Below, one piece after another: positions 1 through 34,409 of a stretch of DNA of 34,409 bases (position 1 is the first letter of the stretch; the number at the start of each line of letters is the position of its first letter). Location: assembly GCA_021793175.1 (NCBI GenBank), contig JAJYTH010000032.1:1-34409 (forward strand). The letters are read 5' to 3'. Made by a program: the position numbers and the translations under genes. A model generated the notes under the pieces. The model saw only the letters and a list, made by a program, of their open reading frames with translations. It had not been told where the DNA came from and made no database searches. This stretch comes from Actinomycetes bacterium. GTDB taxonomy: Bacteria > Actinomycetota > Actinomycetes > Mycobacteriales > Pseudonocardiaceae.

Positions 1-40
1 CATCGCACCGGGGCCGCGTACGCCTCGGGAGGTGGCGCGG

Positions 41-637
41 ATGGCCGTCACGAGCGCCGTGATCCCGCCCACCGCGTGCGCACACCGGTTGCTGGGCGAA
101 TGGCGGGTGCGGCGGGGTCGGGCGGTGCTGTTCGACCGCGACGACACTTTGATCGAAGACGTTCCGTACCTGTCCGATCCCGAGAAGGTGCGGCCGATGC
201 CGAAGGCGGCCGAGGCCCTGTCACTGCTGCGGGAAGCGGGCGTGCCCCTCGGTGTGGTGAGCAATCAGTCCGGCATCGCTCGGGGCCACATCACGCCGGA
301 TCAACTACGTGCGGTCACCCGGCGGGTGGACGAGCTGCTCGGCCCCTTCCAGACGTGGCAGTCGTGTCCACACGGTCCCGACGAGAACTGTCCCTGCCGC
401 AAACCCCGTCCCGCCATGGTGTTGCGAGCCGCCGAGGAACTGGGCGTGGATGTCCGGCGCTGCGTCGTCATCGGTGACATCGGGTCCGATGTGGAGGCAG
501 CGCTGACGGCGGGGGCTCGGGCGATCCTCGTACCGACCGCCCGCACCCTGCCCCACGAGATCGAGATGGCCCGCCGGTACGCCACCGTCGCGCCGGACCT
601 TCCGGCGGCGGCGCGAGTCGCGTTGGAGCTGACATGA
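41..637 (+). CDS. gmhB: D-glycero-beta-D-manno-heptose-1,7-bisphosphate 7-phosphatase (HAD-IIIA)
   Basis: This HAD-family phosphatase would remove the 7-phosphate from heptose 1,7-bisphosphate between the kinase and nucleotidyltransferase steps of HldE. Motif I reads FDRDDTL, with the two catalytic Asp near residues 31 and 33. The SNQSG block is motif II. The cysteine/histidine cluster CPHGPDENCPC matches the GmhB zinc loop and is followed by the KP of motif III, and GDIGSD is motif IV. The length of about 198 residues is normal. I chose ATG 41 because GGGAGG at 27-32 lies 8 bases upstream. GTG 32 is also in frame but would overlap that ribosome site. The frame is open to the window edge, so a start further left cannot be excluded. 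The stop overlaps the next start as ATGA. The nearby gmhA and hldE support the assignment over a histidinol phosphatase. Confidence 0.87.
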   Translation: MAVTSAVIPPTACAHRLLGEWRVRRGRAVLFDRDDTLIEDVPYLSDPEKVRPMPKAAEALSLLREAGVPLGVVSNQSGIARGHITPDQLRAVTRRVDELLGPFQTWQSCPHGPDENCPCRKPRPAMVLRAAEELGVDVRRCVVIGDIGSDVEAALTAGARAILVPTARTLPHEIEMARRYATVAPDLPAAARVALELT

Positions 638-1728
638 CGGGCCGGGTCCTCGTCGCACGGCTGGACAACATCGGCGACGTGCTGCTGGCGGGACCGGCGG
701 TACGCGCCGTCGCAGCGCGGGCCGAGCACGTGGTGCTGCTGGCGGGGCCGAGGGGACGGGTCGGTGCGGAACTGCTGCCCGGGGTGGACGAGGTCGTGGA
801 GTGGTGTGCTCCCTGGATCGACCCGGAGCCGCCCGAGGTCACCGATGAGTCCGTCGGCGCACTCGTCGAGCGAGTCCGGAAGCTGCGGCTCGACGCGGCA
901 CTCGTTCTCACCTCGTTCCACCAGTCCCCGCTGCCGCTGGCGTTGGTGCTGCGGCTGGCGGGGGTGCCGTGGATCGGCGCGATCAGCGACGACTATCCCG
1001 GTTCGTTGCTCGACCTTCGGCTTCGGGCCGACGGTGATCCGCCCGAAGCCGAGCGGGCGCTGTCGCTGGCCCGCGCCGCCGGCTTCCCCTTGCCGGACGG
1101 CGACGACGGCGCGCTCGCGGTGCGCCGCCCACTCCCCGACACCCGAGCACTGACCGGACCGGCCCCCTTCGTGGCCGTGCACCCGGCGGCGTCGGTCCCG
1201 GCACGGCAGCCGACCCCGGAACGCACCGCCGCCATCGTGGCCGCACTCGCCGAAGCGGGACACCGCGTGGTGGTCACGGGTGCTCCCGACGAACGGGAAC
1301 TGACCGCCCGGGTCACCGCCGAAGCCACAGGTCCGGCCACGGGTCCGGCGCGCGGTGATGCGGCGGAGATCGTCGACCTCGGTGGGGCCACGTCCCTGCC
1401 CGAGCTCGCCTCCGTGCTGGCCGCCGCCCGCGTGGTGGTCGCCCCCAATACCGGCCCGGCCCATCTCGCCGCGGCCGTAGGCACCCCCGTGGTGTCTTTA
1501 TTCGCGCCCGTGGTGCCCAGTGCCCGTTGGGCGCCCTACGGAGTGCCCAGCGTCGTGCTGGGAGACCAGCACGCGCGGTGTGCGAACACCAGGGCACGTC
1601 ATTGCCCCGTGCCGGGACACCCGTGTCTGGCGATCGACCCGGCGGACGTGGTGGCGGCCGTCGATGCGCTCCTCCCCGGACGCGACGGCGGTCTCGTCGG
1701 CGCGGCGACTACTGGAGGTGTGTCGTGA
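634..1728 (+). CDS. Glycosyltransferase family 9 (heptosyltransferase-like)
   Basis: The 364-residue protein has the GT9/ADP-heptosyltransferase layout. The N-terminal Rossmann half opens with VARLDNIGDVLLAGPAVRA, the family's R-x-x-x-IGD motif. The C-terminal half has the acceptor/donor loop PNTGPAHLAAAVGTPVVSLF around residues 270-290. A Cys-rich stretch follows (CANTRARHCPVPGHPC), similar to the C-terminal region of other GT9 proteins. It would transfer a heptose or related sugar from a nucleotide donor to a cell-envelope glycan or small molecule at the inner face of the membrane. It starts inside the stop of gmhB (ATGA) with GGAG at 625-628, and its stop overlaps the GTG of gmhA, so translation is coupled. 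The acceptor cannot be read from the sequence. Its clustering with the ADP-heptose genes makes heptose the likely donor sugar. Confidence 0.85.
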   Translation: MTGRVLVARLDNIGDVLLAGPAVRAVAARAEHVVLLAGPRGRVGAELLPGVDEVVEWCAPWIDPEPPEVTDESVGALVERVRKLRLDAALVLTSFHQSPLPLALVLRLAGVPWIGAISDDYPGSLLDLRLRADGDPPEAERALSLARAAGFPLPDGDDGALAVRRPLPDTRALTGPAPFVAVHPAASVPARQPTPERTAAIVAALAEAGHRVVVTGAPDERELTARVTAEATGPATGPARGDAAEIVDLGGATSLPELASVLAAARVVVAPNTGPAHLAAAVGTPVVSLFAPVVPSARWAPYGVPSVVLGDQHARCANTRARHCPVPGHPCLAIDPADVVAAVDALLPGRDGGLVGAATTGGVS

Positions 1729-2288
1729 TCGAAGAGCATTTCCGAGCACTGAGCGATGCACTGCATCGAATGCGTGCCACGGCGCCGACGATCGAGTCGT
1801 GGGCCGATCACCTCGCCGGCGTGCTCACCGGCGGCGGGCGTCTACTGGCGTGCGGGAACGGCGGAAGCGCGGCCGAGGCGCAACACCTCACCGGCGAACT
1901 GGTGGGCAAGTTCTACCACGATCGGCAACCGTTGTCGGCCATCGCCCTGCACGCCGACACCTCGGCGGCCACGGCGATCGTCAACGACTACGGCGAGCAC
2001 GAACTGTACGCCCGGCAGGTGCGGGCACACGGCCGTCCCGGTGACGTCCTCGTGGCACTGTCCACGAGCGGACGTAGCCAGAACGTGGTAACCGCCGCGA
2101 AGATGGCCCACGAGCTGGGCATGGTGACGTGGGCGTTGACCGGGCCCGACCCGAATCCACTGACGGCGCTGTGTACCGACGCCATCGCCGTGGACGCCGA
2201 CAACGTGGCCACGGTGCAGGAGATCCACCTCGTCGTCGTGCACGCGCTGTGCGCACAGCTGGACCGGAGGCTGGGAGTGGTCGCGTGA
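1725..2288 (+). CDS. gmhA: Sedoheptulose-7-phosphate isomerase (SIS domain)
   Basis: GmhA converts sedoheptulose 7-phosphate to D-glycero-D-manno-heptose 7-phosphate, the first step to ADP-heptose. The 187-residue protein is one SIS domain, with phosphate-binding GNGGSA at 44-49 and STSG at 113-116. Known GmhA active-site positions appear conserved: H54 and E58 in AQHLTGEL, and Q165 and H173 in the QEIHLVVVH helix, with the family's 8-residue spacing. The start is GTG 1725, overlapping the previous stop and preceded by GGAGG at 1714-1718. A longer open frame to 1527 runs through the upstream gene and was not used. The stop overlaps the next start (GTGA). The alternative, DiaA, shares the fold but is not expected between heptose genes. 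Confidence 0.92.
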   Translation: MIEEHFRALSDALHRMRATAPTIESWADHLAGVLTGGGRLLACGNGGSAAEAQHLTGELVGKFYHDRQPLSAIALHADTSAATAIVNDYGEHELYARQVRAHGRPGDVLVALSTSGRSQNVVTAAKMAHELGMVTWALTGPDPNPLTALCTDAIAVDADNVATVQEIHLVVVHALCAQLDRRLGVVA

Positions 2289-3670
2289 AGCCGCTCGTGG
2301 TGATCGGTGATGCGTTGCTCGACGTGGACATCGAGGGCAGCGCCACGCGACTGTGTCCGGAAGCGCCCGTGCCCGTGGTGGACGTCGAGGGCGAGTGGGT
2401 GCGTCCCGGTGGGGCGGGACTCGCGGCAACGTTGCTCGCCACCCGCACCACCCCGGAAGTGGTGTTCGTGACGGCGTTGGGTACCGATGCCACCGGGCAC
2501 CGGCTCGCGTCGCTGCTAGCCCGCGACGTCGAAGTGCTGCGGTTGCCGTTGGACGGTGAGACGGTCCGCAAGACCCGAGTGCGGGCCTCGGGACAGTCCG
2601 TCACCCGGCTGGACACCGGATACGGCCGCGCAGCCGAGGACCCTCTGCCCGCGCGGGTACGACGCGTGCTCGACGACGCGGCGGCGGTGCTGGTGTCCGA
2701 CTACGGTCGCGGCGTGGCCGCGCATCCCGAGCTGCGACGGCTGTTGACGGAGATCGCCGGGAACACGCCGGTGGTGTGGGATCCGCATCCCCTCGGGCCC
2801 GCTCCGGTCCCGGGGGTGACCGTGGCGACACCGAACGAACGCGAGGCGCTGGCCGCGTCCGGTGGGTGTGTCAACGCCGCGAAGGCCGCCGAATTCGTGC
2901 GGCGCGACTGGCACTGCCACGCCACGGCGGTGACCTTGGGAGCGAAAGGCGCCGTGTTGGCCGGCCCCGACTCGGCCGCGCCCGTCACGGTGCCGGTGCC
3001 GGACGGCGCGGCCCTCACTGCCCAGAGGCTCGACACCTGTGGCGCGGGTGACCGGTTCGCCAGTGCCGCCGTCGCCGCGTTGGCCGACGGCGCCGACATC
3101 ACCGACGCCGTCGTCTCGGCGGTGGACACGGCTTCCCGGTTCGTCGCCGCGGGCGGCGCCTCGGCTCTGTCCGTGCAAGACACCGCGCACCGGAACGAGC
3201 CCGACGCCACCGGCGTCTCCGGGCACTCGGCGTTCGACCTCGCCGAACGCGTACGCAGACGTGGCGAGCGGCTCGTCGCCACGGGCGGTTGTTTCGACCT
3301 GCTGCATGCCGGGCACGTGAGCCTGCTGCGGCAGGCGAGGGCACTCGGCGACGCGCTCGTGGTGTGTGTCAACTCCGACGATTCCGTGCGGCGGCTCAAA
3401 GGGCCCGGACGTCCGGTCGTCACCGCCACCGACCGGGCCCGACTGCTGGCCGAACTGTCCTGTGTAGACGCAGTGGTGGTGTTCGAGGAGTCGGCGCCGT
3501 CCGCTGTTCTGGAACGGCTGCGGCCCGACGTGTGGGTCAAGGGAGGCGACTACGCGGGCGGGGAACTTCCTGAGGCCGAGGTGGTGCGCCGCCACGGCGG
3601 CGAGGTGGTGCTGGTACCGACCGTGGACGGCTACTCCACCACCCGGCTGTTGCAGGAGGCGAACCGCTGA
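2285..3670 (+). CDS. hldE: Bifunctional heptose 7-phosphate kinase / heptose 1-phosphate nucleotidyltransferase
   Basis: The 461-residue protein joins two domains as in HldE/RfaE. Residues 1-300 form a PfkB-type sugar kinase with PGGAG at 41-45 and the anion-hole/catalytic motif GAGD at 253-256 (D256 the expected base). Residues 325-461 form a nucleotidyltransferase of the glycerol-3-phosphate cytidylyltransferase fold with HAGH at 341-344, VKGGDY near 418-423 and the closing YSTT at 450-453. The protein should phosphorylate heptose 7-phosphate at C1 and, after GmhB acts, form the nucleotide-heptose. The start is GTG 2285, overlapping the gmhA stop. A longer frame from 2129 would run through gmhA. 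The nucleotide (ADP by analogy with E. coli HldE) is inferred. GDP-heptose routes normally use a separate HddC of a different family, which is not seen here. Confidence 0.9.
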   Translation: MKPLVVIGDALLDVDIEGSATRLCPEAPVPVVDVEGEWVRPGGAGLAATLLATRTTPEVVFVTALGTDATGHRLASLLARDVEVLRLPLDGETVRKTRVRASGQSVTRLDTGYGRAAEDPLPARVRRVLDDAAAVLVSDYGRGVAAHPELRRLLTEIAGNTPVVWDPHPLGPAPVPGVTVATPNEREALAASGGCVNAAKAAEFVRRDWHCHATAVTLGAKGAVLAGPDSAAPVTVPVPDGAALTAQRLDTCGAGDRFASAAVAALADGADITDAVVSAVDTASRFVAAGGASALSVQDTAHRNEPDATGVSGHSAFDLAERVRRRGERLVATGGCFDLLHAGHVSLLRQARALGDALVVCVNSDDSVRRLKGPGRPVVTATDRARLLAELSCVDAVVVFEESAPSAVLERLRPDVWVKGGDYAGGELPEAEVVRRHGGEVVLVPTVDGYSTTRLLQEANR

Positions 3671-3737
3671 CCGAGGACGACGGTCGCGGGAAAAGGGAAA
3701 ACGGTGAACGACCGGGAACCGGGAACAAGGAGGCACG

Positions 3738-4424
3738 ATGAAAGTTCTGATCAGCGGCGGGTCGTCGGGGCTCGGCGCCGCGACGGTCCGGGAGGTCCTC
3801 GACGCGGGCGGCACACCGCTCGTACTCGACAGGGAGCCTCCCGCGGTCGAGATGGACTCCCGGGTGGACTACGTGTGCGCCGACCTCGCCGACACCCCCG
3901 CCACCGAGAGCGCCGTGCGTGAACTGGCCGAACGCGCGGGTGGACTCGACGCCGTGTTCACTGCCGCGGGCATCGACACCCCGGGCCGCCTGGACACGAT
4001 CTCCACCAAGGAGTGGGAACGCATCGTGCAGGTCAACCTGCTGGGCACCGCCGCCGTCGTGCGAGCCGCCCTGCCCTACCTCGAACAGTCGCGCGGCACC
4101 GTGGTGACGTGTTCTTCCACGCTGGGGCTGCGCTCGGTGTCCGACGCCACCGCGTACTGCGCGTCCAAGGCCGGTGTCGTCGGTTTCACCCGCGCGCTCG
4201 CCGCCGAGACCGCGGGCCGGATCGGTGTCACGTTGCTGGTACCCGGTGGCATGGACACCGCGTTCTTCGACGACAGGGACGACCAGTACAAACCTCCGCC
4301 GGACGCGAAACTCAACCGGCCCGAGAACGTGGCCAAGGCCGTCCTCCACGCCCTGCGGCAACCGGTGGGTTGCGAGGTCAGGGAGATGGTGGTCTGCCAC
4401 TCCGAAGAGGGGTCATGGCCGTAA
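3738..4424 (+). CDS. Short-chain dehydrogenase/reductase (classical SDR)
   Basis: The 228-residue classical SDR has the nucleotide-binding GGSSGLG at 7-13, the AAG variant of NAG near 77-79, N100, the catalytic Ser near 126-127, Y140 and K144 (YCASK). Substrate cannot be told from sequence. It lies in the middle of the heptose operon, 67 bases after hldE and behind a strong AAGGAGG at 3726-3732. It overlaps the next gene by 10 bases. The canonical ADP-heptose 6-epimerase HldD is a longer, extended SDR and none is visible in this window. This protein could modify the heptose at the nucleotide stage (oxidation, reduction or epimerisation), but that is inference. It is shorter than typical sugar-nucleotide epimerases and lacks their C-terminal substrate domain. 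Confidence 0.8.
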   Translation: MKVLISGGSSGLGAATVREVLDAGGTPLVLDREPPAVEMDSRVDYVCADLADTPATESAVRELAERAGGLDAVFTAAGIDTPGRLDTISTKEWERIVQVNLLGTAAVVRAALPYLEQSRGTVVTCSSTLGLRSVSDATAYCASKAGVVGFTRALAAETAGRIGVTLLVPGGMDTAFFDDRDDQYKPPPDAKLNRPENVAKAVLHALRQPVGCEVREMVVCHSEEGSWP

Positions 4425-5488
4425 CACTCGTGTTGCGCGCGCTCGGGCTCGGCGACCTGCTGACCTCCGTGCCCGCGCTCCGCGCCCTGCGCAGGGCGCG
4501 GCCGGACGACGAGATCGTGCTGGCCGCGCCCGCGCCGCTGGCTCCTCTGGTGGGGTTGCTCGACGCCGTGGATGTCCTGCTTCCCACTCCGAGACTGGGC
4601 GCGTTGCGGCGCAGCGCCGCCGACGGTGCGCTGCCCCGTCCCGATCTCGCCGTGAACCTCCACGGCAGGGGTCCGCAGAGCATCGCCGACCTGCTGGACA
4701 CGGACCCTGGAAGGCTCATCACCCACCGGCATCCGGACCGTCCTCGGCTCGACGGCCCCGCTTGGAGGGACGACCTGCACGAGGTAGCGCGGTGGGGTGC
4801 GTTGTTGGCCTACCACGGCATCCCCGTCGACCCGGGAGAGCTGTGGGTCTCTCCCCCACCCGAGCCGAGCCCCGCGCCGGGAGCGGTGGTGATCCACCCC
4901 GGAGCGGCCTTCCCGGCCCGGCGTTGGCCGCCGGAACGGTTCGCCGCCGTCGCCCGAGCCCTCGCCGACGACGTCAGTGCTGCGGTGGGCCCGGCCCCTC
5001 CCGTCATCGTCACCGGCAGCGAGGCGGAACGCCCGCTGGCCGTCGACGTCGCCGAAAGGGCGGGACTCGGCCACGAGGCCGTGTTCGTGGGCCAGGACCT
5101 CGCGGGCCTGGCGACACTCGTGGCCGGTGCCTCACTGGTCGTCTGCGGAGACACGGGCGTCGGCCACCTCGCCACCGCTTTCGGGACCCCGTCGGTCCTG
5201 CTGTTCGGACCGACCTCACCGGACTGGTGGGGACCGCCCGCCGAACGGCCGCAGCACGTGGTGCTGTGGGCGGGCACGGTCGGCGATCCACACGCGCAGA
5301 CCCCGGACCCGGGACTGCTGCGGCTCACCGTGCCTGCCGTGACCGAGGCGGCACGGACGCTGCTCGTCGGAGGTGTTCCATGTCGGACCAGTCGGACCAG
5401 CACCACGGACTCCCCGCCCGGCCGGGGGAACCCGCACGAGCGGACAGGCTCACGGTCGGTGTCGTCGGTATGGGTTACGTCGGACTGA
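4415..5488 (+). CDS. Second glycosyltransferase family 9 protein
   Basis: The protein has the GT9 two-domain layout. The N-terminus reads LRALGLGDLLTSVPALRAL, where GLGD replaces the usual IGD. The donor-site loop VVCGDTGVGHLATAFGTPSVLLFGPTSP lies in the second half. Residues 1-322 cover the whole family. The last 35 or so residues are an unstructured Ser/Thr/Arg-rich tail that lies entirely inside the start of the UDP-glucose dehydrogenase gene. ATG 4415 was chosen because the homology starts there and because it overlaps the SDR stop by 10 bases. The open frame extends upstream to 4013 inside the SDR gene without homology. It probably adds a second sugar to the same glycan as the first GT9. 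Donor and acceptor are unknown. Confidence 0.82.
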   Translation: MAVTLVLRALGLGDLLTSVPALRALRRARPDDEIVLAAPAPLAPLVGLLDAVDVLLPTPRLGALRRSAADGALPRPDLAVNLHGRGPQSIADLLDTDPGRLITHRHPDRPRLDGPAWRDDLHEVARWGALLAYHGIPVDPGELWVSPPPEPSPAPGAVVIHPGAAFPARRWPPERFAAVARALADDVSAAVGPAPPVIVTGSEAERPLAVDVAERAGLGHEAVFVGQDLAGLATLVAGASLVVCGDTGVGHLATAFGTPSVLLFGPTSPDWWGPPAERPQHVVLWAGTVGDPHAQTPDPGLLRLTVPAVTEAARTLLVGGVPCRTSRTSTTDSPPGRGNPHERTGSRSVSSVWVTSD

Positions 5489-6720
5489 CCAGCGCCGCTT
5501 GTCTGGCCCACCTGGGCCACCGAGTGACGGGCGTGGACATTGACGCCGACAAAGTGGCTCTGCTCAGTCGCGGCAAGGTGCCCATCGCCGAACCCGACCT
5601 CGACGAGCTGGTGACCGAACGCCTCGCCGACGGCTGCCTGGCGTTCACCACCGACCTCTCCGAACTGGCCTCGGCCGAGCTCGTCCTACTCTGCGTGCCG
5701 ACGCCGGTGGCTTTCGACGGTACGGCCGACCTACGGGCTTTCGACGCCGCCGTCGAGACATTGTCCGATGTGCTCCGGCACGATTGCGTCGTGGTGATCA
5801 AATCGACCGTCCCGGTCGGGACCACGGAGCGCACGGCCCACACGCTGGGCCGGGCCGCGGTCAGTAACCCCGAGTTCCTCAGAGAGGGCCATGCCGCCTA
5901 CGACTTCCTGCATCCCGACCGCATCGTGATCGGCGCGACCGAGGACGAGGCCGCCGACCGGGTGGCCGCGCTCTACGACGAGATCTCCGCGCCCGTGCTG
6001 CGTACCGATCCGGCCAGCTCGGAACTGGGGAAGTACGCCAGTAACGCCTTCCTCGCGCTGAAGGTGTCCTACGTGAACGTGCTGGCCGAACTCTGTGAAC
6101 GACTGGGTGCCGACATCGTCGACGTCGCCGAGTCCATGCGCCTGGACCCGCGTATCGGGTCGGCGTTCCTCTCTCCCGGCCCCGGTTGGGGAGGTTCCTG
6201 CCTGCCGAAGGACACTCGCGCGCTGCTGCGCACGGCCGGGCAGGCCGGGGTGGACTTCGCCGTCCTGGCCGGTGCGATGGCGGCCAACCGTCGGCAACAC
6301 GAGCGAGTGGTGGAGAAAGTGCGGGAAGCGGTCACGGGCTCCCCCAACGGCTCGCTCCACGGCCTGCGGCTGGGCCTGCTCGGGCTGGCTTTCAAGGCGG
6401 GCACGGACGACGTGCGGGAGTCTCCGGCGCTGGCCGTCGCCACGCTGCTGGCCGAGGCGGGTGCCGTATTGACCGGTTACGACCCGGGTGTGAACCGGAC
6501 GACGGACATGAGGCCGGTGCACGTGGTGGACGATCCGACGCTCGTCGCGAAGGACGCCGCCGGTCTCGTGCTGCTGACGGAATGGCCGGAGTTCCGGACA
6601 CTCGACTGGGCTCAGTTGGCGGAGCTGACCGAGCACCCCACGATCGTGGACACCCGGAACCTGCTCGACACCGAGACCGTGACGCGGGCGGGCTTCGCAT
6701 ACCACCGCCTGGGCCGGTGA
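5380..6720 (+). CDS. ugd: UDP-glucose 6-dehydrogenase
   Basis: The enzyme oxidises UDP-glucose to UDP-glucuronate with two NAD+. The 446-residue protein has the N-terminal NAD-binding motif GVVGMGYVG at 27-35, SNPEFLREG near 162-170, K218 and N222 in LGKYASNAF, and the catalytic cysteine C274 in WGGSCLPKD. The C-terminal UDP-binding domain starts around residue 320. ATG 5380, with GGAGG at 5369-5373, is the only ATG or GTG before the Rossmann motif. The gene therefore overlaps the previous reading frame by 109 bases. The N-terminal 22 residues are polar and not part of the fold. It supplies a uronic acid donor, or a UDP-xylose precursor, for the glycan built by this operon. A GDP-mannose dehydrogenase relative is less likely but cannot be excluded. 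Confidence 0.88.
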   Translation: MSDQSDQHHGLPARPGEPARADRLTVGVVGMGYVGLTSAACLAHLGHRVTGVDIDADKVALLSRGKVPIAEPDLDELVTERLADGCLAFTTDLSELASAELVLLCVPTPVAFDGTADLRAFDAAVETLSDVLRHDCVVVIKSTVPVGTTERTAHTLGRAAVSNPEFLREGHAAYDFLHPDRIVIGATEDEAADRVAALYDEISAPVLRTDPASSELGKYASNAFLALKVSYVNVLAELCERLGADIVDVAESMRLDPRIGSAFLSPGPGWGGSCLPKDTRALLRTAGQAGVDFAVLAGAMAANRRQHERVVEKVREAVTGSPNGSLHGLRLGLLGLAFKAGTDDVRESPALAVATLLAEAGAVLTGYDPGVNRTTDMRPVHVVDDPTLVAKDAAGLVLLTEWPEFRTLDWAQLAELTEHPTIVDTRNLLDTETVTRAGFAYHRLGR

Positions 6721-6740
6721 GAACGCGACCCAGGCGGTGG
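6702..6740 (+). terminator. Hairpin overlapping the ugd stop
   Basis: A perfect 12-base inverted repeat, CCACCGCCTGGG at 6702-6713 and CCCAGGCGGTGG at 6729-6740, surrounds a 15-base loop that contains the ugd stop codon. No T-run follows, as is usual in high-GC actinomycetes. It probably ends the heptose operon. Because the left arm is coding, the last six codons of ugd are constrained by it. Confidence 0.7.
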
Positions 6741-6937
6741 AACCGAACGATATTCACGAATAATAATCGCGGGAAAACGAATAATATTCACACCGCGTTG
6801 CACTACACCGAGATCTTCACGGCGGGAACCCTCGACGAACTCTTTCGCGCGAATCCACCGACCTACCTCAGCCAGACAATCTAGACACTGACTATTTCAA
6901 CACCAAGCCAACGAAAACAACAGAAGAATTCACCCGA
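6741..6937. other. AT-rich intergenic spacer without a recognisable gene
   Basis: This spacer of about 200 bases is clearly richer in A and T than its surroundings. It contains two short direct repeats: CGAATAATA occurs twice around 6757-6790, and ATATTCAC occurs twice around 6749-6792. A + strand frame from the middle of the spacer to the stop at 6882-6884 encodes a peptide resembling normal protein (TEIFTAGTLDELFRANPP) but has no start codon of its own. It may be a gene remnant. No terminator was seen for the CBS gene that ends at 6938 from the right. Confidence 0.4.
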
Positions 6938-7354
6938 TCAGTCACGGGAGATGTTCTCAACCGTGTTCCCCACATCGGCATCCGACAGTTCCCGAGCAGC
7001 GTCGGCCTGAGCCACGATACCGACCAATTCTTCCTCCTGAACCACGGGAAGACGCCGCAGCCGATGCCGGGACATCTTCTCCAACGCCACGGAGACGTCC
7101 TCGTCCGGCCCCACCGAAACGACGTCGTCCTGGGCCAGCTCACCGGCGTGTATGGCCACCGGATCCTTGCCCTCGGCCAGCACTTTCACCACGATGTCGC
7201 GGTCGGTGAGCACACCCTTAAGCTTGTGGTCCTCCCCCTCGATAGGGAGGGAGCCGACTCCCTCGGAAGCCATTCTGCGAGCCGCCCGCGACACCGTCTC
7301 GCTGGTCTCGACGATGGCCGGATCACTGGTCATGATGTCCCGAACTCGTGTCAC
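6938..7354 (-). CDS. CBS-domain pair protein
   Basis: The 138-residue protein consists of two CBS motifs and little else. The first runs from VRDIMTSDPAIV to LTDRDIVVK and the second from QDDVVSVGPDEDVS to IVAQADAA. Stand-alone CBS pairs bind adenine nucleotides (AMP, ATP, NAD, S-adenosylmethionine) and act as energy or stress sensors. In mycobacteria and streptomycetes they are often hypoxia or stress induced. Two starts are possible: GTG 7354, 9 bases after AAGGAG, and TTG 7357, 6 bases after it. I chose GTG as the commoner codon. It is transcribed away from the STAS gene and shares a 171-base upstream region with it. No effector domain is present, so its partner is unknown. Confidence 0.85.
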   Translation of the reverse strand: MTRVRDIMTSDPAIVETSETVSRAARRMASEGVGSLPIEGEDHKLKGVLTDRDIVVKVLAEGKDPVAIHAGELAQDDVVSVGPDEDVSVALEKMSRHRLRRLPVVQEEELVGIVAQADAARELSDADVGNTVENISRD

Positions 7355-7525
7355 CAAAGCTCACTCCTTGCGTTGCGAGAATCCTTCCTTCAGGGAATCC
7401 CCGCGTTTTTTGGCCTTTGCACATTGCGCCGTCCGGGCTAGTCTTTGGGCAGTCGGGCGGTTGAGTAGGCAACGGCCGGACTTAGTTTCGACCAATCGGT
7501 TGATGTGGACACCGCTGGAGGTGCC
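7355..7525. promoter_or_regulatory. Divergent promoter region of the CBS and STAS genes
   Basis: Both flanking genes are transcribed outward, so this 171-base spacer must hold both promoters. The CBS side carries the AAGGAG ribosome site at about 7363-7368. A GAATCC direct repeat (two copies between 7380 and 7400) and a T-run at about 7407-7412 are visible. I could not pick convincing -10/-35 boxes. Confidence 0.4.
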
Positions 7526-7960
7526 GTGTCCGAACTAGCAATACCCAATTCACTATTGGGCCTAACCACCGAGTGTTATGGAGAAGCAGGTGTTGTTGTC
7601 ACAGTGAGCGGCGAGATCGACCTCAGCACGAGGGACGAACTCGCCGAACACCTGAACACGGCGCTGGACGCCGTGTCGCCGACCCAGCCCCTCATCGTGG
7701 ACCTCAGCGAGGTCACGTTCCTGGGGTCGGCAGGACTGGCTTTACTGCTGGACACACAGGACGTCGCCGTGCGGAGGGGAGTTCTCCTCCGGGTGGTCGC
7801 CACTCAGCGTGCGGTCCGGAGACCGGTCGAGGCCGTGGGCCTGGCCGACGCGTTGCCGTTGCACGCGACGGTCGAAGAGGCCATAGCCGACGTTCCCGTG
7901 CCTCGAAGCGGGAACGAACTGGTCGGACTGCCGCTTCAGGTGGACTCGGCGATTCTCTGA
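7526..7960 (+). CDS. STAS-domain protein, anti-sigma factor antagonist
   Basis: The 144-residue single STAS domain resembles SpoIIAA/RsbV/BldG. The strand-helix core VTVSGEIDLSTRDELAEHL is followed by the phosphorylation loop VTFLGSAGLALL, where S68 is the expected target of an anti-sigma kinase. It would bind and neutralise an RsbW-type kinase, freeing a stress or developmental sigma factor. No kinase or sigma gene lies next to it, so it acts on a partner encoded elsewhere. GTG 7526 was chosen because GGAGG at 7517-7521 lies upstream, though with a short 4-base spacing. GTG 7505 would add 7 residues. Residues beyond about 115 form a polar C-terminal extension of unknown role. The gene is followed closely by a strong hairpin, so it is monocistronic. 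Confidence 0.83.
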   Translation: MSELAIPNSLLGLTTECYGEAGVVVTVSGEIDLSTRDELAEHLNTALDAVSPTQPLIVDLSEVTFLGSAGLALLLDTQDVAVRRGVLLRVVATQRAVRRPVEAVGLADALPLHATVEEAIADVPVPRSGNELVGLPLQVDSAIL

Positions 7961-7970
7961 GCGCGGGGTT

Positions 7971-7999
7971 GCCTTCGCCGCGGCGGTCGCGGCGAAGGC
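7971..7999 (+). terminator. Terminator hairpin after the STAS gene
   Basis: A perfect 11-base inverted repeat, GCCTTCGCCGC at 7971-7981 and GCGGCGAAGGC at 7989-7999, with a 7-base loop, lies 10 bases after the STAS stop codon. No T-run follows. Confidence 0.8.
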
Positions 8000-8010
8000 G
8001 GCTCGGCCGC

Positions 8011-8036
8011 TTCACTGAACAAGATTCACTGAACAA
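8011..8036. repeat. Direct repeat TTCACTGAACAA, two copies
   Basis: Identical 12-base units lie at 8011-8022 and 8025-8036, two bases apart, just upstream of the -10-like box of the truncated gene. The position fits either a regulator site or a simple duplication. The second copy overlaps the expected -35 position. Confidence 0.6.
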
Positions 8037-8052
8037 ACGGCCGAGTAGGCAC

Positions 8053-8058
8053 TACTGT
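8053..8058 (+). promoter_or_regulatory. -10-like box TACTGT for a leaderless transcript
   Basis: TACTGT lies exactly 6 bases before ATG 8065 and no ribosome site is present. This is the spacing expected when transcription starts at the A of the start codon. The soxR gene shows the same box and spacing (32380-32392). The -35 is weak (TGAACA at 8030-8035). Confidence 0.5.
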
Positions 8059-8064
8059 GCGGAT

Positions 8065-8313
8065 ATGACCCGCGCTACAGCTCTCGCGGCAGCGTCCACG
8101 TTCCTCACCGGCCACGCCCGTCTGCTCGACCGACACCGATACGGATTCCTCGTGGGCCGTGGCGATCCCCAGGCGACGCTGTCCGCGCTCGCCGCGTACC
8201 GCAACGCCGACGGCGGCTACGGTCACGGCCTCGAACCCGACCTGCGTTCGCCCGAGAGCCACTCGGCCGGACAACGGTGTGGGCTTTTGTGCGAGGTCCG
8301 TGTCGTCGGGTGA
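8065..8313 (+). pseudogene. N-terminal fragment of a terpene-cyclase/prenyltransferase-fold protein
   Basis: The first 65 or so residues (for example LTGHARLLDRHRYGFL and AYRNADGGYGHGLEPDLRSPES) match the start of a conserved actinobacterial protein of roughly 300 residues that I recall as having squalene-cyclase/prenyltransferase-like helical repeats. The NADGGYGHGLEPDL segment is the typical repeat motif. After PES the sequence turns into an unrelated tail and stops at residue 82. The remaining two-thirds of the family is not found in the 93 bases before the next gene, in any frame. The promoter and start look intact, so the gene seems to have lost its 3' part by deletion. A functional short protein is possible but unlikely. 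Confidence 0.65.
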
Positions 8314-8353
8314 ATCCACAGCGCCATGCTGACATCCCGTGCAACCGGTTTCT

Positions 8354-8390
8354 CCAGCCGTGAGTAGCGCGCCCGCCACTCACGGCCGGA
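8354..8390 (-). terminator. Bidirectional hairpin at the end of the Ebo-like operon
   Basis: The core is a perfect 9-base stem, GCCGTGAGT at 8357-8365 and ACTCACGGC at 8378-8386, flanked by TCC and GGA that can extend it past a mismatch. It lies between the stop of the - strand operon (8407) and the truncated + strand gene, so it can serve both strands. Confidence 0.7.
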
Positions 8391-8406
8391 GGAATCACCG
8401 CAGGAA

Positions 8407-9264
8407 CTAGAAACGCAGGTTCGCCAGGTAGTCGTACCCGACCTTCGCGGTGTTCAGCGGATCGGCCGGGTCGTCGTGCTCGACGATGTACTGCTTCATC
8501 GGCCCGATCCAGGTGCGGCGGAACAGCGTGGGCCAGTCGATGGTGCCCGTGCCGACATCGGCCCAACCGCCGTCCTCGCCGCGGTCCTTGACGTGGAACT
8601 GTTGCACCCGCCCGAACCGGCGGTAGTACTCCACCACCGGGTCGGCACCGGCCACCACGAGCCAGTACAGGTCGTACTCCAGGTGCACGTTGCGAGGGCT
8701 GGTGCGCTCGGCGATCACATCGATCGGCCGGACACCGTCGATGGCCTGGTACTCGTGGTCGTGGTTGTGGTAGCCGTAGGAGATCCCCGCCTTGCGGAAC
8801 GCCGCCGCGGCCGCATCGAGCCTGCCCGCGAACGCCCGCCATTCCTCCAGCGTCGAGAAGTCGGCGTAGGCGCAGGCCGCCTTGCGGTAGCCAATCGTCC
8901 TCGCGTCTTCGATGAGCTCGTCAACGTCGGCGCCGTCGAAGTCGACGTGTGCCGAGGTCGCCTTGAGGTGATAGCGGTCGAGCAGTCGCCGGAACTCGGC
9001 GGCCGACCGGCCGTAGGTGCCCGCGAGTTCCACGGTGCGGTAACCGATGTCGGCCAACGCCTCCAGCGTGCCCTCCAGATCGGCCTCGAACAGGTTGCGA
9101 AGGGTGTAGAGCTGGATGCTGATCATCTGCTTGGGGATACGCCTGCCGTACCACCCCCAGTCGGCGTGTGCCGTGCCGCTCATGGCTCCGGCGAGCCCCA
9201 CGGCCGCCGCGGCTCCCGCCGCGGTGCGGAACATCGCTCTGCGGGACAGCCTGGTGTCTCTCAT
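8407..9264 (-). CDS. Tat-exported sugar phosphate isomerase/epimerase-like TIM barrel
   Basis: The 285-residue protein belongs to the AP-endonuclease-2/xylose-isomerase-like TIM-barrel family. A twin-arginine signal peptide is clear: LSRRAMF at 6-12, then an Ala/Gly-rich hydrophobic stretch, with likely cleavage after TAHA at residue 34. The mature part opens with MISIQLYTLRN, the usual first strand. Candidate metal ligands appear in YHNHDHEY, LEYDLYW and HVKDRGE. Relatives include sugar isomerases, epimerases, and keto-sugar lyases or hydratases. Export by Tat suggests folding with a bound metal and activity outside the membrane. The start, ATG 9264, is 8 bases after the preceding stop. It is the last gene of the unit and precedes a hairpin. 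Substrate unknown. Confidence 0.82.
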   Translation of the reverse strand: MRDTRLSRRAMFRTAAGAAAAVGLAGAMSGTAHADWGWYGRRIPKQMISIQLYTLRNLFEADLEGTLEALADIGYRTVELAGTYGRSAAEFRRLLDRYHLKATSAHVDFDGADVDELIEDARTIGYRKAACAYADFSTLEEWRAFAGRLDAAAAAFRKAGISYGYHNHDHEYQAIDGVRPIDVIAERTSPRNVHLEYDLYWLVVAGADPVVEYYRRFGRVQQFHVKDRGEDGGWADVGTGTIDWPTLFRRTWIGPMKQYIVEHDDPADPLNTAKVGYDYLANLRF

Positions 9265-9272
9265 CGCGTCTT

Positions 9273-10280
9273 TCAGTTCCTCTCCGTGCTGAACGCGGCA
9301 TCGAACGCCGCCTCGGGCTTGTCGAACAGCTGTCCGCGGATATAGGTGACGGCCTCGGCAGCCCCTCGCAGCCGGTCCATGCCCGCGTCCTCCCACTCCA
9401 CCGAGATCGGCCCGGTGTAGCCGATGGCGTTCAGGGCTCGAAACGCGCTCTCCCAGTCCACGTCGCCGTGTCCGGTGGACACGAAGTCCCAGCCCCGGCG
9501 TGGGTCGGCCCACGGCAGGTGCGAACCGAGCCTGCCGTTGCGACCGTCGAACCGCTTCTTCGTGTCCTTGCAGTCCACGTGGTAGATGCGGTCGGCGAAG
9601 TCGAGGATGAAACCGACCGGGTCGAGGTCCTGCCACACGAAGTGCGACGGATCCCAGTTGAGACCGAACGCGGGGCGATGGTCCACGGCCTCCAGTGCCC
9701 GTTTGGTGGTCCAGTAGTCGTAGGCGATCTCGCTCGGATGCACCTCGTGCGCGAACCGCACCCCCACCTCGTCGAAGACGTCGAGGATCGGATTCCAACG
9801 ACGTGCGAAGTCGGCGTACCCGTCCTCGATCATCTCGGCGGACACGGGTGGGAACATCGCCACGTACTTCCAGATCTTGGAGCCGGTGAAGCCGACGACG
9901 GTGTCGACCCCGAGCTTCGCGGCGGCCCTGGCGGTGTCGGCCATCTCGGCCGCGGCCCGCTGCCGCACGCCCTCGGGATCACCGTCACCCCAGATACGGG
10001 CGGGAAGGATGTTGCGATGCCGCTCGTCGATCGGGTCGTCGCACACCGCTTGGCCCACGAGATGGTTGGAGATGGTCCACACTTTGAGACCGTAGGAATC
10101 GAGCAGCTTCAGCCGGTTCGCTACGTAGTCCTCTTCGGACAAAGCTCGGTCGACCTCGAAGTGGTCGCCCGAGCAGGCGATCTCCAGCCCGTCGTACCCC
10201 CATTCCGACGCGAGGCGGCACACTTCCTCGAACGGCAGGTCGGCCCACTGGCCCGTGAACAGCGTTACCGGTCGGCTCAT
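9273..10280 (-). CDS. Cytosolic sugar phosphate isomerase/epimerase-like TIM barrel
   Basis: The 335-residue TIM barrel of the AP-endonuclease-2 family has no signal peptide. Likely metal and catalytic residues are E179 in HEVHPSE, D210 and H213 in NWDPSHF, D236 in HVDCKD and E295 in SVEWED, the pattern seen in IolE/tagatose-epimerase relatives. It begins within the stop of the EboF-like gene (ATGA), so it is translated together with it. The protein downstream is a secreted relative, but the two are too different in sequence to be a recent duplication. It probably isomerises, epimerises or dehydrates a sugar or cyclitol. The operon contains an inositol phosphate synthase, which makes a cyclitol-derived substrate conceivable. 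Confidence 0.8.
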
Positions 10281-11677
10281 CGTCGAGCTCCTTCGTCGAT
10301 CCCTTGCAGTTTCAAAAGAAGGTCACGTACATCGGTGGCCGCGATACGGCCCTTGGATTCCACTAAGGACGGTACGGCCGGGTCGGAGCAGAGCAGCACG
10401 GGTCCGTGCTCTGGGGAATCGGGCAGCCGACCGTGGGAACCGCGAACCCACCTCGGGTCAGTGGGGACCACGTTCATGGCGTAACGCAGCCCGACCTTCT
10501 TGCGCACCAGGTTCAGCCCCGCCTTCGCCTTGGCCAGCGAGTCGGTGGGGTCGAAGAACAGCTCCGCGGGGTCGTAGCCGGGTTTGCGGTGGATCTCCAC
10601 ACCGCGCGCGTAATCCGGCGCACGGTCGTCGTCGAGCCAGTAGTAGTAGGTGAACCAGGCGCGTGGTTCGGCCACCGCCACGAACTCCCCCGCCCGCTCG
10701 TGGTCGATCCCGTAACGCGCCTGGGCCTCGCGGTCCAGGACCTCGTCCACCCCGGTCAGGTTCTCGACGATCTTGCGGACTCTTTCCAGGTCCTTCTCGT
10801 CGGCGACGTAGACGTGGGCGACCTGGTGGTCGGCCACGGCGAACGCCCGCGAGGTCCACGGGTCCAGGTACTCCATTCCGTCCTGGGTGTAGACCTCCAG
10901 CAACCCCTCCCTGCGCAACGCGCGGTTGATGTCCACCGGTGTGTCCACGGACGTGATGCCGTACTCCGACAACACCACCACCGTGGAACCCGAGTTCTCG
11001 GCGTCGCGCAGCAACGGCGCCAACGCGGCGTCGACCTCCCTGGCCGCCTTCGCCGCCTGCGGGGAGTCGGGCCCGTGACGTTGCAGGTCGTAGTCCAGAT
11101 GCGGCACGTACGCCATCAGCAGATCCGGGTTGTCGGTGCGCAGGATCCGCCGCGTGGCTCCCACGATCCATTTCGACGACGCGATGGACGCCGTGGGACC
11201 CCAGTACTGGAACAGCGGGAACTCCCCGAACTCGGCGGTGAGCGCGTCGTGCAGATGCGGCGGACGTACGTAGCAGTCCGGTGACTTACGCCCGTCGGCG
11301 TGGTAGATGGGTCGGGGCGTGACCGTGATGTCGGTGGTCATGCCCATCGCGTACCACCAGCACACGTTCGCGGCGGTGTAGTCGGGATACGCGGCGCGCG
11401 CGGTCTCCCACACCTTCGGCCGCTGCACGAGCCTGTTGTGCTGACGCCACAGGTAGATCTCGCCGAGGTCGCGGAAGTACCAGCCGTTGCCGACGATGCC
11501 GTGTTCGGCAGGCAGCGTCCCGGTGAGGAAGGTCGACTGCGCACTACAGGTGACCGCGGGCAGCACCGTACCGAGTTCGGCCTCCCAACCGCGCTCGGCG
11601 ATCTTCGACAGGTTCGGCATGTGCCGAAGCAGCGCGGGAGTCAGGCCCACGACGTCGAGCATCAGCAGTTTCCTCAT
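10277..11677 (-). CDS. EboF-like nucleotide pyrophosphatase/phosphodiesterase
   Basis: The 466-residue protein has the alkaline-phosphatase/NPP fold. D8 in [10 protein letters not shown] is the first metal ligand. T43 in [18 protein letters not shown] is the expected nucleophile, followed by [23 protein letters not shown] at 190-202 supplies Asp and His, and H284 lies in VADHQVAH. The motif that reads S-D-H-G-M in classical NPPs is SEYGI here (237-241), so two metal ligands differ. The substrate may be a phosphodiester or phosphate of a lipid-linked or cyclitol intermediate. The start, ATG 11677, follows GGAGG and overlaps the EboE-like stop. No signal peptide, so it is probably cytosolic. 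Family placement rests on motifs and gene order. Confidence 0.8.
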
Positions 11678-12774
11678 ACGGCTACCTCCGTGCGCGCCCA
11701 GCGCAGTTCTTCGGCGATTCCGGTGGCCAGGTCGGTTCGATGGGCTCGGGGCAGGACCGACCAGGTGTAGGTCTCGACCTCGATGTGCGGCAGCTCGCCC
11801 CGGTCCGCGGCCAGCGCCGCGACCGCACCCGTCAGCACGTCGGTGGTGGATCTCAACGGCGGCTCCGGCCGCGCATGCAGGGGCACGTGGAAGTGCACCC
11901 GCCACGGACCGTTTCTCGGCAGGTCCGTCAGCGCCCGGTCGAGGTCGTCCGCGGCGAGTACCTCACCGGATGCGGAGAGTTCCCGCACCTGGTGGAGGTA
12001 TCGGGGTTCGACGAACTCGGCCAGCGCGGCCCGGGCCGCGGGGTCGGCGGGGTCGTCGACGTGGAGTGCTGCCGACGCCTGCACCTTCACCACGTCGAGC
12101 CCGGCCTCGCGGATGCGCCGGACCTCCTCGGCCGGGTCCGCGAACGACACGGCCAGATGGCAGGTGTCCAGGCACACGCCCACGTATTCGGGATCGACCC
12201 GGCCCGACAGCCACGACACGGCGTCGGCGACGGTGTCGAGCACACACCCCGGCTCGGGTTCCACCGCCAACCGCAGCGGTTTGCCCAGCCGCCGCGACAC
12301 CGTACGGGCGTGGTCGGTCACCTCGGCGAACATCGCCGCCGCGCGGTCGTCCTCGGCCGTGTCCCACGGTTCTCGCCACGCCAACGGCAAGGTCGAGATG
12401 CTGCCGTAGTCGGCGTCCTCGTGCAGCAGGTCGGCCAGTACCGTCAGGCAATCACGGGTGTAGTGCGCCCGGCGCGGGTCGGTCCACGTCGGCACGTACA
12501 CCGAGTGCTTGACCACGGCGTCGTGGAAACCGCCGTACGGGAAAGCGTTCAGCGTCTGCACACCCAGGCCCCTGGCCTTCAGTTCACCGGCCAGCCGAGC
12601 CCGGGCCGCGGCGTCGGAGGCGAGCGCGGAAGCCACCTCGGCGGCCAGCCACAGCCCCACACCCAGCACATCGACACCGAGTTCCTCCCGCACTGGGGTG
12701 GCGTAGGTGTCGAGCTGCGCGACGATGCCGTCGAGGTCCTCGGCGGGATGGACGTTCGTACAGTACGAGAGCAC
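11674..12774 (-). CDS. EboE-like TIM-barrel protein
   Basis: The 366-residue protein begins LSYCTNVHPAEDLDGI, the opening I associate with EboE ('metabolite traffic protein') and xylose-isomerase-like TIM barrels. Conserved acidic and His residues occur in LAVEPEPGCVLDT, GVCLDTCHLAVSF and VHFHVPLH. EboE is essential for export of the scytonemin monomer in a cyanobacterium, but its chemistry is unknown. The start is GTG 12774, three bases after the TatD-like stop, and the stop overlaps the next start. It sits between the EboB-like and EboF-like genes as in other Ebo clusters, which strengthens the call. Confidence 0.82.
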   Translation of the reverse strand: MLSYCTNVHPAEDLDGIVAQLDTYATPVREELGVDVLGVGLWLAAEVASALASDAAARARLAGELKARGLGVQTLNAFPYGGFHDAVVKHSVYVPTWTDPRRAHYTRDCLTVLADLLHEDADYGSISTLPLAWREPWDTAEDDRAAAMFAEVTDHARTVSRRLGKPLRLAVEPEPGCVLDTVADAVSWLSGRVDPEYVGVCLDTCHLAVSFADPAEEVRRIREAGLDVVKVQASAALHVDDPADPAARAALAEFVEPRYLHQVRELSASGEVLAADDLDRALTDLPRNGPWRVHFHVPLHARPEPPLRSTTDVLTGAVAALAADRGELPHIEVETYTWSVLPRAHRTDLATGIAEELRWARTEVAV

Positions 12775-12777
12775 GGT

Positions 12778-13641
12778 TCACTTCCTCGCGCCGCGCAACA
12801 CCGAGTTGCCCTCGAACGTCTCCGCGTTCGGTGCGGCCTCCGGCAACGGGTCGAGCATCAGTTTTCCGCTCTGCCCGTAGAACTCCACGGGGTTTCCCCA
12901 CAAGACTTTGTCCACATCGGATTCGGAGAAACCCGCCTCCAACATCGCCTTGCCCGTGCGGTAGGTCTTGAGCGGGTCCGAACGCCCCCAGTCGGCGGCG
13001 GAGTTCACCAGCATCCGCTCGGTGCCGTACTCTTGGAGGATCGACACCATGCGGTGCTCGTCCATCTTCGTGTCGGGGTAGATGGAAAAACCCATCCAAC
13101 AACCGGACTCGGCCACAAGGCCGACAGTGACCTCGTTGAGGTGGTCCACCACCACCAGGGACGGGTCGATACCGGACTCGCGCACCACGTCGAGGGTGCG
13201 CTTGGTCCCCGACAGCTTGTCGCGGTGCGGCGTGTGCACCAGCACGGGAAGCTCGTGTTCGATCGCGAGGCCCAGCTGGTGGGTGAACACCTTCTCCTCC
13301 GCCTCGGTCATCGAGTCGTAGCCCACCTCGCCGACGGCCACGACGCCGTCCTTGGCGAGGTAGCGCGGCAGGACGTCGAGCACCTCGACACAGCGGGGAT
13401 CGTTGGCCTCCTTCGGGTTCAACGCGATCGTGCAGTGGTGGCGGATGCCGAACTGTGACGCGCGGAACCGTTCCCAGCCGATGAGCCCGTCGAAGTAGTC
13501 GGTGAACGATCCGACGTTCGTGCGCGGCTGCCCGAGCCAGAACGCCGGTTCCACGAGAGCACGGACGCCCGCGGCGTACATGTCCTCGTAGTCGATGGTG
13601 GTGCGCGACGTCATGTGGATGTGCGGATCGAAAATCCTCAT
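12778..13641 (-). CDS. EboB-like TatD-family metal hydrolase
   Basis: The 287-residue amidohydrolase-fold protein has the TatD metal sites: H7 and H9 in FDPHIHM, E in VAVGEVGYDS, H in VLVHTPHRD, H in VVVDHLNE and D in VNSAADWG. It lacks a signal peptide. TatD proteins are metal-dependent hydrolases or nucleases, and the EboB branch is found only in Ebo clusters, with unknown substrate. ATG 13641 overlaps the stop of the preceding fused gene, so translation is coupled. All visible metal ligands are intact, so it should be active. Confidence 0.84.
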   Translation of the reverse strand: MRIFDPHIHMTSRTTIDYEDMYAAGVRALVEPAFWLGQPRTNVGSFTDYFDGLIGWERFRASQFGIRHHCTIALNPKEANDPRCVEVLDVLPRYLAKDGVVAVGEVGYDSMTEAEEKVFTHQLGLAIEHELPVLVHTPHRDKLSGTKRTLDVVRESGIDPSLVVVDHLNEVTVGLVAESGCWMGFSIYPDTKMDEHRMVSILQEYGTERMLVNSAADWGRSDPLKTYRTGKAMLEAGFSESDVDKVLWGNPVEFYGQSGKLMLDPLPEAAPNAETFEGNSVLRGARK

Positions 13642-15080
13642 CGGACGGGCCCCTCCTCGCGGGTGACGGAGCCGAGCGCGAGAATCGCCTCGGCGTCGGC
13701 GGGCACGGCACGACCCGCGGCCTTCCTCTCGGCCGCGTAGTCACTGACCATGCGTTGCAACTCGGCATCACAGCGACGGGCCAACCCGGACACCGCCGCC
13801 GTCGGAACTCCGGTGAACAGGCACTTGAGCACACCGTGTCGCCAGTTGTGGTCGTCGAGCCGGTCGGCGGCGAACGGCCCGAGCGCCGCCGCCACGAGGC
13901 CGGTGTCGTTGGCCCGCAGCGCATCGGTCACCAGCCGCACCCCGGCCTCGACGACCTGCGCGTCCTCGGTCGGCAACAGGTGCAGGTTGCGGAGGACACC
14001 GCGCCGCTCGGCACCGTCGCCGTAGCGGTACAGCTGCTCGACCTCCTCGACCAGCACATCGGCGTCCAGCACCGACGCCAGTGCCGCCAACAGCCTGCCC
14101 CGGGCACGGTCGTCCACGGTGCCGTACACGAATCCGTTGGCGTCGACTTCCGGACGCACGGGCCCACGACCGACCTTGCGGCCCACGGCCGGGAACAACG
14201 TCCGAATACGGGTGGGTTCCGCGCGGACGGCCGCCTCCGCGTCGACCACCCAGTCGGCCGCGTCCAGCGCTGTCTTCGCACGCCGGGCGACATCGGGCGC
14301 GGCGTGGCTGTGCCGGGGCAGCTCTACCGAGGCCAGACCGGCGTAGCCGACCTCGGCCAACGCTCCCAGCGTCTCGGCGAGGTCCAGTTGCCCCTGCCCG
14401 AACTCCAGGTGTTCGTGCACACCGGGCAACATGTCGTCCAGTTGCACGTTGAACAGCAGGTCCCCGGCCTTACGCACGCATTCGGCCGCGCTGACCGGTT
14501 CCACGGCGACGCAGTGTCCGACGTCGATCGTGATGCCCAGCCGTTCCGGGTCGCCCAACTCCTCCCGCAGCCGCAGGACCTGGTCGAGGTGCTGCACGTA
14601 GTGGCCGGGTTCGGGCTCCAGCGCGAACCGGGCCCGCGTACCGTCCGTACCGTCCAACACGGCCGCCACGCCGTCGAGCAGTCGCCGCCACGCGGTGTCG
14701 TCGTCGAGACCCGGCGGGGCCACTCCCGACCAGAACGACACGCAGTCCGCGCCCAGGTCCTCGGCGATCTCGGCGGCCCGGCGCAGGAAGTCCACCCGCG
14801 AACCGGGTTCGTCGGACAGGAGGATCGGTTGATGTTTGCGCCACGGGTCGAGCAGGAACCGCGCCCCGGTCTCCACCACCACGCCGAGCTCGAGCTCGGC
14901 CAGCCGCGCCGCGACCCGCCGGGTCTGTGTCGCCACGTCGTCGGCGAACGGGTCCAGGTGCGCGTGGTCCAACGTCAACGCCACCCCCGAATAACCGAGG
15001 TCGGCGATGACGGCCAGGGCGTCGTCGAGCCGGTGATTGGCGAAACCGTTGGTGCCGTAACCGAATCGCAGTGTGCTCAC
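13638..15080 (-). CDS. TIM-barrel isomerase fused to a C-terminal EboA-like domain
   Basis: The 480-residue protein has two parts. Residues 1-280 form an AP-endonuclease-2-type TIM barrel with E155 (LEPEPGHY), D186 and H189 (TIDVGHC), D215-D216 (VQLDDM) and E253 (SVELPRH) as candidate metal ligands. Residues 285-470 are helical and contain YRYGDGAERRGVLRNL and HNWRHGVLKCLFTGVP, which match EboA, a separate small protein in other Ebo clusters. EboA has no known activity. The start is GTG 15080, overlapping the prenyltransferase stop. The open frame continues to 15635 inside that gene without homology. The fusion suggests that EboA works physically with a sugar- or cyclitol-modifying barrel. 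The EboA assignment is from pattern recall and needs a profile search. Confidence 0.78.
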   Translation of the reverse strand: MSTLRFGYGTNGFANHRLDDALAVIADLGYSGVALTLDHAHLDPFADDVATQTRRVAARLAELELGVVVETGARFLLDPWRKHQPILLSDEPGSRVDFLRRAAEIAEDLGADCVSFWSGVAPPGLDDDTAWRRLLDGVAAVLDGTDGTRARFALEPEPGHYVQHLDQVLRLREELGDPERLGITIDVGHCVAVEPVSAAECVRKAGDLLFNVQLDDMLPGVHEHLEFGQGQLDLAETLGALAEVGYAGLASVELPRHSHAAPDVARRAKTALDAADWVVDAEAAVRAEPTRIRTLFPAVGRKVGRGPVRPEVDANGFVYGTVDDRARGRLLAALASVLDADVLVEEVEQLYRYGDGAERRGVLRNLHLLPTEDAQVVEAGVRLVTDALRANDTGLVAAALGPFAADRLDDHNWRHGVLKCLFTGVPTAAVSGLARRCDAELQRMVSDYAAERKAAGRAVPADAEAILALGSVTREEGPVR

Positions 15081-15943
15081 GTCGGGCTCACCTTCCTCGC
15101 GAGTCGTCGGGCCAGTGGTAGAGCCGTCGCCAGAAAGGCCGCGGAACGCACGGCACCGTGCCGTGCCGCGACGGTGGCTTGCAGCGGGACCATGCCGTGG
15201 ATGCCGGCCTTCGTGGCCTGGCGCGCGTGCCGGGCCGACGGTTCCCGCAACGCCGCGTACTGGGCCCTGCCCACGGAGGTCGCGTAGGTTCCGGCCAACA
15301 CCGCCGTGAACGCACGACGCAACCGACCACCGGATCGCCGGGCCCCACCGGTCCCCCGGGTCGCCAACGTGGTCGCGGCCGCTGTCGTCGTGAGAGCACC
15401 GCCCGCCGTCCCCGGCGAGGTGCCGTGGACCTCCCCGGCCGACAGCGCGGTGACACCCAGGGTGTGCACGCCGAGCGCCGCCGCCGCGGGCAGGGCCGTG
15501 CGTTCCCCGCCGCCCGCGCCGAGCAACACGTCCAGTGCCCGACACGCGGCCATGCCGACCGGGCCGAACGCGGTGCCCTTCAACACTGTGTCGTAGGCCC
15601 AGACACAGGCGGCCAGAGGCACCGCGGTGCGCCATGCCCGGGCACCGCCGCCGAGCCGGGCGAGCACGAGCCCCGCCGCGGTGAGCGCGCTGCCGGTGGC
15701 CAGGGCCGCGCCCGCGCTCACCCGTCCGGACGGGATGGGCCGTTCCGGACGCTCCACGGCGTCCAGGTCTCGGTCGGCCCAGTCGTTGAGCGCCATACCC
15801 GCCCAGTAGAACGCCGCCGACGCCGTGGGCAGCAACAGGCGTCTGCCCCGCAGTGGTGTCCCGGCCGCCGCACCACCGGCCACGGTGTCACCCACGACCG
15901 TCAGGGCGGCCGGTGCCCGGACGAGTTCGACGTAGGCGCTCAC
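15077..15943 (-). CDS. UbiA-family prenyltransferase (EboC-like)
   Basis: The 288-residue membrane protein carries the UbiA Asp-rich motif NDWADRDLD at 53-61, followed by ERPERPIPSGRVS, and the second motif around YDTVLKGTAFGP. Several hydrophobic segments are typical of the family's helical bundle. It would move a prenyl chain from a polyprenyl diphosphate to an acceptor at the cytosolic membrane face. Ebo clusters always include such a protein (EboC). I recall a UbiA-type family named after Streptomyces SCO3242, next to a second inositol phosphate synthase, as the closest kind; this should be checked. GTG 15943 overlaps the cyclase stop, so a cyclitol phosphate acceptor is an attractive inference. 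The C-terminal 70 residues are Arg/Ala-rich and may be amphipathic. Confidence 0.83.
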   Translation of the reverse strand: MSAYVELVRAPAALTVVGDTVAGGAAAGTPLRGRRLLLPTASAAFYWAGMALNDWADRDLDAVERPERPIPSGRVSAGAALATGSALTAAGLVLARLGGGARAWRTAVPLAACVWAYDTVLKGTAFGPVGMAACRALDVLLGAGGGERTALPAAAALGVHTLGVTALSAGEVHGTSPGTAGGALTTTAAATTLATRGTGGARRSGGRLRRAFTAVLAGTYATSVGRAQYAALREPSARHARQATKAGIHGMVPLQATVAARHGAVRSAAFLATALPLARRLARKVSPT

Positions 15944-17088
15944 AGCGTGCCCGCCCACGACACGAGCTCGGCGAACTGTTCGCCGAGCCGATGCTCCTCG
16001 GTACCCATCGGGTCCTTGAAGAAGAACGCCAGCGCTCCCAGCGGTCCAGTGTGCCGCGCGGCGTGCGCGGCCGCCGTGAACCGTGCCAGGTCGAGCACCA
16101 ATGGAGCGGCGAGGGAGGAGTCGTAGCCGGTCCACGTGAACTGCAGGCTCATCCGCACCCCGAGGAAACCCTCGAACGACACGTGATCCCAGGCGATCTT
16201 CTGCTCCCCCAGGTCGGGAACGTTGTCGATGTGCAGGGGCGCGGTGACCTCCCTGCCCAGCAGCGTGGAGAGTCCTCGGCCCTTGGACTCGAGTTTGCTG
16301 CTGGCGTGCTCGGCGTCGGCCAGTGTCCTGCCGTCACCGCCACCGAGCAGGTTCGTGCCCGTCCACGACCGCACCGCGAGCGCCCTGGTGGTGAACATCG
16401 GCGCGAGCGCGCTGCGCATGAGCGTCTCGCCGGTCTTGCCGTCCGATCCCGCGTAAGGCAACTCCTGTCTCTCCGCCAGTTCCCGCAGCGCGGCGAGGCG
16501 GATTCCCGTGGACGGAGTGAAGTCGACGAACGAGCATCCCGCCCGCAACGCCGCATAGACCGAGACGGAACTCGGTGGCAACACCGTCCGCCCCGGCACC
16601 GCCATGGCCGCCTCCAGCGCGTCGAGGCTGCCGTGTTCGGGCAGGGTGGGGAACACGGGTTCGGTGGACGACACGTTGACCACCACGACCCTGGTGAGGT
16701 TGTTGCGCCGGGCGAAAGCGGTGATGTCGTCGGCGAGAGCTCGGGCCGCGTCGGACTGGGTGCCCACGTGAGTGGCCGGGTGGTAACCCGGGCGTATTTC
16801 CTCATCCACTTCGGACAGAGAAGGCCGTACCGCCTCGAAGACCCGATACGGGATCACACCGGACTCGGTGAGCAGTTCGGCCCTTTTCTCCAACGAGGTG
16901 TCGACGATGTCGTGACCGCCGACGTGGATCTCGTCCCACCCGGGCAGTGGAACGTTCCGGAACTGTTGTTGCGCGCTGACACAACCGACGTCGGGAACTA
17001 TTCCGGACCGTAACGCGAGCAATCCCGTGATCGCCGTAGTGGCGACCGACCCCCGCGCACCGATCAACCACACCCCTGTGGGTGCCAT
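15940..17088 (-). CDS. Inositol-3-phosphate synthase family cyclase
   Basis: The 382-residue protein has the NAD-binding start GVWLIGARGSVATTAITG (residues 5-22) and the hallmark block GSDGKTGETLMRSALAPMF used for phosphate binding and catalysis in myo-inositol-1-phosphate synthases. The reaction would be glucose 6-phosphate to inositol 3-phosphate, with NAD+ reduced and reoxidised. It is the first gene of the Ebo-like operon and is coupled to the prenyltransferase gene. ATG 17088 fits the start of homology. A longer GTG start at 17142 adds only unconserved sequence. The housekeeping inositol synthase of actinomycetes is usually elsewhere, so this is probably a paralogue with a dedicated role. 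Another cyclitol or a different sugar phosphate as substrate is possible. Confidence 0.85.
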   Translation of the reverse strand: MAPTGVWLIGARGSVATTAITGLLALRSGIVPDVGCVSAQQQFRNVPLPGWDEIHVGGHDIVDTSLEKRAELLTESGVIPYRVFEAVRPSLSEVDEEIRPGYHPATHVGTQSDAARALADDITAFARRNNLTRVVVVNVSSTEPVFPTLPEHGSLDALEAAMAVPGRTVLPPSSVSVYAALRAGCSFVDFTPSTGIRLAALRELAERQELPYAGSDGKTGETLMRSALAPMFTTRALAVRSWTGTNLLGGGDGRTLADAEHASSKLESKGRGLSTLLGREVTAPLHIDNVPDLGEQKIAWDHVSFEGFLGVRMSLQFTWTGYDSSLAAPLVLDLARFTAAAHAARHTGPLGALAFFFKDPMGTEEHRLGEQFAELVSWAGTL

Positions 17089-17218
17089 GCTCCACCAATC
17101 CTTCGGCTCACTTGTCTTTCTTCTCGGCGGACCTCGTTCCACCGCACCCTGCGAGGACTTCTCCCGTTCTCGATGACGTCTTCACCGGCCCGCACCGGTT
17201 CCGTGGCCGGTGTGGGAA

Positions 17219-17262
17219 CTCCCGGGCGGGCGCCTGCCGCGCCGCGGACGCCCGCCCGGGAG
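17219..17262 (-). terminator. Strong hairpin after the ThuA-type gene
   Basis: A perfect 14-base inverted repeat, CTCCCGGGCGGGCG at 17219-17232 and CGCCCGCCCGGGAG at 17249-17262, begins 5 bases after the stop of the large secreted protein gene. It separates the sugar-uptake unit from the Ebo-like operon, whose promoter must then lie in 17089-17218. Confidence 0.82.
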
Positions 17263-17266
17263 GGGA

Positions 17267-20200
17267 TCACGAGACGACGGGTATCGGTGTGTCTCCGTTG
17301 ACGTGGCCGAGCAGCGCTCGCCCGTCACGCACGAACGTGTCCCTCACCTCGTCGTCGGACACGTGCTCGGCCGTGGCGACGAACAACCGCATCGCCACCG
17401 CGGCCTGCACCGATCGATCCCGGTTGCTCGCACGCTCGGCCCAGGCCAGCTGCACCGACAGGATCACCCTGTCCACCGTGTCGAGCCTGTCCTCCGCCGC
17501 GAACCGTGCGATCAGCGACGACACGTCGTCAAACGACGTCGTCGAGGTGAACGCCAATGTGTGCTCGGCGGTGTTGCCCGCCGTGTCGGTGGCGCTCACG
17601 GCGAGCGAGTGTTCGCCGAGGTCGAGCCGATGCAACGGCACAGTGGTACCCGATTCGAGTTCCTCCCCGTCGAGCACCGCCGACGAGGACTCCACCCCGG
17701 AGGTCTCGTCCCGGGCTTCCCAGGTGATGGTGAGTTCCTCGGCGTCGCCGTAGACGAAACCGTCGGCGACACCGGCGACCATCACCGTCGGAGCGGTCCC
17801 GTCAATCTTGACCGTGACGGCCTTGTCGTTCTCGACGTTGCCCGCCTTGTCCACGGCGCGGTACAGCATCGTGTGCTCACCGTCGCCACCGATCACCACC
17901 GTCTCGGTGTAAGTGGTCCAGTCCCCACCGTCGAGGCTGTACTCGATGCGTTCGACTCCGGAACCCTCGTCCGCAGCTGACAGGGTGACCCCGACCTCGC
18001 CGTCGTGCCAGCCACTGTCGCCGGGCTCGGCGAACGACGCCTCGGTGACCGGGGCCGTGGTGTCGAGGTCGCGGATCTGGACGTTGCGGAACCAGACCTC
18101 GTCCTCGTCACCGTGGTTCTGCAGCCCCACGAAACCCTGTGTCAGGTCCCGGTTCGTGTCGGTGCTGACGAAATCGTTGATCAAGGTGTCGTTGAGGTAC
18201 ACCTGGATCGTCTGGTCTCGGACCACGATCTCGTAGGAGTTCCACTCCCCCGGCGGGTTGAGTGCCGCGTCCCGCGCCTCCAGGTCCGCCGACTGGAATT
18301 CGTAGATGGCACCCGTGGTCTTCTCAGGGTCGTCGGTGGGGTCGATCTGGATCTCGTATCCCTCGTTCACCGCCACCCACGGATCGTCGCCGGGGTCCGG
18401 GAAGCCGACGAACACGCCGGAGTTGTCGTCACCGGCCATCTTCCAGTCGAGCTTGAGGCTGTAGGCGCCGAACTGCTCGCCGTACCACAGCAACCCCATG
18501 CCACCGACGGACTTGATGGTGCAGTCCTCACCCAGTTCGAACGAACCGGGGCCGGCCTGATTCCAGTTCTCCAGGCTCGCCGAGGTGCCGTCGAACAGCA
18601 TCCGGTAGCCCTCCTCGGGCTGCGCGGGCTCGCACTCGGCCGGTGGCTGATCGGGTCGGGCCACACCGGCGCCGTTGATGTGGAGGACGTCCACGTCGAA
18701 CAATCCTCCATCACCCTCACCGCGGAACACCAGGTACAACGGCTGGGTACCACCCGGATCGGTGACCTCCACGGGCCCGATGTCGGTGTAGGAGTCCCAA
18801 CCACCCGTGTTCGGCACGTCGACCGTGTGCACCACGGGACCGTCCAGCGCGCCCGCGCGGGCCTCGATCGTGCCGCCCGCACCGCCCGAGGACACGCCGT
18901 AGGTGATGCTGTCGACGCCCGTCAGGTTGACCGGGTCGAGCTTGATCCAGTCACCGTCCTCGATGTGACCGACTCGTTTGCCACCGCTGGCACCAGCGTC
19001 CTCGACGACCTCGACGCCCTCCAGCTCGGTGAAGAACTCGGCCTGCTTGATCTTCGGCTGCAGGATGTTCTGTCCCGAACCGGTCAACGGGGGCGCGTTG
19101 TCGGGGCCGCCGTTGTCGGTGTAACTCGCGTCGATGACACCGAAGATGTCGGCGTCGAGCCCGTGGCCCTCGTCGGCGGGAGTCTCGATGAACCCTTCAC
19201 AACCGGACGCCCTCGACAGCGGGTGACCGTGGTTGTCGTGGCCGAGGATGTACTCCACCGTGACCTTCGAGCAGTCGATCTCCCCGTCCTCCGGGTCGGT
19301 CACCGTGACCTTGAACGGCACGGAGTCACCGAATCCGAAGAACCCGCCGTTGACAGGTGTCTCCAACATCACCGTCGGCTCGGTGTTGCCCACGGTGATC
19401 ACCACGCTCGCGCTGCCGGTCAGTCCGGTGGAGTCGGTCACCGACAGCTTCGCGTGGTACTGCCCGTTCTCGGTGTAGGTGTGGCTCACCGGTCCGGCCT
19501 CGGTGGAGTCGACTTCGCCGTCACCGTCGAAGTCCCACTCGTAAGTCAGCTCGTCTCCGTCGGCGTCCTCGGCCGACGGGTCGAACGTGACCTCCAGCGG
19601 CGCCTGGCCCGAGGTCACATCAGCCGACAGCGACACACGCGGCGTGCGATTGCCCTGCGTGTAGTCGATGCGGTACAACGCCGAGTCGTCCGCCCCACCG
19701 AAGTAGCTGCTGCCGTAGTCCAACACGTACAGCGACCCCTCGGGGCCGAACTCGATGTTCATCGGCCGGACCAGTTCCATCGAGTCGAAGAACGGCTCGA
19801 TCGCGCCGCGCTCACCGTTCTCGCCGACCTCGATCGTCTTGATCCAGCCGCGGTCCCATTCGTAGGCGAAGTTCTTGCCGTCGTAGTACTCGGGGAACTT
19901 CGTGTTCGACTCCAGTTCCGGGTCGAAGCGGTAGACGGGGCCGCCCATCGGCGACTCGCCGCCGGTACCGAATTCGGGCACCGACCCGCCGTCGTACGGG
20001 ATCCACGCCGGCTGCATGGGGGGCAGTTCGGTCAGGCCCGTGTTGTTCGGGCTCTGATTGACCGGTGCCGAGCAGTCGAACGCCTCGCCGGAGGTGCCGC
20101 TTTCGAAGTCGTAGTCGATGAACGGCTCGTTGTCACCGACACAGTACGGCCAACCGTAGTTGCCCGGTTCGGTCACGAGGTTGAACTCCACGGTGCCCGC

Positions 20201-21862
20201 CGGACCACGGTCGGGATTGGCCGAACCGGCGTCGGGGCCGTAGTCACCGACGTAGATCCAGCCCGTCTCCTGGTCCACCGCGAACCGGAACGGGTTGCGA
20301 AAGCCCATCGCGTAGATCTCGGGCCGGGTCTTCTCGGTCCCCGGTTCGAACAGGTTGCCCTCGGGGATGGTGTAGCTGCCGTCCTCCTGCACCGTGATGC
20401 GCAGGATCTTGCCGCGCAGGTCGTTGGTGTTGCCCGAGCTGCGCTGCGCGTCGAATGCCGGGTTGCGGTCCGAGCGTTCGTCGATCGGCGTGTACCCGTC
20501 CGAGGCGAACGGGTTCGTGTCGTCGCCCGTGGACAGCAGCAGGTTGCCGTCGGCGTCGAAGTCGATCTCACCACCGGCGTGGCAGCACGTGCCCCGGTCG
20601 GCGGGCACCTGGAGGATCTGCTGCTCGCTGGACAGATCCAGCGTTCCCTCGTCGGTGAGTTTGAACCGCGACAGCTGGTTGTGGCCCTTGAACGGTTCGA
20701 AGTCCTCCGGGCTGCCGTTCTCCGGCGCATCACCGGGCGGGGTGTCCAGCGGCGGCGCATAGTAGAGGTAGACCCAGTGGTTTTCGTCGAAGTTCGGGTC
20801 GACCGCGATGCCCTGCAGTCCGTCCTCGTCGTGGTTGTACACGTCGAGGTCGGCAGCCACCGAGGTGGTGCCTTCCGGCGTGGTCAAAAAGACCTGACCG
20901 TCGCGGGAGGTGTGCAGTACCCGCCCGTCCGGCAACACCGACAACGCAATCGGCTCACCGGTGACCTCCGACCCTCTGGCCAGGGTGATCTGGTCGAAGT
21001 CGGAGTCGGTGGGCACCTCCGTGCCCGGGCCGTCGGTGGTCGAGCACTCGGCGTCGGTCAGTCCCGCCGCATAGCGGATGCCGCCGGCGAGATGCGCGAG
21101 GAACTCCGGCTCGGCGAAGGACTCGACGGTGTGTCCGCCGCCGGTGTACCAGGCGCGGCCGCCGCTGTTCTCGTGGCACCAGGCGATCGGGTGGTCGTCC
21201 CCCATCGCCCCGGAGCCGGGGTCGTAGCTGCCCTCGTCGAGCGAGGCCAGCACACGCACGTCCTGCCTCGGGTTCTCCCGGAAGTTGTACCACTCGTCGG
21301 CGCGAACCCACTGTTCCGGAAGGTCTGCTGTAGACGGATGCTCTCCATCTTCGACGGTGACGGTCGCTTCCTGGATGTGCGGGTGGGAGTCGAAGTAGGC
21401 GCCTACGAGGTCGCCGTACCACGGCCAGTCGTACTCGGTGTCGGACGCGGCGTGCACGCCCGCGTAGCCACCGCCCTCGGAGATGTAGCGTTCGAAGGCG
21501 GCCTGTTGGTCGTCGTTCAGCACGTCGCCGGTGGTGGACAACCACACGACGGCGTCGTAACCGGCGAGATTGTCGTCGGTGAATGCCTCGGCGTCCTCCG
21601 TGGCGTCCACGGCGAAACCGTGCTCGGCGCCCAGCCGCTCGATGGCCTCGATCCCCGCGGGAATCGAGTCGTGCCGGAAGCCCTCGGTCTTCGAGAAGAC
21701 CAGCACGCTGGCATCGGGTTGAGCCTGTGGCTCCGCGGCGGCGGTGAACGTGAGTCCACCGCCGCCCAATCCCGTACACAATGCCAACGCCGCCACGGCC
21801 GCGGACTTCCAACCGCGTCGGGACGCTCGGTTCGTCTTTCCGGTACTACTGCTTCGTTGCAT
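17267..21862 (-). CDS. Secreted multidomain protein: ThuA, sorbosone-dehydrogenase propeller, PKD, CBM, DUF1080, Ig-like, FIMAH-like
   Basis: The 1531-residue protein begins with a Sec signal (about residues 1-43, ending AAA). Residues 50-265 are a ThuA domain (FSKTEGFRHDSI, YAGVHAASDTEYDWPWYG). Residues 285-730 are a PQQ glucose/sorbosone-dehydrogenase-type propeller (GLQGIAVDPNF, TCCHAGGEIDFDADGNLLLS). About 740-830 is a PKD domain (YEWDFDGDGEVDS). About 950-1085 is a CBM6-like carbohydrate-binding region. About 1100-1285 is a DUF1080/LamG-like domain (EGYRMLFDGTS, NNSGVF-type core). Two Ig-like repeats follow, and the last 75 residues (SFDDVSSLIARFAAEDRLD) resemble a FIMAH domain. ThuA and DUF1080 are tied to 3-keto-glycoside metabolism. 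The protein probably binds, oxidises or cleaves an extracellular glycoside. AGGAG precedes ATG 21862. The gene follows the Gfo/Idh gene by 49 bases. Confidence 0.85.
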   Translation of the reverse strand: MQRSSSTGKTNRASRRGWKSAAVAALALCTGLGGGGLTFTAAAEPQAQPDASVLVFSKTEGFRHDSIPAGIEAIERLGAEHGFAVDATEDAEAFTDDNLAGYDAVVWLSTTGDVLNDDQQAAFERYISEGGGYAGVHAASDTEYDWPWYGDLVGAYFDSHPHIQEATVTVEDGEHPSTADLPEQWVRADEWYNFRENPRQDVRVLASLDEGSYDPGSGAMGDDHPIAWCHENSGGRAWYTGGGHTVESFAEPEFLAHLAGGIRYAAGLTDAECSTTDGPGTEVPTDSDFDQITLARGSEVTGEPIALSVLPDGRVLHTSRDGQVFLTTPEGTTSVAADLDVYNHDEDGLQGIAVDPNFDENHWVYLYYAPPLDTPPGDAPENGSPEDFEPFKGHNQLSRFKLTDEGTLDLSSEQQILQVPADRGTCCHAGGEIDFDADGNLLLSTGDDTNPFASDGYTPIDERSDRNPAFDAQRSSGNTNDLRGKILRITVQEDGSYTIPEGNLFEPGTEKTRPEIYAMGFRNPFRFAVDQETGWIYVGDYGPDAGSANPDRGPAGTVEFNLVTEPGNYGWPYCVGDNEPFIDYDFESGTSGEAFDCSAPVNQSPNNTGLTELPPMQPAWIPYDGGSVPEFGTGGESPMGGPVYRFDPELESNTKFPEYYDGKNFAYEWDRGWIKTIEVGENGERGAIEPFFDSMELVRPMNIEFGPEGSLYVLDYGSSYFGGADDSALYRIDYTQGNRTPRVSLSADVTSGQAPLEVTFDPSAEDADGDELTYEWDFDGDGEVDSTEAGPVSHTYTENGQYHAKLSVTDSTGLTGSASVVITVGNTEPTVMLETPVNGGFFGFGDSVPFKVTVTDPEDGEIDCSKVTVEYILGHDNHGHPLSRASGCEGFIETPADEGHGLDADIFGVIDASYTDNGGPDNAPPLTGSGQNILQPKIKQAEFFTELEGVEVVEDAGASGGKRVGHIEDGDWIKLDPVNLTGVDSITYGVSSGGAGGTIEARAGALDGPVVHTVDVPNTGGWDSYTDIGPVEVTDPGGTQPLYLVFRGEGDGGLFDVDVLHINGAGVARPDQPPAECEPAQPEEGYRMLFDGTSASLENWNQAGPGSFELGEDCTIKSVGGMGLLWYGEQFGAYSLKLDWKMAGDDNSGVFVGFPDPGDDPWVAVNEGYEIQIDPTDDPEKTTGAIYEFQSADLEARDAALNPPGEWNSYEIVVRDQTIQVYLNDTLINDFVSTDTNRDLTQGFVGLQNHGDEDEVWFRNVQIRDLDTTAPVTEASFAEPGDSGWHDGEVGVTLSAADEGSGVERIEYSLDGGDWTTYTETVVIGGDGEHTMLYRAVDKAGNVENDKAVTVKIDGTAPTVMVAGVADGFVYGDAEELTITWEARDETSGVESSSAVLDGEELESGTTVPLHRLDLGEHSLAVSATDTAGNTAEHTLAFTSTTSFDDVSSLIARFAAEDRLDTVDRVILSVQLAWAERASNRDRSVQAAVAMRLFVATAEHVSDDEVRDTFVRDGRALLGHVNGDTPIPVVS

Positions 21863-21911
21863 TGGTACCTACTCCTGTCCCCCACCCTCGTGGGATACAG
21901 TCGCTTTCGGA

Positions 21912-23072
21912 CTAAACCTGTCTGTACATCGATCCGTTCTTCGCGCTCTGCTCAACCGCCTCCAGCACGTGCTGCACGCGCAGGCCGTCGGCGAAACTCG
22001 GTTCCACTCTCTTCCCCGTCCCGATCGCGGTGAGCAGGTCCGCGATCTCGTGGGTGAATGTGTGCTCGTAGCCCAGGACGTGCCCCGGCGGCCACCAGGC
22101 TTCGAGGTAGGGGTGGTCGGGTTCGGTGACGACGATGCGTCGGAAACCGCCGGTCTCGGCGGGTTCCTCACCGTCGTGGAACCACAGCTCGTTCATCGAC
22201 TCGAAATCGAACGCCAGGCTGCCCTTCGACCCGTTGAGCTCCAGCCGCATGGCGTTCTTGCGTCCCAGCGCGTAGCGCGTGGCCTCGAAACTGCCCACCG
22301 CGCCAGCGGAGAACCGGGCCATGAACACCGCGCAGTCGTCCACCGTCACGGCCTCCGGACCATCGTCCGAGGGCCGCTGCCGCACGAACGTCTCGGTCAA
22401 CCCGGACACACCCGTGATCGTCTGTCCGGTGACGAACTGGGCGGCGTCGATGATGTGCGCACCGATGTCGCCGAGCGCTCCCGAACCCGCCTGCTCCTTG
22501 CGGAGCCGCCAGGTCATCGGCGCCTCCGCGTCGGCCAGCCAGTCCTGGAGATACGTGGCGCGCACGTGCCGTAGCTCGCCGAGTCTTCCCTCGTCCACCA
22601 GTCGCTTCGCCAGCACCAGCGCGGGCACTCTGCGGTAGTTGAACGCCACCATCGAGTACACGCCGCGTTCGCGGGCCCGTTCGGCCGCGGCCACCATGCG
22701 CTCGGCCTCCTCGACCGTGTTGGCCAGCGGCTTCTCACACAGCACGTGCTTGCCCGCCTCCAACGCCGCGATGGCGATCTCGGCGTGGCTGTCACCCGGG
22801 GTGCAGATGTCGATCAGGTCGACGTCCTTGCGTTCCACGAGCTCGCGCCAGTCGGTGGAGGAGGCCTCCCAGCCCATGCGTTCGGCCGCTCGTGCGGCAC
22901 GTTCCGCGTCCCGTCCGCCGAGCACCACCATTCTCGGGGTGTACGGCACGTCGAAGAAGCGGGCGACGCTGCGCCACGCCTGCGAGTGCACGGCCCCCAT
23001 GAAGGCGTGCCCCACCATGGCGACCCCGAGTTCGGGCCGCCTGCCGTCGTTACTGGATTTCTGTTCTGTCAC
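21912..23072 (-). CDS. Gfo/Idh/MocA-family oxidoreductase
   Basis: The 386-residue NAD(P)-dependent oxidoreductase has an N-terminal Rossmann domain whose glycine motif is GHAFMG (residues 21-26), the strand DLIDICTPGDSHAEIA, and the family marker CEKPLA with the catalytic Lys. The C-terminal alpha/beta substrate domain follows. Such enzymes oxidise or reduce sugars and cyclitols, often at C3 of a glycoside. It is coupled to the binding-protein gene by a GTGA overlap, so it very likely acts on the imported sugar. Inositol 2-dehydrogenase is a possible activity, but no iol genes are nearby. ThuB-like 3-keto-sugar formation or reduction fits the ThuA-bearing neighbour better. Confidence 0.85.
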   Translation of the reverse strand: MTEQKSSNDGRRPELGVAMVGHAFMGAVHSQAWRSVARFFDVPYTPRMVVLGGRDAERAARAAERMGWEASSTDWRELVERKDVDLIDICTPGDSHAEIAIAALEAGKHVLCEKPLANTVEEAERMVAAAERARERGVYSMVAFNYRRVPALVLAKRLVDEGRLGELRHVRATYLQDWLADAEAPMTWRLRKEQAGSGALGDIGAHIIDAAQFVTGQTITGVSGLTETFVRQRPSDDGPEAVTVDDCAVFMARFSAGAVGSFEATRYALGRKNAMRLELNGSKGSLAFDFESMNELWFHDGEEPAETGGFRRIVVTEPDHPYLEAWWPPGHVLGYEHTFTHEIADLLTAIGTGKRVEPSFADGLRVQHVLEAVEQSAKNGSMYRQV

Positions 23073-24124
23073 GAATCGAACCCAACGTCGAGATAAGAGT
23101 CCACATTGTCCTTGGTGACCACCGCCGAGTACGTCGTGATCTCGGCGGGGATCTCGTGCTCGGTGAGGTCGGACATGCCCTTGCTCTGCCCGAGCAACCT
23201 CGCCAGCGAAATCGCCGACGACGCCATGGAGGGGCTGTACAGCACGGTGGCCTTCACCGGCCCGGAATCGGCCTTGATGAGGTCCATCATGTTGCGAGAC
23301 CCCGCCCCGCCCACCATGAAGAAGTCGTCACGACCCGAGGAGTCGATGGCGGCCACCACGCCGATTCCCTGGTCGTCGTCGTGGTTCCACAGCGCGTCCA
23401 GGTTCTGCGCGGACTGCAGCAGGTTGGCCGTCTGCCGCTCACCGGACTCGGGCGTGAACTCCGCCGCCACCCGATGTCCGACTTCGAGTCCGTGCGCGGC
23501 GAGCGCGTCGGCGAAGCCCTGACTCCGCTCCTGTGTGAGTGGGAGGTTGTCCATTCCCGCGACCTCACCGATCACCGGATCGCTGATGTCGCGCCGTTTG
23601 AGTTCCTCGGCGATGTAGTTCGCCGCGTTGACGCCCATGCGATAGTTGTCACCGCCGATCCAGGTCCGGTAGGCCAGCGGTGTGTCGAACATCCGGTCCA
23701 CGTTGACGACCGGGATTCCCGCGTCCATGGCCTGTCTTCCGACCTGGGTGAGCGACTTGCCGTCGAACGGCAGGATCACCAACGCGTCCACACCGTTGCT
23801 GATGAGTGTTTCGACCTGCGCGATCTGCTGGTTGACGTCGTTGGTGCCCTCGGTGGCCTCCAAGGTGACGTCCGAGTACTGCTCGGCTGTCTCCCGCGCG
23901 TTGATGGTCATGGCGGCCATCCAGCCGTGGTCGGCCGCGGGCGCGGAGAAACCGATGGTGACGGGTTTACCCGGCTCGGTGTCGGCTTGCTGTCCACCGC
24001 CCTGGGCTTGTTGCCCGGCGTCGGCGGGTTTCTCGTTGGAGGTGCACCCCGCGAGCACCACCCCCGCACCCACTCCCGCGGTGGATAACAGGAAACCACG
24101 GCGTGCTAGGCCCATTCTGGTCAT
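23069..24124 (-). CDS. Sugar ABC transporter substrate-binding lipoprotein
   Basis: The 351-residue protein has a lipoprotein signal with lipobox LAGC (C27), preceded by an ARRGF motif that could also support Tat export. A Gly/Gln-rich linker (about 30-52) leads to a periplasmic-binding-protein type 1 fold of the RbsB/LsrB class, with DVNQQIAQVETLISNGVDALVILPFD typical of the N-lobe. It would capture a monosaccharide or small glycoside outside the membrane for the permease and ATPase encoded just upstream. ATG 24124 overlaps the permease stop (ATGA). Binding specificity cannot be read from sequence. Confidence 0.87.
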   Translation of the reverse strand: MTRMGLARRGFLLSTAGVGAGVVLAGCTSNEKPADAGQQAQGGGQQADTEPGKPVTIGFSAPAADHGWMAAMTINARETAEQYSDVTLEATEGTNDVNQQIAQVETLISNGVDALVILPFDGKSLTQVGRQAMDAGIPVVNVDRMFDTPLAYRTWIGGDNYRMGVNAANYIAEELKRRDISDPVIGEVAGMDNLPLTQERSQGFADALAAHGLEVGHRVAAEFTPESGERQTANLLQSAQNLDALWNHDDDQGIGVVAAIDSSGRDDFFMVGGAGSRNMMDLIKADSGPVKATVLYSPSMASSAISLARLLGQSKGMSDLTEHEIPAEITTYSAVVTKDNVDSYLDVGFDS

Positions 24125-25197
24125 GGCTTACTCCCACTGGTTCCGGTTGCCGGGTCCAAAGGAGGCTCCTGCCCGACCGCCGGCGGCGGGGAGGCGCCCT
24201 TGTCCTTGTTCTTTCGCTGTCGGGCGGTGTTCTGCAGCAACACGGCGACCACGATGATCGCGCCCTTGGCGATGTTCTGGATGTCGGTGTCGAGGTTGTT
24301 CTGCGTGAAGATGCTGTTGAGCACCGTGAAGATCAGGACACCGATGAGTGTCCCGAAGAGACTGCCGCGTCCACCCGAGAGCAGGGTGCCGCCGATGACG
24401 ACGGCCGCGATGGCGTCGAGCTCGTAGAACAGGCCGTTGGTCGAGGCACCGGACGTCGTCCGGGACACCACCATGATCGCCGCGATACCGCAGCACAGTC
24501 CGCTGATGCCGTACACCAGGGCGGTGTGCCGTTTGACGTCGATGCCCGATAGTCGCGCGGCCTCCGCGTTACCACCGATGGCGAACGTCCTCCGGCCGAA
24601 CGTGGTGCGGTTGAGCACGATCCAGCCGACGGCGAACACCAGGGCCAGCAACCACACCAACACCGGGATGCCGAGGAAGCTGCCGCGGAAGAGGTCGGTG
24701 AACCCCGTCTCGGTCACCACCTGGGTGCGCCGGTCGCTGATACGTTCGGCCAGCCCCTTCGCCGAGGCCATCATCGCGAGCGTCATGATGAACGGCACGA
24801 CCTTGCCGTAGGAGATCAGCAACCCGTTCACCAGGCCGCAGCCCACTCCCACAGCGAGCGCGCACAACACCATCACGACCGGCCCGTACGACTGTGTAGC
24901 CACCGTGGTCATCCAGACGCTCGCCAGCGCCACGATCGACCCGACGGACAGGTCGATGCCACCGGCGATGATGACGAAGGTCATGCCGACGCTCACCACG
25001 CCGATCGCCGCGGCGAGCCGCAGCATGATGGAGAGGTTGTCCTGGGTGAGGAACGTGTCGGGGTTCGTGATGAAACCGATGAGGCACAGCAACACCAGCA
25101 CACCCGTCAACCCGAGGAGCCGAATGTCGACGGAGGGCCTGCGCCGTGTGCCCGTGCTCCGGGGTCTCACCGGCGGTCGGTCGAGCGTCTCGGTCAC
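24121..25197 (-). CDS. Sugar ABC transporter permease (RbsC type)
   Basis: The 358-residue membrane protein has about 8-10 hydrophobic segments and the RbsC-type signature IIAGGIDLSVGSIVAL. GRRTFAIGGNAEAARLSGI forms the ATPase-contacting loop region, and YELDAIAAVVIGGTLLSGGRGS is a second conserved block. The C-terminus is a charged tail of 35 residues. GTG 25197 overlaps the ATPase stop. It forms the channel of a CUT2-class importer, working as a homodimer with the ATPase. Confidence 0.88.
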   Translation of the reverse strand: MTETLDRPPVRPRSTGTRRRPSVDIRLLGLTGVLVLLCLIGFITNPDTFLTQDNLSIMLRLAAAIGVVSVGMTFVIIAGGIDLSVGSIVALASVWMTTVATQSYGPVVMVLCALAVGVGCGLVNGLLISYGKVVPFIMTLAMMASAKGLAERISDRRTQVVTETGFTDLFRGSFLGIPVLVWLLALVFAVGWIVLNRTTFGRRTFAIGGNAEAARLSGIDVKRHTALVYGISGLCCGIAAIMVVSRTTSGASTNGLFYELDAIAAVVIGGTLLSGGRGSLFGTLIGVLIFTVLNSIFTQNNLDTDIQNIAKGAIIVVAVLLQNTARQRKNKDKGASPPPAVGQEPPLDPATGTSGSKP

Positions 25198-26738
25198 GCC
25201 GCACTTCCTTCCATGACCATGTCGAGGATGTCCGCTTCCGTGAGCTCGCCCGAGGGGCGCTCGGCGAGCACCCGTCCTTCCCGCAGCACGAGCACCCGAT
25301 CGGCCAGACCGAGCACCTCGGGGATTTCGCTGGACACCAGCACCACCGCCACACCGGACGCGGTGAGCTCGTGCATCAGGCGATACAGTTCGGCGCGCGC
25401 GCCGACGTCCACACCCCGGGTCGGTTCGTCGAGTAGCAGCACCCGGCAACCGTGTACCAGCCAGCGCGCCACGACGGCTTTCTGCTGGTTGCCGCCGGAG
25501 AGGGTGCCCACCGGCCGACTCGGCTCGGCCGGTCGCAGATCGAGTCGCTCCAGTGTGGACAAAGAATCGCGGAACTCCTTGTCCCGAAGCGAAAAACCGA
25601 ACTTGCTGTAGCGGGCGAGGCTGGCGAGCGTGACGTTGTGGGTCACCGACATGTCCAGCAACAGCGCCTGGCTCTTGCGTTCCTCCGGCGCGAGTCCGAT
25701 CCCGGCGTTCACCGCGGAGGCCACGCTGCCCGGGCGTAACGGTTCCCCGGCGACCGAGACGGTGCCGCTGTCCGGCCTGCGCGCACCGAAGACCGTCTCC
25801 AGGATCTCGCTGCGGCCCGACCCCACGAGCCCGGCCAGCCCGACGATCTCGCCGGCTCGAACGGTGAACGACACGTCGGCGAACTTGCCCGTCCTGCTCA
25901 GATCACGCACGTCGAGCAGCACGTCACCGAATTCGACGGGCGCCTGTCCCGCTTCCCGGAACGCGGTCTGCACCTTGCGCCCCGCCATGAGGTCCACCAG
26001 TTCGGACGACGAGTGCCCACGGGCATCAAAGCCGGTGGCGACCGTGCGGCCGTCCTTGATGACGGTGACCCGGTCACCGATGCGGCGGATCTCCTCCAAC
26101 CGGTGGGAGATGTAGATCACGGCGACACCTTGGTCGGTGAGGTCGCCGATGACGCGGAAGAGGTTGTCCACCTCGTCCGCGGCCAGGGCGGCGGTGGGCT
26201 CGTCGGCGATGATGAGCTTCGCGTCGTGCGCGAGCGCCCGGGCCATCGACACCAGTTGCTGGCCCGCGGCGGACAGATCACCGACCTCGTCGTCGGGCGA
26301 GATCTCCGGATGCCCGAGGCGCTCGAGCAGCGCGGCGGCCTCTGCCCTGGCCACGGCGGGGCGGATGAAGCCGTACCGCGCACGTTCGTGCCCGAGGAAG
26401 ACGTTCTCCGCCACCGACAGGCCGGGGATGAGGTCCAGCTCCTGGTACATCGTCGCGATGCCCCGGCGCAGGGCCGCGACCGGTGACGGCAGCTCGATCG
26501 TCTCCCCCTGCCAGACGATCTCGCCCCTGTCGGGCCGGTGGGCACCCGCGAGGGTCTTGATCAACGTGGATTTGCCCGCCCCGTTCTGACCGAGCAGGCA
26601 GTGCACCTCGCCCGCACGCACCTCCAGGTCGACGCCGTCGAGCGCGCGAACACCGGGGAACGACTTCACGATGCCACGCACCGCAAGCAGGGGCACCGCG
26701 CTCACATCATCGCTTGCCGCGTGCAGACTTAAATCCAC
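25194..26738 (-). CDS. Sugar ABC transporter ATPase with two nucleotide-binding domains (RbsA type)
   Basis: The 514-residue protein contains two ABC domains. The N-terminal one has Walker A GQNGAGKST (50-58), signature LSAAGQQ and Walker B LIIADEP. The C-terminal one has a degenerate Walker A (GLVGSGRSE) and signature LSGGNQQK with LLLDEPTRGVDVG, as in CUT2 transporters. It powers import of the sugar bound by the neighbouring lipoprotein. GTG 26738 is preferred over TTG 26768, because the likely -10 box of the promoter lies at 26768-26773 and the TTG would overlap it. It is the first gene of the unit, followed by permease, binding protein and oxidoreductase with 4-base overlaps. Confidence 0.87.
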   Translation of the reverse strand: MDLSLHAASDDVSAVPLLAVRGIVKSFPGVRALDGVDLEVRAGEVHCLLGQNGAGKSTLIKTLAGAHRPDRGEIVWQGETIELPSPVAALRRGIATMYQELDLIPGLSVAENVFLGHERARYGFIRPAVARAEAAALLERLGHPEISPDDEVGDLSAAGQQLVSMARALAHDAKLIIADEPTAALAADEVDNLFRVIGDLTDQGVAVIYISHRLEEIRRIGDRVTVIKDGRTVATGFDARGHSSSELVDLMAGRKVQTAFREAGQAPVEFGDVLLDVRDLSRTGKFADVSFTVRAGEIVGLAGLVGSGRSEILETVFGARRPDSGTVSVAGEPLRPGSVASAVNAGIGLAPEERKSQALLLDMSVTHNVTLASLARYSKFGFSLRDKEFRDSLSTLERLDLRPAEPSRPVGTLSGGNQQKAVVARWLVHGCRVLLLDEPTRGVDVGARAELYRLMHELTASGVAVVLVSSEIPEVLGLADRVLVLREGRVLAERPSGELTEADILDMVMEGSAA

Positions 26739-26767
26739 GTCAGCCCCACTTTCTTCTCTGGCATGCA

Positions 26768-26796
26768 AAAGTAGGGCTGTGACCGTCAGTCGTCAA
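26768..26796 (-). promoter_or_regulatory. Sigma70-like promoter of the sugar ABC unit
   Basis: On the - strand, TTGACG (26791-26796) and TACTTT (26768-26773) are separated by exactly 17 bases. Transcription would start near 26761, about 23 bases before GTG 26738. It is the best sigma70-type match I found in the window. Confidence 0.65.
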
Positions 26797-26853
26797 GAAG
26801 GAACTTGTGGCAACATCAACCTCTACGCCACGAAACCCGTCGAGACCAGACGG

Positions 26854-28329
26854 TTACCAGGTGAAAGTCATGTGACGGAACGTGGGCCAAAGCTCGCCCC
26901 AGGGCGCGATCCGCCCCTCGCATAGCCAGATCGGGGCACCCTGATTGCCGTTGTTGACCTCGTGGCCGTTATCCACGGTGCCGACACGTTTCACCCGATC
27001 GAAGTAAGGCTTGAGTTGGTCGCGGGAGCCGCCCACGAACAACGTCAGCGACGCGTCCTCGGGTGGAACGCCGAAATACCAGTAACCCCGACTCCCACTG
27101 TGCGCCTCGGGAAGGTCGGGTTCGAACTTCTCGATGGCCGCGGCCTGCCAGTAGGTCTCCGTGACGATCGTGGTGTCGGCCCGGCGTTCCTCCGGCAGCT
27201 CACGATAGACCGCCGCGACACTGGCGGCGACCTGCGGCCAGCCGAACTCCTCCAGCTCCATGTTCATCGGGTCGTACGGCTGACCCGCGTAGGCCGATAT
27301 CGGTTTGACCGGCAACCAGCTGATCGCCACCACCGCCGACACCGCGTACGCCAACGCGACCGCGGGCCGCCACCGCGCCGTCAGCAGGCGGTCGAGCTCC
27401 ACGGCCGAGACCGCGAAACACAACGCGAACAGCCCACCGACGTAGTACGGCCGCCCGGAACTCAACCAGAACAGCAGCGTCACGCCGAGCACCGTGACAC
27501 CCAGGAACCGGTACGCGCGCATCCTCGGCGACCGCAACAGCCACCACACACCGAGCACGAACAACACCGCGCCCACGCCGTACCCGGCCTGCTCCAACGC
27601 CATCGGCAGGAACGTCAACCGCCCACCCGCGTACGACACCTCGTCGGCCACGATGCGGTTCATCTCCAGCTGCGGCCACCCGTTGCTCGCCTGCCAGATC
27701 AGGGTGGGGACACACGCCGCCACGGCAATCGCGCCCCCGATCCACAACAACGGCCTACGCACGAGATCCCTCGGCCCGAGCAGTGACGCCGAGACCACGA
27801 CCATGAACCAGAAGGCCGGGATGAGGAATTTGACCTGCAGATCCACGGCCGTCACGAGTGCGGCCGCCAGCAACACGCGGTCGTCGCGCACCCGGACCCA
27901 GCGCACCACCAGCCACACGATGACCGTCCACAGGAACGCGTCCACCATGTGAGTGGCGAGGATGTGTCCCGCACCCGCCAACAGGAACGGCGAGCACGCG
28001 TACGCCCCCGCCGCCATGGCCTGCGCCCGCGTGCCGCCGCCGAGTTCGCGGGCCGTCAAACCCGCGACGACGATGCCCAGCCCGGTGAACAACACCGCGG
28101 GCAGCCGGAATCCCATGACGGAGTCGGGGAACAGGCCGTCCATGAGCAGCGCCAACAACGGCAGCAGCGGAGGCTGATCCGCATAGCCCCAGTCGAGGTG
28201 ACGTCCCGCGGCGATGAAGTACAACTCGTCGCCGTGGTAGCCGTACCGGTTGCCGAAAGCCAGCAGTACCACCATCGCGGCGCCGGCGATGAGACACACG
28301 GGAAGCCGGGCGAACTGCGGGACGGCCAT
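26854..28329 (-). CDS. Membrane glycosyltransferase, GT39/ArnT-like (GT-C fold)
   Basis: The 491-residue protein has about ten hydrophobic segments. The first extracytoplasmic loop carries the GT-C acidic motif HGDELYFIAAGRHLDWGYADQPPL-type block (in two parts: GDELYF and GYADQPPL), with the DE pair as the expected metal/catalytic site. Such enzymes use polyprenyl-phosphate sugars to glycosylate lipids or proteins outside the membrane. The soluble C-terminal region (about residues 360-491) contains SGSRGYWYFG and WLCEG. ATG 28329 was chosen as the start of the first membrane segment; an AAGG lies about 9 bases upstream. It is monocistronic, with the lpdA terminators behind it. Substrate unknown. 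Confidence 0.83.
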   Translation of the reverse strand: MAVPQFARLPVCLIAGAAMVVLLAFGNRYGYHGDELYFIAAGRHLDWGYADQPPLLPLLALLMDGLFPDSVMGFRLPAVLFTGLGIVVAGLTARELGGGTRAQAMAAGAYACSPFLLAGAGHILATHMVDAFLWTVIVWLVVRWVRVRDDRVLLAAALVTAVDLQVKFLIPAFWFMVVVSASLLGPRDLVRRPLLWIGGAIAVAACVPTLIWQASNGWPQLEMNRIVADEVSYAGGRLTFLPMALEQAGYGVGAVLFVLGVWWLLRSPRMRAYRFLGVTVLGVTLLFWLSSGRPYYVGGLFALCFAVSAVELDRLLTARWRPAVALAYAVSAVVAISWLPVKPISAYAGQPYDPMNMELEEFGWPQVAASVAAVYRELPEERRADTTIVTETYWQAAAIEKFEPDLPEAHSGSRGYWYFGVPPEDASLTLFVGGSRDQLKPYFDRVKRVGTVDNGHEVNNGNQGAPIWLCEGRIAPWGELWPTFRHMTFTW

Positions 28330-28410
28330 AAACGCAAACCTTAGGGGACGAAGACCACGAGGATCAGTAGTGATCTTTACCCACCCGCATGCGACGACGA
28401 CTACCCCGTT

Positions 28411-28434
28411 CGGACGGTCCTGATGCTCCGTCCG
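28411..28434 (-). terminator. Second hairpin downstream of lpdA
   Basis: A perfect 7-base stem, CGGACGG at 28411-28417 and CCGTCCG at 28428-28434, lies just beyond the first hairpin in the direction of lpdA transcription. It may be a back-up terminator. Confidence 0.5.
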
Positions 28435-28438
28435 GTCA

Positions 28439-28465
28439 GGACCGGCGCTCGAACACGGCCGGTCC
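28439..28465 (-). terminator. Hairpin downstream of lpdA
   Basis: A perfect 8-base stem, GGACCGGC at 28439-28446 and GCCGGTCC at 28458-28465, with an 11-base loop, lies about 40 bases after the lpdA stop. Confidence 0.6.
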
Positions 28466-28503
28466 CGCACCGCAGCACGGACAGGCTGGAAACGACCTAC
28501 CGC

Positions 28504-29901
28504 TCACATGTTGATCATGTGGCCGGCGAGGCCGTGGATGGCTTCCTTCACTGCCTCGCCGAGGGTGGGATGGGCGTGCACGTTGCGAGCCACCTCGTGC
28601 ACGGTGAGGTCCCACTGCTGCGCCAACGTGAGCTCCGGCAGCAACTCGGTGACATCGGGGCCGATGAGGTGTCCACCCAACAGCTCGCCGTACTTCGCAT
28701 CGCTGATGATCTTGACGAAGCCCACCGGGTCGGCGAGACCGTGAGCCTTGCCGTTGGCCGTGAACGGGAACTTCGACACCTGCACGTCGTAGCCCTCGGT
28801 TCTGGCCTGCTCCTCGGTGAGCCCGAAGCTGGCGACCTGCGGCTGGCAGTACGTCGCCCGCGGGATCATGCGGTAGTCCAGCTCCATGGTCTCCGCGCCC
28901 GCGATGGTCTCGGCGGCCACCATGCCCATCGACTCGGCGGCGTGGGCGAGCATGAGCTTGGCCGTCACGTCACCGATGGCGAAGATGTGCGGCACGCTCG
29001 TGCGGCAGCGGCCGTCCACGTCGATGGCGCCCCGCTCGGTGAGCGCGACACCGGTGTTCTCCAGGCCGTAGCCCTGCACGTTGGGGGCGAAGCCCATGGC
29101 CTGCAGCACCTTGTCGGCCTCCAGGACCTGCTGCTGGCCGTCCTTGGACACGGTGACACGGACCTGCTCGCCCGACTCGTCGATGGATTCGACCTTCGTG
29201 GACGTGAGCACGTCGATACCGAGCCGGCGGTAACGCCGGGCCAGTTCGGCCGACACCTCCTCGTCCTCGGCGGGCACCATGCGGTCCATGAACTCGACGA
29301 CGGTGACCTTGACACCGTAGTTGTGGAGCACGTAAGCGAACTCGACGCCGATGGCACCCGCGCCGCAGATGACGATGCTCTCCGGCAACTCGGAAGCCAG
29401 GATCTGCTCCTCGTAGGTGACCACCCGGTCGCTGACGGACGTGCCCGGCAACAGCTTCGGCGACGCGCCCGTGGCGATGATGCAGTGGTCGAACGTCACC
29501 GTCTCCACTCCGTCGGCCGTGGCGACGTCGATCGAGGAGTCGCTGGTGAAGGTGCCGCGACCGTGGAGCTCGGTGATCGCGTTCTTCTTCATCAGGTAGT
29601 GGATGCCCTTGACCCGGCCGTCGGCGACCTTGCGGCTACGCTGATAGGCGGCGCCGTAGTCGAACGTCACTTCGCCGTCGACCTGGATGCCGAACGTGCG
29701 CGCCTCGTGGGTGAACAGGTGGGCGAGCTCGGCGTTACGCAGCAACGCCTTCGACGGAATACACCCGACGTTGAGGCACACCCCGCCCCAGTAACGTTCC
29801 TCGATGACGGCGGTGTCGTACCCGAGCTGAGCCGCACGGACCGCGGCGGTGTATCCACCGGGGCCTGCGCCCAGCACCACAACGTCGAAGTGTTCGCTCA
29901 T
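28504..29901 (-). CDS. lpdA: Dihydrolipoyl dehydrogenase
   Basis: The E3 flavoprotein of 2-oxoacid dehydrogenase complexes reoxidises dihydrolipoyl groups with NAD+. The 465-residue protein shows FAD-binding GAGPGGY (11-17), the redox disulfide CLNVGC (C42, C47), NAD-binding [10 protein letters not shown] in the middle, the second FAD motif ([14 protein letters not shown]), and the C-terminal active-site His-Glu pair in HAHPTLGE (H444, E449). All key residues are present. ATG 29901 is 8 bases after the acyltransferase stop, so the two may be co-transcribed. Related flavoproteins (mercuric reductase, transhydrogenase) lack this HAHPTLGE context, so the call is firm. Confidence 0.94.
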
Positions 29902-29909
29902 GGCCGCGA

Positions 29910-30617
29910 TTATGCCTTCTCGGTCTCGGCCGGTGGGTCCTGGCCACGGATGTGCGACAGCAGTTCCGTGACGGCGGCCATGATCCGTTCCGTGGCCTCC
30001 CGGAGCTGACTCGCGGTCGGTCGCTCGCACACCAGGTCCGACAGATCGACGGGCGGACCCGCCACCAGATGCAACACCGGACGGCGGCGCACCCTGGGTA
30101 ATCGACTCCCCACGGGCAACAGCTCCTGAGTCCCCCAGCACGCCAGCGGCACGACGGGGGTTCCCGTGGTCAGGGCCATCCGGGCCAGCCCCGTCTTACC
30201 CCTGCTCGGCCAGCCGTCGGGCCGCTCGGTGAACCCGCCCTCGGGGAACACCACCACACACTCACCCGCGCGCACCGAGGCCACGCCGTCGCGGTAGGCG
30301 TCCAAGGCGCTCGCCCGGCCCCTGTGCACGGGAATGTGCCCGCCGGACGTCATCACCCTCTTCACGACGGGGGTGTCCCACAGCTCCGCCTTGGCGAAGA
30401 AACGGGGCACCCTGCCCGCCGCGAGGGTGAACAATGTCACGGCGATGGGATCGGCGAACGACAGGTGGTTGCTCGCCACGAGCACGCCACCTCGTCGGGG
30501 AAGGTGTTGGCCACCCTCGATCCGCCACCGTGTCGCCGCCGCCAACAGTGGCGCGAGGACCTCGATGGCGAGCCCGAACCAGAACCCTCGGTCACGCCGA
30601 GGGAAGCGCCGGATCAC
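29910..30617 (-). CDS. 1-acyl-glycerol-3-phosphate acyltransferase-like (PlsC family)
   Basis: The 235-residue protein has the acyltransferase motif I SNHLSFAD (H51, D56), RFFAKAELW in motif II position, FPEGGFT (124-130) as motif III, and VVPLACWG as motif IV. An N-terminal hydrophobic segment (12-28) would anchor it to the membrane. It would acylate lysophosphatidate or a related acceptor. GTG 30617 was chosen because homology begins there, but no convincing ribosome site precedes it. The frame stays open to 30806 with low-complexity, unconserved sequence that overlaps the next gene. It lies between the oxidoreductase gene and lpdA, all in the same direction. Confidence 0.85.
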
Positions 30618-30682
30618 CGCCAACGGGTGCTCTCGGCGTCCCCGCCCGGCTCCTCCCCGCCCTGCTCCGTTCCGTCGAGCGC

Positions 30683-31132
30683 TCAGGGCTGTGGCTCCAC
30701 TGGCTCCACTGGCTCCACTGGCTCCAGGACCACGACCGGAATCTCCCGCTCGGTCGTACGCCGATACTCGTCGTAGATGGCAAACACGGCCGCCATGGTC
30801 CGCCACAGCTTCTCCCTCTCCTCACCCGTGGCCGTTCGAGCACGCGCGGCGAATCGATCCGCCTTCACCTGCACACGGACCTCCGGGTCGGCCTGGAGGT
30901 CCGTGTACCAGTCAGGGTGGTCGGCGGCACCACCGTTGGACGCGACCACGACGTAGCGGCCTTCGTGCTCCTGGAAGATCAGAGGAACCTTACGAGGTCG
31001 ACCCGTCTTCCGACCGGTGATGGTCAGGATGAGGATTGGCGCACCGTGCCTGAGGAATCCGACCTCGCCATCGCTCTCCTCGTACTGACGTACGTGTTCG
31101 GCACCGAACAACATCGGCTCCGGCTCAGTCAT
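30683..31132 (-). CDS. Deazaflavin-dependent nitroreductase family protein
   Basis: The 149-residue protein matches the split-barrel F420-binding family (DDN/FDOR-A type): ILTITGRKTGRPRKVPL for cofactor phosphate binding, YVVVASNGGAADHPDWYTDLQADPEV as the family core, and FAIYDEYRRTTEREIPVVVL at the end. Members use F420H2 to reduce quinones and other compounds and occur mainly in actinomycetes. The C-terminus is an unusual VEP triplet repeat (VEPVEPVEPVEP) encoded by four copies of a 9-base unit. ATG 31132 overlaps the preceding gene by 8 bases. Physiological substrate unknown. Confidence 0.86.
   Translation of the reverse strand: MTEPEPMLFGAEHVRQYEESDGEVGFLRHGAPILILTITGRKTGRPRKVPLIFQEHEGRYVVVASNGGAADHPDWYTDLQADPEVRVQVKADRFAARARTATGEEREKLWRTMAAVFAIYDEYRRTTEREIPVVVLEPVEPVEPVEPQP
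30692..30727 (-). repeat. Four tandem copies of a 9-base unit inside the DDN-family gene
   Basis: TGGCTCCAC repeats at 30692-30700, 30701-30709 and 30710-30718, and as TGGCTCCAG at 30719-30727. It stays in frame and encodes the VEP repeats at the C-terminus on the - strand. Copy number is likely to vary between strains. Confidence 0.9.
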
Positions 31133-32123
31133 CGGCTCGGTCCTCCTCGTCGGTTCGGGCGGTCAGAACGTCGGCGAGCAACGCGGGATCGACGTTACCG
31201 CCGGAGACAACCGCCACCGTGCGTCCGGCGGGGAGTTCGTCCCCTCGGAAGAGGTACGCCGCCGTCGACACCGCGCCGCTGGGTTCGGCGACGAGCCTGC
31301 CCTTCTGGGCCAGCGCCGCCATCGCCGAGCGGATCTCGTCCTCGGTGACCGTGACGATGTCGTGCAACCGATTCCGCAGATGGGCGAACGTGAGTTCGGA
31401 CGGCTGGGAACGCAGTCCGTCGGCGATGGTGCGGAAGCGGTCCGCGACCGGCCAGTCCACGAGTTCCCCCGCGCGGAAGCTCTCCCTCGCGTCGGAGGCG
31501 AGCTCGGGTTCGACACCGATCACCTTGGCGTCCGGACGAAGCGCCGTGACCGCCGTGGCGATCCCCGAGGCGAGCCCACCACCGCTGACGGGCACCAGAA
31601 CCACGTCGACGTCGGGAAGGTCCTCGACGATCTCCAGCCCTGCCGTGCCCTGCCCGGCGATGACATCCGGGTGGTCGAACGGCGGCACCAACACTGCGCC
31701 GCGCTCGGCGACGATCTCGTACGCCACCGCCTCACGCTCGTCGTCACCGACGAGAACGACCTCGGCACCGTGGGACCGCGTGTTGTCGATCTTGACCTGG
31801 GGTGTGGAAGCCGGCATCACGATGTGCGCAGTGATACCGGCCGCGGCGGCCGCGTGGGCGACGGCCTGGGCGTGGTTCCCGCTGGAGTAGGCCACGACCC
31901 CCCGCGCGCGAGCGTCCTCGTCGAGTCGCGCGACCGCGTTGTGCGCCCCTCGCATTTTGAAGGCGCCGATGGGTTGGAGGTTCTCGGGCTTGAGCCACAA
32001 CCCCCGGTCGGCGGCCGAGCGCTCGTTGCCCACCCACGGGCACGGCAGTAATGGGGTACGCACCACGGCCGAGGCGATACGCGCGGCTGCGGCACGAACG
32101 TCGTCGAGAGTAACCAACTGCAC
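31125..32123 (-). CDS. Threonine dehydratase-like PLP enzyme (fold type II)
   Basis: The 332-residue enzyme has the PLP lysine K56 in QPIGAFKMRGA, the substrate loop SSGNHAQA (79-86), and the phosphate-binding glycines PVSGGGLASG. It lacks the C-terminal ACT/regulatory domain, so it is a short catabolic-type threonine/serine dehydratase or a serine racemase relative. These cannot be separated safely from sequence. GTG 32123 has no ribosome site. A -10-like CATACT ends 7 bases upstream (32131-32136), suggesting a leaderless transcript. The stop overlaps the start of the oxidoreductase gene. Confidence 0.85.
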   Translation of the reverse strand: MQLVTLDDVRAAAARIASAVVRTPLLPCPWVGNERSAADRGLWLKPENLQPIGAFKMRGAHNAVARLDEDARARGVVAYSSGNHAQAVAHAAAAAGITAHIVMPASTPQVKIDNTRSHGAEVVLVGDDEREAVAYEIVAERGAVLVPPFDHPDVIAGQGTAGLEIVEDLPDVDVVLVPVSGGGLASGIATAVTALRPDAKVIGVEPELASDARESFRAGELVDWPVADRFRTIADGLRSQPSELTFAHLRNRLHDIVTVTEDEIRSAMAALAQKGRLVAEPSGAVSTAAYLFRGDELPAGRTVAVVSGGNVDPALLADVLTARTDEEDRADD

Positions 32124-32207
32124 CTCGCCGAGTATGCCCCACTCGGCTCGACGAGTGAGGCAACCGCCCGCACCGGTACAGCCACCACCCGAGGCGATAC
32201 GCGCGGC
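32069..32207. repeat. 19-base direct repeat, 120 bases apart, around the start of the dehydratase gene
   Basis: CCGAGGCGATACGCGCGGC occurs at 32069-32087, inside the gene, and at 32189-32207, upstream of it. Similarity extends imperfectly about 14 bases further to the left (GGTAC...CCAC). The offset of 120 is a multiple of three, so the upstream copy is in the same frame and also reads ARIAS. It looks like a partial duplication of the gene's 5' end. Confidence 0.8.
32131..32136 (-). promoter_or_regulatory. -10-like CATACT of a probable leaderless promoter
   Basis: On the - strand CATACT is followed by 7 bases and then GTG 32123. No ribosome site is seen, so transcription may start at the G of the start codon. 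The -35 region is weak. Confidence 0.4.
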
Positions 32208-32310
32208 GGCGCTCCCGACTGTCCAGTCGTACCGCTTCCCCTACCGCCGCGACGACTCCGACCAGTCGGAACGGATCGCCGAACCCGGGCGGGACACACC
32301 GGAGGGGCGT

Positions 32311-32335
32311 TTGAACAGGTGATCGACCCTGTCAA
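32311..32335. promoter_or_regulatory. Imperfect palindrome between the dehydratase and soxR genes
   Basis: TTGAACAGG (32311-32319) and CCTGTCAA (32328-32335) form an inverted repeat with one bulged base around TGATCGAC. It lies in the shared 268-base upstream region of two divergent genes. It does not match the SoxR box known from Streptomyces (CCTCAAG-type), so its binding protein is unknown. Confidence 0.4.
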
Positions 32336-32379
32336 CAGCACAACCCCGGAAATTAGCTCGACCATAGTGGAGATTCGGG

Positions 32380-32385
32380 TACTGT
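32380..32385 (+). promoter_or_regulatory. -10-like TACTGT of a probable leaderless soxR promoter
   Basis: TACTGT is followed by exactly 6 bases (GGCGGA) and GTG 32392. A weak -35 candidate, CTCGAC, lies at 32357-32362 with a 17-base spacer. The spacing matches that before the truncated gene at 8065. Confidence 0.5.
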
Positions 32386-32391
32386 GGCGGA

Positions 32392-32853
32392 GTGCCGAAG
32401 CTCGCCGACTATCTCACCATCGGACAGGTGGCCCACCGCAGCGGTGTCCCCCACACCGCACTCCGGTTCTACGAAGACCGTGGTCTGATCTTCGCCGAAA
32501 GGACGGCGGGCAACCAGCGCCGGTATCCACGGTCGGTGCTACGACGGATCGCTTTCATCCGTTCGGCCCAACGTGTCGGCCTGACGTTGGAGCAGATCAG
32601 CGAGGCGCTGGCCACCCTGCCCCGCGACCACGCGCCGACGAAGGCCGACTGGGCGAGGTTGTCGCGGCGCTGGCAGGACGAGCTCGACGCCCGCATCGAC
32701 GCGTTACAGCGGCTGCGAGACCAGCTCACCAGCTGCGTGGGCTGCGGCTGCCTGTCACTTCGCACGTGTGCCCTCAACAATCCGGACGACACCATCGCCA
32801 ACCTGGGCCCGGGTGCCCCCGGTCTGAAACCGAGAGTCGAAGGCGGCCTCTGA
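32392..32853 (+). CDS. soxR: Redox-sensing transcriptional activator SoxR
   Basis: The 153-residue MerR-family regulator has an N-terminal winged helix (LTIGQVAHRSGVPHTALRFYE, residues 8-28), a dimerisation helix (about 82-113), and the [2Fe-2S] ligand motif CVGCGCLSLRTC with C115, C118, C120 and C126. This motif is nearly identical to the E. coli SoxR cluster site and defines the family. In actinomycetes SoxR responds to redox-active small molecules rather than superoxide and controls a few oxidoreductase and efflux genes. It is transcribed divergently from a dehydratase/F420-type oxidoreductase pair, which might be among its targets, but no consensus SoxR box was found between them. GTG 32392 was chosen from homology and the leaderless promoter. 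Confidence 0.94.
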   Translation: MPKLADYLTIGQVAHRSGVPHTALRFYEDRGLIFAERTAGNQRRYPRSVLRRIAFIRSAQRVGLTLEQISEALATLPRDHAPTKADWARLSRRWQDELDARIDALQRLRDQLTSCVGCGCLSLRTCALNNPDDTIANLGPGAPGLKPRVEGGL

Positions 32854-32860
32854 CCCACAC

Positions 32861-32923
32861 CGTGTCCGCAGCCTGTGTAGCCGTGTCCGCAGGCTGTGCA
32901 GTCGTGTCCGCAGCTCCTGACAG
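32861..32923 (+). repeat. Three tandem copies of a 21-base unit after soxR
   Basis: Units start at 32861, 32882 and 32903, all beginning CGTGTCCGCAG and diverging in the second half. Copies one and two can pair with each other (CAGCCTG at 32869-32875 with CAGGCTG at 32890-32896), so the element could also end soxR transcription. Confidence 0.85.
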
Positions 32924-32925
32924 CG

Positions 32926-32969
32926 CCCACTAGGAGCCCACTAAAAGCCCACTAGGAGCCCACTAGGAC
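32926..32969. repeat. Four tandem copies of an 11-base unit between soxR and the his operon
   Basis: CCCACTAGGAG at 32926-32936, CCCACTAAAAG at 32937-32947, CCCACTAGGAG at 32948-32958 and CCCACTAGGAC at 32959-32969. Each unit carries TAG on the - strand, and the 11-base period places stops in all three - strand frames. The stop of the small membrane gene is the TAG of the last unit. Confidence 0.9.
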
Positions 32970-33121
32970 ATGAGCCAAGCGACAGCGCCGCCAACCGCCA
33001 GCAGAGCGGCGACGCCGAGCACCACCGCCAGCCCGCGCGACCTCTTCCACGTGCTGAAGACCCCGCCGGCCAGGAAACCCGCCAACGCGAACAGCAGCAG
33101 CGCCACGACGTCGCGTGACAC
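32963..33121 (-). CDS. Small two-helix membrane protein following hisB
   Basis: The 52-residue protein starts with GTG 33121, immediately after the hisB stop, and ends at TAG 32963-32965. It has two hydrophobic segments (about residues 5-23 and 31-51) separated by a short positive loop (STWKRSRG), giving a hairpin membrane topology. Small membrane proteins at this position, between hisB and hisH, are common in actinomycetes as far as I recall, which argues that it is a real gene. It has no known role. It is the last gene of this operon. Confidence 0.7.
   Translation of the reverse strand: MSRDVVALLLFALAGFLAGGVFSTWKRSRGLAVVLGVAALLAVGGAVAWLMS

Positions 33122-34409
<1,288 letters not shown>

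Follow-up and report, generated by a model that had tools for sequence, protein, structure and literature searches.

A gene that fuses a xylose-isomerase-like barrel (TIM) to an EboA domain is probably part of a variant, inositol-type ebo cluster. In this type, a myo-inositol-phosphate-synthase homologue (INO) and TIM would together replace EboD, the sugar phosphate cyclase that forms the ring in the ebo operon. We read INO and TIM as the replacement because, among the genomes searched, those that have ebo genes but lack EboD carry both. The gene lies in a 34,409-nucleotide stretch of Pseudonocardiaceae DNA (contig JAJYTH010000032.1), the whole of which is called the window below. The ebo genes have been described as affecting export of the precursor of scytonemin, a sunscreen; they are also reported from many bacterial phyla and from the plastids of some algae (PMC6282210, PMC5133447). 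Relative to the eboA–F operon described by Yurchenko et al. 2016 (PMC5133447), the window cluster shares EboA, EboB, a UbiA-type prenyltransferase, EboE, and EboF, but it has INO and an extra barrel, lacks EboD, and carries its EboA fused to the extra barrel (Table 1).

The ebo cluster of the window

Table 1. Features of the window cluster, with positions in the window.
Feature	Positions	Strand	Details and basis
TIM barrel~EboA fusion gene	13638..15080	minus	480 aa; GTG start at 15080, stop at 13638 (ORF coordinates)
Xylose-isomerase-like barrel (TIM), residues 1–275	14256..15080	minus	PF01261 match
EboA domain, all-helical solenoid, residues about 289–469	13674..14216	minus	NF035938 and predicted model
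INO, myo-inositol-phosphate-synthase homologue, 382 aa, Archaeoglobus-type	15940..17088	minus	four catalytic-site lysines kept
UbiA-type prenyltransferase, SCO3242 family (EboC counterpart)	15077..15943	minus	NF045897
EboB, TatD-like hydrolase	12778..13641	minus	similarity and context
EboE	11674..12774	minus	NF035939, 436 bits, cut-off 250
EboF, type I phosphodiesterase/nucleotide pyrophosphatase	10277..11677	minus	similarity and context
SPI1, further xylose-isomerase-like barrel	9273..10280	minus	
SPI2, xylose-isomerase-like barrel with Tat-like signal (judged by eye)	8407..9270	minus	

EboA, EboB, EboE, and EboF occur together in the window, EboB and EboF as judged by similarity and context. 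The UbiA-type enzyme passes the SCO3242 prenyltransferase model NF045897 (370.5 bits, cut-off 260) and misses the EboC model NF035940 (140.2 bits, cut-off 250). INO reaches the gathering scores of PF07994 (167.7 bits) and PF01658 (102.7 bits), is similar over its full length to the Archaeoglobus fulgidus myo-inositol-1-phosphate synthase (1u1i; E = 1e-62), and keeps lysines 274, 278, 306, and 367 of that enzyme, from which it differs in being linked to ebo genes. The catalytic lysines in the window protein are K265, K269, K297, and K358, and each of the 36 ebo-linked INOs compared has all four. INO scores only 19.7 bits with the mycothiol INO1 model (TIGR03450, cut-off 638), and a second INO gene of the same genome (contig C126) is distant from it, with 72 bits against the ebo-linked profile. 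No EboD was found in the window genome (assembly 91% complete), where the best match to the EboD profile, at 157.7 bits, is AroB, the sole DHQ synthase. Of 16 INO-type actinobacterial clusters, 6 have SPI1 nearby.

EboD, INO, and TIM across genomes

Among 62 whole ebo-positive genomes, counted without correction for relatedness, 52 had EboD only and the other 10 had TIM only. The TIM-type genomes (six Actinomycetota, one Gammaproteobacteria, two Bacteroidota, and one Planctomycetota) gave best TIM matches of 271–410 bits with a profile (A8) that includes rows from four of the ten, the window among them, and INO was present in all ten (282–626 bits). No EboD-type genome had TIM at the threshold used (0/52 at ≥271 bits; one weak match of 102 bits). 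INO is not exclusive to the TIM type, since an ordinary INO occurs in 5 of the 52 EboD-type genomes (242–268 bits). The two types have EboA, EboB, EboE, and EboF in common: the ebo locus of the TIM-type genomes carries EboA and EboB in ten of ten and EboE and EboF in nine, and of the loci fetched from the 52 EboD-type genomes, 51 have EboA, L104 being the exception.

At the level of loci, EboD and INO/TIM were never found together (80, 14, and 18 loci and the window, at score thresholds set by eye). The best EboD-profile match in 23 INO-type actinobacterial genomes was at most 188.5 bits, with none in G318. Three EboD-type controls reached 585–647 bits, and one of these controls had supplied a profile row. 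A sample of 392 Planctomycetota genomes chosen independently of ebo genes contained TIM in 197, EboD in 83, and both in 4 (G508, G544, G664, and G742) versus 41.7 expected, again in counts without correction for relatedness, which makes their Fisher values too strong.

INO and TIM are mostly neighbours or lie in one cluster, and are sometimes elsewhere in the genome. Their linkage to ebo genes was seen in haloarchaea and Gemmatirosa as well as in actinobacteria. The pairing was seen on three haloarchaeal plasmids, in clusters with no EboA and no clear EboE, and in Gemmatirosa, whose cluster yielded no EboA and has an EboG-like frame in EboA's place, as does Deinococcus. In Lewinella and Leeuwenhoekiella, INO and TIM are 5–6 kb apart on a contig other than that of the ebo locus; in G279 they are adjacent, and in a Planctomycetaceae MAG (G445) TIM is on one contig and INO on another. 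One actinobacterial cluster without INO and TIM (L036) comes from a genome that carries both, adjacent, on another contig (L150). INO lies outside the fetched stretch but on the same contig in Lentzea (L086, 22.6 kb from UbiA) and in a gammaproteobacterial locus (L091, 11.8 kb from TIM). The genome of L026 carries INO in its first cluster; L026, its second, has TIM without an adjoining INO. In Nostoc (L113), EboD is elsewhere in the genome.

An account without any replacement would hold that EboD was simply lost and that INO and TIM, as genes of inositol metabolism, lie nearby by chance or track lineages. INO and barrel proteins are indeed common families, the genome counts leave relatedness uncorrected, and in 17 of 20 Planctomycetota TIM loci that were read, the nearest 1.5 kb or so contained no recognisable ebo gene (14 of 20 for the EboD loci). 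Against this stand the distribution of TIM over the EboD-less and EboD-type genomes (10/10 versus 0/52 at ≥271 bits, in four phyla), the persistence of the pattern where TIM and INO lie off the ebo locus (Lewinella, Leeuwenhoekiella, and the Planctomycetaceae MAG), and the linkage of INO/TIM to ebo genes described above, and we regard loss without replacement as very improbable.

The fusion gene

The fusion gene shares four bases with each of its flanking genes, the UbiA-type gene upstream and the TatD-type gene downstream. The same open frame is present in 13 loci, the window included, and the codon-position GC is level through the barrel half, the EboA half, and the joint; the fusion is therefore genuine and no product of frameshift or assembly. 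A preliminary description had given the coordinates of the gene exactly, and our analysis adds that it is on the minus strand.

In our survey, the 13 fused loci fall in Pseudonocardiaceae plus one other genome of the same order. Outside these, the Actinomycetota loci examined had barrel and EboA separate, or no barrel was found. Among eight congeneric loci, two (L137 and L142) were left uncounted, with runs of N at the gene. A sample of 396 genomes supplied 18 actinobacterial loci, of which one alone was fused (L033), 16 had the two halves in different frames or with stops between them, and L036 had no TIM in its locus. Fusion as a general rule was thus rejected (1/18). The fusion itself is not new, having been in print since 2016: section 3.4.4 of PMC5133447 mentions hybrid xylose-isomerase-like/EboA proteins in Actinobacteria with the same domain order, barrel N-terminal and EboA C-terminal, and leaves species, context, and any link to INO unstated (data not shown there).

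PF01261 matches residues 23–271 of the fusion (E = 8.4e-34, 117.8 bits, gathering score 31.1), and E155, E157, D186, H189, H222, H224, and E253 are unchanged in 62 of 62 aligned TIM rows. The solved relatives of TIM include UlaE, IolI, and ketose 3-epimerases, members of the PF01261 superfamily that share with it the barrel fold and the Glu, Asp, and Glu metal positions. The canonical set of four ligands, which we take from IolI and the ketose 3-epimerases to be Glu, Asp, His, and Glu, is incomplete in the window TIM: Glu155, Asp186, and Glu253 are present, whereas the His of the HxxD motif is replaced by Gln213. Thus, of the barrel with metal ligands that had been proposed for residues 1–280, the barrel stands and the complete canonical metal site does not. 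The same His is Gln in 32 of 62 TIM rows, which leaves the chemistry of TIM unsure, and the barrel passed no equivalog model in a profile search of curated models.

The C-terminal region is an EboA domain, as profile, pairwise BLAST, and residue comparisons agree, although it lies outside the full-length EboA subfamily. NF035938 matches residues 323–466 (E = 1e-46, 158.6 bits, cut-off 50), while the score with the full-length model NF035937 is 62.4 bits, below its cut-off of 320. Pairwise BLAST aligned the fusion with two standalone EboA proteins, that of Azospirillum (39% over 123 aa, E = 5e-15) and that of Aureibacter (E = 1e-16). Of the 11 residues invariant among standalone EboA proteins, as defined on 51 of the 74 found, the domain keeps ten, all the charged ones (four Arg, two Glu, and one Lys) included, and lacks the Asn of NPYPA. 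EboA is predicted to be a helical solenoid (pLDDT 96.7). In the model of the fusion, helices run from about residue 261, the barrel's last helix included, and the EboA half is mostly at pLDDT ≥90, weaker around 301–320 and at the last residues; the limits in Table 1 correct the 285–470 first assigned to a helical EboA-like domain. Since the barrel half is confident only in part (shallow alignment, pTM 0.68), no domain arrangement was read from this model.

None of the 642 matches from a Foldseek search of the PDB with the EboA model reached E ≤ 0.001, and the best VIA-align hit (Z = 8.8) was a HEAT-like solenoid at 5.4 Å rmsd, which the program itself flags as possibly just a common arrangement. 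With the EboA profile, nine PDB sequences came up at E ≤ 1, but no individual stretch passed; by name, these nine are designed helical-repeat proteins or fusions with them. We therefore claim no homologue for EboA and assign it to no known enzyme fold, although its fold may yet be a known one.

The role of EboA and the origin of the fusion

EboB lies directly downstream of EboA in 104 of 106 loci, and the window conforms (EboB starts at 13641, the fusion ends at 13638); EboA's near-constant neighbour is thus EboB, rather than the barrel or the prenyltransferase. Most likely, EboA is a non-catalytic solenoid scaffold for EboB and partners, a role suggested by the shape of the predicted model. 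The preliminary description had instead proposed that EboA works on the barrel's intermediate, or that it may tether the barrel to the prenyltransferase encoded beside it. On the first of these readings, EboA would be an enzyme and the fusion would channel the intermediate to it. Its strictly kept charged residues, all found in the fusion, would suit catalysis, and fusion partners often belong to one pathway step. However, EboA was seen at the loci of 51 of 52 EboD-type genomes, a set without TIM at the threshold used (one weak match of 102 bits apart), so it cannot in general depend on the barrel's intermediate. EboA was also not found in the three haloarchaeal clusters and gives way to an EboG-like frame in Deinococcus and Gemmatirosa, and its solenoid model found no significant Foldseek match. 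We consider an enzymatic EboA of this kind unlikely.

The fusion may have arisen simply from the adjacency of tim and eboA. That these genes were joined by stop loss with function unchanged is, in our estimate, somewhat less likely than not. The order TIM-EboA-EboB is found in 17 of 18 actinobacterial loci, fusion is confined to Pseudonocardiaceae plus one genome, and the tree needs two changes; on the other hand, the fused frame has been maintained across at least six genera.

Discussion

If INO and TIM do replace EboD, INO would cyclise glucose-6-phosphate into a six-membered cyclitol, either inositol phosphate or inosose phosphate. TIM would next move the keto group or shift a stereocentre, so that two enzymes arrive at the ring for which EboD needs a single step. 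Prenylation of the ring by the UbiA-type enzyme would follow, with EboB, EboE, and EboF finishing the product. Through the fusion, the second ring-making enzyme would be physically bound to an assembly of EboA and EboB, perhaps with EboC.

Two convergent forms of ebo pathway, with either an EboD-type cyclase or a relay of INO and an inosose-handling isomerase leading to the same six-carbon cyclitol from glucose-6-phosphate, are a tentative proposal that we hold at clearly less than even confidence. Were it true, the published seven-carbon, sedoheptulose-derived ring would be wrong, and bacteria and haloarchaea would be making a prenylated inositol-like lipid. It is also conceivable, if somewhat doubtful, that the same swap yields different products, a seven-carbon cyclitol in the EboD type and an inositol-based one in the INO/TIM type, with the prenyltransferase and the remaining enzymes accepting either head group. 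The 2016 proposal has the EboD-type route proceed via sedoheptulose-7-phosphate, and section 3.4.2 of PMC5133447 places EboD near enzymes using that compound; moreover, the prenyltransferases may differ by type, given that the window UbiA passes the SCO3242 model and misses the EboC cut-off. Two products sit less well with the sharing of EboA, EboB, EboE, and EboF, and with an extra barrel restricted to the INO type, as though required for reaching a common intermediate.

Our searches of the open-licence literature found no paper linking ebo genes to inositol (main texts) and none comparing sugar phosphate cyclases. An account of an ebo cluster in Saccharomonospora, very probably the genus of the window itself (UbiA-297, PMC9235831), reports ebo neighbours and describes EboD generally as a dehydroquinate synthase, and the words "inositol" and "isomerase" occur zero times in its available text. 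The probable replacement of EboD by INO and TIM was not found in print in these searches and is the new point beside the already-known fusion.

In PMC5133447, EboD-less Leeuwenhoekiella and Planctomycetes are left as possible deletions or assembly artefacts. The probable swap offers an account of both, seen here in other members of these groups than the strains of that paper. If reproducible, exchange of EboD for INO and TIM would constrain the ring chemistry of the ebo product from an enzyme family of known reaction, and INO and TIM standing in for EboD would narrow what the widespread ebo pathway makes.

The fusion protein and its distribution

The preliminary description had read this gene as a TIM-barrel isomerase joined to a C-terminal EboA-like domain, and this is confirmed. 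Pfam recognizes the barrel (E = 8.4e-34), NCBIfam recognizes the EboA domain (158.6 bits), plain BLAST matches the protein to the standalone EboA of Azospirillum and Aureibacter, and 10 of 11 EboA-invariant residues (defined on 51 of the 74 standalone EboA proteins found) are retained. The structure prediction agrees, the C-terminal region being helical in its AlphaFold model as is a standalone EboA (mean pLDDT 96.7), with high confidence in the EboA half except near residues 301–320 and at the final residues. The fusion is the sole EboA match in the window genome.

Positions of the fusion gene, its domains and other features (window nucleotides unless stated)
Feature	Position	Strand	Content
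Fusion open frame	15080 to 13638	minus	480 aa
PF01261 barrel	fusion residues 23-271		
NF035938 EboA domain	fusion residues 323-466		
Cluster flanks	17267-23072 and 8407-10280		ThuA/sugar-dehydrogenase-like giant protein, Gfo/Idh oxidoreductase, two barrels (also loci L022-L030)
Terminal frames (by eye)	32-6720	plus	like heptose bisphosphate phosphatase, family 9 glycosyltransferase, HldE-like kinase/adenylyltransferase, UDP-glucose dehydrogenase
Second adjoining INO-TIM pair, Saccharothrix	G410:C19:154690-156660		TIM more divergent (235 bits), INO close (558 bits)

The fusion is already in print and is narrow in distribution. Yurchenko et al. (PMC5133447) describe EboA matches in various Actinobacteria as hybrids with an N-terminal xylose-isomerase-like region. 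The EboA domain occurs in 18 of 396 Actinomycetota genomes, the window genome included, and a survey of its spread does not make the fusion general: among 18 loci from the 17 other genomes, one is fused, 16 carry barrel and EboA as separate adjoining frames, and the remaining one, L036, lacks a barrel at that locus. Fused genes come mostly from the window's own genus, where 9 of 12 genomes have the EboA domain and six of eight fetched loci are fused (two are interrupted by N gaps), and from the actinobacterial loci among 80 named genome loci, fused in 5/5 (Lentzea, two Kibdelosporangium, Actinocrispum, Saccharothrix). In a tree of 39 barrels, the 13 fused rows require two changes.

The operon and its surroundings

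The operon runs INO (a myo-inositol-phosphate-synthase homologue), UbiA-type prenyltransferase, fusion, EboB, EboE, EboF and two further barrels (SPI1, SPI2). EboE is matched by its curated model, and the UbiA-type enzyme by the SCO3242 model but not by that for EboC. EboD, the ring-making sugar phosphate cyclase of ebo operons, was not found in the window genome (91% complete), whose one DHQ synthase match fits the aroB model and adjoins a shikimate-kinase-like gene. That genome has two INO genes, the operon's and one on contig C126 whose score against the profile of ebo-linked INOs is only 72 bits. The 16 INO-type actinobacterial loci include ThuA in 10, SPI1 in 6, Gfo/Idh in 6 and SPI2 in 9, the corresponding counts among 63 EboD-type loci being 5, 0, 3 and 1 (fetched stretches, thresholds by eye). 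The terminal frames, read by eye, are possibly heptose genes in an actinobacterium.

Public record annotation places INO beside an SCO3242-type prenyltransferase on Streptomyces plasmids, the single genes being already annotated. In S. coelicolor, a transcriptome paper (PMC3610822) assigns SCO3242, a transferase, and SCO3243, a myo-inositol phosphate synthase, to the CDA antibiotic cluster; going by their family names, both may be part of an ebo cluster of the INO type.

Apparent replacement of EboD by INO and TIM

The apparent replacement of EboD by INO and TIM (the fusion's xylose-isomerase-like barrel) is the new result, and is strong as a pattern across sequences. We found no paper linking ebo genes to inositol, a word absent from the main texts of PMC5133447, PMC6282210 and PMC9235831. 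TIM, EboD and INO profiles were searched against 62 genomes, 61 of them from the 80 named (18 loci and L116 being left out) and the other the window's. EboD was found in 52 (best matches 480–614 bits) and TIM in exactly the other 10 (271–410 bits), namely the window's, Lentzea, two Kibdelosporangium, Actinocrispum, Saccharothrix, a gammaproteobacterial MAG, Lewinella, Leeuwenhoekiella and a Planctomycetaceae MAG; the window, gammaproteobacterial, Lewinella and Leeuwenhoekiella barrels are TIM profile rows, so these four match by construction and the other six do not. The TIMs of Lewinella and Leeuwenhoekiella first emerged from a plain tblastn search that used the window barrel as query. The sole other TIM match at E ≤ 1e-25 is weak (102 bits), in an EboD-type genome. 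INO occurs in all 10 TIM genomes (282–626 bits) and also in 5/52 EboD-type genomes (242–268 bits). Across 23 INO-type actinobacterial genomes, the EboD profile scores no higher than 188.5 bits (G318 giving no match), versus 585–647 bits in three EboD-type controls, of which Aureibacter is a profile row. The ebo clusters of Lewinella and Leeuwenhoekiella lack EboD; INO and TIM are found in a shared neighbourhood on a different contig of each genome, ~5.4 and 5.7 kb from one another. PMC5133447 notes that EboD is missing from a Leeuwenhoekiella and from two of three Planctomycetes, with deletion or draft assembly named as possible causes.

Individual loci divide in the same way. Among 51 plasmid records with EboB, 14 were fetched, eight with EboD and six with INO and TIM (two Streptomyces, three haloarchaea, Gemmatirosa). 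The 80 named loci comprise 63 with EboD, four with INO and TIM, two with TIM only and 11 with neither, the core genes being out of view in eight of these 11; the 18 actinobacterial loci comprise 16, one and one of the last three classes. At the thresholds used, EboD occurs together with INO or TIM in 0 of 113 stretches, the window included. One genome (G128) has two ebo clusters (L023, L026), the second with TIM and no adjoining INO.

This swap is independent of that between EboA and EboG, in which an EboG-like frame takes the place of EboA. Deinococcus carries EboG with EboD, Gemmatirosa an EboG-like frame alongside INO and TIM, and EboA was not found in three haloarchaeal loci carrying INO and TIM-like barrels. 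These haloarchaeal plasmids (L043, L047, L048) hold ebo-like clusters (INO, EboB, UbiA-type, EboF, two TIM-like barrels) with no clear EboE. A Thiobacillaceae MAG contig (L115) has EboD, EboA and EboB, then an EboG-like frame (49 bits) and a second EboB-like gene.

In 392 Planctomycetota genomes, not picked by ebo genes, TIM (E ≤ 1e-45) was present in at least 197, EboD (E ≤ 1e-70) in at least 83 and both in at least 4, where independence predicts 41.7; these counts, scored on the best six (TIM) or four (EboD) candidates per genome, are possibly low. Fisher's p for the exclusion is 1.5e-23, relatedness ignored. Among the best 20 TIM loci, three (L162, L168, L176) have UbiA-type or EboF-type neighbours arranged much as in haloarchaea, and 17 have no recognised ebo gene within ~1.5 kb; the best 20 EboD loci split into six with a neighbour of this kind and 14 lacking one. 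With TIM copies scattered in this way, a one-to-one reading is less secure in Planctomycetota.

Possible roles of INO, TIM and EboA

INO's closest solved structure is an Archaeoglobus inositol-phosphate synthase, in which lysine 278 is a further catalytic-site lysine beside those at 274, 306 and 367. The latter three are important according to PMC5614600 (citing Neelon et al.), which also describes the canonical reaction as passing through a tightly bound inosose phosphate. All four lysines are retained in 36/36 ebo-linked INOs and in seven other aligned INOs. By profile, TIM's nearest solved relatives are MJ1311, UlaE, IolI and ketose 3-epimerases. Its alignment of 62 rows (39 ebo-type loci, three further INO-TIM loci, the best 20 Planctomycetota) has Glu155, Glu157, Asp186, His189, His222, His224 and Glu253 invariant. 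The barrel had been described as complete with metal ligands, which holds for Glu155, Asp186 and Glu253 but not for the HxxD histidine, which is Gln in 32/62 rows, the window's among them, and His in 27/62. IolI isomerises inosose. Given these relatives, the conserved residues, INO's inosose phosphate route and the role of IolI, TIM would handle a ketocyclitol made from INO's product.

EboA lies directly upstream of EboB in 104/106 loci, the exceptions being two Arenibacter. The suggestion that EboA shares the barrel's intermediate or tethers it to the prenyltransferase is supported in part: the EboA identity stands, but EboA's near-constant neighbour is EboB rather than the barrel. No solved relative supports a specific EboA role. 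EboA was proposed in mBio (PMC6282210) to organise an EboCAB complex at the membrane, and its predicted solenoid fits such a scaffold. A neutral fusion, without functional effect, is equally possible as the alternative in which the fusion would carry a ring-making barrel on the EboA scaffold.
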